Source: Poseidonibacter ostreae | Lineage (GTDB): Bacteria > Campylobacterota > Campylobacteria > Campylobacterales > Arcobacteraceae | Reading direction: 5' to 3' | Assembly: GCF_009208075.1 (NCBI RefSeq) | Contig: NZ_WFKJ01000010.1 | Coordinates: forward strand, 1 to 64,000 | Length of the DNA stretch: 64,000 nucleotides | Shown here: in pieces, positions 1 to 64,000 of the stretch | How the letters are laid out: each line of letters opens with the position of its first letter | Numbering within the stretch: the stretch's first letter is position 1 | Notes under the pieces: model-generated | The model's input: the letters and a program-made list of their open reading frames with translations, nothing else | What the model was told of the DNA's origin: nothing | The model's database searches: none | Made by a program: the position numbers and the translations under genes

Positions 1-33
1 ACTGTTTTTTGAACTTCTATACAAATATTTTAA

Positions 34-498
34 TCAAAAATTATCTAATAATTCCTTTCTTTTTTTGTCATATTCATCCTTAGTTATTAATTTATGTTCA
101 TACATATCCTTAATTTTTTCTAATTTATTCATAGAATCATTTGAGTTAGAATTTTTTAATATTTTTGTATTTCGGTAGTTATATCCTTTAGGACATCTGT
201 AAATACTAAAACTAGCATTACCTGCTTCTCCAAAACCTGCAGATAAATAGTGTTGTAAATAAGCGTTCCCATTATTAATAATAACATCGTTTATCATTAA
301 AATTTTTGCATTTTCGACATGCATATCATGTCCCAAGCCAATTAGATTTAATACTCTAGATTTTTTAATAAACTCACAACCCATTGTTGCAGAATCATTA
401 GGAAGTTCTAAAATATTGTTTGAACCAGGAATAGGTTTATGTGCACAACCTGAAAATAAAAATATTCCTATACTTAAAATAATTGAAGTAATTTTCAT
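34..498 (-). CDS. Lipoprotein with DUF4156-like region and C-terminal SHOCT domain
   Basis: A 154-residue protein with a lipoprotein signal: a hydrophobic N-terminus ending in FSGCAH, so Cys18 is the likely lipidated residue. The middle (GCEFIKK followed by a region ending in IYRC) resembles DUF4156 envelope lipoproteins. The last 30 residues, with LITKDEYDKKRKELL, are a SHOCT motif, a short helical module often found at protein ends. The start is supported by AAAGGAAC seven bases upstream. It stands alone at the window edge, with no operon partner visible. Function is unknown; an outer-membrane or periplasmic role is inferred from the lipobox only. Confidence 0.7.
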   Translation of the reverse strand: MKITSIILSIGIFLFSGCAHKPIPGSNNILELPNDSATMGCEFIKKSRVLNLIGLGHDMHVENAKILMINDVIINNGNAYLQHYLSAGFGEAGNASFSIYRCPKGYNYRNTKILKNSNSNDSMNKLEKIKDMYEHKLITKDEYDKKRKELLDNF

Positions 499-803
499 AA
501 TAGTTCCTTTATAATAGTTTTTCTATGATAACAAAATTTTATCTAAAGAATCTGATAAAAGATTCAATTTTAATTGAAGTTTATAAAAAGGTATACGATA
601 ATCATATTTAAGAATTATGCTAGCGTAATAATACATGTTCAATAAGGACTGCTTTAGCAACAGTCTAGTTTATAAGGTGTCATTCCAATTCTTGTTTAAT
701 CCACACCAACTCTAAAACCTGGCAGATATAGTACATTATTACTTCTTTAAGATTTACACATTAATAAAATAAATATTTTTACTATATTTAAAAGATACAA
801 AGT
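499..803. other. Intergenic region, no gene seen
   Basis: This divergent spacer lies between the lipoprotein and the HNH-like gene. No reading frame with coding character was found. A small hairpin (GACTG/CAGTC) lies near 645-664, and promoter sequence for the next gene lies at the right end. Nothing else can be supported. Confidence 0.5.
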
Positions 804-809
804 TATAAT
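804..809 (+). promoter_or_regulatory. -10 box placed for a leaderless transcript
   Basis: A perfect TATAAT ends only six bases before the ATG at 816. Transcription should therefore begin at or next to the start codon. No ribosome binding site is present between the box and the ATG, which fits a leaderless mRNA. Confidence 0.5.
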
Positions 810-815
810 ACTTCT

Positions 816-1259
816 ATGAATAAAATACAATCCTTTCCGAATGCGCAACAAGTTAAAAGTGATATAAAAGATAAATATACAACTTCAGATAAATTAGAAG
901 AGTGGGAAAACTTTGCTATTAAAATGATTAAAGTATACGAGGTTAGAGAACATAAGAGAGAAGAACAAGAAAGAAAATGTCTTCATTGTCAAGAAGATCT
1001 TCATCCAGATAATAGGTCAAATTCTTTACATCATTTAGATTACGATCATATATGTAAAAATAAAGACCGCCCTCATAAATACAGAGTAAAAGAAAAAAAT
1101 GATGATATTGAGATTCCCCCTTGCAAAAGTTGTAAGGAAGAGTCACCTAAATTATTCAATCAATGCATGGATAAAATTGTTTATGTTCATCAAGAGTGTC
1201 ATAATGTTATACATGAAATTGAAGAACCAGTTGATAAAGATGGAAATCTTATATTCTAG
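816..1259 (+). CDS. HNH-like zinc-binding protein
   Basis: A 147-residue protein. Residues from about 50 carry C-x2-C, then a HHLDYDH segment, a second C-x2-C (CKSC) and a final HQECHNVIH. This order of two zinc knuckles around histidine-rich strands is typical of HNH endonuclease folds. The N-terminal 45 residues are charged and helical and have no match I recognise. HNH proteins of this size can be stand-alone nucleases, parts of restriction systems or homing enzymes; the sequence does not decide which. The gene stands alone, and its start has no ribosome binding site but lies directly after a -10 box. Confidence 0.55.
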   Translation: MNKIQSFPNAQQVKSDIKDKYTTSDKLEEWENFAIKMIKVYEVREHKREEQERKCLHCQEDLHPDNRSNSLHHLDYDHICKNKDRPHKYRVKEKNDDIEIPPCKSCKEESPKLFNQCMDKIVYVHQECHNVIHEIEEPVDKDGNLIF

Positions 1260-1669
1260 TATGTAATTAACTTTATTAGATCGTTATCATAAATTAAATT
1301 TTCAGTTAATAATCTATCAACATTAAATAGGATATAAAACTCTAAACAGTCTTATCCTAAAATTTTTATATTTGGAGCAGTTTTTACAAAAAAATAGCTT
1401 GTTCCAAAAAAAGTTGAATTGTGGAACATTCTCCAAAAGTACAGTTTGTTGAACTTTTTGCAGCCACTTGTAAATAAACCCTTCTTTACTACTAATATAG
1501 TGAAGTTTTATGAATATTGAAGGAGTGCAAAATAGCCATTTAAATTTGTCAATTCAATCATTAACATAAGGGTCTATAACAATTACTCTTAAATTTTATA
1601 TTTTAATGAAAACTATGCGCACATAATTTAGTCTTAGTTATTTAAATATTTCAATCTAAAAAGATGTTT
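1260..1669. other. Intergenic region, no gene seen
   Basis: About 410 bases between two genes whose 3' ends face each other. It contains short runs around GTTCCA and TTCAACAAACTG (about 1400-1460) that loosely resemble a stretch near 3590-3640. These may be traces of the same lost element. No open frame or clear terminator was found. Confidence 0.4.
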
Positions 1670-2593
1670 TCATATAACACAATTTGTTTTGTTTTGTATA
1701 TTCATTATAGAGTCAGCTTGAATCAATATATGATTAAACCCATTTATTTTCAAATCTATCTTCATCTTATTTGTAATAGATTCTATCTCTTGTAATGTTA
1801 TACTATCATCATCTAATACTATATGAAAAGAAATAAAACTGTATTTTGAACTTGGGTTACTAATATGTAAATCATGATACTCAACTATTCTGGTATCTTT
1901 TTTTATAATTTTTTCGAGTTCATGTTCGCTAATATCTGATGTATTCATATCCATAAGAGACAAGAAACTTTTTTTAAGTAGTGGGTATGAATGAAATAAA
2001 ATATAAACTGAAAAAACCATTGTTAAAATAGAATCAATATAGTAAATTTTAAAAAAATAAATAAATATACCAGCAACAACGACAGCTACTGAAATCAAAG
2101 CATCACTTAACATATGTAAATATGCTGATTTTATATTTGCATCTTCGTCACCATTGTGATTATGAGGAGTGTGATCATGTGAAGCACAAGCAGATACTCC
2201 AATATTGTTTAAAATATAAGCACTAATACCATTAGCAATAACTGCAATAATACCAACAACTATCATATAAATAGGATCTATAATTTCAGGATTAAAAAAT
2301 CTATCAATAGATTGATAAATCATTAAAGCCATTGTAATAAATAAGAATAAAGTATTTACAAAAGCAGCCATCATTTCGGCTTTTATGTAACCAAATGTTT
2401 TTTTGAATGTTGTAGTTTTCACGCCTAAAATTAAAGCTATATAAGTAATTATAACTGCTAGTACATCACCAGCATTATGTAAGGCATCAGCAATAAGTGC
2501 AAATGAGTTGGAGATATACCCAAATATTATTTCAGAAACTACTATTAGTAGATTAACAATGATTATGAGTAGAATTTTCTTTTCTTTTGACAT
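1670..2593 (-). CDS. Cation diffusion facilitator (CzcD/ZitB-like metal exporter)
   Basis: A 307-residue inner-membrane protein of the CDF family, which exports Zn2+ and related divalent cations in exchange for protons. Six hydrophobic segments are visible. The transport-site motifs are ALHNAGD (His39, Asp43) in TM2 and HMLSDALIS in TM5. A His-rich cytoplasmic loop (HDHTPHNHN) lies between TM4 and TM5, as in zinc-type members, and a soluble C-terminal domain follows. AAGGGATA supports the start. The metal is inferred as Zn from the HxxxD pairs, but Co or Cd cannot be excluded. It stands alone, next to a broken LysR gene. Confidence 0.88.
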   Translation of the reverse strand: MSKEKKILLIIIVNLLIVVSEIIFGYISNSFALIADALHNAGDVLAVIITYIALILGVKTTTFKKTFGYIKAEMMAAFVNTLFLFITMALMIYQSIDRFFNPEIIDPIYMIVVGIIAVIANGISAYILNNIGVSACASHDHTPHNHNGDEDANIKSAYLHMLSDALISVAVVVAGIFIYFFKIYYIDSILTMVFSVYILFHSYPLLKKSFLSLMDMNTSDISEHELEKIIKKDTRIVEYHDLHISNPSSKYSFISFHIVLDDDSITLQEIESITNKMKIDLKINGFNHILIQADSIMNIQNKTNCVI

Positions 2594-2666
2594 TTTTATC
2601 CCTTACTTTATTTATATGTATCATCTTAAAAAGGATTATAGCTAAATGTGACTTAATGAAGAATAG

Positions 2667-3434
2667 TCTTTAGCAGCAGTTGATTTAAACTTTACCCAAT
2701 CAAATGCAACTAATAGAATTAAGCAATTAGAAAAGAGTTTAGGTTACCTCCTTTTTCATAGAGTGCCATCTGGTGTTATTTTGACAAAAGAGGGAGAAAA
2801 ACTCTATCCTATGGCTGTTGAGATTATAAAAAAAGTTGAAATAGCACAATATAAAATGCAAAATATAACTCATCAAGAAACACTTCGTATTGGCTCTGGT
2901 CAAGCAAATGTTGCATTAAGATTATTACCCTTTATAGATAAATTAAATAAAAAATATCCAAATATGCAATTAGAACTATATGCAGACGCAAACCCTCAAA
3001 TATTAGAAAAACTATTAGGTTATAAACTTGATATTGCATTTATTACAGGCGCTCCAAATCATAAAGATTTAATGATTTTAAATAGTTTTGATGATGATTT
3101 GTATATGGTAGAACCCAAAAAACAAGATTATACTAACTGTTTATTTGGATACAAGAAAGATAGTACACACTATAAATTTTTAGTTGAATATGAAAAAAAT
3201 AGAGGTAATGAAAATTTTAAAACAATTTTTATTGAAAACTATGAAGTAATGCTTGGTTGTGTGAAAAATGGAATGGGGAAAGCATATCTATCAAAAAGAA
3301 TTATTGATAAATATGGCTATTCAAATAATTTAATTCTTACAAAACTTCCAAATGAGTTAAAGACATTCTTGATTTGTAGAAAAGATTATATACCAATAAT
3401 AAATGAATATTTGAAGAGAGTTAAACTACATTAA
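2667..3434 (+). pseudogene. 5'-truncated LysR-family transcriptional regulator
   Basis: The frame is open from the stop codon at 2664-2666 and encodes SLAAVDLNFTQSNATNRIKQ at its start, the middle and recognition helix of a LysR winged-helix domain. The first 20-25 residues that LysR proteins need are missing. The only candidate start is a GTG at 2763, which falls after the DNA-binding helix. The remaining part (IGSGQANVALRLLPFI onward) is a normal LysR effector domain that runs to its stop. It is therefore probably a decayed regulator that cannot bind DNA. The possible target, the neighbouring CDF exporter, is divergent, as is usual for LysR pairs. Confidence 0.75.
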
Positions 3435-3915
3435 TTAAAATATAATAAATAATTTGGGTCATATGAACTTCCTATCATTCCTTTTTGAGTAGGAACTTAG
3501 AATATTAAGACTTTATAGGACATAAGTTCTTAATAATCTTTTTCTAAACCTCTTATCTTTGGAACATAGTCAACTATTATGAGCTTTCCGTGTTCCACAA
3601 AGTGTTCAAAAAGTAAAAACTGTAAAATTCCACAAACATTAAGGGGTTATTGAACAAAAAAAGTAAGCTTTTAAACCATATATTTAAAGCTTCGTCTAAT
3701 TTTCCTTCAAAAAATATAACCAATAGAGAAAGTCTTAAACTCTAATTGAGAAGAATGTTTAGAAAAGATAATATATTTAATAAATATTTAGAAAAAATGA
3801 GTAATATAAATAGTTCAATAGGTTTATTAGTAAGTTAATTATTGAAAAAATGCATTTTACAAGTTACTATTAAAAATAGGCATGTAACTTAACCAACTTG
3901 TGGAAAAAACGAAAT
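3435..3915. other. Intergenic region with decayed sequence
   Basis: About 480 bases with no open frame. It has short inverted segments (GAACTTCCTA near 3465 and TAGGAACTTAG near 3492) and a GTTCCACAAAG stretch near 3593 resembling 1400-1460. No integrase site or IS end could be defined. Confidence 0.35.
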
Positions 3916-3940
3916 AAAATAGGTAAAAAATACCTATTTT
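3916..3940 (-). terminator. Terminator at the end of the mobile-element operon
   Basis: A perfect 10-bp stem (AAAATAGGTA/TACCTATTTT) with a 5-base loop. It lies just past the last decayed gene of the minus-strand operon. The AT-rich stem ends can serve both strands. Confidence 0.6.
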
Positions 3941-3947
3941 ATATTTA

Positions 3948-4545
3948 TTAAAATAATGAAGATTGGATATATGTATTTCCATCTGTTCCATAAATTTTAT
4001 TATCTTCAAAATGTTCTTCAACATCTTCTTTTAAATCAAGTATGATAATATCAGTAACCTCATCATCATTAAATTCTTTTTAAATTTTTCTACTTCATCA
4101 TTTACTTCAAGATTATTAACTATTGAAGAACTAGAATTATTATTGATTGGTTTTTATGGTAATAAGTTTTTTAAATCTTTAGCAGTTATTATAAAATTTT
4201 AATCCCAATATTCTTGAGCTTCATCTATTGTAATATCAAATTCTGCAGTTGGATGTAATGGGTTTTTTAACCAACCTCTTAATCTACCAACTTCTGAATT
4301 TAATTTTTTGATAAACTTTTTATTTAATTGAAAATGAACATTTCCATATTTATAACCTTTTCAGTTAAAAAAATATCATTTTCTATTTTTGGACAATTCC
4401 ATTGAATATAATCACTATTGATTTTATATTGAACCTCATCATTCTTATTCTTATCAACATAAACATGAATAACACCATCTATTAATTGAGTTCTTTCATT
4501 ATTAGGGTTAACTGTTGAAGTATGTAAATAAAACTCTTCAATCAC
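3948..4545 (-). pseudogene. Decayed gene at the 3' end of the mobile-element operon
   Basis: Several frames join into one ancestral protein. The first 63 residues run from a GTG at 4545 to about 4355. After a +1 shift at a run of A's, coding resumes (SEVGRLRGWLKNPLHPTAEF). In-frame TAA codons follow at about 4200 and 4155, and a second homopolymer shift restores a frame ending in DGNTYIQSSLF. Two shifts and two stops mark a pseudogene; the shifts alone could be sequencing errors, but the stops are harder to explain that way. The family is not recognised. The start is poor, with AGGAG directly against the GTG. Confidence 0.6.
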
Positions 4546-4628
4546 TCCTACGTTAGTTTTTTACCCTACTTTTAAAATTTTCTTTTTAGAACAATTAAAA
4601 TAGGCTGTTTTTTTCTCTTAAATAAGCC

Positions 4629-7277
4629 TTAAAACAATTTGCCACTAGAAAAAAGGTCCATTAGCTCTTGACTATATAAAGTTGAACCTGTAACAGTAGC
4701 AACCTTTTCGATATTTTGAATAATGAATCCATTCGCAATTCTACTATAGTAAGCGATTTCTTTTTTTATCACATATTTGTTAAATGCTTTAAAATTTGAA
4801 ATTTTTTCTTTGATTCTAAAAACTTTTAGTATTTCTCCTGTTTCTGTATGAGTAAAATCAACAATTTCAGAAGATTTAATTAAGTCTTCAAAATCTGTAT
4901 TGTTATCAGCTTCTTGAGTAATTGATTCTTTTTCATTAGAAACAACAATATCAATCTTCTGGATAATAGATTCTTCTTTAGTGAATAAATATTTTATTTC
5001 ATCACCTATAAACCTTTCCAAGTCTTTATTTAATGAAATGTGTTTTGACATAAAATCATAATTATTTTTTAAATTATCCCCTATTCTCTCAAAAATATAT
5101 TCTTGTGATTCAGGAAACTTTTCTAACAAAACATCAACTATTTCTTCTGTATCAAATGTTTTTCCACTAAATCTTGCTAAGTAATTAATACTATCAAGAC
5201 TTTGTAGATATTTCTTCATTATTCTTTTATTTAACATCAAACTTGAAGTAGACATATATATACTTTTTTTAGGAAACTTTTCTAAAAAATAAAGAAAATA
5301 CTTAATAAGATTTTCTTTTTCAATCAATTTTATTTCTTCTAAATGTTGAACTACTAAAGGATGAACATCTATTGTTTTTGTAACAAATTCTGTATTGTTT
5401 AATAAATTCGTATCTGCAAAAAATAAAGGAGTTTTGAAAATAAATCGCATATTTTCTTTAAGTTTGAAAAAGTAACTATCTGTTATATGTTCTTTTATAT
5501 GTGCCTTGATAGACATTCTTGTACTAACACTAAACCCTTTTGCAAGTGCAAAAGTTTTAATTCCTTCCAGAAGCTTAGTGATTTTTAATTCATAAAGAAA
5601 ACCTATGTAATCTTTATTTGATAGATTCTCTTGCATTTCTTCTAATAGAATTAATACAATGCCTGATTTATCATTACAAACATAACTCCAATTTGCAGCA
5701 GTCATTGATTTATTATGACCACCACAATAAGATATATTTGAGATAATAACCAATGCAAGTTCTCTTAGTGTTAGTGAACCTTTATTTTGGATTATTAATT
5801 CTATATTTGATGAGGTTACTAATGAAAATAATGCCTTTTTTTCTTTCTCTTGTCTTTTTCTTTCTTCTTTTAAGATAGAGTAAGCATCTTTTTCTTTTTC
5901 AATTCTTGAATAACTTGTGTCAATTTTGACAAAATTATCTATATTAGTATCTAATATCTCATCATAAGTTGTATCATAGAACAAAGTATATAACTTGTTC
6001 ATTTCATTAATTGTTTCATCATTAAATGATAGGAAATCAAAATAGATACCTTCATATTTAGCATAAAATTCTCTTGATTTAATTAAATCAAATTCTTCTG
6101 TACTTTGAATGAATTTACCTTCTTCAAATGCAAATAAACTTGCAACCTCTAATGCTCTAGCTATTACTTCTTTAGAATCAGTATAATAAGCATCTTTTTT
6201 AATTATTGCTTCTTTTTCTAATTCTGTAACATTTAAATTATTAAAGTTAATTCTACTTCTTAATTTTGCAATCATATAATTAACAAAATCATGATTATAT
6301 ATATTAGTATTTGATAAGTGTATGAAGTGTGCTATCTCATGCAACAAAGCACTTGTATCTCTTACATCTTCTGCAACTATTAATCCTGATTGAAAGAAAA
6401 CACCTCTAGCATGTAAATTACCTAGTTTTCTAAACTTTAATGTAAATTTATGAGTGCTATTGATTTTTAATCTTTCTATTTGTTTTATTAGTTTATATGC
6501 TTTTTCACAATCACCATCACCATCTATTTCTACAGCTTCAATATATTTGAATTCATTATTCATTAATTTTGAAGCAATTTTTCTAGCTGCTGATTTTTGA
6601 GTATGTACACATTGCAATATTCCATCTTTGTTAATGTACGTAGAATTTTGAATAACTTCAGTTATACCACTTCTTTTAAATGTAGTATCAAATGAAAGTT
6701 TTTCGTCAAACTCCATAGTATTTCTATAATTATTAAACTTAGTACTTATATGCCCTATTCTCTCAATTAGTTCATCTGCTAGAACGATTGAAGGATAAAG
6801 TACTGCTTTCTTTATTTGTTCATTTGAAGTTTCATATAATGCAAGAGCATTAGATAAGTTCTTCAAATCTTTTTTATTTGTATTTAAAACATTTAAATAT
6901 ATTGAATTAATTATTTCAGTTTTTGTTGGAAATGTTTTTTCATTAAGAAAAAATCTAACACCTGATAAAGTAACTTTGTTACCTATTTTGTTGTATGTCT
7001 TTCCGAAGAAACTCTCAACATTATTATCAAGTGAATTAATATCCATTACTAGACCATTATTAATACTTAATAAGATATCTTTTGAATCTATTAAGTCTTT
7101 TGCAGTCTTATCTATATCTTTTTTAAGTGCTTCAATAAATTCTGATTTAGAACATCCAAAACTTAAAGCTTCTGATGATTTGTCAGTATAGATTGTAGAA
7201 CCAATTTCATTTAATTTGATAATTTTTCTTAATTTATCTTCATGTTTTGAAACATTTATTAAACTTTTATTTGCCAT
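4629..7277 (-). CDS. Large HExxH metalloprotease-like protein of a mobile element
   Basis: An 882-residue protein. Residues 313-317 form HEIAH inside a LLHEIAHFIHL helix, a zinc-peptidase HExxH motif. About 55 residues later, DSKEVIARALEVAS supplies a conserved Glu helix. This pair resembles the metallopeptidase-like large polyvalent-associated domain (LPD1 type) found in plasmid and phage proteins. The rest is charged, largely helical and unrecognised; a short acidic segment lies near residue 780. AAAGGAAAA supports the start. It is the last intact gene of the long minus-strand operon. It may be an effector or helper protein delivered during transfer, but that role is inferred. Confidence 0.55.
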   Translation of the reverse strand: MANKSLINVSKHEDKLRKIIKLNEIGSTIYTDKSSEALSFGCSKSEFIEALKKDIDKTAKDLIDSKDILLSINNGLVMDINSLDNNVESFFGKTYNKIGNKVTLSGVRFFLNEKTFPTKTEIINSIYLNVLNTNKKDLKNLSNALALYETSNEQIKKAVLYPSIVLADELIERIGHISTKFNNYRNTMEFDEKLSFDTTFKRSGITEVIQNSTYINKDGILQCVHTQKSAARKIASKLMNNEFKYIEAVEIDGDGDCEKAYKLIKQIERLKINSTHKFTLKFRKLGNLHARGVFFQSGLIVAEDVRDTSALLHEIAHFIHLSNTNIYNHDFVNYMIAKLRSRINFNNLNVTELEKEAIIKKDAYYTDSKEVIARALEVASLFAFEEGKFIQSTEEFDLIKSREFYAKYEGIYFDFLSFNDETINEMNKLYTLFYDTTYDEILDTNIDNFVKIDTSYSRIEKEKDAYSILKEERKRQEKEKKALFSLVTSSNIELIIQNKGSLTLRELALVIISNISYCGGHNKSMTAANWSYVCNDKSGIVLILLEEMQENLSNKDYIGFLYELKITKLLEGIKTFALAKGFSVSTRMSIKAHIKEHITDSYFFKLKENMRFIFKTPLFFADTNLLNNTEFVTKTIDVHPLVVQHLEEIKLIEKENLIKYFLYFLEKFPKKSIYMSTSSLMLNKRIMKKYLQSLDSINYLARFSGKTFDTEEIVDVLLEKFPESQEYIFERIGDNLKNNYDFMSKHISLNKDLERFIGDEIKYLFTKEESIIQKIDIVVSNEKESITQEADNNTDFEDLIKSSEIVDFTHTETGEILKVFRIKEKISNFKAFNKYVIKKEIAYYSRIANGFIIQNIEKVATVTGSTLYSQELMDLFSSGKLF

Positions 7278-7311
7278 TTTATTTTCCTTTTAAAAAAGAA
7301 AACAGACCAAT

Positions 7312-7351
7312 CCCATAAGGGGTTGGAAAGTTTCCAGAACCCCTTGATGGG
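7312..7351 (-). promoter_or_regulatory. Long nested leader hairpin, copy 1
   Basis: A nested inverted repeat (CCCAT, then AAGGGGTT, with partners AACCCCTT and ATGGG) lies upstream of the metalloprotease-like gene. A near-identical copy sits at 8357-8394. The RNA would form one long imperfect hairpin ending about 35 bases before the start codon. Two smaller hairpins precede it. Confidence 0.6.
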
Positions 7352-7418
7352 TTTTTGTTAGCCAAGTGGCGAGTTTGCTAATTACCAAATTTATTCTGGT
7401 AATTATTCTTTTTATTTT

Positions 7419-7772
7419 TTAAATAAATAAGCTTGAAATATCATTCCAAAAGAAGGCGAGTAAATCATCATCTTCAATTGTTATAATATTGCTATTTATA
7501 ATGATTGCTAAATCTTCATCAAATGAAAATCTATTATCTTTTATTGTTGAATTAGTACTAGAAATATCTATCTCTTCTAGATTTATTAAAGCTTTTTTCA
7601 TTAATTGTATATCTAAAATTTCAAATTCTACAGGTAACATTTCGTGTCCTGTACTTATTAAAATTCCAAACTTATTACCATCAAATAATAAATAGTCTTT
7701 ACCTTCATTAATATCATGATTAAATGCTTCACAAACAGCTTGAGTAATTAGAGTATTTTTTAAAATCCTCAT
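7419..7772 (-). CDS. Hypothetical protein, coupled to the preceding gene
   Basis: A 117-residue soluble protein that I do not recognise. It is acidic in its second half and has no signal peptide or membrane segment. Its ATG overlaps the TGA of the preceding gene (ATGA), which implies translational coupling, so the pair probably act together. It lies in the mobile-element operon between the two long leader hairpins. No catalytic motif was seen. Confidence 0.6.
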   Translation of the reverse strand: MRILKNTLITQAVCEAFNHDINEGKDYLLFDGNKFGILISTGHEMLPVEFEILDIQLMKKALINLEEIDISSTNSTIKDNRFSFDEDLAIIINSNIITIEDDDLLAFFWNDISSLFI

Positions 7773-8320
7773 TTTAACAACCTAGTAAGTTCAGCTCTTA
7801 ATTCAATATGCTTATCTGTTTTTTTAATCTTTTCAAAATCAAAATAATTTCTAAGTCTTCTTAATGCAGGGTTATTACTATTTAAAACATAGTGTTTCCA
7901 ACATCTTGTAGATGTCATTAAATTTAAAAGTTCAAAAGTGATTAATTCAATATTTAAATCATTTAGAAGCTTTTTCTTTTCTAAAACTTCATTACTATGT
8001 ATATTAAACAAAGCATTTAATTCAAATCGAGTGATTTTTTTTAATTTTTCACCATCAAAATATAAAAAGTCTTTATTTGTTGTATTTAAGTAATACCAAA
8101 TATTTGATAATCTAAATTCCATTTGTTTTTCAGATTTAGAATAATCATGTTTATTAATATCTAGTAAGCAAATGCTAGTTCCTTTATCCCTATAGGCATA
8201 TAGAAACGCACCCTTGTAGTTTTTTAGTATAGATTTATCTGTAACAGTTAAATCTTCTTTAAAATACTTTAAAGTTTTAAGTACTGTATTTTCTAATTCT
8301 TTATATATATTTTTGCTCAT
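7769..8320 (-). CDS. Hypothetical protein
   Basis: A 183-residue soluble protein that I do not recognise. It is rich in Lys, Leu and Asn and mostly helical in appearance, with no clear motif. AAGGAAAC lies seven bases before the start codon. It is followed by a gene whose ATG overlaps its stop, so the two form a coupled pair. A long nested hairpin (8357-8394) stands just upstream. Confidence 0.6.
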   Translation of the reverse strand: MSKNIYKELENTVLKTLKYFKEDLTVTDKSILKNYKGAFLYAYRDKGTSICLLDINKHDYSKSEKQMEFRLSNIWYYLNTTNKDFLYFDGEKLKKITRFELNALFNIHSNEVLEKKKLLNDLNIELITFELLNLMTSTRCWKHYVLNSNNPALRRLRNYFDFEKIKKTDKHIELRAELTRLLK

Positions 8321-8356
8321 AATGTTTGTTTCCTTATTTTGAGAAAACAGACCAAT

Positions 8357-8394
8357 CCCATAAGGGGTTGGAAAGTTTCCAGAACCCCTTTGGG
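8357..8394 (-). promoter_or_regulatory. Long nested leader hairpin, copy 2
   Basis: This is a close copy of the hairpin at 7312-7351 (AAGGGGTT/AACCCCTT stem around GGAAA/TTTCC). It again lies ahead of a gene start, here the ATG at 8320. The surrounding GACCAATCCCATAAGG sequence is also shared. Confidence 0.6.
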
Positions 8395-8462
8395 TTTTTA
8401 TTAGCTTATAGCAACTTAGTTAGATGATATTAATTCATCTTTATTATGTAGTTTATGACTAG

Positions 8463-9008
8463 TTAAGACACAAGTATAATTGAAGTGACTTTTTGATTAA
8501 TAATAGTATTGATTTGCTCATTAGTTAAAAGACCATAATCTTTAATAATTCCTAATGTTTTATCTTCAACATCTACTTGAGTGTAATTATCATCATTATC
8601 AGTTTCAGCAATCCAGTTATCAGACTTTTGTAAAGTGTCAATTAAATCTAAATAAGTATCTTGTGGAACTTTTCTAATTGTATATGATGAGGTTATATTC
8701 TCAATACCTGCACTTTTGTTAACAGCTGCAAGTTTAATCAATTCAGAAACACTAATTGATATCCTACTTTCTTTATCCATCTGAAGAATTTTATTAAAAT
8801 CTATATCTTCATATGTTGGTAGTTGATCATTAATAATTTCCCAATCGTAAGTTTCTCCATTTATAACTAAACTTCCTGAATCTTCACCTGCAAGAATTCC
8901 ATCATTAATTGACGTTATGAAAGTATCTTCAAGCTCATTTGTAAATCCATTAATTTTAATCTCATGTCCAAGTATAGTTGTATAACCATATTCAATTTCA
9001 GTAGTCAT
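8463..9008 (-). CDS. Hypothetical protein
   Basis: A 181-residue acidic protein that I do not recognise. An upstream ATG at 9056 would add 16 residues, but AAAGGA lies eight bases before the ATG at 9008 and the 9056 start has no such site, so 9008 is preferred. The N-terminus (MTTEIEYGYTTILGHEIKIN) has a beta-strand-rich pattern like small phage or plasmid proteins. No membrane segment, signal or catalytic motif was seen. It belongs to the long minus-strand operon. Confidence 0.6.
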   Translation of the reverse strand: MTTEIEYGYTTILGHEIKINGFTNELEDTFITSINDGILAGEDSGSLVINGETYDWEIINDQLPTYEDIDFNKILQMDKESRISISVSELIKLAAVNKSAGIENITSSYTIRKVPQDTYLDLIDTLQKSDNWIAETDNDDNYTQVDVEDKTLGIIKDYGLLTNEQINTIINQKVTSIILVS

Positions 9009-9096
9009 TTTTTTTCCTTTTAATGTTAATGGTATGAAGTGATTTTCATAAACCATTTAGTTATCGTTAGCCTGTAATGGCATTGTATTTTTAGGT

Positions 9097-10431
9097 TTAA
9101 ATAAAATCAAATAAATCAGTTTGCACCTGTTCTTCTACGTGATGAAGTTCATATGCTTTTTTATAGATTTCATTTCCTTTTAATGTATATATAATTGCAT
9201 TGTCACCAAAGTTAGAAATTTCATTAATTTCTCTATTGATACTTTTTCTAAATGTTAATTCTTGTCTTATTAATATTTCTGATTTTTTATCATATGTAAT
9301 TTGACCATTATAACCGTCATTTTGACATATTGAAGAACCACCATTTCTAAAATTAGGAGCATGTTCTTTGAAATATTTATTTATTTTTGATATAAATTCT
9401 TTTGAAGTTTTAGAATTGCTAATTTCATCTTTCCAATCAAGTAAATTTGAAAAATAGCCATTCATAAATTTTGTAACTTCACAGATTAATACTTCCTCAT
9501 CTGTTTGATAATCAGCATATGGAACTTTTAAAGTTTTCCTTAACCAATCTATGAAACTAGGTTCAAAGAAGTCAAATGAAGGAAGTTTAGTTTTATCATT
9601 ATCGCTGTTACGAGAATAATTAAATTTTCTACCATCAAACCAAAATATTTCTTCAATGCATTCTGGATGAACCCATGAAGAGAAAGATAAGTCAGTAGTT
9701 ACATGTTTATAGCTTTTACGTTTAATAAAGAATAATCTTGTCGTAAACATGACTCTTCTATATAATTCATAATCACTTAATGCACCTGCTCCTGTAATAT
9801 AATCATAAGTATCATCAAACCAACCATCATCATAACGACCACAATTGTCTTTGTACTTTAAAATTACTCTTTTTAATTCTTCTAATACCTCATCTTTAGA
9901 AGGTAAAAATTTTCTCCAATCAATATCTGAATAAAGCCAATATGCATTTGAATCATTAAATAATTCAAAGAATGTATATTGCTTCATAAGATTTGATCTT
10001 TGAACTTTGTTACGAGTATTGAAATAACTATTCCATACTCTATCTTCTCCTTGTTTTGGTGAATCAGGTAACTTATCAAGAATAATTCCAGATTGAGGTT
10101 CTTCAAATAATGATAATTGAATACTTTCATTGCTTTTCTCAAAACTTTTTAGTAAATCAACCCAATTTAAAATCTCATTTACACAAGATTCCAAATATTC
10201 AATATCACTCTTTCTATTGTACATTTCATGATTAGCATCATTTTTTTGTATTTTTAACTGTAACCAAACACTAAATTTAACATTTGTATTAACTTTATGT
10301 ATTTTATCTTTACAAGTTAGTAAATTATATTTTTCATTTGAAGAATCAAGTTCAACGACATCAAAATATTTACAAAGCTTGTCAAAGTCTTTTATTTTAT
10401 TTTTTTCATTTATTAAGTTATTAAAACTCAT
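9097..10431 (-). CDS. Unknown protein with two sliding-clamp-binding motifs
   Basis: A 444-residue protein of unknown family. It carries QLSLF at about residue 107 and QTDLF six residues from the C-terminus. Both fit the bacterial beta-clamp binding consensus (QL[SD]LF), so it probably docks on the replication clamp. The middle (WRKFLPSKDEVLEELKR and following aromatic-rich segments) looks like a folded domain that I cannot name. An earlier ATG at 10479 lacks a ribosome site; GGGAG lies seven bases before the ATG at 10431, which is preferred. It overlaps the preceding gene by 11 bases. A role in replication, repair or DNA modification is inferred from the motifs and neighbours. Confidence 0.6.
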   Translation of the reverse strand: MSFNNLINEKNKIKDFDKLCKYFDVVELDSSNEKYNLLTCKDKIHKVNTNVKFSVWLQLKIQKNDANHEMYNRKSDIEYLESCVNEILNWVDLLKSFEKSNESIQLSLFEEPQSGIILDKLPDSPKQGEDRVWNSYFNTRNKVQRSNLMKQYTFFELFNDSNAYWLYSDIDWRKFLPSKDEVLEELKRVILKYKDNCGRYDDGWFDDTYDYITGAGALSDYELYRRVMFTTRLFFIKRKSYKHVTTDLSFSSWVHPECIEEIFWFDGRKFNYSRNSDNDKTKLPSFDFFEPSFIDWLRKTLKVPYADYQTDEEVLICEVTKFMNGYFSNLLDWKDEISNSKTSKEFISKINKYFKEHAPNFRNGGSSICQNDGYNGQITYDKKSEILIRQELTFRKSINREINEISNFGDNAIIYTLKGNEIYKKAYELHHVEEQVQTDLFDFI

Positions 10432-10660
10432 GTTTTTTCTCCCATAAATGTTTTCCATCTGCACAAGTCCACCAACCATCTAAATCATAGTTCTTTTCTT
10501 TTGTTCCAAATCTAAATGGTGAAGTATAACTTTCAAAAGAAGATGGTTCTTTATAAAAGCAGTAGCCTTTATAATCTCCTATAACTTTCCATTTTTCGCC
10601 TTTTAATAGTGCAATTGATAATGCTTTCCTATCTTTAAACTTTTTAGTAATTTTATTCAT
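10421..10660 (-). CDS. Small hypothetical protein, Trp/Lys rich
   Basis: A 79-residue basic and aromatic protein (WKVIGDYKGYCFYKE, then DGWWTCADGKHLW) that I do not recognise. AAAGAGA lies before the start codon. Its stop overlaps the start of the clamp-motif protein, so the two are probably coupled. The short hairpin at 10677-10694 stands 17 bases ahead of its start. Confidence 0.55.
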   Translation of the reverse strand: MNKITKKFKDRKALSIALLKGEKWKVIGDYKGYCFYKEPSSFESYTSPFRFGTKEKNYDLDGWWTCADGKHLWEKKHEF

Positions 10661-10676
10661 ATTTTCTCTTTTTCAT

Positions 10677-10694
10677 TACCCTATTGATGGGGTA
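10677..10694 (-). promoter_or_regulatory. Short leader hairpin, TACCC type
   Basis: The stem TACCC/GGGTA surrounds an 8-base loop. It is one of four near-identical copies (also at 18844, 20567 and 25326). Each ends 17-21 bases before a start codon, directly ahead of the ribosome binding site. Confidence 0.65.
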
Positions 10695-10714
10695 GTTATT
10701 TTTGTTTTTAATCT

Positions 10715-11209
10715 TTAAAATAAAGATTGTTGTTTGTAAACTTCTTTTGTATCAAAGAAGTCATATATTGCGTTAAATAGTGAACACCACATTATTCTAA
10801 TAAGATGTACGTGGTTTCCTCTATCAATCATTATTTGATTATTCCAATGACAATGCCATATCTGAAATTTATAATTTTCAAACTTTTTATTGATTGAACA
10901 ACAGTCAGCCCTGTATTTAATAACACGAGTTCCTGTAATTCCATATATGTATTCATAAACCATTTCGTCAGCAGCATCATGTTCTTCTGAAACAAAAGTA
11001 CTAGAGAATTTAATTGGTTTAGGAAAGTTAAGTAATTTTTCTTTTAATTTTTTGCCAGAACTGATACTTTTTAAATCAAAGTTACCAATGTATATATTGA
11101 AACATTCTTCAATTGCATCAATGTCAATTTGTTTAAATTCAACATCATTATATTTTGTATCTGTATATCGTTCTAGCCATTCTTTTATATTTTCTAAATT
11201 GGGTTTCAT
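10715..11209 (-). CDS. Hypothetical protein ending in a clamp-binding motif
   Basis: A 164-residue protein of unknown family. It ends in KQQSLF, which fits the beta-clamp binding consensus placed at a free C-terminus, as in several replication and repair proteins. The body is soluble and mixed alpha/beta in appearance, with clustered Cys and His residues (ADCCS, WHCHWNN) that might bind a metal. TAGGAAT supports the start, 15 bases after the DndC-like gene. It may link the neighbouring modification-like enzymes to replicating DNA; this is inference. Confidence 0.55.
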   Translation of the reverse strand: MKPNLENIKEWLERYTDTKYNDVEFKQIDIDAIEECFNIYIGNFDLKSISSGKKLKEKLLNFPKPIKFSSTFVSEEHDAADEMVYEYIYGITGTRVIKYRADCCSINKKFENYKFQIWHCHWNNQIMIDRGNHVHLIRIMWCSLFNAIYDFFDTKEVYKQQSLF

Positions 11210-11224
11210 GTGAAATTCCTATTA

Positions 11225-13111
11225 TTAATTTTCAAACCATCTCATTTTGTCTTGTAAGGAAATACTTTCACAATGGATAATGTCACCTTTTTTATTGAAC
11301 TCATCTAATTGTTCAAAGTGACTACCATAATCTCCGTCATATCCGAATAAGTTATGTTCTGGTTGTTTAATTTCTTTATTTTCTAATTTATTCAAAAAGG
11401 TAATAAAACCAATTTTGTCTTTTCGCCACTCTTCTCTAATATAGTTTTCTTTTGTTGAGTCAACAAAATCCATGCTAGTTTCAAGAGGTAGTATTTTTAT
11501 GTAGTTAATAAGCATTTGCTTATCTGATAATTTAATTTTGTTTGAGTGTAGTGATTTCATTAAAGCTATAGAGTTTTTTTCTTTTTTTTCAAGTTGAATA
11601 GCCATTTGACAAAAGTATCTATCACAAAACTTACTGCTATCAAAAGCAAACTTATCGTTTTCATCATAAACATATTTCCAATTGTACACATCAACATAAC
11701 CTACTTTAGGTTTAGTAAAATCTCTCATTTCTTCAACAGCAACTAATACTCTAGGATATAAGGGATTGATTAGGTGTTTAAAATTTCTATCATGAGCAAT
11801 TTTTACAACACTCATATCTAAGTCACCATCTTCAATCCAACATTCTTGAATATAAGCTAATTCTGCATCTGTAATAAGAGGTGTTTTTCTTTCTTCTATT
11901 ACTTTTCTTTCACATTTTAATAATTCAGATAACATTCTTTTTCTAAAATATAAAGTGTAACCCCCAGGAATTTTCATTCCATGTCGGTGGTTATCAAAAT
12001 CATAATTTTTCATTTTATGTTTACCATGAATATATACATCTCTATTATGATCCCAATGACCATCTCTATATTTAGCAAACCAATTTCTTAGTTTTTCCAT
12101 TTCTTTCATGTATGGGTAGTGTTTAGTTAAGTTACCTAATGTTTTGTCTTTTTCAAAAATCATACAAGACCAACATCCGTATCTAGCACTCATTCCACAT
12201 TGTAATTTAGAGCCTGTTTCAAAACCTTCTAAAAGACTTCTACATTCATCTCCATCACCAGATGCTTCAGCATAAACTCTTCCAAGGGTTAACGAATCAA
12301 TCCAAGTAAGTTTGTGATTATCAATATGATTCCAAACGTCAGAAGTATTCCAATGTTCAATAGGAGCATAGAGATTACAATCTTTGAATTCATGTACTTT
12401 AAACGAGCCTTCAACCGTTTGTGCTTTCATACGATTTTTTCTCTCTAATGATTCATCTTGTCTTTGACCTGTAATTGCAATAAAACCGTTTTTAGTTTGA
12501 TTTAAAATGTTAACAATTAGTTTCTTTTGAGGTTGGATTTTTAAACGATCAGTACACCATCTTTTTGAATTTCTAGAGGGCATAATGTAACCTTTTCCAA
12601 TCAGCAAAGAGAAATAAGTGTTCTTAGTACTAGGTGAAACTTTTCTTACATCTAAACAAAGCTTGTGTTTAATACCAAATTCATCAATCTTATTGATTGA
12701 GTTTAAAATACCTTCTATAACGGGGTCCATTTCAAGTAAAGTATCAGAAAAGATTACATAAGTAGTCTTATTAATAAATTCTTGTCCATACATATGTTTA
12801 ATTAATAATAATGACTTTAGAACTACATCCATAGTTACAGTTGAATCTTTTCCACCCGAATATGCACAACTAAAAACTCTTGAATCAACAACATATAGGT
12901 ATATTAATTCGCTATATGTATTTATCTGTTTTAGTATGATAGGAGCAGTAAAACCTTCTATATCTAATGAGGTTATACAATTTAAAAAAGATTCAATATC
13001 TTGTTTAATTAATGTAATTAGTTCTTTGTCAAAACCTTTATCTTTAAATGATTTTCTTTGTAGTTTTTTTATTTTATCCTCAAAGATTCTTATATTAGGT
13101 CTATATGACAT
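11225..13111 (-). CDS. Orphan DndC-like PP-loop protein (PAPS-reductase superfamily)
   Basis: A 628-residue protein. Residues 85-90 form SGGKDS, the PP-loop that adenylates substrates. Next come FSDTLLE, then LIGKGYIMPSRNSKRWCTDR with LKIQP, an almost exact counterpart of the DndC signature. After YAPIEHW comes CGMSARYGCWSCMIFEKDK, which matches the Cys-rich Fe-S region of DndC. DndC uses ATP and an Fe-S cluster to place sulfur in the DNA backbone (phosphorothioation). No dndB, dndD or dndE gene is present, and the C-terminal 250 residues go beyond typical DndC. It may therefore carry out another ATP- and sulfur-dependent nucleic-acid modification. Homology is firm; the reaction is not known. 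Confidence 0.75.
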   Translation of the reverse strand: MSYRPNIRIFEDKIKKLQRKSFKDKGFDKELITLIKQDIESFLNCITSLDIEGFTAPIILKQINTYSELIYLYVVDSRVFSCAYSGGKDSTVTMDVVLKSLLLIKHMYGQEFINKTTYVIFSDTLLEMDPVIEGILNSINKIDEFGIKHKLCLDVRKVSPSTKNTYFSLLIGKGYIMPSRNSKRWCTDRLKIQPQKKLIVNILNQTKNGFIAITGQRQDESLERKNRMKAQTVEGSFKVHEFKDCNLYAPIEHWNTSDVWNHIDNHKLTWIDSLTLGRVYAEASGDGDECRSLLEGFETGSKLQCGMSARYGCWSCMIFEKDKTLGNLTKHYPYMKEMEKLRNWFAKYRDGHWDHNRDVYIHGKHKMKNYDFDNHRHGMKIPGGYTLYFRKRMLSELLKCERKVIEERKTPLITDAELAYIQECWIEDGDLDMSVVKIAHDRNFKHLINPLYPRVLVAVEEMRDFTKPKVGYVDVYNWKYVYDENDKFAFDSSKFCDRYFCQMAIQLEKKEKNSIALMKSLHSNKIKLSDKQMLINYIKILPLETSMDFVDSTKENYIREEWRKDKIGFITFLNKLENKEIKQPEHNLFGYDGDYGSHFEQLDEFNKKGDIIHCESISLQDKMRWFEN

Positions 13112-13130
13112 AATCTTCCTTTTTGTTGAA

Positions 13131-13145
13131 TGCCAATAATTGGTA
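13131..13145 (-). promoter_or_regulatory. Short leader hairpin, TGCCAA/TTGGTA type
   Basis: A short inverted repeat ending 20 bases before the DndC-like start codon. Its position matches the TACCC hairpins although the stem sequence differs, which suggests that the structure is what is conserved. Confidence 0.5.
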
Positions 13146-13183
13146 TTATTTATTAAAATTTGAACACACCATAAAGAGATGTA

Positions 13184-13220
13184 CTAACCCAAAGGGAAAG
13201 TAAAATCCCTAGGGGTTTAG
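13184..13220 (-). promoter_or_regulatory. Long nested leader hairpin, AGGGA type
   Basis: The outer stem is CTAACCC/GGGTTTAG and the inner stem AGGGA/TCCCT. A very similar element is at 15361-15396. It lies in the leader of the DndC-like gene, upstream of the short hairpin at 13131. Confidence 0.55.
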
Positions 13221-13256
13221 CTTTAAAAGCGATTAATTTATTATTCTTTTATTGAT

Positions 13257-13829
13257 TTAAGCCCAATCTTTACCTTCAGTACCATAATTACTATATGTTT
13301 TTTTATATAGGCTTTTTGATTCTGATACTTTGATAAAATATTTATTTTGATCAAACTTACAAACAATATATTTCTTTATTAAATAACAATCTGTAGTAAC
13401 AAGATCAATTGATGTTTCAAAATCAATGTCACGTCCTTTATAGATAGGTTTTTTATGAGAATAATAAGAACCAAAGTCTTTATTTGAAAGTCTGTTTAGT
13501 AACTTTTTATCAATATCCTTCATACAAAAAGTATTTACTTCTCGATGTGCATCTATATTGTCTAAGTTATATCCATAGTTTTCAATATCAAATTCAACTT
13601 CTTCTTTATTATCTATGTAATAAATTTCCTTTTCATCAATAACTATTTTCTTTAAAGAAAAAACATCTAATTCATTTTCTTCTAAAGCATTAAATGCATA
13701 TTGAAAATAAGAAACATCTAATTCTTTCTCTACTGTTTTTGATAAAAATAAGTCTATTACTTCTTGATTATTAATAATTTCACATTCATTTAATCTATTA
13801 AAAAAGATTTCATTAAATTTTGTGTTCAT
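13257..13829 (-). CDS. Hypothetical acidic protein
   Basis: A 190-residue soluble, acidic protein that I do not recognise. The start at 13829 lies 18 bases from a short leader hairpin (13847-13865), with an AAAGGAAA-type site before it. No enzyme motif, signal or membrane segment was seen. It lies between the TGT-like and DndC-like genes, so a role in the same process is possible but unproven. Confidence 0.55.
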   Translation of the reverse strand: MNTKFNEIFFNRLNECEIINNQEVIDLFLSKTVEKELDVSYFQYAFNALEENELDVFSLKKIVIDEKEIYYIDNKEEVEFDIENYGYNLDNIDAHREVNTFCMKDIDKKLLNRLSNKDFGSYYSHKKPIYKGRDIDFETSIDLVTTDCYLIKKYIVCKFDQNKYFIKVSESKSLYKKTYSNYGTEGKDWA

Positions 13830-13846
13830 TCTATTTCCTTTTATTG

Positions 13847-13865
13847 AATACCATTAATTGGTATT
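13847..13865 (-). promoter_or_regulatory. Short leader hairpin, AATACCA/TGGTATT type
   Basis: A 7-bp perfect stem with a 5-base loop, ending 18 bases before a start codon. It belongs to the same positional class as the TACCC hairpins, with a changed stem that still pairs. Confidence 0.6.
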
Positions 13866-13870
13866 ATTAT

Positions 13871-14821
13871 TTAAAATTCAAATACACCTTGTTTTGATGC
13901 ATGTTCAAATTTTTTAAATTCTTTTGGAGAAAAGTTAACAATTGAAGTATCACAGCTATCAGCACTAATGCTTCTTGCAAATTGAAGTCTTCTTTTTGAA
14001 CTTACTCTTCCTATATGACATCTTTTATCATACTTATGAGCTAGTTTTGTCCACGATTCCATTGTTTTTAATTTCCATTCGACTTCTGTTGATTTTGGTT
14101 TTCCAAATCCGTTAAACGTAGGAGAGCCACCAACAAACAAACCATCAAATTCTATATTTTGTTTATTATTATGTTTACATAGATAAGGTTCTACATCAAC
14201 TAATTCCATACCATTTTGTACAACTAAAAATTTCGGAAATGGACAAAAATCTAATTTAGATAAATAACTAATGCTATATTCTAAAGATTCAATACCACCA
14301 CCGATAATGTCAGGTACAACGATAAAATCAGGAAATTTTCTTTCTCTATGCAATGTTCGTAGTTTTTCCTTAAACTTTTTGTCATTAAAGGATAAACCAT
14401 TTATAAAATCAGCAAATACACCATTATCAAATGCGAAGCCATGTTGTTGAGCATCACTTTGTTTAATTCTTAACATATTTACAGTTTCCATTGTGGACCA
14501 ATTATTCTCATAAGTAGCAGTTCTTTTTTTACCTGTTGGAGAACCAATATAAAGTTTAGTTTTTGGAATATAGTTCATACCCATAAACTTAAATATTTCA
14601 ATATCATCAACAAAACTATCTTCTTCAATACTTAGATCAAGTAAACTATTTTGTAAAACAAATTCAGTTGCCTTGTATCTAAACACTTCAGTATGATAAT
14701 CAATATCTAACATTGAAACAGGTGGTAAGTAAAACTCATATTGATTTGCAACAATAATTTCACCAATTAAGAGATAGCCATAGTGATGATTAAATGCAAT
14801 ATAACCTGTATATTCATTCAT
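13871..14821 (-). CDS. TGT-like TIM-barrel protein (DpdA-related)
   Basis: A 316-residue protein with the order of motifs expected for the tRNA-guanine transglycosylase superfamily, nearest in style to the DpdA proteins that insert 7-deazaguanines into DNA. FDNG at 131-134 holds a candidate catalytic Asp. PDFIVVPDIIGGG follows at about 164-176, VQNG at 201-204, and HIGRVSSKRRLQFARSISAD at about 269-288. The zinc-binding Cys/His set of true tRNA enzymes is not evident. The ATG overlaps the stop of the preceding gene (TAATG). No genes for preQ0 synthesis are in the window, so the host would have to supply the base. The superfamily call is fairly good; the substrate is inferred. Confidence 0.6.
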   Translation of the reverse strand: MNEYTGYIAFNHHYGYLLIGEIIVANQYEFYLPPVSMLDIDYHTEVFRYKATEFVLQNSLLDLSIEEDSFVDDIEIFKFMGMNYIPKTKLYIGSPTGKKRTATYENNWSTMETVNMLRIKQSDAQQHGFAFDNGVFADFINGLSFNDKKFKEKLRTLHRERKFPDFIVVPDIIGGGIESLEYSISYLSKLDFCPFPKFLVVQNGMELVDVEPYLCKHNNKQNIEFDGLFVGGSPTFNGFGKPKSTEVEWKLKTMESWTKLAHKYDKRCHIGRVSSKRRLQFARSISADSCDTSIVNFSPKEFKKFEHASKQGVFEF

Positions 14822-15327
14822 TAGATTTCTCTAAAGTGATTTAAGTCAATTTTATTTATCATTACACCAAATGAATGAGTGTCATCTATCCATTGATTAG
14901 AACCATTAGTATAGAAGTTTTCTTTAAATCCCTTATAGAGTTCTTCAAAGCCTTCTAGCATAGCATTGTAAGCTTCATCATATGATTCAAAATAACCAAA
15001 TTCAACTCTTGAGTTTGAATCAAAATGTGTATTGAATTGGGAAAGTTGATATATGTGATTAAATTTATTTATTTTTATAGTTACTTTATAAGAAGTGCCT
15101 TTAGCCCATTCTTTGTTTTTTATATAGTTATAAATACCGATTTTCTCAAAAGAAATATTTTCAAAAATCTTAGTTAATTCTTCTTGTAAATCTAAACATT
15201 CTTGATTGAATTCAAATGTTATAGCGTTTTGACAATATAAATCACTAGATAAGTATTGATAATTTAAATCTGGTATTGAATCTAACTGGTTTTTTATAAC
15301 TTGTAATATATTTTTATTTTTAAACAT
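14821..15327 (-). CDS. Hypothetical protein coupled to the TGT-like gene
   Basis: A 168-residue soluble protein that I do not recognise, rich in aromatic and acidic residues (FGYFESYDEAYNAMLEGFEE). Its stop overlaps the TGT-like ATG, so the two products are probably made in fixed ratio. It may be a partner of that enzyme. Two hairpins (15361 and 15434) lie in its leader. Confidence 0.55.
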   Translation of the reverse strand: MFKNKNILQVIKNQLDSIPDLNYQYLSSDLYCQNAITFEFNQECLDLQEELTKIFENISFEKIGIYNYIKNKEWAKGTSYKVTIKINKFNHIYQLSQFNTHFDSNSRVEFGYFESYDEAYNAMLEGFEELYKGFKENFYTNGSNQWIDDTHSFGVMINKIDLNHFREI

Positions 15328-15360
15328 AATAATTGCCTTATAAATTTAAATAAGAGAATA

Positions 15361-15396
15361 CTAACCCAAAGGGAAAGTAAAATCCCTAGGGGTTAG
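15361..15396 (-). promoter_or_regulatory. Long nested leader hairpin, AGGGA type, second copy
   Basis: The outer stem CTAACCC/GGGTTAG encloses an inner AGGGA/TCCCT stem. The element and its flanks (TTAAAGCGA) closely match 13184-13220. It lies 34 bases ahead of the start codon at 15327. Confidence 0.6.
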
Positions 15397-15433
15397 CTTT
15401 AAAAGCGACTAGTAAGTAATTTAATTTTTATTG

Positions 15434-15453
15434 AATACCATTAATTAGGTATT
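15434..15453 (-). promoter_or_regulatory. Short hairpin, AATACC/GGTATT type
   Basis: A 6-bp perfect stem that is close in sequence to the element at 13847-13865. Here it sits between the upstream stop at 15455 and the long hairpin at 15361, so its distance to a start codon is not the usual one. Confidence 0.5.
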
Positions 15454-15454
15454 A

Positions 15455-15877
15455 TTAATTTTCTTTTGAGTTTTCAATTATGCTTTTTGTAATTCTTTCA
15501 AAATCATCAAGCATGTAATCAAGTGGGTAATTAATATTATAAATAATTTTTTCGTCTGAATCTGAATTTAATATTTCAGTTGTAGACATTTGTTTCATCA
15601 TAATTTTAATATAAGAGCTATACTCTTCATATGGGTTAGTAATATTTTTACTATCTAAAACAGTATGTAATATTGCATAAAATTCTTCATCTTCATCATA
15701 AATTTTTTCAATAAGTTTAGCTTCCTCTTTATAAGAATCAGTAAAATCATCATCAAAAATCATTGAGTATTCGTCATTGCTTGTTTTTTCAGCTACATAA
15801 ACATGTAAAGAAGACCCAGATGTTAATTCAACTAAGTATTCTTTTGCATTAAATTTAATTTCTTTTCCGTAACTCAT
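15455..15877 (-). CDS. Small acidic hypothetical protein
   Basis: A 140-residue, very acidic soluble protein (DDDFTDSYKEEAKLIEKIYDEDEE) that I do not recognise. The start at 15877 is the first ATG after the preceding gene, with AAGGATAA upstream. Its charge would suit a DNA-mimic or adaptor protein, but there is no motif to prove that. It lies mid-operon. Confidence 0.55.
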   Translation of the reverse strand: MSYGKEIKFNAKEYLVELTSGSSLHVYVAEKTSNDEYSMIFDDDFTDSYKEEAKLIEKIYDEDEEFYAILHTVLDSKNITNPYEEYSSYIKIMMKQMSTTEILNSDSDEKIIYNINYPLDYMLDDFERITKSIIENSKEN

Positions 15878-15917
15878 AAGTTATCCTTGTTTATTTTATA
15901 TATAATAAGTATTGTTT

Positions 15918-16469
15918 CTAGTTGAACAAAATTCCATAATCACGTCTTAATACATCCATCTCTAACTTTTCGTTAAATACCATAAGACCTACTCTAATTC
16001 CTTTAGGAACAGGTGTATTATCTAAATAACAAAAATTCATGAACATATCTTTCTCATCATCAACTCTTTCTGTTATACACTTAGATTCAATTGAATCTTT
16101 TTTAAAGTAGTATGTACGAACTAATTGAATTGCTTCAAAACGAAGATTAATAGGAACATCTGGATGAAAATAAAAACTATGATTTTTTGCATAATAATCG
16201 AAAAAATCATCTGTATTTTCTCCACCAGATTTTTTGTAATATTCTTTTAAAATTTCCATTCCTTCAAATGCTGTATCAAACTTCCAATAATGAAATTTAT
16301 GATTCATTTGATTTTTCCATTCATCATTTGACCCATTGATAATTAAATCATTAATAGTCAAAGGGTCAAGTCCTAGTTCTTTAAAAAAATCCTTAAACAT
16401 TTTATTTTCATGTCCAAGTTTTTTAATCGCATTTACACTTTCTAATGTAGATAGTTTCTTATTATTCAT
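15918..16469 (-). CDS. Hypothetical protein
   Basis: A 183-residue soluble protein with no family that I can name. The first half is helical; the second has an aromatic stretch (FFDYYAKNHSFYFHPD). AGGAAATATT lies before the start. It lies between the PP-loop gene and the acidic protein in the same direction, and it has no visible membrane or metal motif. Confidence 0.55.
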   Translation of the reverse strand: MNNKKLSTLESVNAIKKLGHENKMFKDFFKELGLDPLTINDLIINGSNDEWKNQMNHKFHYWKFDTAFEGMEILKEYYKKSGGENTDDFFDYYAKNHSFYFHPDVPINLRFEAIQLVRTYYFKKDSIESKCITERVDDEKDMFMNFCYLDNTPVPKGIRVGLMVFNEKLEMDVLRRDYGILFN

Positions 16470-16560
16470 AATATTTCCTGATTTTTGATTTTATTCATAA
16501 AAGACATTAATTGTATTTATGAATGTTAATTAGTTAGTAATGTGCTATTACAACATTTAT

Positions 16561-17937
16561 TTAGTATTGAGATTCAACACAATTTCCATGAGAAAATTTG
16601 TATCTTTGTAATTCCTCTAATGTAACATTAGGATATTTTTCTTTAGCTTCATTTAGCATATCAATTAATGTAAATGCATTGCCTTTATTGTTTCCATCTT
16701 TATGAAGTCTTGCAGTAGCACCAAGATTTGGAACTTTCATTTTTAAAACTTTTTCTGTTTTATTTATGAAGTCTTCAATAGATGTATTATCTTTATAGTT
16801 CAAACAATTAATAGTAATTTGTGTATTAGTTTTAATTGCAGCTTCTAATTGTTGATTTAGATATGTTGTTGATATCTTTTCTAGTAAGTCGATTCTAATT
16901 GTTTTCTTTTGATCTGGATGAGGTTTAGCTAATTTATTTAAAACAATATTGTGATTGTTCTTATAATGCTTTAGTTTATTCTCTTCTAAAACAACCCACT
17001 CTTTGAATTTCATAGGTAAGTTCATATATAACCATAATATTTCCATGTGAGAGCCACTTGAAAAAGGACAAAAAATACAATTAGAGGGAAAGGGAACTTC
17101 AATATTTAACGAATTAATATACTGTTGACAAGTTGTTCTATCATAACCTATATCAAGTAATGGATATTCAGTAATTATAGATTGTCTTTTCCATTTCTCC
17201 TTGTATTCTACATTGTAAGTGAATTCAATTAGAATTTCTTTTTTATTAATTTGAATATATCTATCTGAATCTTTATAGGACACTTTTAAGTTACCATGTT
17301 CAGAAGTTGCAAAATATTCAATACCTTTAATAGTTCGCAGATGACCTAATGTTTTATTATTATTCATTAAGATGTGCCAAGAACCATTTACTCTTTTTTC
17401 TTCATTTTTAGATATGCCTATAAGAAATCTTATTTTCCCATGATATTTTGCATATTCTACATATTCTCTTTTATTACCTTTGGGTAGATTGTATTTCTTT
17501 GAAATTCTATCGCCTAAGTAATTGTATTGAGGTAGTAATTTTAAGTTGTGAGTACAGCTTTTAGGATAACCCATTGAACCAATTGTTGGTGTATTAAGTT
17601 TCCATTGATAAGTTAGTGTTTGCCAAGTTCTAGAATGAAACCCCATATCATTAGTAATTTTTACAAATTCAATATTATGTAATTTACACAATGGAATAAG
17701 AACTCTATCAATATAATCATACGTGAAAGGATGTTCGTTTCCTGTATCTGCAAAGAGTACTAGTAATTGATGTGTAGCATATTTCTTTCTAAAGTCTTTG
17801 TCATAACAGATTTTTAAAAAAATTGTCATACTATCTTGCCCTGCACCCATACATAAAACTGTTAAGTTACTAAGTGATTTTTCATTGACAAAAATATCAT
17901 CAAATTTATCAAATAGATTTGTTTCTAAGTAAGACAT
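16561..17937 (-). CDS. PAPS-reductase-like PP-loop protein, GAGxxS type
   Basis: A 458-residue protein of the adenine nucleotide alpha-hydrolase superfamily. The PP-loop is GAGQDS at 31-36, a variant seen in many phage and plasmid PAPS-reductase-like proteins. LLVLFADTGNEHPFTYDYID follows, then a C-terminal CIFCPFSSG motif that could bind metal or Fe-S. Relatives are annotated as PAPS reductase/FAD synthetase, but their reaction is mostly unknown. It is the second PP-loop protein in this operon, beside a methyltransferase (12 bases away), and a TGT-like gene lies 1.7 kb downstream. GGAG is well placed before the ATG. A part in base or backbone modification is plausible but unproven. Confidence 0.65.
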   Translation of the reverse strand: MSYLETNLFDKFDDIFVNEKSLSNLTVLCMGAGQDSMTIFLKICYDKDFRKKYATHQLLVLFADTGNEHPFTYDYIDRVLIPLCKLHNIEFVKITNDMGFHSRTWQTLTYQWKLNTPTIGSMGYPKSCTHNLKLLPQYNYLGDRISKKYNLPKGNKREYVEYAKYHGKIRFLIGISKNEEKRVNGSWHILMNNNKTLGHLRTIKGIEYFATSEHGNLKVSYKDSDRYIQINKKEILIEFTYNVEYKEKWKRQSIITEYPLLDIGYDRTTCQQYINSLNIEVPFPSNCIFCPFSSGSHMEILWLYMNLPMKFKEWVVLEENKLKHYKNNHNIVLNKLAKPHPDQKKTIRIDLLEKISTTYLNQQLEAAIKTNTQITINCLNYKDNTSIEDFINKTEKVLKMKVPNLGATARLHKDGNNKGNAFTLIDMLNEAKEKYPNVTLEELQRYKFSHGNCVESQY

Positions 17938-17949
17938 TGTAATTCTCCA

Positions 17950-18822
17950 TTATAAAGACCATACACCACGTTGAACATTGTTATAATGTTTTTGTAGTAA
18001 TTGTCTAATTTTAGCTTTCCAATGAGTGTTATTAGTAATTAGATGTGCTGCAACTCTTTCAATTTCATCATAGATAATATTGAGTGGAGCAGTCTTATAT
18101 TTCATCATTACGATTCTAATTGCATTTCTCCAAGTTGTAGCCACCCTCTTTTGTAATTCTGAAGCAATATCAAATGAAATTGCAATCATAGATTTTTTCT
18201 TTTTCTTCCATAAAATTAAATATTCATGAAGAATGGGAATAAAATTACCGTTATAATGCGTATTGTTAGATAAACAATTATGCTGAAGTTTAATAGTTAC
18301 AGATAAAAGTTCATCTTTAGGCATCATTTGTATAAAGTCGGATTGGTAACTTCTAAAGCTTCCATTCTTTCTATGGTCACCAATTAAAGTTGAATAAATA
18401 CCACCCTCTTTTGTTGCTTCTCTTTGGTTAAATAACATTAGTTGAGATTTTGAAATAAATTCTTCTGGATTATCACATCTTGAAGTATCTCCAACTATTG
18501 CATCATCACCATAAACAGAACCAGAATAAGTAATCATATTGTGATATGGGGGATGAGTAAAACATATATCTGTAGGATGAGGTAATTGTTCTAGTATTGA
18601 ATCTTTTGTAAAGTCATTGCCATTATATAAATCTAGACCTACATAATTTACATTCATATCTTTACATACATCTCTTGATGTTCCAGAACCTTCACACGCA
18701 TCAACAAACAAGTTTGGACGGAAATGTTCAATCATCTCTTTGATAATATATCCTGAACTATTTCCTCTCCAACTTGACTTTCCCCATTTACCTCTATTTG
18801 GATAACTTAATACACTTTTCAT
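17950..18822 (-). CDS. DNA methyltransferase (N4/N6 amino type)
   Basis: A 290-residue protein. DACEGSGTS at 41-49 is a SAM-binding motif I, and HPPY at 90-93 is the catalytic motif IV (usually [DNS]PPY), with His in the first place. The C-terminal part, ending in a helix-rich stretch and QRGVWSL, looks like the small winged-helix tail of some restriction-associated enzymes. No paired endonuclease is seen, so it is probably an orphan methylase of the element that protects or marks its DNA. The hairpin at 18844 stands 21 bases ahead of its start. The His in motif IV is unusual and could change activity. Confidence 0.7.
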   Translation of the reverse strand: MKSVLSYPNRGKWGKSSWRGNSSGYIIKEMIEHFRPNLFVDACEGSGTSRDVCKDMNVNYVGLDLYNGNDFTKDSILEQLPHPTDICFTHPPYHNMITYSGSVYGDDAIVGDTSRCDNPEEFISKSQLMLFNQREATKEGGIYSTLIGDHRKNGSFRSYQSDFIQMMPKDELLSVTIKLQHNCLSNNTHYNGNFIPILHEYLILWKKKKKSMIAISFDIASELQKRVATTWRNAIRIVMMKYKTAPLNIIYDEIERVAAHLITNNTHWKAKIRQLLQKHYNNVQRGVWSL

Positions 18823-18842
18823 TTTTTTTCCTTGTTTTTTTA

Positions 18843-20549
18843 TTACCCTATTGATGGGGTAGTTATTTTTTCTATATTATTTTTTTGTAAAACTTCATTG
18901 ATATCAGAACCTAGTTCAATATCCCAAGTTTTAACACTTACATTTTTAGCACCTGCATCAAGTATTAAATCTTTAATACCTTTACTAATACTGATGTCAT
19001 AATTTATATTTTTGTCTTTGAATAAATTCAAATGCTTATTGAATTCATCTAAATAAATATCACTATTTATAAATTGAATTTTAATATTTGTAATATCCCC
19101 TACTTTAGATGAAGTTATATTTGAATCATTTAAATCTTGATACTTCATTAAAAGGCTATAGTGAGATAATTCAGTTGATGATAAAGATACATTAAGAGTT
19201 TTAATTCCATAAGCAGATTTTTGTCCTGCATAATCTTGATCAAACCAAATTTCTATTTCTTTATTTTCAAAAAGTCCATAATCTTCAATCCTCATACCAT
19301 TAACACCTGCAATACTTACATCATATGTGTTATGCATGATTGGTAATGAAAAAGAATCTATTGAGCCTTCTTGAAGTCTTATTATTGAATTTTTACTTTG
19401 AAGTACTTCTCTTGTTAAACCAAATGGTAATGGAGAAGCTATTCTACTAAATGATAATTCTGGTTCTTTTAAATTCTTACTTTGCCATTGTGCTAGTTTT
19501 GTATTTCTAAGTTTTAATCCTGTAACCATATTTGAATACAAATCAAAACTAGGAATAACACAAAAGCCTTCTTCAGAATAATGTTTAAATGAATGAGGGT
19601 ACTTATGATTATCATCGTTAATTACACCAAAGTGAATTAAGTCTTCAGTTGAGTAAATTTCTTTTAAATGATTAATTAGATTTTCTAAGTCATCAATTGA
19701 TAAGTACCCTACTTTTGTATTTATAAGATTAACTTTTGATAATAATTTAGTATATGTTAATGCTGAAATACCTCTACTCTTGTAATATTTAATTTTTTTC
19801 TTTTGATTTGAAGTTAATGAATACTCATATATTGATGTAACAATCATCATGAATTTTTGTTTCTCATTCATATTAGAATACAATTCTAATGTTTTAGAAA
19901 AATTTACTTCAGTATATTTCTTGTTTACATCAAATTTAGTATAAGTCACTTCATTATTTGTTGTTACAGTTGAAGATACTTTTTTAGGTACTTTAAAATT
20001 TATTTGTTCAGTATCTAAATGTACTTCTAAAGACTTTTGATATAAATCAAAGTCTATTCCTATTCTTTTTGCAAGTTCTAATAAAGCATCTATTGTTTGT
20101 AGACCTTTTTCTTTTCTAAGATAATTATAAATACTTGATTTGTATCCACATTTGTTTTCACGTGAGCATTTGATAAAATTTGATTCTCCATGATTTGGTA
20201 CAAAAAGTTCTTTTTTACCACAGCTAGGACAAATTCCACCATGAGCATTATTTTTCCATTGAAATTCTGGGAAGTCTATACCAATGTTTATTTGTGACTC
20301 TAAGAATTCAATTTTTTGATTAATAGGTATAACTAATGGTTCTAATCCTAATTTGAATCTATTACATAGTTCTAATAGTTTTATTTTGTATTCTTGTTTA
20401 TTAATCCAAGAAAGTTTGTTATCCATATTTTCTAGTTGTTTAATGAATGCATATAAAGAGTTATATTTATCATTTTTAAAATGTTTTAAAAATAATGCAG
20501 CATCCTCTTCATTTAGTGCATGTTTTGTATAGTATTGTAAATCTAACAT
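18843..20549 (-). CDS. DNA primase with zinc finger and Toprim domain
   Basis: A 568-residue primase-like protein. After about 100 helical residues comes a CHC2-like zinc finger (CPSC at 107-110, then CSRENKC at 128-134). The Toprim domain follows, with EGSIDS at 394-399 and the acidic FDQD at 436-439 for metal binding. Such proteins make RNA primers for replication or conjugative transfer. No helicase Walker A motif was found, so it is not a fused primase-helicase. AAAGGATA supports the start. The C-terminal codons lie inside the hairpin at 18844-18861. It fits a self-replicating or mobilisable element. Confidence 0.75.
   Translation of the reverse strand: MLDLQYYTKHALNEEDAALFLKHFKNDKYNSLYAFIKQLENMDNKLSWINKQEYKIKLLELCNRFKLGLEPLVIPINQKIEFLESQINIGIDFPEFQWKNNAHGGICPSCGKKELFVPNHGESNFIKCSRENKCGYKSSIYNYLRKEKGLQTIDALLELAKRIGIDFDLYQKSLEVHLDTEQINFKVPKKVSSTVTTNNEVTYTKFDVNKKYTEVNFSKTLELYSNMNEKQKFMMIVTSIYEYSLTSNQKKKIKYYKSRGISALTYTKLLSKVNLINTKVGYLSIDDLENLINHLKEIYSTEDLIHFGVINDDNHKYPHSFKHYSEEGFCVIPSFDLYSNMVTGLKLRNTKLAQWQSKNLKEPELSFSRIASPLPFGLTREVLQSKNSIIRLQEGSIDSFSLPIMHNTYDVSIAGVNGMRIEDYGLFENKEIEIWFDQDYAGQKSAYGIKTLNVSLSSTELSHYSLLMKYQDLNDSNITSSKVGDITNIKIQFINSDIYLDEFNKHLNLFKDKNINYDISISKGIKDLILDAGAKNVSVKTWDIELGSDINEVLQKNNIEKITTPSIG
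18844..18861 (-). promoter_or_regulatory. Short leader hairpin, TACCC type, overlapping a stop codon
   Basis: The same TACCC/GGGTA stem and loop as the other three copies. Here it also encodes the last residues and stop of the primase gene, and it ends 21 bases before the methyltransferase ATG. Confidence 0.65.
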
Positions 20550-20566
20550 ATTTTATCCTTTCTTGT

Positions 20567-20584
20567 TACCCTATTGATGGGGTA
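20567..20584 (-). promoter_or_regulatory. Short leader hairpin, TACCC type, overlapping a stop codon
   Basis: An identical stem and loop, ending 17 bases before the primase ATG. It includes the stop codon of the preceding small gene, read in a different frame from the copy at 18844. Confidence 0.65.
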
Positions 20585-20876
20585 GTGATTTTTTTGTTTT
20601 CTTAGAATTTCTAGAACCTATCCATCCAGTAATAAGATAAATGTTTTCTGAATCATCAATTTTATAAATAATAGTACTACTTCCTATAGACAATTCTAAA
20701 TCCTTGTTTCTTGGTAATTCATCAATATTGTCTAAAACATATACGTATAAAGGAACAATTGCTGTTAATTCAAACTCACGTTTTAAACCACTAATCCAAA
20801 AATGTTCTTTTGGTAAAATTTTTAATGAAGGAGCTTTTACTAAACTTCTTAACTTTTTACTTTTATTAGCTGACAT
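20571..20876 (-). CDS. Small basic hypothetical protein
   Basis: A 101-residue basic protein (MSANKSKKLRSLVK at the start, KKTKKSLPHQ at the end) that I do not recognise. AAGGA lies seven bases before its ATG, which overlaps the preceding gene by 11 bases. The basic ends suit nucleic-acid binding, but there is no known fold. Its last codons lie in the leader hairpin of the primase gene. Confidence 0.55.
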   Translation of the reverse strand: MSANKSKKLRSLVKAPSLKILPKEHFWISGLKREFELTAIVPLYVYVLDNIDELPRNKDLELSIGSSTIIYKIDDSENIYLITGWIGSRNSKKTKKSLPHQ

Positions 20877-21123
20877 TAGAAATCCTTTTTCTATAATTTA
20901 TTTTGTTTCTTAATGATTTAATATCTTTTTCTATTTGTTCAATTTTGTATGCTAAATCAAAATCTAAATCAATTAATTTGATATATTTTTTATCATTTTC
21001 ATAGTCAAGTGAATCATTTTCAAAAGTATGTTGATCATTAACACATTTATTTTTTTTATCTTTTAGTTGGTCCAATTTTTTTAATTTATTTGTTAATTGA
21101 ACATTTAATTTTTTAATTGACAT
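20866..21123 (-). CDS. Coiled-coil hypothetical protein
   Basis: An 85-residue, highly charged protein with heptad-like Leu/Ile spacing over most of its length, so it is likely a coiled coil. AAGGGTG precedes the ATG, which overlaps the stop of an 18-codon reading frame. It has no catalytic residues. It may be a structural or DNA-tethering partner of the replication genes downstream; this is inference. Confidence 0.55.
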   Translation of the reverse strand: MSIKKLNVQLTNKLKKLDQLKDKKNKCVNDQHTFENDSLDYENDKKYIKLIDLDFDLAYKIEQIEKDIKSLRNKINYRKRISNVS

Positions 21124-21179
21124 TATTCACCCTTATTTATAAATTCATATATTTCTTCATTAACTTCCCAATCAAGCAT
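21123..21179 (-). CDS. 18-residue micro-ORF with a strong ribosome site
   Basis: The frame reads MLDWEVNEEIYEFINKGE and is preceded by AAGGAG at good spacing. Its ATG overlaps the end of the membrane-protein gene, and its stop overlaps the next ATG (TAATG). It is either a tiny coupled peptide or a device that carries ribosomes across the junction. Confidence 0.4.
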   Translation of the reverse strand: MLDWEVNEEIYEFINKGE

Positions 21180-21501
21180 AGTAAACTCCTTGACCAACAA
21201 TTGAAACAAAAACTAGTGCAACAAAAAGTGATAAACTTGCTATTACAGTTGTTTTAATTATTAGAAAAAATAAATTCTTTCTATAAATATTTTCAGTTGT
21301 TGGTGTTAATTTACAACGTATTAAGTGCAATGTAGAAATAAGTGTTATGTAGAATATTACGAAGTAGGGTGGTATTGTATTTATTAATACTATAGTGATT
21401 GGTATGATAATAAGATGTAAAATACTTCTTAGCATTGAACTAGTTAGTAAAACATCTTGATTATCAAAAAACATTTTTTGAGTTGATATTGTAGTTTTCA
21501 T
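21172..21501 (-). CDS. Small membrane protein
   Basis: A 109-residue protein with about three hydrophobic segments (near residues 22-50 and 77-105). It is likely an inner-membrane protein with no signal peptide. AAGGAAATAAA precedes the ATG. It lies between the Cas4-like nuclease and the replication genes, and no family is recognised. Confidence 0.55.
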   Translation of the reverse strand: MKTTISTQKMFFDNQDVLLTSSMLRSILHLIIIPITIVLINTIPPYFVIFYITLISTLHLIRCKLTPTTENIYRKNLFFLIIKTTVIASLSLFVALVFVSIVGQGVYYA

Positions 21502-21518
21502 TTTATTTCCTTAAAAAA

Positions 21519-21567
21519 AGGGAATAAATATCCATAAGGGATATTTAAATCCCTTGTGGGTTTATTT
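21519..21567 (-). promoter_or_regulatory. Long nested leader hairpin, ATCCC type
   Basis: The inner stem AAGGGAT/ATCCCTT lies within weaker outer AT-rich pairs. It spans from just after the nuclease stop codon to near the ATG at 21501. The layout is the same as the other long leader hairpins, but the sequence differs. Confidence 0.5.
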
Positions 21568-21573
21568 AAAACA

Positions 21574-22530
21574 TTAGATGACTTTTACATAAGAGTAAAC
21601 ATCATTCTTTTTTCTGTATTTTGAATATAGTTCTGGTTCTTCAATCTTAAATCTTGATACATCCATGTCATAGTTATTATTTTTTGAAACTAATTGAATA
21701 GTTGTGTCATTAAACTTTGCTATATTATTATTCGTTGTTTTCATAAAATCTTTTAATGATTTTTTTATTATCCATGCTTCTTTTTCGTATTGTTTAAGTA
21801 ATCCTAATTTCTTTATATATTTTGAAACTTCCATAGGTAATACCGTATTACTTTTTGAAACTAGGGCAGGGCAATCTTTTTTGAAAGGACATTTAGAACA
21901 AAATAATTGTTGTTCAGCAAGAGGTTCTTGATTTGTTTGTAATGCATTTGCAAGTAAATTTGCTTTGTTGAATGCAATATCATATAAAGTTTGATTTTGG
22001 CTAACTTTAAAAGTTTTATTCCAACCTGTATTAACATCAATTGCAATAACATAACCTCTTATAGTCTTATTAGGGTGTTTTTTCTGTAGTAAACCCATTT
22101 GTAACTGAATTTGTAAAATCCAAGATTCATAAGGTTCGTCTACAGGAATACTAGTTGATTTTGCTTCAATAACAACAATTTCTTTTTTACTAGTAATAGT
22201 AAAATCAATATGTGCTTTGATATCAAAACCATTAAGTGCTTTTCCATTTGCTTCAACTTGTGTTAAATAGTTCATTCCTTGTAGCATTTTTTCTACAATA
22301 CCTTCAGCTATATGACCTCTTTGAAAAACTATGTATTGAGGAATATCATATTCAACAATATGTTTTTTTGAAAGATATGCTTTTCTTAAACAACTTCCTA
22401 TATCAGATGCACCAATATATTTAGTTCTATCACCTAAAGATTCTTTAGTTTCTTCAGCAATGATTTTTGGTAGCTTATCTTCAATGTATAAGTCAAATTC
22501 TGTTTTTTGTGAGTTTTCATTTAGTGACAT
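21574..22530 (-). CDS. Cas4-like PD-(D/E)XK exonuclease
   Basis: A 318-residue nuclease. HIDF at 107-110 gives the first catalytic Asp, and VVIEAKS around 119-125 gives ExK. Q138-Q144 (QIQLQMG) follows as in RecB-family nucleases. Cys47 plus Cys211, Cys214 and Cys220 (CSKCPFKKDC) are placed like the four Fe-S ligands of Cas4/AddB proteins. There is no CRISPR array or other cas gene, so it most likely acts with the adjacent RecT as the 5'-end resecting half of a phage-type recombination pair. AAGGA precedes the start. Confidence 0.8.
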   Translation of the reverse strand: MSLNENSQKTEFDLYIEDKLPKIIAEETKESLGDRTKYIGASDIGSCLRKAYLSKKHIVEYDIPQYIVFQRGHIAEGIVEKMLQGMNYLTQVEANGKALNGFDIKAHIDFTITSKKEIVVIEAKSTSIPVDEPYESWILQIQLQMGLLQKKHPNKTIRGYVIAIDVNTGWNKTFKVSQNQTLYDIAFNKANLLANALQTNQEPLAEQQLFCSKCPFKKDCPALVSKSNTVLPMEVSKYIKKLGLLKQYEKEAWIIKKSLKDFMKTTNNNIAKFNDTTIQLVSKNNNYDMDVSRFKIEEPELYSKYRKKNDVYSYVKVI

Positions 22531-22601
22531 AGTAGTCCTTTTGTGGAAGATTAAAATAAATATTAAAATCTTTTTTTGTTAGTAATTTTTTCTGAATAGT
22601 T

Positions 22602-23756
22602 TTACTTGTTAGAAAATAAATTTCCTTCTATACACTCATTAGTTGAACTAATTCCATGTACTTCTTTAAATTCATCAACCATATTTTTAAGTTTTGTTAA
22701 GTCAGAAAGTATTTCATCAATATCTTCAGTATCTTCTTTAGTTACTCCTAAAACATCATTTACAAAAGATGTAATATTTTCATCATTTAGTTTCATTTCA
22801 TTTTTTAGAAAATTAAACAGTTTTACTGCAGAAGATTGTTTTTTTGGTTTTTGTTGAGTGTTAAAATTTTGATTACTTGATGAGGTTTTTACTTCTTCTG
22901 TAACTTCATAAATTATTTCATCATCAACATTTTTATTTTGATTTGTAGTTTGAATACTAGTAGATGAATCAATTAAAATTGTCCATTTTTCGTCTTCGTA
23001 TGTAAATCCTAATTCTTTTATAGTTTTACTATGTTGAAATGTATCACCTGTTATGTATGCATAATCATTAAGTTTCTCAATTTGTAAACCTAGTTGACTG
23101 ATTGCATCTTCAATTGAAGCTGTTAAGTAAGACTTTGTTTCAACAATTTGTTCAACCTCATCTTTTGTATAAACACCTAAGATAACGTCAGGACAATATA
23201 ATCTACTCCATTTCTTAGCAGCTAAGTAAGCAAGTTGCTGTTTAGGATCTTCAGCCCAAAGAGTTGAATTTCTTGTAGTAACTTGCAAAAGTGATAATTT
23301 TAATTCTCTAGGTTTTGTTTCATTTAATAATGTAGCACGTACAATAACACCGACACCTTGTTCATCTTCAGGAGTTGAATTTGATACACGATATTTATGC
23401 CCTTTTGGTGAAACTTTTTCTTTTGTTTTTCCAATTACATTTTCCCAAGTACCATAATATTCATACTCAAGTCTGGATTGTATTGGAGCATTATTATTAA
23501 TAATTGCAGATACTAGTTGTGATTCGTAACCAAGGACACCATTTAATAAAAAGGTTTTTTGAGCAACAGAAAATGGATTCATTCCCCATTGAGCAGATTG
23601 CATAATAATAGCTAAACAATCACCTTCGTTTTTTAAGTGTTTTGGAATACTAACAGATGATGTTGACATAATTTTTGCAAGTGTAAGCATTTGCTCCATT
23701 TGATCTAAACCAACAATATTTAAGCCTGTATTATTTTGTATTAGTGAATTTTTCAT
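22602..23756 (-). CDS. recT: RecT-family single-strand annealing protein
   Basis: A 384-residue protein. The N-terminal 200 residues follow the RecT pattern: SSVSIPKHL, then GDCLAIIMQSAQWGMNPFSV, FLLNGVLGYESQLVSAI and a later QQLAYLAAKKWSRLYCPD. RecT proteins anneal complementary single strands during recombination. The C-terminal 150 residues are acidic and loosely ordered, as usual for the family. It lies just upstream of the Cas4-like nuclease, its expected partner. AGGAAATT precedes the ATG. It probably helps replication, repair or recombination of the element. Confidence 0.85.
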   Translation of the reverse strand: MKNSLIQNNTGLNIVGLDQMEQMLTLAKIMSTSSVSIPKHLKNEGDCLAIIMQSAQWGMNPFSVAQKTFLLNGVLGYESQLVSAIINNNAPIQSRLEYEYYGTWENVIGKTKEKVSPKGHKYRVSNSTPEDEQGVGVIVRATLLNETKPRELKLSLLQVTTRNSTLWAEDPKQQLAYLAAKKWSRLYCPDVILGVYTKDEVEQIVETKSYLTASIEDAISQLGLQIEKLNDYAYITGDTFQHSKTIKELGFTYEDEKWTILIDSSTSIQTTNQNKNVDDEIIYEVTEEVKTSSSNQNFNTQQKPKKQSSAVKLFNFLKNEMKLNDENITSFVNDVLGVTKEDTEDIDEILSDLTKLKNMVDEFKEVHGISSTNECIEGNLFSNK

Positions 23757-23992
23757 TTTAATTTCCTGTATGAATTATGTTTTAAAGTTTAGCTTTGTCA
23801 CATAAAATAAGGAGAAGGGTAGTGTTGTAATATTTAACACATATAACTCATTTATTTGTATGTGCTAAAAGCAACAGTTGTAAGATTTTTTGATTAGTAA
23901 AAAGTGTTAGAACACTTTAAGATTAAGAATTGATTTCAATGCATCAAATAATTAAATTAGAAGTATCATTAACCTAAGTTAGATAGTTACTT
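23757..23992. other. Intergenic region with an 18-bp palindrome
   Basis: The palindrome AAAGTGTTAGAACACTTT lies at 23901-23918 and could bind a dimeric regulator. The rest is AT-rich, with a TAAGGAGAAGGG stretch near 23810 but no gene following it. No promoter was assigned with confidence. Confidence 0.45.
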
Positions 23993-24148
23993 TTATTTAA
24001 TATTTGTTTTTATATTTATAAAATTAAGTGCATTATCAATTTTTTGATTTATGTTAATTAAGAATTTTCTATCTAAAAATATTTTTAATAGAAAATAAAC
24101 AGTAGATAATAAAATTGTCATAAATATGATAAATTTAAAAATATCCAT
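23993..24148 (-). CDS. 51-residue single-span membrane peptide
   Basis: The frame starts with MDIFKFIIFMTILLSTVYFL, one clear transmembrane segment, and then a charged tail. The ATG overlaps the stop of the upstream membrane-protein gene (TAATG), and AAGGAAG lies eight bases ahead, so translation is likely coupled. The pair of tiny membrane proteins resembles holin-like or entry-exclusion pairs in layout only; neither function can be claimed. Confidence 0.5.
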   Translation of the reverse strand: MDIFKFIIFMTILLSTVYFLLKIFLDRKFLININQKIDNALNFINIKTNIK

Positions 24149-24393
24149 TATTCTTCCTTTGCAATCTCATCTAATTTTTTAATATACTCTTTAGACATTT
24201 TAGCTAAAAGAATATTTAAAATTAATAAGATTGTTATATATATTAATAAGTCTAGCACAAATATATTGCTATATTCATTTGTTAATATGTAATCATATAA
24301 TGATACAAGTAGACTTATTATAAATCCGATGATTAGAAAAATCGATTGTTTTAGAAAACTTTCAATTTTCATTAATCTGTCTTTTTTACTCAT
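24148..24393 (-). CDS. Small two-span membrane protein
   Basis: An 81-residue protein with two transmembrane stretches (about residues 16-34 and 45-63) and a charged C-terminal helix. The start has AGGAAAAA upstream. It is coupled to the 51-residue membrane peptide that follows. The family is unknown; it lies between the recombination genes and the first operon gene. Confidence 0.55.
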   Translation of the reverse strand: MSKKDRLMKIESFLKQSIFLIIGFIISLLVSLYDYILTNEYSNIFVLDLLIYITILLILNILLAKMSKEYIKKLDEIAKEE

Positions 24394-24546
24394 TAGTTTT
24401 TCCTTTAGTGAATTAGCAATGCTAATAGAATTAACTTAAACACTAAAAAGAAGAGAACTAGGGTGCAAAAGCAACTAAGTAATTCTATATTAGTGCTTTA
24501 GCAACAATAGTTTGGTGTAAAGTTGTACCTCCTTGATTTTTATTAG

Positions 24547-24622
24547 AATAAATTCCCATAAAAAGACAAGAAGATAATATTCCATATGGAGTAAAATTCT
24601 TATCTCCTTATGGAAATTTATT
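24547..24622 (-). promoter_or_regulatory. Long nested hairpin, AT-rich type
   Basis: The outer arms AATAAATTCCCATAA and TTATGGAAATTTATT pair almost fully, and an inner AGATAA/TTATCT stem lies between them. It sits in the leader of the two small membrane-protein genes. The architecture matches the other long leader hairpins. Confidence 0.5.
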
Positions 24623-24659
24623 AATTAAATTTCGATATTATTTAAAATCCTTGCGTTCA

Positions 24660-24752
24660 GATAAGTTCGCAAAACTTATCCCGTTGCACTTGCAACAGCT
24701 ATGCTTCTCAACATAGAGCAGACTATATTTTATAAAGTATTTATTACTTTAT
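24660..24752 (-). ncRNA. Cluster of four consecutive hairpins
   Basis: Four back-to-back perfect stems: GATAAGTT/AACTTATC (24660-24680), GTTGC/GCAAC (24683-24696), CTATG/CATAG (24699-24716) and ATAAAGTA/TACTTTAT (24732-24752). There is no reading frame here. It lies just after the first operon gene on the transcribed strand, so it is probably a structured mRNA segment or processed RNA. No known class was recognised. Confidence 0.4.
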
Positions 24753-24787
24753 CCCCATTTTTCAACCACTTTGTAATTAATTTATTT

Positions 24788-25306
24788 TTATGATGCTTTT
24801 ACATCATCTTTTTTAGTTGTTTTTTTTACAGCTTCAGATTTTTTTGGTTCTATTTCTTCATTTTTTGAATTAATTAATTTAATCCAACTTGTTACTTTTT
24901 CTTCTGGAATTTTAATTTCGATTGCAATTTCTTTTGCTAGTTTACCTTCTTGTAAAGATTTAGTTATTGCTGCTTCATGGTAAGAAAACTTTTTAGTTCT
25001 TGGGTCAAAGTATAAGTTTTCTTCAGTACCAATTTTAATGATTTCATCAATAATCTTATTTGCTTCTTCAAATTTCTTTGATAGTTCCGAAAATTTCTCA
25101 ATATCTAATTGATTACCTACTTGTTCTCTTGATTTTTTTGATATGGCATCTAATTTAAAGAACTTACTTAATAAAGTTTTTGTTTCAGTTGTATTTGCAA
25201 TAATAACTCTTGCATCTCTTCCACCTAATTCAAGAAGGTTTTGATTTCTTTCTTCTTGTGAAATTTTTTTTGGTTTATTATTTTGGATTTTATTATTTGG
25301 TGACAT
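24788..25306 (-). CDS. Putative DNA-binding protein, first gene of the long operon
   Basis: A 172-residue basic protein that I do not recognise by family. Residues 109-145 (YHEAAITKSLQEGKLAKEIA, then IEIKIPEEKVTSWIKL) look like a helix-turn-helix. The Lys-rich tail (KKTTKKDD) fits DNA binding. It is the first gene after the divergent control region, which is where a regulator or partition-like protein would be expected. The short hairpin at 25326 ends 20 bases ahead of the ATG. Repressor or plasmid-maintenance function is inference. Confidence 0.5.
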   Translation of the reverse strand: MSPNNKIQNNKPKKISQEERNQNLLELGGRDARVIIANTTETKTLLSKFFKLDAISKKSREQVGNQLDIEKFSELSKKFEEANKIIDEIIKIGTEENLYFDPRTKKFSYHEAAITKSLQEGKLAKEIAIEIKIPEEKVTSWIKLINSKNEEIEPKKSEAVKKTTKKDDVKAS

Positions 25307-25325
25307 TTTTATTTCCTTGTGTTAT

Positions 25326-25343
25326 TACCCTATTGATAGGGTA
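25326..25343 (-). promoter_or_regulatory. Short leader hairpin, TACCC type
   Basis: The stem TACCC/GGGTA has a loop differing at one base from the other three copies. It ends 20 bases ahead of the ATG at 25306, next to the ribosome site AAGGAAAT. Confidence 0.65.
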
Positions 25344-25488
25344 GTTGATTTTAATTTTATGTATGGTGACATTTTATTTTTTTTTGGGTGTTATTAATTA
25401 CTTGCTTGTGGCTTACACTACTAAGTTCATACTTACAATAGATTCAGTTTTTGTTAAATTACTTCTCTAAATAAAAAAGGGGTTTATA

Positions 25489-25862
25489 GATGAGTTCTCT
25501 ACTATAAGTATGCTTTTCGTTAGTCGTTGAACCTGCTTCTATATATTTATAGATAAATGAACTAAATAATTTAGTTCAAAAGCTCGGCTGCGAATTGGCT
25601 CTATTTTGTCAGTTTTTACTTTCCGATAAGCATTACCTTATCTGCTCACTATATATATCACTATATACAGGCAGTATAACAAACCTACTAATATTTTAGG
25701 TATTAGGTATTTGACAAGCACATCAAATACAATGTCCACTTTCTAGGTGGTTTCCTCGCAATTTAAGGGGTTTAAACTCGGCAATATTAAGTTTACCGAT
25801 AGAAACTCTGCACATTTAAACTCAACAAAAAAGTGAGTTAAGGGTAATTATCTGTGTTGCAG
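25489..25862 (-). ncRNA. Candidate large structured RNA with group-I-intron-like motifs
   Basis: About 370 bases with no open frame but many perfect stems: 25558-25578, 25625-25642, 25642-25674, 25688-25706, 25708-25729, 25736-25750 and 25819-25839. A long-range pair joins TGCGA (25589-25593) and TCGCA (25756-25760). On the minus strand the order TTGCGAGGAAACC, then TTCGCAGCCGAGC, then GTTCAACGACTA resembles the P, Q and R boxes of group I introns, and P pairs with Q as expected. A G-U pair in the 25779-25798 stem forms only in the minus-strand RNA. A clear S box and P3 stem were not found, and no split gene flanks it, so it may be a decayed or divergent relative or another RNA class. Confidence 0.5.
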
Positions 25863-26088
25863 AAACAAAAAAAGATAAAACCTAGTAAAAAAAAGTTCCA
25901 GATTCTAACAATTTAAAATCAATTTGTCAAGTATTCATAAACAATATATTAACTTTATGTAAATAATGTTAATTATTTGTAAATTATATTGCATAATTTT
26001 ATGCATTTAATTATAATATGTTTATAATTTATGTATAATAATTTACTTTTAATATATAAGTTAAAAAATATTTAATTTGGAATAAAAA
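25863..26088. promoter_or_regulatory. Divergent AT-rich promoter region
   Basis: This is the only place from which both the minus-strand operon and the plus-strand transfer operon can start. TATAAT-like boxes occur near 26014 and 26035. The palindrome GCATAATTTTATGC at 25991-26004 is a candidate operator. The exact transcription starts cannot be assigned by eye. Confidence 0.45.
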
Positions 26089-26802
26089 ATGGAAAATAGT
26101 AGATTCACTTTCACCAAGATTAGAATGGAATTATTTGATTTCTTAAAATTTAATAAAGATGAAAAAGCATATCTCTTTTACTGCATCTCAAGACAACTGA
26201 TAAGATACAATTTAAAGGATGGTAAAGATGATATTGTTCAAATAATTTGTGAGGGTCTTTTAATTGAGATTAATAAGAATGCAAATATTAAAGAATATGA
26301 TGAGATTACAAAGAATATTACTAATAGAAAAAAAGAATTAATGATAGATATAAAAACTAATAAAAAATTAATGAAAATCATTAATAAAGAATACAAGATA
26401 TTAGAACTGAAAAAAGAAATTAGATTTTTAGGAAGAAAGATATCAAATATAACAAGTGATGCATATGGAGTTAGAAGTAGAAAGAAAAGTGATTTCTATA
26501 ATTCAGTTAGTGATAGTGATAGTGATAGCAGTAATAATAACTTAAAAAAAACTAGAGTTATTCTACCAGAGTATGATGGTGATTTAGACAATAATGCTGA
26601 TTTTGACATAAAAACAAAATACATTATTAATAATTACTTAGCAGACTTAGACAATACAGAAAAAGTAATGTTTGAAAAATTATACTATGAAGGTGTTTCA
26701 TATAAGGGAATGCTTGAACTTGATGAGGTTAAATCAGATTACAGTTTAAGAATATTCGTTAAAAAAACTAAAAAATACTTCAAAGAACAATTACTAGATT
26801 AA
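26089..26802 (+). CDS. Hypothetical protein with sigma region-4-like C-terminus
   Basis: A 237-residue charged protein. The C-terminal 55 residues (LADLDNTEKVMFEKLYYEG, then SYKGMLELDEVKSDYSLRIF) have the helix spacing of a sigma-factor region 4 helix-turn-helix. A Ser/Asp run (SVSDSDSDSS) at about residue 145 is a flexible linker. It is the first gene of the plus-strand transfer operon, and it could be its regulator; this is inference. TTGGAATA precedes the start. Confidence 0.45.
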   Translation: MENSRFTFTKIRMELFDFLKFNKDEKAYLFYCISRQLIRYNLKDGKDDIVQIICEGLLIEINKNANIKEYDEITKNITNRKKELMIDIKTNKKLMKIINKEYKILELKKEIRFLGRKISNITSDAYGVRSRKKSDFYNSVSDSDSDSSNNNLKKTRVILPEYDGDLDNNADFDIKTKYIINNYLADLDNTEKVMFEKLYYEGVSYKGMLELDEVKSDYSLRIFVKKTKKYFKEQLLD

Positions 26803-26803
26803 T

Positions 26804-27460
26804 ATGAAAAATAAAATAAATATTATAGAAATATCAAATGAATATTGCAAGGAACACAGTATCCCTCAATATGATTCTTTTATAATAATTAATGAAGTTA
26901 AAAGTATCATTGAAGACTACTTCAATAAACAAATTTATATAACAAAATCAGCAGTAAGATTCTTAGAATCTGATAAAAAAATCACTATAAGTGATAGATT
27001 AATCAAAAAGATAAAACAAGAACTATCCAACTTTATTAAAAAATACATAGAAAATAATTCAAAAATCAATAACAACTATAAATTACAATATTCAGTTCAA
27101 ATATGTACAGTATATAAAAAAACTCAACATGGATGTTATGTAAGTTTTTTAGACAAATATGGTTTTGTTGATAAGCGTGAAGTAGGCGAGTTAAAGCTTG
27201 CAGAGAAATACTATTTATTCATTGAAAAGTATAACAATAAAAAAAAGATTTATAAAGTAATTGAAAATCACCATAAAGTAGGGCAAGTTATATTAGACAG
27301 AATGTTCAAATTAGATTGTAGATTTAAAGTGAATAAATATAAATCAAATATATTACTATCTTTCTTATATCAAGGCGATAGACCAAATAAAGATGAGATA
27401 ACAAGAATAAGATTATATTTTAAAAAAGAAAAAATTATATATAACAAGAAGGAAAACTAA
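26804..27460 (+). CDS. Hypothetical basic protein
   Basis: A 218-residue, very basic soluble protein. A central stretch (YSVQICTVYKKTQHGCYVSF, followed by a GFVDKREVGEL turn) has the beta-strand rhythm of an S1/OB-type RNA-binding fold. I cannot name the family. It follows the previous gene by one base, and its stop overlaps the next ATG. The high charge makes nucleic-acid binding likely. Confidence 0.45.
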   Translation: MKNKINIIEISNEYCKEHSIPQYDSFIIINEVKSIIEDYFNKQIYITKSAVRFLESDKKITISDRLIKKIKQELSNFIKKYIENNSKINNNYKLQYSVQICTVYKKTQHGCYVSFLDKYGFVDKREVGELKLAEKYYLFIEKYNNKKKIYKVIENHHKVGQVILDRMFKLDCRFKVNKYKSNILLSFLYQGDRPNKDEITRIRLYFKKEKIIYNKKEN

Positions 27461-28248
27461 TGGTAGATACAGGCTTTGATTTAGATAGAGCAACACAGGG
27501 GTTAAATAATGATGATAATAGTAATGATAAAAATCATAATGACAAGGAATCCACTACCTTAATTGGTGCAGCTTCAGAAATACAACAATATTCTGTATTT
27601 GAGAAAGAACAAAAAAAACATATTAATTCAAATTTCTTTACACTAGGAAAAGTTATAGAGTTTTTTAAAATTGGTTTTGTTAATGGGTTTATAGAAGGAA
27701 TTGTTTTAATTAATATGATAATTTTTCTTCAAGTAATATACCCGACATTTAAAGAATATTTTTTAAATCAAGGATTAACAGCTAATGAAAAGTTTATTTG
27801 GTTCATGATTAGTTATTTTCCAATGATTATATTAACCATCTGGTTAAGTACACTTGCAAGGTTTTATCATGGTTCAATAACTAAGAAAGCTACTTTATCA
27901 TTACTTACAGGAAGAACATTAGCATTTTTAGCAAAAGCACTAATTGTGTTTTTTTTGTTTAGTGCAATTTATGAAGTTTCAATGAATAGTCAAGAAGCAA
28001 CATATCATTTCCTTTCCTTTTTTACTGTAATTGTAGAGTTCTTTTTACCAGATAATTATATTTTAACAAATGATGATTTATGGAACTACTATATAAATTA
28101 TATTATCCCATCATTAAAAGAAACAACGATAAACACTTTTATAGGACTAGTTATTTTTGCAGTTATTCCATACATTATTGTAATTACTACAGGGATAGTA
28201 AGAGTAGTTAAACAAGTAAAAGGGGGGAAAACTTATGACGAATATTAA
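27460..28248 (+). CDS. Membrane protein of the transfer operon
   Basis: A 262-residue protein. The first 60 residues are polar and likely disordered (DDNSNDKNHNDK). Four transmembrane segments follow, at about 70-95, 110-130, 145-170 and 220-245, and then a basic tail. The ATG overlaps the stop before it (TAATG), and its end overlaps the next gene by 14 bases. It lies just ahead of an HD protein and the TraD-like ATPase, so it may anchor transfer proteins. The family is unknown. Confidence 0.5.
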   Translation: MVDTGFDLDRATQGLNNDDNSNDKNHNDKESTTLIGAASEIQQYSVFEKEQKKHINSNFFTLGKVIEFFKIGFVNGFIEGIVLINMIIFLQVIYPTFKEYFLNQGLTANEKFIWFMISYFPMIILTIWLSTLARFYHGSITKKATLSLLTGRTLAFLAKALIVFFLFSAIYEVSMNSQEATYHFLSFFTVIVEFFLPDNYILTNDDLWNYYINYIIPSLKETTINTFIGLVIFAVIPYIIVITTGIVRVVKQVKGGKTYDEY

Positions 28249-28807
28249 AAAGACAGAATTTTTATTAAATAGCTTAAAAATTTTAAAGCCAAAACTTTAT
28301 AAAAAGATGATTCATACAGGAAGATTATTTGAATTCTTAATAGAAAAAAAGCACTTATCAGAAAAAGAAATTAAAGATTATGTAAGTGCATCATATTTAT
28401 GTAATATTGGATTTTTAAGTCTTGAAGAATCATTATTAAAAGATCATACAAGAGCAGAAAGAATTAACATAGTAAAAAGACATGTAAAGGTAAGTAAGAA
28501 CTATTTAACTAGAACAGGATTCACTCAATTAGCAAAAATAGTTGAATTACATCATGAATACCCTAATGGCTTGGGTTATTTTAAAGAGCAGCAAAGTAAT
28601 AAGCTTATTGGGTATATAAATATCGCAGATGAATTTATTGATTTAACTATTGAATATTTTAATTATGACCAGGTACTAACATTAGATGAAGCTATAGAAG
28701 AAATTACTAGAAGATATAAAAATAATAGCTTATTTAAAAATCCAGAAATGATAAAAATTAGAGCAGATTTAACAGAATATTATGAAAGGTTTATAATAAA
28801 TGTTTAA
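28235..28807 (+). CDS. HD-domain-like protein
   Basis: A 190-residue soluble protein. The segment VELHHEYPNGLGYFKEQ followed by INIADEFIDL resembles the HHE-x-G-x-GYP and D motifs of HD-GYP phosphodiesterases. The upstream His-Asp pair of the domain is not obvious, so it may be a degenerate or minimal HD protein. It overlaps the genes on both sides. A role in regulating or assisting DNA transfer is inferred only from its place. Confidence 0.5.
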   Translation: MTNIKKTEFLLNSLKILKPKLYKKMIHTGRLFEFLIEKKHLSEKEIKDYVSASYLCNIGFLSLEESLLKDHTRAERINIVKRHVKVSKNYLTRTGFTQLAKIVELHHEYPNGLGYFKEQQSNKLIGYINIADEFIDLTIEYFNYDQVLTLDEAIEEITRRYKNNSLFKNPEMIKIRADLTEYYERFIINV

Positions 28808-30158
28808 AGTTTTCAAAAAAAAGAAAAAAGAAGGAATTCATATAGGAAAAGGTTATTCATTAGATGACCATGAAAGACTAAATTTTCTTGATATTTTTCA
28901 AGAAGATGCAAATAGAAGAGGGCATACAATAGTATTTGGAACTACAAGAGTAGGAAAAACTAGATTAGTGGAAAATGGAATTATTCAAGATATAGAAAAT
29001 GGAAAGAATGTAATTATAATTGACCCAAAAATAGATATTGATTTATTTTCTAGAGTATTTCAAGTAGCAAGTAGTTGTGGTAGAGAAAATGAAATTACTT
29101 TAATTAATTCATTAACACCAGATTTATCAGCAAAAATAAATCCTTTAGCAAACTTTCACACACCAGAAGAACCTATATCACATATTATGTCTACAGTACC
29201 AAGTACTGATGAGTTCTTCTATAATGTAGCTTATGACACTACTACAGTTATCGTAAGAGGAATAATTAAAGTTAGAGAAGATGAAGGTTTTGATAAGTAT
29301 TTTACTTTTAATGATTTTATGAAATGGCTACCATATGGTAAGTTTACAGAATTAAGAGATAGATTATTAAAATTTGAAGATACTGATTCAAAAATAATAG
29401 TAGGACAGATTGATGATATTTTAGATTCTGGTCCAGAATATTTTAATAAGGTTAGTAAAACTCTTAAATCAGCAATTATGCAACTTAGTTTGGGAAATAC
29501 TGCTGAAGTAGTATCAAGATCAAAGAACAATGATTTTCTTAATAGACTTGAAGAAGGGAAGGGTGCAATTTTATACGTTCAAAGTGCTGCATTACTTCAA
29601 CCAAGAGCATCTTTTATGTTAGGTAGAGTAATTATCTCAATGATACAATCTTTAGTTGGTAGGTTCTATGCTTCAGGTAGGAAGTTTGAACGACCACTTG
29701 TAATATATGGAGATGAATTTTCAAATATTGTTTACAATGGAATAGATGATATGTTTAATAAAGCAGGGGGATGTAATTGTTTTATAGTTGCACTAACCCA
29801 ATCACCTGCTGATATCGTTGCAGTTATTGGAGAAGATAAAGCAAGAAAGATATTTGATAACACCAATACAAAAATACTTATGCGTATAAATGATATTTCA
29901 AGTGCAAAAATGCTTACCACATATGGTGGAACTATGTTTAGAAATACTGTACAGCTTAATCTTCATGGTGGACTAAGAGGTACAGAAGTTGAAGAAGATG
30001 TAATTAGAGAAACAGATTTATTAAGATTAGAAAAAAGAGAATTTTATTACTTTGGTTTTGAAGGTATATTCAAAGGAAAAACAGATCCTTTAGGTGAGCC
30101 AGATATTAAAATACTTTTACCAAATATTATAAGAAATGAGAGAAAAGAAAATGATTGA
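28800..30158 (+). CDS. traD: Conjugative coupling ATPase, TraD-like
   Basis: A 452-residue ATPase of the VirD4/TraD class, which links the DNA-relaxase complex to the secretion channel. Walker A is GTTRVGKT (residues 47-54), Walker B is YGDEFSN, and NKAGG with later NTNTKILMR matches TraD of the SXT/TOL type. Long N-terminal transmembrane segments are missing; the neighbouring membrane proteins may supply the anchor. It overlaps the genes on both sides. No other type IV secretion genes are in the window, so the channel must be encoded elsewhere or supplied in trans. Confidence 0.8.
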   Translation: MFKVFKKKKKEGIHIGKGYSLDDHERLNFLDIFQEDANRRGHTIVFGTTRVGKTRLVENGIIQDIENGKNVIIIDPKIDIDLFSRVFQVASSCGRENEITLINSLTPDLSAKINPLANFHTPEEPISHIMSTVPSTDEFFYNVAYDTTTVIVRGIIKVREDEGFDKYFTFNDFMKWLPYGKFTELRDRLLKFEDTDSKIIVGQIDDILDSGPEYFNKVSKTLKSAIMQLSLGNTAEVVSRSKNNDFLNRLEEGKGAILYVQSAALLQPRASFMLGRVIISMIQSLVGRFYASGRKFERPLVIYGDEFSNIVYNGIDDMFNKAGGCNCFIVALTQSPADIVAVIGEDKARKIFDNTNTKILMRINDISSAKMLTTYGGTMFRNTVQLNLHGGLRGTEVEEDVIRETDLLRLEKREFYYFGFEGIFKGKTDPLGEPDIKILLPNIIRNERKEND

Positions 30159-31878
30159 ATTAGTTGTAAAGTTTCTTTATAGATATAAGTATGTAAGAAT
30201 ATTATTAAAACAGACTATTTTCTATTTTCTATTAATGTATTTCTTTGGTTTATTACTAAATTTATATTTAACAAAAGAACTTGATTTAAATTTTTTTAAT
30301 TGGATAGACTCATTTCATTATAATCCGACTGCAATTATATTAATACTTGTAGGTATAACACTATGTTTTTTTACTATTACTCTTTATTTTTACACACAAT
30401 TAAATCATAATAAAAAAATAGAAATCAAACTTGAGGATATAGCTCATATATGGACAAATGAAATAGAAGAAGTTGAAAAAGAAAGGATAGTAAAAGAATA
30501 CAATCATTCACCATTTTTAATTAGAGCAATAAATGATAAAATTTATAATAGTAAGAGAATACAAAGATTCAATTCTGAAAACATTATAAGTAATATTAGA
30601 TACTTTAAAGATGAAGAACTATATATAATAAATGAAGTATTAGCATTTTTGGACAATAACTTAAAAGTAAGTAGTGTACCAAGCTATAATGCTGATACAG
30701 AAAATACATATATAAATGACCAAAACTATTTTAAAGAGTTTAATACAGGTAAATCAAATGTCAAACTTTTAAGTCAAATTTCATTAGTAGAACATACTAT
30801 TAATGTAGTTACTCATGCAATAGAAGAGTTTAGAAAAATAGAAAATGAAGGTGAATTTTCAGTTGATAGTTTAAAACTTTCTACAGTAATAATTTCGGCA
30901 CTTTCTCATGATATTGGTAAAATAATTAATAATAACTTTCTAAAAGAAATAGGTCTTGATGAGGTTATAGTTAAAGATATGAATCATACTGATATATCAA
31001 TAGCTTACTTTAAAAATTTTATTGAAAAGATTGGTAATTTTGATGAAAAAGAAATGATAAGTAAGTCAATTAAAGAGCATCATGGTTCAACACTTCCTAG
31101 TGACAAACTTTCAAAACTAATATTCATTGCAGATAAAGAAGCAAGAAAGAAAGAATCTAGAGAATTAATTATTGAATTAAAACAAGCAGCTCAAGAAAAA
31201 ATTGAAAAATACGAAAGAGAAAAAAAATTATCTGATGATAAAATCCAAAATGACAAGCTAAAAAAACAACTTGAAGAAAAAAATGCTTTAATCAAAGAAT
31301 TAGAAAATGAAAAGAAGATATCTACTGCTCAAGAGGAAATTGTAGCTATTAATGAAGAGGAATATAATAAAGCTAAATCTATTGTTTCTTCAGAGGTTAT
31401 AAATAAAGTTGAAAATGATAAAGAGCGAGATACCGAAAAACTTATTGAATTCATAAAGAAAAATATTAATAGATATACAAAAAGAGGTGATAGTCTAGTT
31501 TTAAGAGAAAAAGATTTGATTGATAATCCAAAAGATTTTTTAAAATCAATTTCTGATGAAGAAAATATTTATTTCACATATCAAGGTATTAAAGAAGTAT
31601 TTGAGCATATAGAAGAAAAGAAATTAGCATTTAATGATATGAAAGATCATAACTTCTTTAAAATATTAAAAGAATTAGAAATAATTCATTTTTATAATGA
31701 AACACAGTTTTATAAAAAGTTTAATATTAATTATATAAATGTAGATGAGAAATTAAGTAATGTTGTTAGTTTAATAAAAATGCCAATGAATAAACTAAAT
31801 ATAGATATCGAAAATATGATTGAAGAAAAAATGAATAGCCCAATAAAAAAATACTTTATAACTGAAGCAAATAAGTAA
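30136..31878 (+). CDS. HD-domain membrane protein, possible MOBH-type relaxase
   Basis: A 580-residue protein. Two transmembrane segments (about 16-42 and 62-86) precede a soluble part. SLVEHTINVVTHAIE, then ISALSHDIGKI, then IKEHHGST and LIFIADKEA give the H, HD, H and D residues of an HD phosphohydrolase fold. A long coiled coil (about 350-440) and a small winged-helix-like end follow. MOBH relaxases (TraI of SXT and R27) are HD-type proteins encoded beside this TraD type, so a relaxase role is plausible. The membrane anchor is unusual for that. It overlaps traD by 23 bases. Confidence 0.5.
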   Translation: MREKKMIELVVKFLYRYKYVRILLKQTIFYFLLMYFFGLLLNLYLTKELDLNFFNWIDSFHYNPTAIILILVGITLCFFTITLYFYTQLNHNKKIEIKLEDIAHIWTNEIEEVEKERIVKEYNHSPFLIRAINDKIYNSKRIQRFNSENIISNIRYFKDEELYIINEVLAFLDNNLKVSSVPSYNADTENTYINDQNYFKEFNTGKSNVKLLSQISLVEHTINVVTHAIEEFRKIENEGEFSVDSLKLSTVIISALSHDIGKIINNNFLKEIGLDEVIVKDMNHTDISIAYFKNFIEKIGNFDEKEMISKSIKEHHGSTLPSDKLSKLIFIADKEARKKESRELIIELKQAAQEKIEKYEREKKLSDDKIQNDKLKKQLEEKNALIKELENEKKISTAQEEIVAINEEEYNKAKSIVSSEVINKVENDKERDTEKLIEFIKKNINRYTKRGDSLVLREKDLIDNPKDFLKSISDEENIYFTYQGIKEVFEHIEEKKLAFNDMKDHNFFKILKELEIIHFYNETQFYKKFNINYINVDEKLSNVVSLIKMPMNKLNIDIENMIEEKMNSPIKKYFITEANK

Positions 31879-31889
31879 AAGGAAATGAC

Positions 31890-32180
31890 ATGAGAGATTT
31901 ATCTAAAAAGATGGAATTAGCAAAAAATCCTAATAGTAAAGTATTAATTTGCAATACACCAGAAGCAAAATTACTAGCAGAGTTAATACCTAATATTGAT
32001 AAGGTATATAAATATCTTAGAAATAATGTAGGAACAAAGAATGTTGAAATTGAATATTTTAATGAGAAAAGAGAAGATGTTGTCTTTATTATTAAAAAAT
32101 TAAATTCATTTATCAATGAAATGGCAGTTGAGAATAACCTAAAAAATATTAATGAAATTGTAATAGAAGAAGGAAAGTAA
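31890..32180 (+). CDS. Small hypothetical protein
   Basis: A 96-residue charged soluble protein that I do not recognise. AAGGAAAT precedes its ATG, 11 bases after the HD protein. It is close to the RHH-like gene that follows (3-base gap). This could be an accessory pair for relaxosome formation, but there is no motif to prove it. Confidence 0.5.
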   Translation: MRDLSKKMELAKNPNSKVLICNTPEAKLLAELIPNIDKVYKYLRNNVGTKNVEIEYFNEKREDVVFIIKKLNSFINEMAVENNLKNINEIVIEEGK

Positions 32181-32183
32181 ATT

Positions 32184-32366
32184 ATGAGTAATGAGAATAT
32201 AAATAGAGTAGTTATAACACTTAATGATGAAGAGCACGAAAACTTTATGCTACATAAAAAGAATTCAGGAAAAACAGGTCAACTGCTAGGTTATTTGGCT
32301 TTTAAGAAGAGTAGATTAATTGAGAAGCCTAAGAAAAGTATTACTCAAAAAGAGGAAGATAAATGA
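32184..32366 (+). CDS. Small ribbon-helix-helix-like protein
   Basis: A 60-residue protein. RVVITLNDEEHENFMLHKK has the beta-strand then helix pattern of ribbon-helix-helix DNA-binding proteins, and the C-terminus is basic. Such proteins often bind oriT or repress transfer operons. It is the last gene of the plus-strand operon. GGAAAG lies upstream. The fold is inferred from pattern only. Confidence 0.45.
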   Translation: MSNENINRVVITLNDEEHENFMLHKKNSGKTGQLLGYLAFKKSRLIEKPKKSITQKEEDK

Positions 32367-32543
32367 ATGAGGTATTGTATTAAAAAATAAACTTATTATT
32401 ATATTAAATCTTTTAGTAATTAAGTAAAACTATGCATATCTATTAATGATTATACGATTGAACTTTTTAATAATATAAAAGAGTTTTCTACTTTATAGCA
32501 AATATTATAATTATATCATTACTAATCATTAACTATAATATGA

Positions 32544-32574
32544 TATAATTTTCATATGATACATATATCATATG
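32544..32574 (+). promoter_or_regulatory. ArsR-type operator overlapping the copper operon promoter
   Basis: A TATAAT at 32544-32549 is followed by the inverted repeat CATATGATA-CATA-TATCATATG at 32553-32574. This covers the expected transcription start. The size and AT-rich symmetry fit operators of ArsR/SmtB repressors, and such a repressor is the second gene of the operon. Confidence 0.7.
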
Positions 32575-32587
32575 TAAGGACTTAATC

Positions 32588-32794
32588 ATGACTAAAAATT
32601 TTAAAACAAATAATATTTCTTGCATTAATTGTGCAAATCTAATTAAAGCATCACTAGAAGATAAATTTGGAGATATAAAAATTAACCTTGAAACTAATCC
32701 AAAAGAAGTAATTGTTGAAATAAAAGATAATACCCAAGAATCAGAATTTAAAAAAGAAATGTCAGCTCTTGGCTTTCAAATTATAGAGGATTAG
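32588..32794 (+). CDS. CopZ-like heavy-metal-associated (HMA) chaperone
   Basis: A 68-residue single HMA domain with CINC in place of the common CxxC motif, so it should bind Cu(I) through two Cys residues. Copper chaperones of this kind pass metal to the P-type ATPase. The gene begins the operon with the repressor and copA, and AAGGA precedes its ATG. The expected size is met. The usual MTC before the motif is replaced by ISC. Confidence 0.8.
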   Translation: MTKNFKTNNISCINCANLIKASLEDKFGDIKINLETNPKEVIVEIKDNTQESEFKKEMSALGFQIIED

Positions 32795-32795
32795 A

Positions 32796-33170
32796 ATGAG
32801 TGATTCTAATAAATTAATTCGTTCCTGTTGTGAAGATATTAGTTATATCTCTGATATAAAGAATGCTTTACCCAAAGATGATGTTCTTCTTTCTATATCA
32901 AATGTTTATAAAGCTCTAAGTGATCCAATTAGAATGAAAATATTATATGCATTACTAGAGTACGAAATTTGTGTAGGAGAGATGGTAAATGTTTTAGGTA
33001 TACCACAATCACATGTCTCTCATCAATTAAGAACTTTAAGAAAATATGGAATAGTAGATTTTAAAAAAGATAAAAAAATGTCTTTTTATTATATAAAAGA
33101 TGAGTATATAAGAGAGATGTTATTGTTACTTTTAAAGAATAAGGAGCTGATATGTCAAAACAGAGAATAA
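32796..33170 (+). CDS. ArsR-family metal-sensing repressor
   Basis: A 124-residue winged-helix protein. ALSDPIRMKILYALLE and the recognition helix PQSHVSHQLRTLRKYGI are typical of ArsR/SmtB. Cys residues that may bind metal lie in SCCE near the N-terminus and in EYEICVGE, which matches the alpha-3 metal site of ArsR-type sensors, plus one near the C-terminus. It should release the operator at 32553-32574 when metal binds. Its end overlaps copA by 19 bases. The gene partners point to copper. Confidence 0.85.
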   Translation: MSDSNKLIRSCCEDISYISDIKNALPKDDVLLSISNVYKALSDPIRMKILYALLEYEICVGEMVNVLGIPQSHVSHQLRTLRKYGIVDFKKDKKMSFYYIKDEYIREMLLLLLKNKELICQNRE

Positions 33171-35332
33171 GTCTTAATATTTCTGGAATGACTTGTGTTA
33201 ATTGTTCTAATGGTATTGAAAAGTTTCTAAATAAAAAAGAGGGTGTTCTTAAAACAAAAGTAAGTTTTTCTACTAATGAAGGTGAGTTTGAAATTGATAC
33301 AAAGCTTTATTCTAAAGATAAGTTATCCCTTGATATAGAAAAACTTGGTTATAAAGTAGAAGAAGATTTTGATGCTTTAGAAAAAGAACAATTAATAAGT
33401 TTTAAGAAATTAAGAAAAATATTTATGATATCTATCTCAATTACAATAGCTATTTTTATATTAGCTTTTTCTTCTTTACTTGATGAGAATATAAATAAAT
33501 ATATAATTTTTGCCTTAGCTTCAATAGTTCAATTTTATTGTGGAGCTAGATTTTACAAATTATCATACAAATCAGTAATTAATAAAAACTATGACATGAA
33601 TGTTTTAGTAGCTTTAGGTACAAGTGCAGCATACTTCTATTCTTCAGTTGTAGTATTCCTCCCTTCTTTATTTCCTGAGTATTTACGGTTTATGTACTTT
33701 GATGGGGCTGCTGTTATTATTAGTTTTGTTTTATTAGGAAGATACCTAGAAGAGAATTCAAAACAAAAAGCAAGTGGTTTTTTAAAAAAACTTATGACTT
33801 TAGCTCCAAATAATGCAAATTTACTTTTAGAAGATAAAAGTATCCAAAATGTTTTAGCAAGTAGTTTAAAAATAGGTGATAGAGTTTTAATTAAAACGGG
33901 AGAAAAAATACCTGCTGATGGAATAATAACACATGGTGGAGCAGATATAGACACTTCTATGATTTCAGGAGAATCTCTTCCTGTATTTAAAAATATAGGA
34001 GAGGAAGTACTTTCTGGAACCTTAAATACAAATGGTGTAATAACAGTAACTGTAATCAAAGAATCAAATGATACAACTTTATCAAAAATAATAAATTTAT
34101 TAAAATCTGCTCAAAGTAAACAAATACCAATAAGTAGATTTGCTGATAAAATTGCAAATATCTTTGTTCCAAGTGTAATTGGTATTTCTCTTTTAACATT
34201 TATAGTATGGGGATTTATTTTAGGAGATTTCCAAAGTGCTATTATTGCAAGTATTAGTGTTTTAATTATTTCATGTCCTTGTGCCTTAGGTCTTGCAACT
34301 CCAATTGCAATTGTAAGTTCAGTTAGTAGAGGTGCTAAAGAGGGGATTTTGATTAAAAATCCTGAAATATTAGAACAAATTAAAGAGATTAAATATGCAG
34401 TATTTGATAAAACTGGAACTTTAACAAAGGGTAAGATTGTAGTATCAAATACTGATATTGATGAAAAATACTTTGAACTAATTGGTTCTATTGAAAAATA
34501 CAGTGAACATCCAATCTCAAAAGCTATTGTTTCTTATATAGAAAAAAAAGATTTAAATATAAATGAAGAGATAAAAGATATACAAATCCTTGCTGGAAAA
34601 GGTATAAAAGCTATTGTAAATGGGGATGAAGTTCTTCTTGGAAATAAAAAGCTTTTAGATGAGCATAATGTAATAATAGATGCAAATCATTTAGACTTTT
34701 ATACAAAAGAACTAGAAAAATCAAATGGAGTTATTTTATCTGCAATTAATAAAAAAACAATTGGTTCTTTTTCTTTAGAAGATACATTAAAAGAAGATGC
34801 TGTTGAAGTAATTCAAGCTTTAAAAGAATTAGATATAAAACCTATTTTATTAACAGGTGATAATAAAGTTACAGCTTCAAAGATTGCTAATAAACTTAAC
34901 ATTGATACAGTATATAGTGAAGTAATACCAACCCAAAAATATGAAATAATAAAAGAATTACAAAAAGAAAGTAAAGTAATGTTTATAGGTGATGGTATAA
35001 ATGATGCTCCATCTATTAAACAATCAGATATTGGTATAACATTAAATTCAGGAGCTGATATTAGTAAAGATGCTGGAGATATTATTTTGATTAACAATGA
35101 ACTAATGTCTATTATACGAAGTATTAACTTATCTATTGAAACTATGAAAATAGTAAAACAAAACTTATTTTGGGCATTTATATACAATGCTTTAGGTATT
35201 CCAATTGCAGCAGGTATTTTATATCCATTCTTTGGAATCATGCTAACACCTATGTATGCAGGGATTGCAATGAGTTTTAGTTCTGTTACTGTTGTTTTAA
35301 ATTCTCTACGATTAAAAATGAAAAAACTATAA
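33152..35332 (+). CDS. copA: Copper-exporting P1B-type ATPase
   Basis: A 726-residue ATPase that pumps Cu(I)/Ag(I) out of the cytoplasm. An N-terminal HMA domain has GMTCVNCSN. The CPC transport motif is in [11 protein letters not shown], and the phosphorylation site is DKTGTLT. GDGIND and the C-terminal YNALGIP and MSFSSVTVVLNSLRL residues are the P1B-1 copper signature. AAGGAG lies six bases before the ATG. The length is normal for CopA. A terminator follows at 35358. Confidence 0.92.
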   Translation: MSKQRISLNISGMTCVNCSNGIEKFLNKKEGVLKTKVSFSTNEGEFEIDTKLYSKDKLSLDIEKLGYKVEEDFDALEKEQLISFKKLRKIFMISISITIAIFILAFSSLLDENINKYIIFALASIVQFYCGARFYKLSYKSVINKNYDMNVLVALGTSAAYFYSSVVVFLPSLFPEYLRFMYFDGAAVIISFVLLGRYLEENSKQKASGFLKKLMTLAPNNANLLLEDKSIQNVLASSLKIGDRVLIKTGEKIPADGIITHGGADIDTSMISGESLPVFKNIGEEVLSGTLNTNGVITVTVIKESNDTTLSKIINLLKSAQSKQIPISRFADKIANIFVPSVIGISLLTFIVWGFILGDFQSAIIASISVLIISCPCALGLATPIAIVSSVSRGAKEGILIKNPEILEQIKEIKYAVFDKTGTLTKGKIVVSNTDIDEKYFELIGSIEKYSEHPISKAIVSYIEKKDLNINEEIKDIQILAGKGIKAIVNGDEVLLGNKKLLDEHNVIIDANHLDFYTKELEKSNGVILSAINKKTIGSFSLEDTLKEDAVEVIQALKELDIKPILLTGDNKVTASKIANKLNIDTVYSEVIPTQKYEIIKELQKESKVMFIGDGINDAPSIKQSDIGITLNSGADISKDAGDIILINNELMSIIRSINLSIETMKIVKQNLFWAFIYNALGIPIAAGILYPFFGIMLTPMYAGIAMSFSSVTVVLNSLRLKMKKL

Positions 35333-35357
35333 TTCTTCTCCTCTCCTACTTCTAAAA

Positions 35358-35388
35358 ACCTTCAATTTTATAATTGGAGGTCTTTTTT
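35358..35388 (+). terminator. Rho-independent terminator after copA
   Basis: A 10-bp stem (ACCTTCAATT with AATTGGAGGT, one T-G pair) is followed by CTTTTTT. It ends the chaperone-repressor-copA operon. Confidence 0.75.
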
Positions 35389-35413
35389 CTAAAAAAATTA
35401 AATATTAATTGTT

Positions 35414-35446
35414 TTCCTCATTCCTTCCTTACTAACTCTTTATAAT
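35414..35446 (+). promoter_or_regulatory. Promoter with TTCCTCATT direct repeat
   Basis: TTCCTCATT and TTCCTTACT start 11 bp apart, and TATAAT follows at 35441. The same layout and spacing precede the gene at 41695. Copies of this promoter precede all four array genes. Confidence 0.6.
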
Positions 35447-35475
35447 ACACCATATAAAAAATCAAAGGATTAAAA

Positions 35476-35910
35476 ATGAAAAAGATTATAACAACAGGTT
35501 TATTAGCAAGTTTATTAGCAGCTTCACTATATGCACAGAACGATTTCTCAGCTTTCTATCCACCAGAAAATGATGATACACCAGATTATCTTGTAGAAAA
35601 TAAAGTTGAAAATTTAAATACAGTAAGAGTTTCATCCGCATCAACAATTGATTCAAATGCATTTCTAGCATTTTATCCAGCAGAGAATGATGATACACCA
35701 GATTATCTTGTAGAAAATAAAGTTGAAAATTTAAATACAGTTAGCGTTTCATCAACATCAACAATTGATGCGAATACCTTATTAGCATTTTATCCAGCAG
35801 AGAATGATGATACACCAGATTATATATTAAGTAACAATAAAGATGAAATTTTATGTGCCATGAATTCAAGTGAACATAATGCAAATCATAGTTACTTAAA
35901 AAATTGCTAG
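35476..35910 (+). CDS. Secreted repeat protein, array copy 1
   Basis: A 144-residue exported protein. A signal peptide ends at LYA-Q, so it should reach the periplasm or cell surface. The mature part is about three repeats of roughly 43 residues, each holding AFYP[PA]ENDDTPDY followed by a Ser/Thr-rich linker. The acidic ENDD core could bind a metal ion. AAAGGATT precedes the ATG. The location between copper genes, and a promoter like that of the His/Met-rich gene at 41695, suggest a metal-stress role. The family is not recognised. Confidence 0.75.
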   Translation: MKKIITTGLLASLLAASLYAQNDFSAFYPPENDDTPDYLVENKVENLNTVRVSSASTIDSNAFLAFYPAENDDTPDYLVENKVENLNTVSVSSTSTIDANTLLAFYPAENDDTPDYILSNNKDEILCAMNSSEHNANHSYLKNC

Positions 35911-36168
35911 TTTCTATTCTAGACTTACACTCATAAATTTTAATAGTAAGTCTAGAAGAATTTAATATTTCTTCACCCCTTTACTCTTTAAACATCAAAT
36001 TATACCAATACAACTATTCTTAAATTTAAATAATCCAACTAGAATGAAAATATTATACGCATTATTAGAATAATTTATTTCCAAAAAGTTTTAAATATTA
36101 ATTATTTTCCTCATTCCTTCCTTATTAACTCTTTATAATACACCATATAAAAAATCAAAGGATTAAAA

Positions 36169-36603
36169 ATGAAAAAGATTATAACAACAGGTTTATTAGC
36201 AAGTTTATTAGCAGCTTCACTATATGCACAGAACGATTTCTCAGCTTTCTATCCACCAGAAAATGATGATACACCAGATTATCTTGTAGAAAATAAAGTT
36301 GAAAATTTAAATACAGTAAGAGTTTCATCCGCATCAACAATTGATTCAAATGCATTTCTAGCATTTTATCCAGCAGAGAATGATGATACACCAGATTATC
36401 TTGTAGAAAATAAAGTTGAAAATTTAAATACAGTTAGCGTTTCATCAACATCAACAATTGATGCGAATACCTTATTAGCATTTTATCCAGCAGAGAATGA
36501 TGATACACCAGATTATATATTAAGTAACAATAAAGATGAAATTTTATGTGCCATGAATTCAAGTGAACATAATGCAAATCATAGTTACTTAAAAAATTGC
36601 TAG
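36169..36603 (+). CDS. Secreted repeat protein, array copy 2
   Basis: Same 144-residue product as the gene at 35476, with its own promoter and terminator in the repeat unit. No base difference was found in the gene. It raises the dose of the protein, and it should be expressed independently, since each unit contains both signals. Confidence 0.75.
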   Translation: MKKIITTGLLASLLAASLYAQNDFSAFYPPENDDTPDYLVENKVENLNTVRVSSASTIDSNAFLAFYPAENDDTPDYLVENKVENLNTVSVSSTSTIDANTLLAFYPAENDDTPDYILSNNKDEILCAMNSSEHNANHSYLKNC

Positions 36604-36861
36604 TTTCTATTCTAGACTTACACTCATAAATTTTAATAGTAAGTCTAGAAGAATTTAATATTTCTTCACCCCTTTACTCTTTAAACATCAAATTATACCA
36701 ATACAACTATTCTTAAATTTAAATAATCCAACTAGAATGAAAATATTATACGCATTATTAGAATAATTTATTTCCAAAAAGTTTTAAATATTAATTATTT
36801 TCCTCATTCCTTCCTTATTAACTCTTTATAATACACCATATAAAAAATCAAAGGATTAAAA

Positions 36862-37296
36862 ATGAAAAAGATTATAACAACAGGTTTATTAGCAAGTTTA
36901 TTAGCAGCTTCACTATATGCACAGAACGATTTCTCAGCTTTCTATCCACCAGAAAATGATGATACACCAGATTATCTTGTAGAAAATAAAGTTGAAAATT
37001 TAAATACAGTAAGAGTTTCATCCGCATCAACAATTGATTCAAATGCATTTCTAGCATTTTATCCAGCAGAGAATGATGATACACCAGATTATCTTGTAGA
37101 AAATAAAGTTGAAAATTTAAATACAGTTAGCGTTTCATCAACATCAACAATTGATGCGAATACCTTATTAGCATTTTATCCAGCAGAGAATGATGATACA
37201 CCAGATTATATATTAAGTAACAATAAAGATGAAATTTTATGTGCCATGAATTCAAGTGAACATAATGCAAATCATAGTTACTTAAAAAATTGCTAG
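36862..37296 (+). CDS. Secreted repeat protein, array copy 3
   Basis: The third identical copy; signal peptide, three ENDDTPDY repeats and C-terminal NCxxx-like end with two Cys (LCAMNSS and KNC) as in the other copies. The two Cys could form a disulfide in the periplasm, a possible link with the TlpA-like gene downstream; this is inference. Confidence 0.75.
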   Translation: MKKIITTGLLASLLAASLYAQNDFSAFYPPENDDTPDYLVENKVENLNTVRVSSASTIDSNAFLAFYPAENDDTPDYLVENKVENLNTVSVSSTSTIDANTLLAFYPAENDDTPDYILSNNKDEILCAMNSSEHNANHSYLKNC

Positions 37297-37554
37297 TTTC
37301 TATTCTAGACTTACACTCATAAATTTTAATAGTAAGTCTAGAAGAATTTAATATTTCTTCACCCCTTTACTCTTTAAACATCAAATTATACCAATACAAC
37401 TATTCTTAAATTTAAATAATCCAACTAGAATGAAAATATTATACGCATTATTAGAATAATTTATTTCCAAAAAGTTTTAAATATTAATTATTTTCCTCAT
37501 TCCTTCCTTATTAACTCTTTATAATACACCATATAAAAAATCAAAGGATTAAAA

Positions 37555-37989
37555 ATGAAAAAGATTATAACAACAGGTTTATTAGCAAGTTTATTAGCAG
37601 CTTCACTATATGCACAGAACGATTTCTCAGCTTTCTATCCACCAGAAAATGATGATACACCAGATTATCTTGTAGAAAATAAAGTTGAAAATTTAAATAC
37701 AGTAAGAGTTTCATCCGCATCAACAATTGATTCAAATGCATTTCTAGCATTTTATCCAGCAGAGAATGATGATACACCAGATTATCTTGTAGAAAATAAA
37801 GTTGAAAATTTAAATACAGTTAGCGTTTCATCAACATCAACAATTGATGCGAATACCTTATTAGCATTTTATCCAGCAGAGAATGATGATACACCAGATT
37901 ATATATTAAGTAACAATAAAGATGAAATTTTATGTGCCATGAATTCAAGTGAACATAATGCAAATCATAGTTACTTAAAAAATTGCTAG
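37555..37989 (+). CDS. Secreted repeat protein, array copy 4
   Basis: The fourth identical copy. After its terminator hairpin the unit ends in the arsR-like scrap, where the sequence reads TTAGAGTATTG, closer to the true arsR (TAGAGTACG) than the inner copies. The array boundary therefore lies here. Confidence 0.75.
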   Translation: MKKIITTGLLASLLAASLYAQNDFSAFYPPENDDTPDYLVENKVENLNTVRVSSASTIDSNAFLAFYPAENDDTPDYLVENKVENLNTVSVSSTSTIDANTLLAFYPAENDDTPDYILSNNKDEILCAMNSSEHNANHSYLKNC

Positions 37990-37995
37990 TTTCTA

Positions 37996-38035
37996 TTCTA
38001 GACTTACACTCATAAATTTTAATAGTAAGTCTAGA
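37996..38035 (+). terminator. Hairpin terminator of the array unit
   Basis: A 12-bp inverted repeat (TTCTAGACTTAC with GTAAGTCTAGAA) lies just after the stop codon. It is present after each of the four copies (also about 35917, 36610 and 37303). No long T-run follows, so its strength is uncertain. Confidence 0.55.
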
Positions 38036-38194
38036 AGAATTTAATATTTCTTCACCCCTTTACTCTTTAAACATCAAATTATACCAATACAACTATTCTT
38101 AAATTTAAATAATCCAACTAGAATGAAAATATTATACGCATTATTAGAGTATTGAATTTATCATCAATTAAAGAACTTGTTCATTAAAATGACT

Positions 38195-38222
38195 AAACTG
38201 AGATTATAATATCTCAAGTTTA
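38195..38222 (-). terminator. Terminator of the TlpA-like gene
   Basis: An inverted repeat around GAGAT/ATCTC with AAACT/AGTTT arms overlaps the stop codon of the minus-strand gene. It may also block read-through from the array. Confidence 0.5.
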
Positions 38223-38807
38223 TTTTTTACCTATAGCCATTTTAAGATATTTTTCATATGTTTCTAAGTCTGTTTCTCCAAGAAATTTTTTAACAAACTC
38301 TCCATCTTTAGAAAATAAAAATAGTTCAGGAATTCTTTGAACATCGTCTAAATCTTTTGCTAATTTAAAGTTTTCTTCACCAACAGTTATAGGATATGTA
38401 ATACCATATTTTTCAATAAACTCAATAATTTCAGATGTAGGTTTATCTTCTTCTTTCTCAAAAAGTACAGATACTATTTCAAAATCATCTTTATATTTTT
38501 CTCTTAACTCTTTTAAAACAGGAAGACCTTTAATACATGGAGGACACCATGTTGCAAAGAAATCAAGTAAAATAGCTTTTTTACCTTTATAATCTTTAAA
38601 ATCTAAACCTTCTTCTGTACTTGTAAGTTCTATTATTTTACCATCAGTAGTTATAAGTTTAAATGTCTTAGATACAAACTTTTTTACATATGGCGTATTG
38701 TTTTTAGTATTTGCAATTAAATTCTGATCAATCTCAGATTTAGAATCACAACCTGTAAATAAAAAAAGTGCTGTAAGCAGTGCTGCAAAAGTATAATTAA
38801 TTTTCAC
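38220..38807 (-). CDS. TlpA-like thioredoxin lipoprotein
   Basis: A 195-residue envelope thiol-disulfide protein. The N-terminus ends in LFTGCDS, a lipobox with Cys19. FFATWCPPCIKGLPVLKEL holds the CPPC active site, and the cis-Pro segment is near RIPELFLF. TlpA-type proteins reduce periplasmic disulfides and often help copper or cytochrome assembly. Here it lies between copper genes, so a role in keeping copper-site cysteines reduced is likely. The start has AAGGATAA upstream. Confidence 0.85.
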   Translation of the reverse strand: MKINYTFAALLTALFLFTGCDSKSEIDQNLIANTKNNTPYVKKFVSKTFKLITTDGKIIELTSTEEGLDFKDYKGKKAILLDFFATWCPPCIKGLPVLKELREKYKDDFEIVSVLFEKEEDKPTSEIIEFIEKYGITYPITVGEENFKLAKDLDDVQRIPELFLFSKDGEFVKKFLGETDLETYEKYLKMAIGKK

Positions 38808-39069
38808 GATTATCCTTGGTTATTATCTTAATATTTATATATTATTACTTGAAATTATAGTAAAAATAAGTTAATAGTTAATAAATATCTTTACTCAAGA
38901 GTAGAAAGTTCTTTTAAAAGTTTTGTAGCTTCTTCTTTTTCAAAAAAGAAATTCATTGATAAGTCTTGAATTATTTGTTTTAGAAGTTTTATATTCTTTT
39001 TTCTACACACTTATTCCTCATAAAAGAAGTACTATCAATAATAAATAATTTAAAATAAAAGGAAAATTT
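38808..39069. other. Intergenic region with a 39-codon reading frame
   Basis: A short minus-strand frame (38891-39010) reads NIKLLKQIIQDLSMNFFFEK followed by EEATKLLKELSTLE. It looks coding but has only a GTG start right after a stop, so it is probably a remnant of a larger gene. To its right, TTCCTCAT at 39012 resembles the promoter repeat of the neighbouring copper genes. Confidence 0.35.
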
Positions 39070-40935
39070 ATGAAAACTCTGAATAGAAGAACTTTTGTAA
39101 AAGGAGTAATTGCAACAAGTTTACTTACTTCCATACCAATAAATTTAAGTGCAAGTACAAAAATATCAAGTAGAAAAGAAACTAAAGAAATAAGTGGAAC
39201 AGAGTTTAATTTAAGTATAGAAAAAACTTCTGTAAATATTACTGGTAATCCAAGTGTTGCTACAACAGTAAATGGAATGTTAAGTGGTCCAACACTTAGA
39301 TGGAAAGAAGGAGATACTGTTACAATTAATGTAACTAATAACCTTAGTGAAGACACTTCTATCCATTGGCATGGGCTTATTTTACCTCCTGCAATGGATG
39401 GAGTACCCGGAATTAGTTTTGATGGAATTAAGCCAGGAAAAACATTTACATATACTTTCCCAATAGTTCAAAGTGGAACGTATTGGTATCATTCTCATTC
39501 AGGTTTTCAAGAACAATCAGGTGTTTATGGTGCAATTGTAATTGAACCAAAAGAAGAAAAATTAACATATGATAAAGAATATGTAATTTCTTTATCTGAT
39601 TGGTCAGATGAAAAACCTGATAATGTTTATAGAAAAATAAAACTATCAGCTGATTATTATAATTTTAAACAAAGAACAGTTGGAGACTTTTTTGATGAAG
39701 TAAAAGACCTAGGTTTTATGGGAGCTTTTAATCAACGGAAAATGTGGAATGAAATGGCTATGACTGATAGAGATTTATCTGATGTAACAGGATATACATA
39801 TACTTATCTTATGAATGGTCAAAATCCTGCAACAAATTTTAAAGCTTTATTTAAAAATGGTGAGAAAATAAGACTACGTTTTATTAACAGTTCCGCTATG
39901 ACATTCTTTGATGTATGTATTCCTGGTCTTAAAATGACTGTAGTTGCGGCTGATGGAAATTATGTACAACCTGTAGCCGTAGATGAGTTTAGAATAGGTG
40001 TTGCTGAAACTTATGATGTTATTGTTGAACCTGAAACAAATACTTCATATGCTATTTTTGCTCAAAGTCTTGATAGAAGTGGTTATGCATTAGGTGCTTT
40101 AACTTATGATCAAAATATAATAGCAAGTACGCCTAGTTTAGACCCTCTTCCTATCTTATCTCATTCTGATATGGGAATGGATATGAATAATATGGATCAT
40201 TCAGGTCATGATATGTCTTCAATGAAAGGATCAATGTCAAAAGATAAGCCTATGGATCATTCGATGATGGGTCAAAATATGAAAAAGTCTGAAATGCCTA
40301 TGGATATGAAAGGGATGGATCATTCTAAAATGGGGCATGATATGTCATCGATGATGCAAGAAGAGTCTAAACCTATGGATCACTCAATGATGGGAGGGAA
40401 TATAAAAAAGCCCGAAATTCCTATTACAAAATTAGAAGAAGCAAGAGGAGTTCAGACAACTATGAGAGCTATGGATCCTCAATATAGACTTGATGATCCA
40501 GGTGTTGGGCTTAGAAATAATGGAAGACGTGTTTTAACTTATGCTGATTTAAGATCATTAACACCAACAACACATGATAGATATCCTGATCGAGAGATAA
40601 TTTTACGTTTAACAGGAAATATGGAAAGATATATGTGGTCTATAAATGGAATTGCATATAAAGATGCTAAACCTTTGGAATTTAAATATGGTGAAAGATT
40701 AAGAATCACTTATATAAATGACACGATGATGAATCATCCTATGCATTTACATGGAATGTGGAGTGATTTAGAAACAGGAGATGATAATTATCTTCCTAAA
40801 AAGCATACTATTATTGCACAACCTGGTTCAAAAATCAGTTTCCGTGTAAATGTAGATGCAAAAGGTTCTTGGGCTTATCATTGTCACTTGCTTTATCATA
40901 TGGCAGGAATGTTTAGAAAAGTCGTAGTGGCTTAA
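39070..40935 (+). CDS. Multicopper oxidase (CueO/CopA type)
   Basis: A 621-residue periplasmic oxidase that converts Cu(I) to the less toxic Cu(II). A Tat signal starts with NRRTFVKG (residues 5-12). The trinuclear and type 1 copper ligands are HWHG (99-102), YHSHSG, HPMHLHGMW and HCHLLYHMAGM. A Met-rich insert (about 370-440, many MDHS and MSSM motifs) can take up extra copper. AAAGGAAAA precedes the start. It is followed by copB after 7 bases, as in copAB operons. Confidence 0.93.
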   Translation: MKTLNRRTFVKGVIATSLLTSIPINLSASTKISSRKETKEISGTEFNLSIEKTSVNITGNPSVATTVNGMLSGPTLRWKEGDTVTINVTNNLSEDTSIHWHGLILPPAMDGVPGISFDGIKPGKTFTYTFPIVQSGTYWYHSHSGFQEQSGVYGAIVIEPKEEKLTYDKEYVISLSDWSDEKPDNVYRKIKLSADYYNFKQRTVGDFFDEVKDLGFMGAFNQRKMWNEMAMTDRDLSDVTGYTYTYLMNGQNPATNFKALFKNGEKIRLRFINSSAMTFFDVCIPGLKMTVVAADGNYVQPVAVDEFRIGVAETYDVIVEPETNTSYAIFAQSLDRSGYALGALTYDQNIIASTPSLDPLPILSHSDMGMDMNNMDHSGHDMSSMKGSMSKDKPMDHSMMGQNMKKSEMPMDMKGMDHSKMGHDMSSMMQEESKPMDHSMMGGNIKKPEIPITKLEEARGVQTTMRAMDPQYRLDDPGVGLRNNGRRVLTYADLRSLTPTTHDRYPDREIILRLTGNMERYMWSINGIAYKDAKPLEFKYGERLRITYINDTMMNHPMHLHGMWSDLETGDDNYLPKKHTIIAQPGSKISFRVNVDAKGSWAYHCHLLYHMAGMFRKVVVA

Positions 40936-40942
40936 GGAGTAT

Positions 40943-41629
40943 TTGATGAAAAAATTATTAGTAACAACAGCATTAGCAAGTTTATTCATAACATCAAGTT
41001 ATGCAGGTGGTGGAGGTGATATTTTAAGAAGTTCATTATTAGTTGATCAACTTGAATATCAATATAGTGATACAAAAACATTAAGTTGGGATATAACTGC
41101 ATATAGTGGATATGATTTAAATAAAATTTATATTTATTCAGAAGGTGAAAAAGCTAAAAATGAATCTGCTGAAAGTGAAAATCAATTGGTTTTCTCAAAA
41201 GCTATAGCTCCTTATTGGGATATTCAAGCAGGGATAGGATACGACAAAAATGAAGAATCTAATCAAAAATGGGGTGTTCTATCAGCTCAAGGTTTAGCCC
41301 CATATTTCTTTGAAACAAGAGCTAGTCTTTTACTTGGAGATGATGGAAATATTGGACTTAGAGCAGAGGCTGAATATGAAGCTCTTCTTACTCAAAAGTT
41401 AATATTAAGTCCAAGTATTGGGATAGCAGCCTATACTAAGAATAATGAAGAGATGGGAATAGGTAGTGGTTTCTCAAATATTACTTTAGGCACAAGACTT
41501 AGATATGAAGTTAAAAGAGAGTTTGCACCTTATATTGGTGTCGAGTGGAGTAAAAACTTAGGAAATACAAATGATATGTCGGCTTTAGATGAAGTATATG
41601 CTACTGCAGGTGTTAGATTTTGGTTTTAA
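40943..41629 (+). CDS. copB: Copper resistance outer-membrane protein CopB
   Basis: A 228-residue protein. A signal peptide ends at SYA-GGGG. The rest is alternating beta strands ending in GVRFWF, with the C-terminal aromatic residue of an outer-membrane barrel. The pattern (GGDILRSSLLVDQLEYQY, ISPSIG-like strands) matches the CopB family. CopB is thought to bind or pass copper at the outer membrane together with the oxidase. AAGGAG precedes the ATG. Confidence 0.85.
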   Translation: MMKKLLVTTALASLFITSSYAGGGGDILRSSLLVDQLEYQYSDTKTLSWDITAYSGYDLNKIYIYSEGEKAKNESAESENQLVFSKAIAPYWDIQAGIGYDKNEESNQKWGVLSAQGLAPYFFETRASLLLGDDGNIGLRAEAEYEALLTQKLILSPSIGIAAYTKNNEEMGIGSGFSNITLGTRLRYEVKREFAPYIGVEWSKNLGNTNDMSALDEVYATAGVRFWF

Positions 41630-41635
41630 TAGAAG

Positions 41636-41668
41636 TTCCTCATTGCTTCCATATTAAGTATATATAAT
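41636..41668 (+). promoter_or_regulatory. Promoter with TTCCTCATT direct repeat
   Basis: TTCCTCATT at 41636 and TTCCATATT at 41647 start 11 bp apart. TATAAT follows at 41663, with the same 18-base spacing from CCTCATT as at 35441. Confidence 0.6.
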
Positions 41669-41694
41669 TACAAATAAAATAAAAAGGACAAATT

Positions 41695-41997
41695 ATGAAA
41701 AAATTATCAACAATATTATTAGGATTAGGTTTATTAGCAGGAAGTGCATTATATGCAGGTGGTTCTCATTCTGATGAACATTCAACAAAAGTAGAGTCTT
41801 CAAATGATCATATGGGTAATCATATGCATGAAGGTAAGATGACAAATCATATGAATGCAGATGGAATGCCAGATAAAGAAGTGAAAAAAGAAGTAAATGA
41901 TCATATGGGTAATCATATGCATGAAGGTAAGATGACAAATCATATGAATAAAGATGGTATGTCTGATGCCGAGATGAATAGTAAAAAAGATAAATAA
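41695..41997 (+). CDS. His/Met-rich periplasmic metal-binding protein
   Basis: A 100-residue exported protein with a signal peptide ending at LYA-GGSH. The mature part has two copies of NDHMGNHMHEGKMTNHMN, giving many His and Met ligands. Such proteins buffer Cu(I)/Ag(I) in the periplasm. AAAAGGACA precedes the ATG. Its promoter shares the repeat of the array genes, so the two are likely co-regulated. The family name is not known. Confidence 0.75.
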   Translation: MKKLSTILLGLGLLAGSALYAGGSHSDEHSTKVESSNDHMGNHMHEGKMTNHMNADGMPDKEVKKEVNDHMGNHMHEGKMTNHMNKDGMSDAEMNSKKDK

Positions 41998-42026
41998 AAA
42001 GTTATAATGTAAACCTTAAAATAAAA

Positions 42027-42055
42027 AATCTATCTTTTAATATATTAGATAGATT
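42027..42055 (+). terminator. Hairpin terminator
   Basis: A perfect 9-bp stem (AATCTATCT/AGATAGATT) with an 11-base loop, about 30 bases after the stop of the His/Met-rich gene. TTACTTTTAAGG follows. Confidence 0.55.
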
Positions 42056-42209
42056 ACTTTTAAGGATTTATATTATTAAATAAAATAATACTAAATAAAC
42101 CATTATCATATAAGATTTTTTTAGAGAATACAACTTCATTTAATAAAATAAAAAAGTATTTTGAATGAAAAAAGTTTTAATAATATCTCAATAAATTTAT
42201 AACTAAATA

Positions 42210-42242
42210 CTACATCTATACTACATTCTGCTTCGATATAAT
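42210..42242 (+). promoter_or_regulatory. CTACAT direct-repeat promoter of the first porin
   Basis: CTACAT occurs at 42210 and 42221 (11-bp period), then 10 bases and TATAAT at 42237. The same arrangement occurs before the second porin and the SHOCT/DUF411 operon. OmpR-type response regulators bind repeats of this spacing. Confidence 0.65.
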
Positions 42243-42268
42243 CAAATTAAACTTATAATGGAGAGAAG

Positions 42269-43444
42269 ATGAAAAAAACAATATTACTGTCAGCTATAAC
42301 ATTAATGACATCAAATTTATTTGCAGGAGATTTAAGTGATGCATTTAAAAATGGGAAAATAAAAGGGGAATTAAAATCTTACTATTTTCAAGAGAAACAA
42401 TCAGATACAGGAAGTTCTTCAATTTTTCATAATGGAGGGTCTATAAACTACCTTACAGGTAATTATTATGGTTTTAATTTAGGCTCAACATTTCAAGCTT
42501 CAAGTGTAAGTAATATTGATGGTACAAATAGATTTACTGAAGATGAAGATGCCTCAGGGGCAGTTTTATCAGAATTATTTGTTTCTTATACAAAAGGTAA
42601 TTCATCTGTAAAAGTAGGAAGACAATATATTGGAACACCATTGATTGCAGGTTCTGGTTCAAGAATGATTAGACAATCATTTCAAGGTTATACTTTTACA
42701 AACAAAGATTTACCAAATACTAGTATTTCGTTAATATATGTTGATAGATTCCAAGGAAGAACAGATAATAATGGGAATACAGGAAATTTTGTTAAGACTT
42801 TTATTACCAACTCTCCATATTCTAACTCTCCATATTCTTATACCCTTGAAAAAGGTGCTTATTCTATTTATTTAGAAAATACTTCAATAAAAGACTTAGC
42901 TATAAATGCTCAATATGTAGATGCTATTGATAATTTTAAAACTGTTTATTTAGATTCGACTTATAATTTAGGTAACTTTTCGGCTACAGGTCAATATATA
43001 GGTACAAAATTTGATGATAATAAAGCAGATGGTAATTTTATTGCACTTAAACTTGGAACAAAAATAAATGCTTTTACTATAAATGCAGCAGTAAGTAAAA
43101 ATATTTCTAATGGAAATGTAGAATCTGGATTAGGTTATGGAGCGGATACTTCTTTAACTGCAAATGAAATTTATGGGGGTGTTTTCTCTTATATTAATGG
43201 AGCAAAAGCTTACAAATTAGATGTTGGTACTAAAATTGATAAAGTAGGAATCAATCTAGCTTATGTTTATACCGATTTAGAAAATAATAAGTCAAATGAT
43301 AAAGAAACAGATATTACAGTTTCTTATGATGTAAATAAAAATTTTAAAATAAATCTTTTACATGCTATAGTTAATGGAACAGAAGATTATAGTAGACCTA
43401 ATGCGGATAGTGAAACAAGAATTAAAATACAATATACTTTTTAA
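42269..43444 (+). CDS. OprD-like outer-membrane porin
   Basis: A 391-residue barrel protein. A signal peptide ends at LFA-GDLS. The body starts with SDAFKNGKIKGELKSYYFQ, the typical opening of Campylobacterota OprD-like porins, and ends with RIKIQYTF, an outer-membrane aromatic end. GRQYIGTPLIAGSGSRMIRQ is also found in the second porin at 45833. It should form a channel for small solutes, and it may alter metal or nutrient uptake. GGAGAG precedes the ATG. Confidence 0.8.
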   Translation: MKKTILLSAITLMTSNLFAGDLSDAFKNGKIKGELKSYYFQEKQSDTGSSSIFHNGGSINYLTGNYYGFNLGSTFQASSVSNIDGTNRFTEDEDASGAVLSELFVSYTKGNSSVKVGRQYIGTPLIAGSGSRMIRQSFQGYTFTNKDLPNTSISLIYVDRFQGRTDNNGNTGNFVKTFITNSPYSNSPYSYTLEKGAYSIYLENTSIKDLAINAQYVDAIDNFKTVYLDSTYNLGNFSATGQYIGTKFDDNKADGNFIALKLGTKINAFTINAAVSKNISNGNVESGLGYGADTSLTANEIYGGVFSYINGAKAYKLDVGTKIDKVGINLAYVYTDLENNKSNDKETDITVSYDVNKNFKINLLHAIVNGTEDYSRPNADSETRIKIQYTF

Positions 43445-43474
43445 CACTCTCAATAATTCACAATATTTATATAA

Positions 43475-43504
43475 AAGAGAAGGAAGGATAATCTTCCTTC
43501 TCTT
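43475..43504. terminator. Bidirectional terminator between convergent genes
   Basis: A perfect 12-bp stem (AAGAGAAGGAAG/CTTCCTTCTCTT) with a 6-base loop lies between the porin and the convergent response regulator. It overlaps the regulator's stop codon. Confidence 0.7.
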
Positions 43505-44162
43505 AAAGATTAAACCTATAACCAATACCTTTTAAAGTAGAAATAGCATCACTATCAAGTTTCTTTCTCAAGTTTTTTATATATGTTCTAATTGTAGTGG
43601 CTTCTGGCATTTCATCATAAACCCAATTATTAATAGAAATCTCTTCAATAGAAATAGTTTTATTCTTACTTTTAATAAAATATTCTAAAAGCTTTGCTTC
43701 TGTTTTTGATAAATTAAACTCACCATTTGTATTTATGATAACTTTTCTATTGTAATCATAAAAAACATCATTACTAATTTGTATTTGTCCAAAACTATCT
43801 ATTTGTCGTAACCTTTTTATATTTTCTATTCTAAGTACTAATTCACTTAATTCAAAAGGTTTTTTTATATAGTCATCAGCTCCTGCATTAAATCCAGTTT
43901 TAACATCATCACTTGTATCTCTTGATGTAATAAATATAGTTGGAATATTAATATTGTTTTTTCTGAGATTTCTTAAAAGATCAAAACCATTGATATTTGG
44001 TACATTTACATCAAATAAAAGAAGATCGAAATTCTCATCGTAGATAACTTCTTCTGCTTCACTACCATTCATTATACTTACTACGTCATAATGTAACTCT
44101 AATAAGTGTTCTTCAATAATTTCATTTAAAATAGTATCATCTTCAAGTAGTAATATTTTCAT
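43503..44162 (-). CDS. OmpR-type response regulator 1
   Basis: A 219-residue regulator. The receiver domain has acidic Glu7-Asp9, the phosphate acceptor Asp51 (LLFDVNVP) and Lys102 (KKPFEL). The winged-helix DNA-binding part ends in ATTIRTYIKNLRKKL and IGYRFNL. No kinase is next to it; the only kinase in the region is at 47734. It is transcribed divergently from nothing and follows the DUF411 gene by 12 bases, so it is probably the last gene of that operon. Candidate targets are the CTACAT promoters. Confidence 0.85.
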   Translation of the reverse strand: MKILLLEDDTILNEIIEEHLLELHYDVVSIMNGSEAEEVIYDENFDLLLFDVNVPNINGFDLLRNLRKNNINIPTIFITSRDTSDDVKTGFNAGADDYIKKPFELSELVLRIENIKRLRQIDSFGQIQISNDVFYDYNRKVIINTNGEFNLSKTEAKLLEYFIKSKNKTISIEEISINNWVYDEMPEATTIRTYIKNLRKKLDSDAISTLKGIGYRFNL

Positions 44163-44174
44163 CTGTTTTAACTC

Positions 44175-44603
44175 CTAATGTTTTTCATAAATTGCTAGAG
44201 AACCGTTTTTATTAATAGATAAAACATTATAAGCTTGTTTCATATTCCCTTGTTCCATTCCAGGACTTCCTACTGGCATTCCTGGTACTGTAATTCCTAT
44301 AATATTTGGCTTTTCTGTAAGCATTTTTTTTACAGCCGAGTAATCAACATGCCCTTCAATCACATAACCATCTACAATAGCTGTATGACAAGAAGCCATA
44401 TTCTTAGAAATACCAACTTTTGATTTAATTTCATTCATATTATTTGACATAATAGTTTTTACTTCAAAACCTTTTGTTTTCATAATGTCAATCCATTTTG
44501 TACAACATCCACAATATGGAGATTTATATACGGTCATTTTTTTACCTTCCATTGCAAAAACTGAACTTGCAAGAAGTATTGATATTAAAATTGCTTTTTT
44601 CAT
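44175..44603 (-). CDS. DUF411 metal-binding protein
   Basis: A 142-residue exported protein. The signal peptide ends at VFA-ME. VYKSPYCGCCTKWIDIM is the DUF411 signature with a Cys cluster, followed by ASCHTAIVDGYVIEGHV. The C-terminal half has Met-rich segments (GMPVGSPGMEQGNMKQ). DUF411 proteins are found with copper genes and probably bind copper in the periplasm. It is followed by response regulator 1 in the same direction. AGGAAC precedes the ATG. Confidence 0.85.
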   Translation of the reverse strand: MKKAILISILLASSVFAMEGKKMTVYKSPYCGCCTKWIDIMKTKGFEVKTIMSNNMNEIKSKVGISKNMASCHTAIVDGYVIEGHVDYSAVKKMLTEKPNIIGITVPGMPVGSPGMEQGNMKQAYNVLSINKNGSLAIYEKH

Positions 44604-44612
44604 TAATTGTTC

Positions 44613-44813
44613 CTATATAAGAGATTTTTTCATTTCATCAAATTGTTCTTTTGTAATTTCACTTTTAGCAAAACGTTTTTTCAAAATATCAATAGCACTA
44701 GAGTCTTTCTTTTCATTAAAGATTGAAAGTATTAGATAAACCAAGATAAACCAAAAAATAAACATTGCCACTCCATGAAATAGAGTCATGTTCATATTCA
44801 TATATGTAAACAT
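44613..44813 (-). CDS. Small membrane protein with SHOCT-like C-terminus
   Basis: A 66-residue protein: one transmembrane segment (about 13-32), then a SHOCT-like tail (DILKKRFAKSEITKEQFDEM). It is a paralog in layout of the gene at 61975. AAGGATATAAA precedes the start. It heads the operon with DUF411 and response regulator 1. Two promoters can be seen upstream (44835-44867 and 44979-45011). The role is unknown, but copper genes often carry such small SHOCT proteins. Confidence 0.7.
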   Translation of the reverse strand: MFTYMNMNMTLFHGVAMFIFWFILVYLILSIFNEKKDSSAIDILKKRFAKSEITKEQFDEMKKSLI

Positions 44814-44834
44814 TTTATATCCTTTTTTTTCTTT

Positions 44835-44867
44835 ATTATAGAAGATTAATGAGGACTTTATGTGGAG
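44835..44867 (-). promoter_or_regulatory. CTCCAC-N21-TATAAT promoter
   Basis: CTCCAC at 44867-44862 is followed by 21 bases and TATAAT at 44840-44835. The same pair at the same spacing precedes the paralogous SHOCT gene at 61975. It is the near promoter of the 44813 operon. Confidence 0.5.
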
Positions 44868-44978
44868 AAAATGTCGAAGTGAAAGAATAAATTAAGTTCG
44901 CGCTTAAGTATAGATTTCGAAATTTTAGGAAAATTACTTCGACATAATTTGTAAGAGTTAAATAAATAACTTAACCTA

Positions 44979-45011
44979 ATTATAGTAGATTTACATGTAG
45001 TTAACATGTAG
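44979..45011 (-). promoter_or_regulatory. CTACAT direct-repeat promoter of the SHOCT/DUF411 operon
   Basis: On the minus strand CTACAT occurs twice with a 5-base spacer (45011-44995), then 10 bases and TATAAT (44984-44979). This equals the layout of the porin promoters. It lies about 165 bases before the ATG at 44813. Confidence 0.6.
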
Positions 45012-45015
45012 AATA

Positions 45016-45669
45016 CTAGATTTTAAGAATATATCCTAATCCTTTTATAGTTGATAAGTTATTTAGTTTCTTTCTTATATTCTTTATATACGTTCTGATT
45101 GTGGCAATAGAAGGCTCACTTGCATATTCCCATATATTTATTACTAGCTCTTCAACAGATATAGTTCGGTTTTTATTAAGAAGAAAATATTTTATTATTT
45201 CGGCTTCTTTTTTTGGTAATGTAATTATTCTATCATTTTGTATAAGGTACATATTTATTAAATGAAAACTGGTTTTACTATCAATTTTTAATAATTCTGT
45301 TGAAGACATTAAAATATTTTTTTCTATATATTCAATTCTAATTTTAAGTTCTTCAAGTCTAAAAGGTTTTCTTAAAAAATCATTTGCACCTATTCTATAA
45401 GCTTTTTCAAATTCTTGAAAGTTAGTTGATGCTGTCATAAATATAATAGGTATAGTAAATCCAAGATTTTTAAACTTCTCAAATATATTTAATCCATTTA
45501 TTTCTGGGACGTTAATATCAAATAATAATAAATCAAACTTTTGATTGTATAACATTTCATTTGCTTCATTTCCTGTAAATACTTGAAAAACACTATAAAA
45601 GTGTACTTCTAGATATTCTTTTAATATGTCTGATAACATCAGATCATCTTCAAGTAATAAGATTTTCAT
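45016..45669 (-). CDS. OmpR-type response regulator 2
   Basis: A 217-residue regulator. Asp51 (LLFDINVP) is the phosphate acceptor, and the Lys is in LRKPFRL. The DNA-binding winged helix ends in IATIRTYIKNIRKKL and LGYILKI. It lacks an adjacent kinase. It is the most divergent of the three regulators, and it is divergent from the second porin at 45833. A shared CTACAT element lies in their common upstream region. It may control that porin or itself. Confidence 0.85.
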   Translation of the reverse strand: MKILLLEDDLMLSDILKEYLEVHFYSVFQVFTGNEANEMLYNQKFDLLLFDINVPEINGLNIFEKFKNLGFTIPIIFMTASTNFQEFEKAYRIGANDFLRKPFRLEELKIRIEYIEKNILMSSTELLKIDSKTSFHLINMYLIQNDRIITLPKKEAEIIKYFLLNKNRTISVEELVINIWEYASEPSIATIRTYIKNIRKKLNNLSTIKGLGYILKI

Positions 45670-45729
45670 TGTTTTAATCCATTTTTCATTTATTATATAT
45701 TTCCTATAAGGAGGGAATGTGTATAAAAA

Positions 45730-45762
45730 CTACATGTTAACTACATTCTATAATGCTATAGT
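45730..45762 (+). promoter_or_regulatory. CTACAT direct-repeat promoter of the second porin
   Basis: CTACAT occurs at 45730 and 45741, then 10 bases and TATAGT at 45757. The repeat core (CTACATGTTAACTACAT) is the same as at 44995-45011 on the other strand. Confidence 0.65.
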
Positions 45763-45832
45763 TCTCTTACTATTTACAATATTTTGTATATAAGCCTCTT
45801 TTTTAAGAGAATTCAAATTTTTAGGAGAACAA

Positions 45833-47023
45833 ATGAAAAAAATCGCAAAATTAAGTTTAGCTACAGCAATAGCAATCACAGGGTTCACTTCAAGTGTATA
45901 CGCAGCAGATTCAATATCTGAAGCATTTTCAAATGGAAAAGTAAAAGGTTCAGTTAAATCATACTATTTCGCACAAACTTTTGATGACGTAACTAAAGAT
46001 GATAGTTCTATTTGGGCAAACGGTGGATCTTTAAACTTTGTAACTGACTCATATAAAGGTCTTGTATTAGGTACTACTTTCCAAACATCACATGTTACTT
46101 CAATTGATGATACTGCTGGTGCAACAAAATCAAGTATGGATGCCCAAGGTTCAGTTTTATCAGAGGCTTATTTACAATATACATATGATAACACTACATT
46201 TAAAGGTGGAAGACAATTTGTATCAACACCTTTATTAGCAGGTTCTGGTTCAAGATTAATTAAAGAAGCTTTTGAAGCATATTTACTTGTTAACACTGAT
46301 ATTCCTGATACAACAATTGTTGCAGGTCTTGTTACTAAATATCAACAAAGAACGGATTATACAACTACTGCACCATTTACTACTACAAATACAGATGCAA
46401 ACGGTGGACCAGGTGAGTTTATGAAGATTGGAACTGATGGAATAAGAACAGTTTATATCAAAAACAATTCACTTTCAAATTTAAATGTTCAATTCCAATA
46501 TGCTGATGCAGTAGATATTGCATCACTTCTTTATGTTGATGCAAAATATAATTTTGGACCTGCTTATGTTGCAGCTCAATATTATGATACTAATTATGAT
46601 GCAGCTACAACAGCAGATTCTTCTATGTATGGTTTAAAAGTTGGTGGAAATGTTATGGGCCTTGATTTATTTGCAGGATATACTTCAACTAATGATGATG
46701 GGGATGTTGTAAGAGGACTTGGACAAGCTGCATATGCTCATTATACAGCTACTACAAAAACAGCAGGAGCAAGTGCTTTTGCAGCAGGAACTGATTCATA
46801 TCAAGTTGGAGCAGGATATAAATTCGGAGATTTAAAAACTAAAGTAAGATATTCAAGTTTTGATAACCCAACAGTAAATGCTGATTTAGCTGAAACTACA
46901 TTAAATTTAGAGTATAAATTTACAAAAGCTTTAACAGCACAAATTGATTATTCAATTTTAGATTATGAAAATGATACTAAAGATGCTACAGATTTAAGAT
47001 CAAGATTAATTTACTCATTCTAA
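45833..47023 (+). CDS. OprD-like outer-membrane porin, second copy
   Basis: A 396-residue barrel protein with a signal peptide ending at VYA-AD. It opens with SISEAFSNGKVKGSVKSYYF and ends in LRSRLIYSF. It shares GRQFVSTPLLAGSGSRLIKE with the porin at 42269, so the two are paralogs in one metal-linked region. GGAG precedes the ATG. More Ala and Thr in its codons point to high expression. A strong terminator follows. Confidence 0.8.
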   Translation: MKKIAKLSLATAIAITGFTSSVYAADSISEAFSNGKVKGSVKSYYFAQTFDDVTKDDSSIWANGGSLNFVTDSYKGLVLGTTFQTSHVTSIDDTAGATKSSMDAQGSVLSEAYLQYTYDNTTFKGGRQFVSTPLLAGSGSRLIKEAFEAYLLVNTDIPDTTIVAGLVTKYQQRTDYTTTAPFTTTNTDANGGPGEFMKIGTDGIRTVYIKNNSLSNLNVQFQYADAVDIASLLYVDAKYNFGPAYVAAQYYDTNYDAATTADSSMYGLKVGGNVMGLDLFAGYTSTNDDGDVVRGLGQAAYAHYTATTKTAGASAFAAGTDSYQVGAGYKFGDLKTKVRYSSFDNPTVNADLAETTLNLEYKFTKALTAQIDYSILDYENDTKDATDLRSRLIYSF

Positions 47024-47026
47024 TAT

Positions 47027-47050
47027 TATAGGGGTTTTGGGGCCCCTATA
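47027..47050 (+). terminator. GC-rich terminator after the second porin
   Basis: The 8-bp stem TATAGGGG/CCCCTATA with an 8-base loop lies directly after the stop codon. No strong T-run follows. Confidence 0.65.
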
Positions 47051-47096
47051 AATAAAATAATATTATGATATAATATTTCCTATTATAAGGATTTGT

Positions 47097-47756
47097 ATGA
47101 AAATATTATTAATGGAAGATGATTTAATTTTAAATGAAATCATTACTGAGCATCTTGAAGAAGAAGGATACAAAGTACTTTCAGTATTTGATGGTGAAGA
47201 GGCTCAAGAAAAGATTTACTCACAAACTTTTGATTTACTGCTTTTAGATGTTAATGTTCCTAACTTATCAGGCTTTGATTTATTAAAAGATATTCGTTCA
47301 AAAGAAATTAAAACTGCAGCTATTTTTATAACATCAGCAAATATGCTTGAAGATATAGAAGAAGGATTTAATTCAGGATGTGATGATTATATTAAAAAAC
47401 CTTTTGAATTAAAAGAGTTAGATTTACGTATTAATAATATTAAAAGATTACACAATATTTCTCCTTCAACAAATATAGAGTTATCAACAAATTTATCCTT
47501 AGATATTAAAAAACTTTGTATAAATAAAGATGAAGAAGATATCCATATTACACAAAAAGAGTGTGATGTTTTACTATATTTAATTAAAAATAAAAATAAA
47601 AATGTAAGTATTGATGAATTGAGTCTAAATGTTTGGGCTTATGAAGATTCACCAATTGCTTCTACAATACGAACATATATAAAAAACCTACGAAAGATAG
47701 TAGGGGAAGAATACATTTTAAATACTAGAGGGGTTGGTTATAGATTTAACGGTTAG
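47097..47756 (+). CDS. OmpR-type response regulator 3 (kinase partner)
   Basis: A 219-residue regulator with acceptor Asp51 (LLLDVNVP) and Lys102 (KKPFEL). The DNA-binding part ends in ASTIRTYIKNLRKIV and GVGYRFNG. It is encoded just before the histidine kinase and overlaps it, so they form a two-component pair. A TATAAT box at 47069 and ATAAGGATTT lie upstream. It probably senses a periplasmic metal through the kinase and controls the nearby resistance genes. Confidence 0.88.
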   Translation: MKILLMEDDLILNEIITEHLEEEGYKVLSVFDGEEAQEKIYSQTFDLLLLDVNVPNLSGFDLLKDIRSKEIKTAAIFITSANMLEDIEEGFNSGCDDYIKKPFELKELDLRINNIKRLHNISPSTNIELSTNLSLDIKKLCINKDEEDIHITQKECDVLLYLIKNKNKNVSIDELSLNVWAYEDSPIASTIRTYIKNLRKIVGEEYILNTRGVGYRFNG

Positions 47757-48891
47757 TGAAAAAAGAACTTTTATAAGGTTTCTTACTCTATATCTAGGTT
47801 CATCTCTTATACTAATGTTATTGATTGCATTTTTTTATTTTGAAAATGAAAAAAGATTATATTTTGATTTAGCTAAATCAAATATGCAAAATACTGTTTC
47901 AAAAATATCTTCAAAAATAATATTCTCACATATGACAGATACTCCTTTTGATAAAACAAAGATATTAGATACAAATGAATATCGGATATCTTTTTACAAT
48001 GAAAAAAAAGAAAAAATATTTGGAAACCTTGATGATGAAATAGATTTTTCAAAAGATATCATGCAACATGATGAAAAGCATTTTATTCTAATAGATAAAT
48101 CTACTCTAGGACATCTAGGTGTTTTTTATATTGCAATTGAAGAGAATTTATATTTCAATGAAATAAAAGAGATGAAAGTAAATATACTCTTCTTTTTTCT
48201 TATTATATATTCTTTTATATCTTTAACTGGATTTTATTTAGCAAAGCTCTTTTTAAAGCCTATAAAAGAAGAGAGAGAAAAACTAAATAATTTTATTAGA
48301 GATACAACTCATGAGTTAAATACTCCAATTTCTGCTATTCTAATGTCAACTGAAAAATCACAACTCAGTGAAAAACAAATAGAAAGAGTTAGACTAAGTG
48401 CTAGAAGAGTATCTGAGATATATAAAGACTTAACATATATTTTTTTACAAAATAATGATGAAAAACGTATTACTGAAAGCTTATCCTTTGATATGTTAAT
48501 TTTAGAACAACTAGAATATTTTGAGCCATTAGCTTCAAAGAAGAGAATTAAAATAAATTCATCATTAGAAACTTTTGAGTATGTAATCAATAAAGATGAT
48601 GCTATTCGAGTTGTTAACAATCTAATCTCAAATGCTATTAAATATAATAAAGTAGGTGGACAAATAGATATATCTTTAAAGAATAGAATATTAAAGATTT
48701 CTGATACAGGTATTGGTATTGAAGAAGAAAAACTTAAAGATATTTATAAAAGATACTATAGAGCTACAAAAGAGCAGGGTGGTTTTGGTATAGGATTAAA
48801 TATAGTAAGTAAAGTTTGCAGTAAATATAAAATTGAAATACAAATTAAATCAAGATTAAAAGAAGGTACTGTATTTACTCTTAACTTCTAA
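47734..48891 (+). CDS. Membrane sensor histidine kinase
   Basis: A 385-residue kinase. TM1 is at about 14-34 and TM2 at about 149-170, enclosing a 115-residue periplasmic sensor. The H-box is THELNTPIS with His193. The N-box is NNLISNAIKYN, and the ATP-lid motifs are DTGIGI and GGFGIGLNIV. The start is uncertain: a TTG at 47734 overlaps the regulator by 23 bases, and no ATG is nearby. It is the only kinase seen for three response regulators. Confidence 0.85.
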   Translation: MVIDLTVSEKRTFIRFLTLYLGSSLILMLLIAFFYFENEKRLYFDLAKSNMQNTVSKISSKIIFSHMTDTPFDKTKILDTNEYRISFYNEKKEKIFGNLDDEIDFSKDIMQHDEKHFILIDKSTLGHLGVFYIAIEENLYFNEIKEMKVNILFFFLIIYSFISLTGFYLAKLFLKPIKEEREKLNNFIRDTTHELNTPISAILMSTEKSQLSEKQIERVRLSARRVSEIYKDLTYIFLQNNDEKRITESLSFDMLILEQLEYFEPLASKKRIKINSSLETFEYVINKDDAIRVVNNLISNAIKYNKVGGQIDISLKNRILKISDTGIGIEEEKLKDIYKRYYRATKEQGGFGIGLNIVSKVCSKYKIEIQIKSRLKEGTVFTLNF

Positions 48892-49086
48892 AAGCCAAGT
48901 ATAAGTAAATGGAGCTTCTTTTTTTGATGGACTAGCAGATAAGTATTTTATTATAGCTTCTGCAATATTTTCTGCTTCTTTAATATATATTTCTTTAAGT
49001 GAGTAACTTTTTGATTTTGAAAGTTTTAATCCTGATACATCATCAAGAGGAGTAGCATCATCTATTGGTTTTGTACTATCAATCAT
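48856..49086 (-). pseudogene. 3'-truncated mobile mystery protein B (Fic family)
   Basis: The frame starts MIDSTKPIDDATPLDDVSGL and continues to FTYTWLLEV, which is the N-terminal part of mobile mystery protein B, a Fic-domain protein. It then breaks off at the 3' end of the kinase gene. The catalytic Fic motif is absent. Its ATG overlaps the stop of the upstream remnant (TAATG), as in intact A-B pairs. Confidence 0.65.
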
Positions 49087-49430
49087 TATGCTACCCACAA
49101 TCTATTTTTATAATTGCCGACTAAAAATTCTTTCTCAACCTTTGATATGATTTTATCAAGTGATTTTTTTCTAAGTCTTGAACTTCTAAAATGGATGTAC
49201 TTTGAACAAGTGAAGCCATAAATATTGCTTTTTCCTTTGCTCTTTGTTTTTCTAGTTGTTTTAAAGATATAACTTCATTCCCTGCAAAATCAAGACCAAG
49301 TAAATTGGTAAGTCTTTCAATTGTGCTTAGTTTTATATCTTCTCCTGCAAAAAATCTATTTATAGTTCTAATACCTAAGTTACTTAATTTTGCAAGATTC
49401 TCAATGCTTATATTAATTTGTTTTTTGACT
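49086..49430 (-). pseudogene. Broken mobile mystery protein A (helix-turn-helix regulator)
   Basis: The frame begins after a stop codon with KKQINISIENLAKLSNLGIR, the DNA-binding domain. After SILEVQDLEK there is a frame shift to SLDKIISKVEKEFLVGNYKN and RLWVA, the usual end of this family. It therefore has both a missing start and an internal shift. With the remnant of protein B, it is a decayed toxin-antitoxin-like pair. Confidence 0.65.
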
Positions 49431-49511
49431 TAATTAAAAATATGGGGGTTTGAAAACCTTAGTAAACTTCTGTATACTGGTAAGAAACCAAGGTATTTCT
49501 ATAATGGATTA

Positions 49512-49733
49512 TAAAAAAACTCTAAAAACTGTCCAAAATGTTCCTCTAAGAATGTTATCAAGATAGGTAAAAGAAGAGGAATTCAAAGATATTTATGTAA
49601 AGATTGTAGGAAAAAATTTCAACATCAAAGACGACCAGAACAACTACAAAAAATTATCTTCAAAGAATACTTTCTACAACGCCAAATTCTAAAACAATTA
49701 TCAGCCAAATATAATAAATCAATACCTTGGATA
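49512..49733 (+). pseudogene. N-terminal fragment of a zinc-ribbon transposase
   Basis: The frame has CPKCSSKNVIKIGKRRGIQR, then YLCKDCRKKF, a zinc ribbon, and then KQLSAKYNKSIPWI, a helix-turn-helix. This is the N-terminal part of an IS transposase. It ends at the junction with the IS256-type fragment, so one element inserted into or recombined with the other. No start is intact. Confidence 0.6.
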
Positions 49734-50640
49734 ATGAAACAAAGAGATGAATTTAAATCCCTTCTTAGAGAATCCCTACAGACAGCCAGTGAAGAAGAAC
49801 TCACTTCTCACTTAGGCTATGAAAAACATCAAGAATCAGATAATCCAAACTATCGTAATGGGTCAAATAAAAAATCATTAAAAACCAAATATGGTGAAGT
49901 TGATGTTGCAATTCCAAGAGATAGAGATGGTTCTTTTGAGCCAAAGCTTGTTCCAAAAAGAGAAAGACTTTTAAAAGGAAGTGAAGATTTAATACTTTCA
50001 CTTTATGCAAAAGGAATGAGTGTAAGAGATATACAACATCATCTTGATGATTTGTATGGTTATGAACTATCAGAACAAACAATTTCAAATATCACAAGTG
50101 CAATAATAGAGAAAGCCAAAGAGTGGCAGAACCGTCCTTTAGAATCCATTTATCCCATAATCTTTATGGATGCTACAGTACTTAAAATAAGAGTAGATAG
50201 AGTAGTTAAAAATATAGCAGCTTATATTATGTTGGGAATAACTTTAGATGGTAAAAAACAATTTATACAGCTAATACAGAAGAAGATGAACAGTTAGCTC
50301 TTACAGAATTTAATGATATATGGGGTAAAAAATATCCTCATATTGCACAATCTTGGACTTCAAATTGGAATGAGTTATCCACTTTCTTCAAATATCCACA
50401 ATCAATAAAAACATTAATTTATACAACAAATCCAATTGAATCATTAAATTCAACAATAAAAAGAAAAACTAAAACAAAAGGCTCATTTCCAACAATAGAT
50501 TCAGCTTTTAAAATGTTATATCTATCAACACAAGAGGTTCAAGTAAAATGGAAAAAACTAGAATGAGAAATTGGAGTGAGATTTACCCTCAACTTTGCAT
50601 ATTTTTCAGTGAAATTATGGAAAAATATACAAAGTAATTA
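49734..50640 (+). pseudogene. Internally deleted IS256-family transposase
   Basis: Codons from 49734 give SEEELTSHLGYEKH, then YGEVDVAIPRDRDGSFEP and IIFMDATVLKIRV, the first half of an IS256 transposase with its first catalytic Asp. After DGKKQF the frame shifts and resumes at IYTANTEEDEQLAL, so about 85 codons with the second Asp are gone. The C-terminal part (YTTNPIESLNSTIKRKT) holds the Glu. A further stop lies at 50566. It cannot make an active enzyme. The N-terminal 30 residues are also missing. Confidence 0.8.
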
Positions 50641-50973
50641 AGATTTAACTGGTGGATTTACACAGTTTATTTTACAGGGTCTATAAAGTGATCTGTCACA
50701 TTTATAATAAATATAATATTAAATTTGATAATTTATGTCTTTTTATTAAAGTAATTTTAGATATCTGTACCACTATAAGATTAGACACGCTTAATGATGG
50801 AACTGTCGGTTACTGTATCTCCTATGATATATCACATTTTCCTTGGGCTTATAAATCTTTTATTAGAGAATGCTTTTTTGTTATCACTCTTTTAGTAGCA
50901 TCTTTAATTGGGTAAGAAATTGAGATAAGTCCTACCCAAATAGTATCAATTATTTGAAAAGATTAGAATAATA
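50641..50973. other. IS-end and decayed sequence with a P-type-ATPase scrap
   Basis: The left part looks like the end of the IS256 element (GTGGATTTACACAGTTT near 50651). At 50888-50945 the minus strand reads VGLISISYPIKDA, closely like the second copper ATPase ([13 protein letters not shown] at 59938-59990). A long plus-strand frame here has no coding character. Confidence 0.45.
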
Positions 50974-51700
50974 TCATTCTATTTCATTTCTAAAGTTTTT
51001 CAAGAATATTTTTTCACCTACTACAATAAAAAGAATAGCTAATAATGCGGCATAAATAACAATAAAATCTTGTTCTGCTTTTACTATAAGAAAAACAGTA
51101 AGTATAACTACATCAAGAATAATAGCAGTCAATAAAATAATTGCATTAGCTTTAATTTCTTTTCGTAGATGACGAAAGACTCCCCAGTGAATTGTAATAT
51201 CCATAATGAGATAAAATATTGCACCTAAAGAAGCAATACGACTTAAGTCAAAAAATATTGTGAAAAATATTGCGATGACAACAGTATAGACCAAGGTATG
51301 TTTCTGAATATCACCAGGCATTCCAAAATAACTATGTGGCACAAGTTTCATCTCTGTCAACATTGCTAGGATACGAGAAACAGCAAATACGCTTGCAATA
51401 ACACCAGATATAGTCGCAATGATAGCTAATCCAACAGTAAACCATAAGCCATAATTACCAAATATTGGTTTGGAAGCTTGTGCCAATGCATAATCTTTTG
51501 CAGAAATAATCTCAGAAATACTTAAATTGTTTGCAACTGCTATTGCAACTAAAAAATATATGATCACACATATAGTAATAGATATAATTATTGCCCGTCC
51601 GACATTACGATGAGGATCTACAATTTCAGAGCCACTATTAGAAATTGTTGTAAAACCTTTATAAGCTAGTATAGCTAAGGCTATAGCTGCTATAAAACCA
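50974..51700 (-). pseudogene. 3' part of an APC-family permease split by a transposon
   Basis: This is the second half of an amino-acid/polyamine permease. It starts in the frame as GFIAAIALAILAYKGFTTIS, then SNSGSEIVDPHRNVGRA, with about seven membrane segments. With the 5' part (58550-59106) and one copy of GTAATTGA it makes one 427-codon frame without a break. It is cut off from its start and is not expected to be made. An internal ATG at 51567 exists but lacks the first half of the protein. Confidence 0.88.
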
Positions 51701-51708
51701 GTAATTGA
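51701..51708. repeat. Target-site duplication, left copy (GTAATTGA)
   Basis: GTAATTGA directly flanks the left end of the transposon and is repeated at 58550-58557. An 8-bp duplication is the length usual for IS1595-family elements. Confidence 0.88.
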
Positions 51709-51816
51709 CGATATTATGTAGCAAACTCACCAACATTTAGGAGCCATTTTTTGGGATTTTAGCCCAATATAATAGTATAATTTACTTTAAATAAACTATA
51801 AGAGGTAAAGGATATT

Positions 51817-52242
51817 ATGCAACATGTATTAAGTCAATTAATTAGTAAGAGAGCTGAGTTAAAAGGTGAAGTTAAATACTTAAGAGAAAAACTATTTGAA
51901 ATGGAAAATGTTGTTGATAGTTTAGATGTGGCTATAAAGGTTTTTGATCCAGAATTCAACTTAGATGACATTAGAGATAAGCGATATAAAAAGAGATCTC
52001 ATATATTTATGCATGGAGAAGCCAATAGATTGTGCCTCGATGTTTTAAGAAGATCAAGTAGCCCATTGACAATGAAAGAAATAGTTCAAGAGGTTATGAA
52101 AAAGAAAAAATTAAATTATGAAGATTTAGATTTAACTAAAAATATTGAAGAGTCCCCAATTTTACGAACTAACTTCCATAAAAACGATTTGATCACTTCT
52201 ATAGATGATGGTGAAAGAATTAAAAAATGGAAAATAGCTTAA
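51817..52242 (+). CDS. Transposon protein with coiled coil and winged-helix-like part
   Basis: A 141-residue protein. Residues 5-45 form a likely coiled coil (ISKRAELKGEVKYLREKLFE). Residues 75-140 have a winged-helix-like pattern (SPLTMKEIVQEVMKKKKLNY). GGTAAAGGATATT precedes the ATG. It is convergent with the transposase gene, and their ends overlap by four bases. It may regulate transposition or target choice. The family is not recognised, but the place next to the transposase is typical for accessory genes. Confidence 0.5.
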   Translation: MQHVLSQLISKRAELKGEVKYLREKLFEMENVVDSLDVAIKVFDPEFNLDDIRDKRYKKRSHIFMHGEANRLCLDVLRRSSSPLTMKEIVQEVMKKKKLNYEDLDLTKNIEESPILRTNFHKNDLITSIDDGERIKKWKIA

Positions 52243-53264
52243 GCTACTCCTAACCGCTCACTAACTCTATGATTCCCTTGCCAATAACCTGTCCACTCAT
52301 TGGATTGTAAAGTCTTCATACATTTTACAGAAATATCTTCAAGTATAGAACGATTATCCAACCGTCTTGTATCCTCTCTATATGCTATCTCATTAGCATA
52401 GTTAGATATATATAATTGTCCCATTTTATGAATCTGTCCCTGTTGAAATCTTCTGAAACGAGCAAAAAAACTTTCTGCTTGATTTGAGCAAGCATTTTCT
52501 TCACTCATATACTCTATTGAATGATTAACTCTTCTCATTTCATATCTTGCATGTAATGAATCATAAGCATTAGCTTCATCTGCATGTAGTTCTGTTCCTT
52601 CAACTATTCTATTATTAGCTATATTCATAATATCAGTAGTGTTTTCATTATGTAATACATAAGTTAAAGTTCTCTTACTTCCTATGAACTCAGCTTCTCC
52701 ACTATATCTCTGTCTTACAACTATAATACATCTTTTATTTGGGTTTTGATTAGCTATTAGTCTTCTATCAATTCTATCATTAATATTATTGGCTGGTCTA
52801 ACATAATGATTAACATAGGCACCATCAATCTCACATACTCCATCCATTGGTGTTTCATCTCTTGTTTCTAAGAGGGCTTCTCTAAATTTATGAAGTAGCA
52901 CAAAAGCTGTTTTATATTGAATATTAAGTTCACGGGATAGTTTTAAAGCACTCATTCCTTTAACTTCATTAACAAATAAAGCAATAGCCATTACATAAGT
53001 TCTTAAAGATAATTTATGACTTGCAAAAAGAGTTCCAGAAGTGATTGAAAATTGTTTATGGCAATCTTTGCACTTCCATATTGATCTTGTATTTAAATAA
53101 TAATGCTTACCAATACTTCCACAACATGGACAAACTGGTTTACCATTAGTTTGATCCCATCTAATTTTTCTAAAAAAGCTTTCAGCTTGTTTTTCTGTCA
53201 TACGTGCAATCTCAACCAAACTAAAACTTCTTGCTGCTTTTGATAATAAAAAATGTTGTGCCAT
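52239..53264 (-). CDS. IS1595-family (ISXO2-like) transposase
   Basis: A 341-residue DDE transposase. The N-terminal zinc ribbon has CPCC and CKDC. Catalytic residues lie in CEIDGAYV, in LHADEANAY and in a later NQAESFFARFRR segment, typical of ISXO2-like enzymes. The length is normal, and the gene is intact. AAGGAAAACC precedes the ATG. An ATATGAGATGATTA repeat lies about 20 bases upstream and may bind the regulator of the R-M genes. It should move the whole element between the 24-bp ends. Confidence 0.9.
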   Translation of the reverse strand: MAQHFLLSKAARSFSLVEIARMTEKQAESFFRKIRWDQTNGKPVCPCCGSIGKHYYLNTRSIWKCKDCHKQFSITSGTLFASHKLSLRTYVMAIALFVNEVKGMSALKLSRELNIQYKTAFVLLHKFREALLETRDETPMDGVCEIDGAYVNHYVRPANNINDRIDRRLIANQNPNKRCIIVVRQRYSGEAEFIGSKRTLTYVLHNENTTDIMNIANNRIVEGTELHADEANAYDSLHARYEMRRVNHSIEYMSEENACSNQAESFFARFRRFQQGQIHKMGQLYISNYANEIAYREDTRRLDNRSILEDISVKCMKTLQSNEWTGYWQGNHRVSERLGVA

Positions 53265-53511
53265 GGTTTTCCTTTGTATGTCATATATGAGATGATTATA
53301 GCATATATGACATTAGTGTTTCTTTAACTAAAAACTATTTTAATAAATTTTAAAAAACATGAGAGAAAACTGTTATATATGAGAGAAAAGCTTTATAACT
53401 GCTATATTAATGTCATAAATACTATTAAATTGTCAAATATGAGATGATTACTGTAGATTATTATGAATTAATTTGATAAAATAATTAAAATCTTTACTGG
53501 AGGTATATAAA
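53265..53511. promoter_or_regulatory. Divergent control region with four ATATGAGA repeats
   Basis: Four related boxes lie here: ATATGAGATGATTA at 53285-53298, ACATGAGAGAAAAC at 53357, ATATGAGAGAAAAG at 53377 and ATATGAGATGATTA at 53437-53450. They sit between the transposase and the DUF6471/R-M operon. A controller protein binding these could set both transposition and restriction. Confidence 0.55.
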
Positions 53512-53730
53512 ATGTCAGAAGATTGGAATAAAAAAGCAACAGGTATTCTAAAAAGCATATTAACAAGAAGAAATATACAATATCCTGAATTAGCTACAAA
53601 GCTAAATGCAATTGGTTTAGATGAGACACAAAGTAGCATAGCCAGTAAAATAAGTAGGGGAACTTTTAGTTTCGTGTTTTTCATACAATGTATGAAAGTT
53701 TTAAATATTGAAGAAATAAAAATAGATTAG
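53512..53730 (+). CDS. DUF6471-like small regulator of the R-M operon
   Basis: A 72-residue protein with a helix-turn-helix pattern: ILKSILTRRNIQYPELATKL, then SSIASKISRGTFSF. It resembles DUF6471 proteins, which are found beside restriction genes and act like controller proteins. GGAGG precedes its ATG, and the R-M gene starts 11 bases later. It likely binds the ATATGAGA repeats upstream. The binding is inferred. Confidence 0.65.
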   Translation: MSEDWNKKATGILKSILTRRNIQYPELATKLNAIGLDETQSSIASKISRGTFSFVFFIQCMKVLNIEEIKID

Positions 53731-53741
53731 GAGAGGGAAAG

Positions 53742-55703
53742 ATGGCAAAAAAAGAAGTAGTAACAGATTATTGGGTTAGGGATTTATTAAAAGAAGCTGA
53801 GATTGAGCTTGAACCACAAGGTAGTAGCATTTTGGAAATTGATAATGCCCTAAAGAGTGCATCTAAGAGTGGCTCTGGTAAAGTTGGATTTCCTGAATTT
53901 GTAGGGGTTGTCAAAGATATTTTAATTGTTATTGAAGATAAGGCATCATTATCTAAACATGTAAAATTGGATATAAATAATCTCATTAGTATGGAAACAA
54001 AAGATATTAAAGATTGTGCTCTAAATGGAGCTTTATTCTACGGAAAGCATTTAGCAAAAAATACTTCATACAAAAAAGTTATAGCTTTTGGTATATCTGG
54101 AAATGAGAAAAAGCATAAAATAAGTCCAATTTTTATTGATGAAACAGAGTATTATAGAGAGTTACCAGAAGTTGAGTCTTTTATTTCATTTAATAAAGAT
54201 AATATTGATGAATACTACATAAGAGAAGTTTTAAAAGAAGCAACTAACAAAGAAAAGGAAACTGCTGAGATATTAAAAGATGCTGCCAGATTACATGAGG
54301 ATCTAAGAAACTATGGAAATCTTAAAGATGTAGATAAGCCGCTTATTGTTTCTGGAATACTTTTAGCTTTAAAGGAATCTGAATATAAGAACTTTTCAAT
54401 TGATGATTTAACTGCAGATGAAATAAAAACAGATGGTCAAAAAATATATGATGCAATTCTTTCAAATTTAACAAGAGCAAATGTTTCTCCTGATGTAAAA
54501 AAAGATAAGATTCTTAATCAGTTCGCTTTAATAAAAGATACTAAGATATTAAATGAACTGAACTTGAAGCTTGGGAAGACACCCTTAAAACACTATGTAG
54601 AGTTCTTAGATAAAAATATTTATAAAACTATAAAGTATACAAAATCTTCAGAGGATTTTTTAGGTAGATTTTATGGGGAGTTTATGTCATATTCTGGTGG
54701 AGATGGTCAAGCATTAGGTATTGTTTTAACACCAAAGCATATTACAGATATCTTTTGCGATTTAGTGGATATCAAACATGATGATGTTGTTTTAGATCCA
54801 ACATGTGGAACAGGTGGATTCTTAGTGGCTTCAATGCATCATATGTTAGAAAAACTTGATGAAGAAAAAGCTGAATATGGTATGTCTGAGAGTAAATACA
54901 AACAAAAACAGTCAAATATAAAGCAAAAACAATTACATGGGTTTGAATTACAGCCATACATGTTTACAATAGCAACAACTAATATGATTTTAAGAGGAGA
55001 TGGTAAAAGTAATTTAATTAATGATGATTTCATTGCACAAATACCTTCTAAATTACAATTAAGTCAGTCAACTGTCGGAATGATTAACCCTCCGTACTCT
55101 CAAGGATCAAAATCTAACCCTGACTTATATGAAATAAATTTTGTTAATCATTTGTTAGATTCTTTAACAACAGGAGGAAGATGTATTGCAATTATACCCC
55201 AATCTTCAATGACTGGGAAAACAAAAGAAGAAAAAGAAGTTAAAGATAATATATTAAAAAAGCATACCTTGGAAGGAGTAATAACATTAAATAAGGATTC
55301 TTTCTATGGAGTTGGAACTATGCCTTGTATTGCAATATTTACAGCAGGAATTCCACATGACGAAGACAAAGTTTGTAAGTTTATTGATTTTAGAAATGAT
55401 GGATATAAAGTAAGTCCACATATAGGGCTAATTGAGACAGAGCAAGCAAAAGATAAAAAACAGCACTTATTAGATGTTTGGTTTAATAGGCTTCAATCTG
55501 AAACTAAATTTTGTGTAGAAACAACTGTTAGTGCAATGGATGAATGGTTACATAGCTTCTATTATTTTAACGATGAAGTACCATCAGATGAGGATTTTGA
55601 AAAGACTATTGGAGATTATTTGACTTTTGAATTCTCAATGATTATGAATGATAGAGAATATCTATTTGATGAGAGAGGTATTCCTGATGAATTTAGAGAA
55701 TAA
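53742..55703 (+). CDS. BcgI-like restriction-modification subunit (nuclease + N6 methylase)
   Basis: A 653-residue bifunctional enzyme. The N-terminal 100 residues carry DILIVIEDK (59-67), a PD-(D/E)XK-like nuclease core. The methyltransferase part has DPTCGTGGF (352-360) and NPPY (449-452), an adenine-N6 type. The length and layout match BcgI A-type subunits, which cut on both sides of a split target when paired with a B subunit. The specificity gene overlaps its end. Whether it cuts as type IIB is inference. GAGGGAAAG precedes the ATG. Confidence 0.75.
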   Translation: MAKKEVVTDYWVRDLLKEAEIELEPQGSSILEIDNALKSASKSGSGKVGFPEFVGVVKDILIVIEDKASLSKHVKLDINNLISMETKDIKDCALNGALFYGKHLAKNTSYKKVIAFGISGNEKKHKISPIFIDETEYYRELPEVESFISFNKDNIDEYYIREVLKEATNKEKETAEILKDAARLHEDLRNYGNLKDVDKPLIVSGILLALKESEYKNFSIDDLTADEIKTDGQKIYDAILSNLTRANVSPDVKKDKILNQFALIKDTKILNELNLKLGKTPLKHYVEFLDKNIYKTIKYTKSSEDFLGRFYGEFMSYSGGDGQALGIVLTPKHITDIFCDLVDIKHDDVVLDPTCGTGGFLVASMHHMLEKLDEEKAEYGMSESKYKQKQSNIKQKQLHGFELQPYMFTIATTNMILRGDGKSNLINDDFIAQIPSKLQLSQSTVGMINPPYSQGSKSNPDLYEINFVNHLLDSLTTGGRCIAIIPQSSMTGKTKEEKEVKDNILKKHTLEGVITLNKDSFYGVGTMPCIAIFTAGIPHDEDKVCKFIDFRNDGYKVSPHIGLIETEQAKDKKQHLLDVWFNRLQSETKFCVETTVSAMDEWLHSFYYFNDEVPSDEDFEKTIGDYLTFEFSMIMNDREYLFDERGIPDEFRE

Positions 55704-56781
55704 AAAATGGAAAGAATTTAATTTTACTGATATCTTTGATATAAAAGGTGGATATTATAATAAAAAGCCTAAGTTAGAAAAAAATGGTAATATTCCTTTT
55801 ATTGGTGCAGTTGACAATTCTAATGGAATTACGGAATTTTATTCGATAGAAAATATTGATGATAGTAGTAAGACAGGTAATGGAAACAATCATACCATTG
55901 ATAAAAAAATATTTAAAGGTAATTGTATCTGTGTGACAAATAATGGATCTGTTGGTTATGCTTACTATCAATTACAGTACTTTACATGTAGCCATGATGT
56001 AAACCCATTATATTTAAAAAATTATATACTTAGTAAAGATTTGGCTATGTTTATAATTGGATCAATTGAGAAACAAAGAGTTTGCTTTCAATACTCCCGA
56101 AAGTGGAGACCTAAAAGAATGGTAAAGTCAAAAATTCTTTTGCCAGTAAATAAGGATGATGAACCAGATTATAAATATATGGAAGAATATACGAAATCAA
56201 AAATTAATGCAAAAAAAGAAGAATACAAAAGATATGCTCAAAAAAAATTAGATGAATTGGTGTATGAAGAAGTTGAACCATTAGAAAATAAAGAATGGAA
56301 AGAATACTTTGTAACTGATATATTTGATGTAATTAAAAGAGGAAAAAGACTTACTAAGTCTAATCAAGAGAATGGTAACATGCCTTATATTTCATCAACA
56401 GGTTCTAATAATGGAATAGATAACTTCATTGGGAACAATAAAGATGTAAGAATATTTAATAACTGTTTAACAATAGCTAATAGTGGAAGTGTTGGTTCCA
56501 GTTTTTACCACCCTTATGCTTTTATAGGAAGTGATCATGTTACAGGTTTAAAAAAGGATTGTATGAGTGAATATGAATACATGTTTATATCAACATTAAC
56601 AAATAGATTTTCAGAGAAATATAATTTTAATAGAGAAATTAATGATTCACGAATTTCAAGAGAAAAAATACTACTTCCTATGGATGAGAATGAGAAGCCA
56701 GATCACGGGTATATGAAACAATATATGATAAACATGATACACAGAAAACTTACTCAATATTTAAAATACTCAAAAAATTAA
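55687..56781 (+). CDS. BcgI-B-like specificity subunit
   Basis: A 364-residue protein with two target-recognition halves. Each half begins with KEFNFTDIFDI or KEYFVTDIFDV and includes YISSTGSNNGI- or FIGAVDNSNGI-type motifs. The halves are linked by a helix (INAKKEEYKRYAQKKLDELV). This is the plan of HsdS/BcgI-B subunits. An earlier ATG at 55648 is possible, but GAGAGG lies nine bases ahead of 55687, which is preferred. It overlaps the methylase gene by 17 bases. A terminator follows. Confidence 0.78.
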   Translation: MNLENKKWKEFNFTDIFDIKGGYYNKKPKLEKNGNIPFIGAVDNSNGITEFYSIENIDDSSKTGNGNNHTIDKKIFKGNCICVTNNGSVGYAYYQLQYFTCSHDVNPLYLKNYILSKDLAMFIIGSIEKQRVCFQYSRKWRPKRMVKSKILLPVNKDDEPDYKYMEEYTKSKINAKKEEYKRYAQKKLDELVYEEVEPLENKEWKEYFVTDIFDVIKRGKRLTKSNQENGNMPYISSTGSNNGIDNFIGNNKDVRIFNNCLTIANSGSVGSSFYHPYAFIGSDHVTGLKKDCMSEYEYMFISTLTNRFSEKYNFNREINDSRISREKILLPMDENEKPDHGYMKQYMINMIHRKLTQYLKYSKN

Positions 56782-56795
56782 TCAAAACTGAAAAC

Positions 56796-56818
56796 AATAG
56801 GGCTCTAAGCCCTATTTT
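56796..56818 (+). terminator. Terminator of the BcgI-like operon
   Basis: The stem AATAGGGCT/AGCCCTATT with a 3-base loop is followed by TT. The same sequence core is reused at 58483-58499, at the end of the second R-M operon. Confidence 0.75.
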
Positions 56819-57041
56819 AACTCAAATACAAAACACTAACAAATTTCAAAATTTACAGTCAAAAATAGCCCTTATGTTATATATAGATTTTTTTATATAT
56901 ATAACATAGCAATTATTTAAATTCATAAAGGCAATTTCATTACACACTAAACCACTACAAAAGTTTAAAAATCTAAGAACAATCCCATTTCTAATAAACT
57001 TTTTCATCCTTTTAGGCTCCTCATGGGATCTGGAGTTTAAG
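56819..57041. other. Intergenic region of the transposon
   Basis: An AT-rich spacer between the two R-M operons. It has an imperfect hairpin (TATGTTATATATA with TATATATATAACATA, 56874-56909) that may be a regulatory or terminator element. The promoter of the second operon must lie here, but no clear -10 box was fixed. Confidence 0.4.
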
Positions 57042-57836
57042 ATGAATAAAAGTAAAGAATTAGATCAATTTTACACAAATAATAAAATTGCTGAGAGTTG
57101 TATGGATGAGTTAAACAAGAATTATAAATTAGATAATTATTTCTTATTAGAGCCAAGTGCTGGAACAGGATCTTTTTCTGATTTATTTCATAAGAATTCA
57201 TTGGCTATTGACATTGATCCAAAAAAACCATATATGAAGAAGATTGATTTTCTTGGATTAAGTATTAATGCTTTTAATCATAAGAATGTTTTTACAATTG
57301 GGAATCCACCGTTTGGTAAGAATTCATCTTTAGCTATAAAATTCTTTAATAAATCTGCTGAATTTTCTGATTATATAGCTTTTGTTGTTCCAAAAACATT
57401 TAAGAAAGCAAGTTTAACTAATAAATTAAGTTTAGATTTTCATTTAGATATGGAGAAAGATATCCCATTAGATAGCTTTATATTTGAAGGAAAGAAATAT
57501 TCTGTTCCATGTGTTTTCCAAGTTTGGAAAAAAATGGATGTAAAAAGAGAGCCTATTTATACGAAATCTTCAACTGAACTATTTGAATTTACAACAAAAG
57601 AAGATGCTGATTTTGCTATTAGACGTGTTGGAGGATTAGCTGGAAAAGTTCTTGAAGAATTTGCTGAATATAGCGAATCGTCTAACTACTTTATTAAAAC
57701 AAAAAGAAGTAAAAGGTTATTAACTAAAAAAATAAGATCAGTATATGAAGATTTAAATATTCTTGCAAAGAATAGTGCTGGTAATCCATCTTTATCTAAA
57801 CATGAGTTAATCACAACTCTTGAAAGATCTAATTAG
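57042..57836 (+). CDS. N6-adenine DNA methyltransferase of a second R-M system
   Basis: A 264-residue methylase. EPSAGTGSF (37-45) is the SAM-binding motif I, and NPPF (88-91) is motif IV, so the product is probably N6-methyladenine. The C-terminal part is Lys-rich and may read the target. GGAG precedes the ATG. It lies directly before a likely endonuclease gene (9-base gap). The target site cannot be read from the sequence. Confidence 0.75.
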   Translation: MNKSKELDQFYTNNKIAESCMDELNKNYKLDNYFLLEPSAGTGSFSDLFHKNSLAIDIDPKKPYMKKIDFLGLSINAFNHKNVFTIGNPPFGKNSSLAIKFFNKSAEFSDYIAFVVPKTFKKASLTNKLSLDFHLDMEKDIPLDSFIFEGKKYSVPCVFQVWKKMDVKREPIYTKSSTELFEFTTKEDADFAIRRVGGLAGKVLEEFAEYSESSNYFIKTKRSKRLLTKKIRSVYEDLNILAKNSAGNPSLSKHELITTLERSN

Positions 57837-57845
57837 GAGATTCTT

Positions 57846-58445
57846 ATGACTGAATCTCAAAGCCATGGATTTCTATTTGAAGAACAGGTTAAGCAAGGAA
57901 TTAGTAAATACTTAGATAGTGTTACTATAAATTATACAAACAAATGGGATATACCACCTATAAGTGTTAAATCATTTAAGTTTGATATTTCAAAAAGCAA
58001 CAATAGAGTTTATTTTGGATCCATTGAGAATATGTTTAAAATTCAAGATGGATTTTTCTTAGCTTTAATAGGTTATGAACAGAAGGGAAGAGTTAAAGAA
58101 GTTGTCTTTTCTGATTTCATTTTTATTGAAGTTAAAGACCTACAAAATTTAAAGGGTGAATTAGAGCTAAAAGAGCTTGAAATGCTCTCAACTAAAATAA
58201 AATCATTTAAGGAAGGCTTTCATGAAGAAGCAAGAGAATGGTATAAGTCTATACTTCCTGAATACTCTATGAAAACGAGTTTTCAAATTAATTTTAAAGT
58301 TGATTCTAAAAAACAAAGAAGAATTCAATGTTCTTTAACCATTGAAGAACTTTATAAAAAACTAAAAAGAGAATTGATATTAGTAAATAAGCTTAATATT
58401 AACAATATAGATTCAAATCCAAGAGAAAGAAATACCTTAGGTTAA
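57846..58445 (+). CDS. Putative restriction endonuclease partner
   Basis: A 199-residue soluble protein. A strand pattern VVFSDFIFIEVKDLQ contains a candidate D-x4-ExK (Asp90, Glu95, Lys97), which could be the PD-(D/E)XK core. The family is not recognised. AGGAGA precedes the ATG, nine bases after the methylase stop. Its place after a solitary methylase strongly suggests the restriction half of the pair. No other known restriction motif was found. Confidence 0.6.
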   Translation: MTESQSHGFLFEEQVKQGISKYLDSVTINYTNKWDIPPISVKSFKFDISKSNNRVYFGSIENMFKIQDGFFLALIGYEQKGRVKEVVFSDFIFIEVKDLQNLKGELELKELEMLSTKIKSFKEGFHEEAREWYKSILPEYSMKTSFQINFKVDSKKQRRIQCSLTIEELYKKLKRELILVNKLNINNIDSNPRERNTLG

Positions 58446-58482
58446 AAATAAACCATTATTTTAAAAAGTAAAACAAAAACAA

Positions 58483-58499
58483 TAGGGCTCTAAGCCCTA
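58483..58499 (+). terminator. Terminator of the second R-M operon
   Basis: The stem TAGGGCT/AGCCCTA with a 3-base loop has the same core as the hairpin at 56796. It lies just inside the right end of the transposon. Confidence 0.65.
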
Positions 58500-58549
58500 C
58501 TGTTAAGGTGATACATCAATATTCCTGGTGTGCTTGCTACATAATATCG

Positions 58550-58557
58550 GTAATTGA
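58550..58557. repeat. Target-site duplication, right copy (GTAATTGA)
   Basis: The second copy of the 8-bp target duplication, directly after the right inverted repeat. Confidence 0.88.
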
Positions 58558-59106
58558 GGTACCGGAGGTATTAGATGTAATTATATTTGTGTTTTCAAAC
58601 GATACACCAGAAATCCAAAGCCCACCAATGGCAAAAATAAGAATACCCCCGATTTTAATAAATGCCATTACTAATGAAAATAGTCCAATCATTCGATTGC
58701 CTGATATATTTAATAAAAAAGCAAAAATAAGGACAGAAATACTTAAGGCAGTCACAATCCAACTACTTGGATCTATATTGAATATTTGTACTATATAAGT
58801 CCCAAAAGTACGAGCGACAAGACTTTCATTAACTACCATTGAAAAATACATTAATAGTGCACCTACTGCTGTTATGGTACCTTTACCGTAAGCTTTTTGA
58901 AGAAACATACCAATACCACCAGCAGAAGGATAGGCATTAGATAGTTTAACATATGAATACGCACTAAAGGCTGTCACAATCGCTGCAGCCAAAAAAGCTA
59001 GAGGGAACAGCGAACCTGCTAGCTCTGCTATTTGTCCTGTTAATGCCAGGATTCCTGCTCCTATCATAACCCCTGTCCCCATAGATACTGCACCTATAAG
59101 AGACAT
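58550..59106 (-). pseudogene. 5' part of an APC-family permease split by a transposon
   Basis: The N-terminal 186 residues of an amino-acid or polyamine permease: SMGTGVMIGAGILALTGQ is the substrate-binding start of the APC fold, and about five membrane segments follow. The frame runs into the transposon and ends in DIM-stop within the repeat. The first residues before MSLIGAVS are short for the family, so the start may also be damaged. It is broken as it stands, unless the transposon leaves. Confidence 0.88.
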
Positions 59107-59156
59107 ACTGTTTTTAATATTTCCAAATTATGAGTATAAATATGTAGAAAAGTTAA

Positions 59157-59387
59157 TTACCAATAGATAAAATTAATTCCATTATCTAAAGTTTGATTCA
59201 AAATAATTTCATTTTCACTTATTTTATTCTTCGTAATATTATTTTCTAAACTTATTGACTCTTTTCCATTCTTTTCTAACATTAAGTCAAATTCTGGACT
59301 TTTTTCTTCTTGTGTACTTGAACTAATTGTATTTTTAGAATTACAATTTGATTCCTTAACATTCGTTGTAATTGCTGAAATATTCAT
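59157..59387 (-). CDS. Small hypothetical protein after the copper ATPase
   Basis: A 76-residue, Ser/Asn/Glu-rich soluble protein with no signal peptide or motif. It starts 10 bases after the ATPase stop, in the same direction, so it may be the last gene of that operon. It has low complexity and no clear ribosome site. It may be a real small gene or a chance frame; the evidence is weak. Confidence 0.35.
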   Translation of the reverse strand: MNISAITTNVKESNCNSKNTISSSTQEEKSPEFDLMLEKNGKESISLENNITKNKISENEIILNQTLDNGINFIYW

Positions 59388-59397
59388 TCTATACGCT

Positions 59398-61761
59398 TTA
59401 TTTTAATTTAAGATTCTTTAATCTTAATGCATTTAATATAACAGAAACAGAACTAAAACTCATTGCTGCTGCTGCAATTATTGGTGATAATAATATGCCA
59501 AAAAATGGATATAGTATTCCCGCTGCAATTGGAACGCCTGCAGTGTTATAAATAAAAGCAAAGAACAAGTTTTGTCTTATGTTTTTCATTGTTCCTTTAC
59601 TTAATTTATATGCTTTTAATATACCATTTAAATCACCTTTTATTAAAGTAATCTCAGCACTTTCAATAGCAATATCAGTACCTGTACCCATTGCAATTCC
59701 TACATTAGCAGCAGCCAATGCTGGTGCATCATTTACTCCATCTCCTGCCATAGCTACAATTTTTCCTTGTGATTGTAATCTTTTTATTACAGATAGTTTA
59801 TCTTCTGGTAAAACATCAGAATAAACTTGAGTTATAGAAAGTTTACGAGCAACTGCATTTGCAGTAATTTTATTATCTCCTGTTAACATTACAACATTAA
59901 TCCCGAGATTATGTAAGTTTGATATTGCTTCTTTACTAGAATCTTTAATTGGGTCAGAAATAGAGATAAGTCCTGCTAAAATATTATCAATAGCAATAAA
60001 AATAACTGTTTCTCCATTTTCTCTTAATGTATTAGCTTTGTTAATTGAATCTATTAAATCAATATTTAAACCTTCTATTAACTTTAAATTTCCTAGAGCA
60101 ATGGCTCTTGAATCAACTTCACCTGTAACTCCTTTACCTGTTATGTATTCAAAGTTATCAACTTCTAAAATATCTAACTTATTTTCCTTTGCTTTTTTTA
60201 TAATAGCATCAGATAAGGGATGTTCACTATTTTGTTCAATTGTTGCAGCAAATTTTAAAATATCATTTTCTTTAAAGTTATTTAAACTTACTATAGAAGT
60301 TATTTGAGGTTTACCTAATGTTAAAGTACCCGTTTTATCAACAACAACGGTATCAATATTTTCCATAATTTCTAAAGCTTCTGCATTTTTTATTAGTACA
60401 CCTTCTAATGCCCCTTGTCCAGTACCAACCATAATAGAGATGGGTGTTGCTAAACCTAATGCACAAGGACATGCAATAATTAATACAGCAACTGCATTTA
60501 CTATTGCAAAGGCAATACTAGGTTCTGGACCAAAAAAATACCAAATGATATAAGTAATAATGGATATTCCAATAACAGCAGGTACAAAATACCCAGATAC
60601 AGTATCTGCGACTTTTTGAATAGGTGCACGACTTCTCTGTGCTTGTGCAACCATTTCGATAATTTGAGAAATTAATGTATCTTTACCAATTTTAGTTGCT
60701 TTCATAAAAAATACACCCGTTCCATTTACTGTAGCACCTATAACTTTATCATTAATATTTTTCTCTACAGGAATTGCTTCTCCTGTAATCATAGACTCAT
60801 CAATATTACTTTTTCCTTTTGTAATATGACCATCTACGGGTATCTTCTCCCCTGGTTTTATTTTAAGAATGTCATCAAGTTGAATATCTTCAACATCAAT
60901 GAAGTCTTCACTATTATCTTTGTTAATCCTAATGGCCTTAGATGGTACAAGGTTTAGTAACATCTTAATAGCAACATTTGTTCGTGATCTTGCTCTAAGT
61001 TCTAGTACTTGCCCTAATAAAACTAATGTAATAATAACGCCTGCTGCTTCAAAATAAACAGGTACCGTTCCCTCATCTGTACGTAAATCTATAGGGAATA
61101 GCATAGGAAAGAATAAAGCAATAACACTAAAAATCCAAGCAACACTAACACCTAGTCCAATTAATGTAAACATATTTAAATTTCTATTTACAACAGAAGA
61201 ATACGCTTTAACATAAAAATTCCATCCTCCCCAAAGGACAATAGGTGTTGCAAGAAAGAATTCAATATATTGAATTGTAGACATTGATAAACTAGAGGGT
61301 AAAATATTTTCAGTTAAATCAGCAAGCATTGCTAAAATAAATAAAGGGATAGCCAATATAGTACTTATCCAAAATCTTTTTGTCATGTAATCTAATTCAT
61401 CAGTATTTTCTTCAGTTATATTTTCAATACCCATTGGTTCTAATGCCATACCACACTTAGGACAATCACCAGGTTTGTTAGTAATAATCTCAGGATGCAT
61501 AGGACAAGTATATTTTGTATCTTTATCCGCTTCTACATGAGTTTTATTTTCATTTAAGTGATGATGCTCATGTCCAGAATGAGTATTCTTATTATGCTGT
61601 TTAGCTTCTTTTACTAAATAAGATGAAGGGTTTTTTTCAAACTTAGTTAAACAATTTTGACTACAAAAATAATATTCTCTTTCATCAAAAGACATATTAA
61701 AATCCATTGTATCTTTAACATTCATCCCACATACAGGATCTTTTACATCAATTCTATTCAT
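59398..61761 (-). CDS. Second copper P1B-type ATPase with YHS and metal-binding domains
   Basis: A 787-residue pump. It begins with a YHS-like domain (DPVCGMNV, then YYFCSQNC), a His-rich segment ([17 protein letters not shown]) and a heavy-metal-binding box (CPMHPEI to [10 protein letters not shown]). The pump core has [19 protein letters not shown] and GDGVND. The C-terminal YNTAGVP and [15 protein letters not shown] match the Cu(I) type. An ATG at 61809 would add 16 residues, but AAAGAGA lies ahead of 61761. It overlaps the DUF2933 gene by 8 bases. Confidence 0.9.
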
Positions 61762-61942
61762 TTGTATTCTCTTTACTATTATTGTTGTTATGGTGATGGT
61801 GTTTACCATGCATGAACATGTGCATGATTGGACATAGAAGTAATATTAATGGCCAAAATCCAATTAATATATTCATTGCGTTATCTGAAAAGTAAAAAAT
61901 AATACCAACAAGTATAATTGTTCCTATAATAATTTTCTTCAT
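61754..61942 (-). CDS. DUF2933 small membrane protein
   Basis: A 62-residue protein with two membrane segments followed by [16 protein letters not shown], the DUF2933 signature (membrane pair with a His-rich tail). Such proteins are found beside metal ATPases and may bind copper or silver at the membrane. AGGAAATAGATC precedes the ATG. It overlaps the ATPase start, so the two are likely made together. Confidence 0.8.
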
Positions 61943-61974
61943 GATCTATTTCCTTTGTATTAATAAAATGTATT

Positions 61975-62175
61975 TTATAATTCGTCTTTTAAAGCTTTAT
62001 ACTCTTCAATTGAAATTTCTCCTCTAGATAATCTTTCTTTAAGAATCTCTTCATTTGATACATTCTTCTTTTCATCTTTAAAATAGATAATTGTAAATAA
62101 TACAACTACTAAAGTAAACAATATAAACATTATTTCAAAGTGACTTAATCCCTCTAAATTCATATAATCTAACAT
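61975..62175 (-). CDS. Small membrane protein with SHOCT-like C-terminus
   Basis: A 66-residue protein: one transmembrane segment (about 13-32), then EEILKERLSRGEISIEEYKA, a SHOCT tail. It has the same size and order as the gene at 44613, and its promoter has the same CTCCAC-N21-TATAAT plan. AAAGGATTAAAG precedes the ATG. It heads the DUF2933/ATPase operon. Function is unknown. Confidence 0.72.
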   Translation of the reverse strand: MLDYMNLEGLSHFEIMFILFTLVVVLFTIIYFKDEKKNVSNEEILKERLSRGEISIEEYKALKDEL

Positions 62176-62202
62176 CTTTAATCCTTTTTATTTTATATTT
62201 AT

Positions 62203-62235
62203 ATTATAGGGGTTTAGAATGTAAGGAACGTGGAG
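62203..62235 (-). promoter_or_regulatory. CTCCAC-N21-TATAAT promoter
   Basis: CTCCAC at 62235-62230, then 21 bases and TATAAT at 62208-62203. The same pair at the same spacing precedes the paralogous SHOCT gene at 44813. It should start the SHOCT/DUF2933/ATPase operon. Confidence 0.5.
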
Positions 62236-62263
62236 AACATAATAAAAAAATTAAACTAAAAAA

Positions 62264-62289
62264 AAGCTCCTAAGTCAACGTAGGAGCTT
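62264..62289 (-). terminator. Terminator after cusA
   Basis: A perfect 9-bp stem (AAGCTCCTA/TAGGAGCTT) with an 8-base loop is followed on the minus strand by a run of T's. It ends cusA, and it also has T's on the other side. Confidence 0.8.
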
Positions 62290-62312
62290 TTTATAAAAGA
62301 ATATTTGGAGGA

Positions 62313-64000
62313 CTATTTAATTTCTAGTTCACATTCTTTTTGTAGTTTAAGAATATCTCTTCTTTTCCAAATAAAATAAATTGCAGGTAATACTAGTAAT
62401 GTTAAAATAACAGAACTAAGCATACCTCCTACCATCGGAGCTGCAATTCTACCCATAACCTCTGATCCCGTACCTGTACCATAAAGAATAGGTAATAAAC
62501 CGGCAATAATAGCAGCAGCTGTCATCATAACAGGTCTAACTCTCATTCCTGCACCATGAAGAACGGCATGTCTAAGTGTCTCTTCTCTTGGAAGTACATC
62601 TTGACTAGCACATTTCTCAATCATTGCATTATATGCTTGGTTCAAATAAACTAACATAATTACACCAATTTCAACAGAAACTCCAGCTAGAGCAATAAAT
62701 CCAACTGCAACTGCAACTGAGAAGTTATAGCCTTGAAGGTACATCAACCAAATACTACCAACCATGGCTAAAGGTAATGTTCCCATAATCATTGCAACTT
62801 CTATAAAGTTACGGAAATTGATATATAATAAAATAACTATAATCATAAGTGTTAATGGTACCACATATGTTAATTTTTCTTTTGCTCTTTCCATATATTC
62901 ATATTGTCCTGACCATCCAATAGAATATCCTGCTGGTAAGTCTAGTTTCTCATTCACAGTAGCTTGTGCATTTTTTACATAACTACCTATATCAACACCA
63001 TCAATATCAATAAATGACCATCCGTTAAGTCTTGCGTTCTCACTTTTAATTCCAGGAGGTCCATCTTCAACATAAACTTTTGAAACATCTCCTAAAGTAA
63101 GTCTTTGTCCACTTGGTGTAATTATTGGTAATAAAGATAATTGTTCAGGAGAATTTCTGTAATCCTGAGGGTATCTTAAATTAATAGGATATCTTTCTAA
63201 TCCTTCAACTGTTTGAGAGACATTCATTCCTCCAACTGCAGTAGAAACTATTTTTTGAAGATATGCTATATTAAGACCATATCTCGCTGCTTTTTCTCTT
63301 TGTATATCAACTTTAATATATCGTCCACCTGCAACTCTTTCTGAATAAACAGAAGTAGTTCCTGGAACATCTTTAATTATAACTTCTAAATCTTTTCCTA
63401 TTTGTTCAATAATTTTAAGATCAGGACCAGATATCTTAATACCAATTGGAGTCTTAATTCCTGTTGCTAACATATCAATACGAGTTTTAATAGGCATAAC
63501 CCACGCATTTGTAACACCAGGTAGTTTTACAAGAGCATCAAGTTCTTTTTTCAAACTTTCTGTTGTTGTTCCCTCTCTCCATTCACTTTTTGGTTTAAGT
63601 TGAATAAATGTTTCTATCATAGTAAGAGGTGCTGGATCTGTCGCTGTCTCTGCTCGTCCTACTTTTCCAAATACTGTTTCAACTTCTGGTACAGTTTTAA
63701 TTAGTTTATCTGTTTGCTGTAATAATTCTCTTGCTTTACCAATTGAAATACCAGGATATGTTGTTGGCATGTACATTAAATCACCTTCATCTAAAGGTGG
63801 AATAAATTCACTTCCAATTTTGTCTAAAGGCCATAACCCAATACCTAATATAATTACTGCAATTGCCAGAACCATTTTTGGAAATTTTAATACAGCTTTT
63901 AAAACTGGCATATACCCAGCAGTTAACATCTTATTAATTGGATTTTTATGTTCTGGTAAAACTTTTCCTCTAATAAAATATCCCATTAATACAGGTATTA
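62313..64000 (-). CDS. cusA: CusA-type RND copper/silver efflux pump, C-terminal part
   Basis: The visible 562 residues are the second half of an about 1040-residue inner-membrane RND pump. The frame is open to the window edge, where PVLMGYFIRGK continues the protein, so the ATG at 63986 is internal. DEGDLMYMPTTYPGIS, then VGKVGRAETATDPAPL-like and VSVEIGVIMLVYLNQAYN segments, are typical of the CusA/CzcA family. The large membrane end (VRPVMMTAAAIIAGLLPILY) is complete. CusA pumps Cu(I)/Ag(I) with CusB and CusC, whose genes should lie beyond the edge. Confidence 0.88.
   Translation of the reverse strand, partial: IPVLMGYFIRGKVLPEHKNPINKMLTAGYMPVLKAVLKFPKMVLAIAVIILGIGLWPLDKIGSEFIPPLDEGDLMYMPTTYPGISIGKARELLQQTDKLIKTVPEVETVFGKVGRAETATDPAPLTMIETFIQLKPKSEWREGTTTESLKKELDALVKLPGVTNAWVMPIKTRIDMLATGIKTPIGIKISGPDLKIIEQIGKDLEVIIKDVPGTTSVYSERVAGGRYIKVDIQREKAARYGLNIAYLQKIVSTAVGGMNVSQTVEGLERYPINLRYPQDYRNSPEQLSLLPIITPSGQRLTLGDVSKVYVEDGPPGIKSENARLNGWSFIDIDGVDIGSYVKNAQATVNEKLDLPAGYSIGWSGQYEYMERAKEKLTYVVPLTLMIIVILLYINFRNFIEVAMIMGTLPLAMVGSIWLMYLQGYNFSVAVAVGFIALAGVSVEIGVIMLVYLNQAYNAMIEKCASQDVLPREETLRHAVLHGAGMRVRPVMMTAAAIIAGLLPILYGTGTGSEVMGRIAAPMVGGMLSSVILTLLVLPAIYFIWKRRDILKLQKECELEIK

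Follow-up and report, generated by a model that had tools for sequence, protein, structure and literature searches.

Marks of the 7-deazaguanine and phosphorothioate types are known so far from phages and from defence islands. In phages, 7-deazaguanines protect the DNA, and the DpdA of phage 9g was shown to insert preQ0 of the host into plasmid DNA in Escherichia coli (PMC6884629). Mycobacterium phage Orion encodes a DpdA and no preQ0 source, and its DNA is unmodified; furthermore, plasmid DNA with preQ0 was not resistant to EcoRI (PMC6884629). In bacteria, homologues of DpdA and DndC are parts of defence systems (PMC12839542, PMC10853773), and IscS can replace DndA (PMC10853773).

Here, we describe a gene run in a 64,000-nucleotide stretch of contig NZ_WFKJ01000010.1 of Poseidonibacter ostreae, a member of the Arcobacteraceae (the window), that combines a TGT/DpdA-like TIM-barrel protein (TGT-L), a DndC-like PP-loop ATP pyrophosphatase, a second PP-loop protein (PP-loop 2), and a DNA methylase, and that most likely chemically disguises the DNA of the element on which it resides.

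Results

The gene run lies beside conjugation genes

The preliminary description had placed the four genes with their motifs in one operon, and this was borne out, as all four open reading frames are found on the minus strand (Table 1), within a same-strand run that lies between about 4.6 and 25.3 kb. The primase-like and nuclease genes that lead this run have homologues on plasmid pHRV44, where they likewise flank the methylase. Among the three small ORFs between TGT-L and PP-loop 2 (14821..16469), only the one at 15918-16469 has a match on the Malaciobacter mytili plasmid pAMYT. Further downstream, the 460-aa protein is kept near the TGT-L and DndC-like genes of pAMYT and of Sulfurimonas indica, and the pAMYT homologue of the 183-aa protein is encoded directly downstream of the DndC-like gene.

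Table 1. Positions of the features in and beside the gene run, in window coordinates
Feature	Position	Strand	Basis
183-aa protein, no assigned function	7769..8320	-	8e-30 to pAMYT 21836-22504
460-aa protein, no assigned function, downstream in the run	9097..10479	-	pAMYT 4e-40, S. indica 4e-47
DndC-like PP-loop ATP pyrophosphatase, 628 aa, ~200 aa C-terminal extension	11225..13111	-	PAPS_reduct 3e-9
190-aa ORF between TGT-L and DndC-like	13257..13829	-	no detectable relative
TGT-L, TGT/DpdA-like TIM-barrel protein, 316 aa	13871..14821	-	phrog_15826, AF2 model, structure matches, invariant residues
Small ORF between TGT-L and PP-loop 2	14821-15327	-	no assigned function
Small ORF between TGT-L and PP-loop 2	15455-15877	-	no assigned function
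Small ORF between TGT-L and PP-loop 2	15918-16469	-	weak pAMYT match, 9e-9
PP-loop protein 2, GAGQDS and CIFC, 458 aa, PAPS-reductase-like	16561..17937	-	phrog_424 1e-18
DNA methylase, N6/N4 type, THPPY/HPPY	17950..18822	-	Pfam N6_N4_Mtase 1.3e-6
Toprim primase-like gene	18843-20549	-	head of run (18843..23756)
PD-(D/E)XK nuclease	21574-22530	-	head of run (18843..23756)
RecT	22602-23756	-	head of run (18843..23756)
Type IV secretion coupling protein, TraG/TraD type	28800..30158	+	TraG-D_C 7e-11

The coupling-protein gene belongs to a plus-strand set beside the minus-strand run and is a sign of a conjugative element. On the 69,803-bp contig, neither a relaxase nor an integrase was identified, and megablast detected no close DNA relatives on plasmids. 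The element is probably conjugative, and it may be either a plasmid or an integrated form. The methylase, which is 75% identical to an S. indica protein, belongs to a family that is typical of conjugative plasmids, with 861 plasmid records (783 of them typed conjugative) versus 3 phage-collection records.

TGT-L is a predicted TIM barrel with invariant residues in a TGT-like order

TGT-L matched no Pfam or NCBIfam family, and its sole family match was phrog_15826 (9e-26), which is annotated as 'unknown function'. A PDB sequence search gave no match, the same search with the TGT-L profile recovered unrelated proteins only (E 0.07 or worse), and a single-sequence scan of genome contigs had no match. 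The AlphaFold2 model, built with 53 sequences, is confident over approximately residues 100-310, with a core pLDDT mostly above 90, and the TIM barrel that had been expected for a TGT fold at this position holds in this prediction. In a Foldseek comparison with the PDB, tRNA-TGTs were among the top matches (E about 4e-5), and thiazole synthase appeared at similar E-values; VIA-align gave a Z of about 15 over 213-214 residues with TGT, a score that pyruvate kinases tie. Taken alone, the PDB comparison of the model shows a TIM barrel and permits no finer call. We consider the viral structure library to be more telling for the modelled fold: of the matches with a name at E<=1e-3, almost all were queuine transglycosylase/DpdA, and the other named barrels, glycerophosphodiester phosphodiesterases, followed behind these at E 3e-3 or worse. 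The matches included gp87 of Arthrobacter phage Sonali, which is that phage's separate full-length DpdA. Also among them was an uncharacterised protein encoded by nt-1, the Vibrio phage from which DpdA2 was first defined (PMC6884629).

Five positions or pairs, D132, D171, Q202, G231-G232, and D291, are invariant in 53 relatives, as are the stretches D132-N-G and P170-D171 and residue H269. Their order matches the TGT order D(S)G, D, Q, GG, D, for which the reference substrate and catalytic residues are D102, D156, Q203, G230, and D280 (Zymomonas mobilis numbering). When the profile was aligned with 13 Campylobacterota TGTs by hhalign, Q202, G231-G232, and D291 were paired with Q193, G220-G221, and D271 of the host TGT at a non-significant E of 0.06, and the putative equivalence of the active sites rests on this alignment together with the residue order. 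With Sonali gp87, the profile aligned over a 24-residue DNG/DSG stretch only, again non-significantly (E 0.04), so that neither this comparison nor NCBIfam or Pfam gave a sequence similarity of TGT-L to an established DpdA.

The TGT superfamily is mostly tRNA-modifying, and as tRNA-TGT structures match the model, TGT-L could act on host tRNA or another RNA, for example to tune translation, with neighbours that are unrelated to it. We regard an RNA target as quite unlikely, given the lack of a zinc site and a neighbourhood of DNA-related genes. The C-terminal zinc site of TGTs (C-x-C-x2-C...H) is missing from the TGT-L of the window, which has no Pfam TGT match either; no cysteine is found among the invariant columns of the 53 relatives, and an RNA-binding domain is likewise missing. 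Moreover, phages encode a barrel-only core of ~200 aa, the phage genes lie near replication genes, methylases, and queC, the host has its own TGT, and the window contains no tRNA genes.

The TGT-L family is tied to preQ0, which the host should supply

Relatives of TGT-L were found in 19 phage records, several of which are annotated as 'DpdA-like tRNA-guanine transglycosylase', in 171 plasmid records, 146 of them from Pseudomonas, and in at least 253 viral stretches, and in only 3 of 397 Campylobacterota genomes. Genes of the queC type occur in 22 of 80 viral TGT-L loci and in none of 80 control loci that were anchored on DnaB (p 9e-8), and a representative of these neighbours matches Pfam QueC at 6e-38. 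Several viral TGT-L loci also contain QueE-like genes, and Sonali encodes a small TGT-L-type protein (gp81) in addition to its full-length DpdA, together with queC/D/E and GTP cyclohydrolase. The queC and QueE neighbours and the Sonali gene set therefore tie the family to preQ0. As the host genome encodes QueC, QueF, and its own tRNA-TGT, preQ0 and preQ1 should be available in the host. The absence of preQ0 synthesis genes, from which the preliminary description had derived the idea of a new modified base, thus applies to the element and not to the host, and with QueC and QueF in the host it had to be abandoned as evidence for a new base.

Based on the predicted fold, the invariant residues, and the queC neighbours of the family, TGT-L is most likely a small DNA guanine transglycosylase of the DpdA type, and the initial TGT/DpdA-like assignment has been strengthened by the same three lines of evidence.

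The DndC-like protein retains the DndC cysteines outside of a Dnd system

The DndC-like protein contains the SGGKDS, RWCTDR, and CWSC motifs. In a search with the DndC model TIGR03183, which recovered six true DndC proteins in relatives, it reached 212 bits and stayed under the curated cut-off of 290.4 bits. Its cysteines C186, C290, C305, C313, and C316 are all common to the six true DndC proteins, which agrees well with the original DndC-like call. It groups with the pAMYT homologue (62-66% identity) and is closer to true DndC than to the large PP-loop proteins of Pseudomonas and Burkholderiales plasmids. Relatives are present on 2286 plasmid records, of which 1806 are typed conjugative; a single-sequence scan of viral contigs gave no match. 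DndD had no match above the cut-off in the whole genome (24 vs 246 bits), and neither DndE nor dndB was recognised among the proteins of the run. With a DndC-like protein that scores under the DndC threshold and a genome that lacks DndD, the locus is not a Dnd system.

One could still propose that the DndC-like protein generates a genuine backbone phosphorothioate in the element, independently of TGT-L, with the help of host IscS and other partners: the PP-loop and all five DndC cysteines are conserved, and IscS is able to stand in for DndA. The sub-threshold score, the C-terminal extension, the genome without DndD, and the run without a recognised dndB or DndE make us think that phosphorothioation is decidedly improbable. 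A defence system is very unlikely in our view. Such a Dpd-like or phosphorothioate-like restriction system would mark self DNA and cut unmarked DNA, and it would be in line with the defence systems known to contain DpdA and DndC homologues and with the PD-(D/E)XK nuclease upstream. Yet PADLOC assigned none of ten proteins of the run to a Dpd or Dnd restriction gene, which renders a defence role less likely; the nuclease pairs with RecT and the primase-like gene, as on pHRV44, DndD is absent from the genome, and the homologues are found mainly on plasmids and phages.

PP-loop 2 has weak PAPS-family matches, phrog_424 among them, and it shares with the small plasmid PP-loop proteins that only three of the five DndC cysteines are kept. 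Its relatives are few (7 plasmid records), a TGT-L gene is present on only one of four tested plasmids with such a relative, at a distance of ~80 kb, and a single-sequence scan of viral contigs with PP-loop 2 found no match. Among 104 family genomes searched, it occurs in one, its own. The protein groups with proteins of pQBR55, Marinobacter, and Deinococcus, apart from the small PP-loop proteins that accompany TGT-L on plasmids, and it is probably a separate passenger, unlinked to the other three genes elsewhere.

TGT-L and PP-loop genes are neighbours on plasmids

On contig 15 of S. indica NW8N, a methylase, TGT-L, a small ORF, a 161-aa ORF, and a DndC-like gene form a single same-strand run, in which methylase, TGT-L, and DndC-like are ordered as they are in the window and TGT-L overlaps the end of the methylase gene. 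On pAMYT, TGT-L directly follows a cytosine methylase and is ~5 kb from the DndC-like gene; on Caballeronia and Paraburkholderia plasmids, the DndC-like gene comes directly after TGT-L; on Pseudomonas mendocina pPME5, TGT-L and two PP-loop genes, one small and one large, are found within 6 kb of DNA; and on a Burkholderia vietnamiensis plasmid, TGT-L has a site-specific methylase and a small PP-loop gene in its vicinity. In Rhodococcus phage ReqiPine5, a PAPS-reductase gene adjoins TGT-L. PF01507 genes were present on 12 of 14 inspected TGT-L plasmids, with both the large and the small type on 9 of the 14. The placement test for the distance between TGT-L and PP-loop genes on plasmids gave a p of 1e-4, the true strength being lower, since several of the plasmids are related. 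As controls, few in number and hand-chosen, five named plasmids without TGT-L were used; the small gene was on none of them and the large DndC-like gene on two, so that having the large gene is by itself no specific trait. Among viral loci, TGT-L was not significantly paired with PAPS genes (6 of 80 vs 2 of 80 controls), and in the reverse test TGT-L was found in 0 of 60 loci anchored on a DndC-like gene, which makes the association chiefly one of plasmids.

The expected co-occurrence elsewhere thus holds for the methylase/TGT-L/DndC-like operon of S. indica and for TGT-L/PP-loop pairs on plasmids, and it fails for PP-loop 2. The idea of a fixed four-gene system had to be rejected, given the single family genome with PP-loop 2, its grouping apart from the small partners, and the negative reverse test. 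In the open-access literature, we found nothing on a plasmid DpdA with a PAPS reductase.

The linkage invites the thought of a coupled pathway, in which the DpdA-like enzyme inserts 7-deazaguanine and the DndC-like protein, PP-loop 2, or both then modify this base, for instance by using ATP to place sulfur on the 7-substituent, resulting in a new sulfur-containing 7-deazaguanine. Such chemistry is possible, resting on the linkage and on the conserved DndC cysteines: TGT-L adjoins DndC-like or PP-loop genes on plasmids of several genera, with one operon in S. indica and the compact pPME5 arrangement, and the DndC-like protein keeps all DndC cysteines despite a genome without DndD. We nevertheless hold coupling to be rather unlikely, as DndC-like genes are on 2286 plasmid records versus 171 for TGT-L, the reverse viral test was negative, viral TGT-L loci contain queC in 22 of 80 cases and a PAPS gene in only 6, and the linkage may merely reflect shared anti-restriction islands. 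Unlikely, too, is a hybrid modification of plasmid DNA that would be common among the large plasmids of Pseudomonas, Burkholderiales, and Campylobacterota. Here, the small DpdA-type enzyme and the Fe-S PP-loop enzyme of the DndC-like type would work one after the other, and the product would be a 7-deazaguanine that contains sulfur or else a mark in which base and backbone changes are linked.

Discussion

The most economical reading of these data is a masking island with several marks. With a confidence slightly above even, we favour that the locus serves a conjugative plasmid, or an element resembling a plasmid, as an anti-restriction island, which masks the DNA by stacking several marks. The barrel-only TGT-L would swap guanine in the element DNA for a 7-deazaguanine (preQ0 or preQ1) that comes from the queuosine pathway of the host, and the methylase would methylate adenine or cytosine. 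We picture the DndC-like protein as an Fe-S ATP pyrophosphatase and PP-loop 2 as another one that works separately; each would activate a position in a nucleic acid, probably so that sulfur can be transferred to it. These overlapping marks, independent or partly coupled, would hinder restriction when the DNA enters a host or persists in it. The computations show the genes and their recurrence on plasmids, the fold and conserved residues of TGT-L, the queC link of its family, and the QueC and QueF genes of the host; from these, we infer DNA rather than tRNA as the substrate, which base is inserted, a chemistry with Fe-S and sulfur, and masking as the role. Several points argue against the masking island, namely the non-significant profile alignments of TGT-L with the host TGT and the Sonali DpdA (E 0.06 and 0.04), the pyruvate kinases that score as high as TGT in VIA-align, the lack of EcoRI resistance of published preQ0 plasmid DNA, the unmodified Orion DNA, and the non-significant PP-loop pairing in viral loci in both directions.

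The occurrence of relatives together on large plasmids of distant bacteria suggests a little-studied plasmid route to evade bacterial defences. If large plasmids indeed encode a compact DpdA-like enzyme along with DndC-like proteins, hypermodified DNA would be extended to plasmids, including clinical Pseudomonas megaplasmids, and a testable role would be at hand for the numerous "PAPS reductase" genes on mobile elements that are so far unexplained. This raises the testable question of whether plasmid DNA contains 7-deazaguanine or sulfur.

Comparison with known systems

The CysH-like protein of type IV-B CRISPR (PMC8175902) is, like the PP-loop proteins of the run, a PAPS-reductase-like protein of mobile elements with an unassigned role; no csf genes were recognised in the run, and, unlike that protein, the PP-loop proteins of the window keep the CxxC cysteines. 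In common with the bacterial Dpd cluster, a restriction island for dPreQ0 and dADG, the locus has a TGT-type enzyme that would draw on the host preQ0 pathway, whereas no other Dpd component was detected among ten proteins of the run with PADLOC and NCBIfam. DndC has the SGGKDS PP-loop and all five cysteines in common with the DndC-like protein, which differs by its score below the family cut-off, its additional C-terminal region of ~200 aa, and a genome without DndD.

To the family of TGT-L itself belong actinophage proteins of the phrog_15826 type, Phegasus gp54, Sonali gp81, and Aoka gp40, which are 25-28% identical to it and already annotated as 'DpdA-like tRNA-guanine transglycosylase'. 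In contrast to TGT-L of the window and the versions on Pseudomonas and Burkholderiales plasmids, they are without an N-terminal extension. Further phage 7-deazaguanines were reportedly described in 2023, and the small DpdA family may already be named there.

With phage DpdA and DpdA2 (PMC6884629), TGT-L shares the predicted TIM-barrel TGT fold, DpdA proteins being its top named structural neighbours, as well as the position of its family beside queC in viral contigs and a host that can supply preQ0. It differs from them by a core of ~200 aa without a significant sequence or profile link to the full-length DpdA of Sonali, and by its presence on some 170 plasmids, where its companions are PP-loop genes rather than preQ0 genes.

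Additional cargo of the contig

Besides the modification genes, the contig carries a copper/heavy-metal resistance region, in which an ArsR-like regulator, two P-type ATPases, two-component regulators, a CusA-like pump and a multicopper oxidase (assigned by TIGR01480) are encoded, and, at 53742-58445, methylase and specificity-like genes of type I restriction-modification character together with a further adenine methylase. A secreted-looking ORF of 144 aa is present in four copies with identical translations and a spacing of exactly 693 bp, each with internal 117-bp repeats; these copies may reflect a recent amplification or an assembly effect.

Coordinates of the features
Feature	Sequence	Position
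TGT-L (small TGT/DpdA-like protein)	window	13871-14821 (-)
Copper/heavy-metal resistance region	window	32796-48891 and 58537-63986
Four 144-aa ORF copies	window	35476-37989
Type I restriction-modification-like genes (methylase, specificity-like) and further adenine methylase	window	53742-58445
Csf2-like and Csf3-like genes	L254 (Sulfurimonas indica contig 15)	7772-11798
DndC-like gene and TGT-L	L073 (viral contig)	4274-7929

TGT-L and its relatives

Residues 1-90 of TGT-L form an N-terminal extension in which model confidence is low; part of it is common to the Pseudomonas/Burkholderiales plasmid versions, and it is absent from those of phage, S. indica and the Malaciobacter mytili plasmid pAMYT. 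In S. indica, type IV CRISPR genes resembling csf2 and csf3, with scores below the cut-off, lie about 3 kb or less from the conserved methylase/TGT-L/DndC-like run. An archaeal plasmid, Natrinema pallidum pNPA70, encodes a family member and, in the same gene row, a DUF6884 protein, and no PAPS gene was found on the whole plasmid.

Among viral contigs, L073 carries TGT-L and, about 1.5 kb upstream of it in the same orientation, a DndC-like gene, and both L045 and L047 combine TGT-L with QueC and a PAPS-type gene. Arthrobacter phage Sonali, which also encodes queC/D/E and GTP cyclohydrolase, has the small DpdA-like gp81 as well as the full-length DpdA gp87, and their presence in a single phage suggests that the two have different roles.
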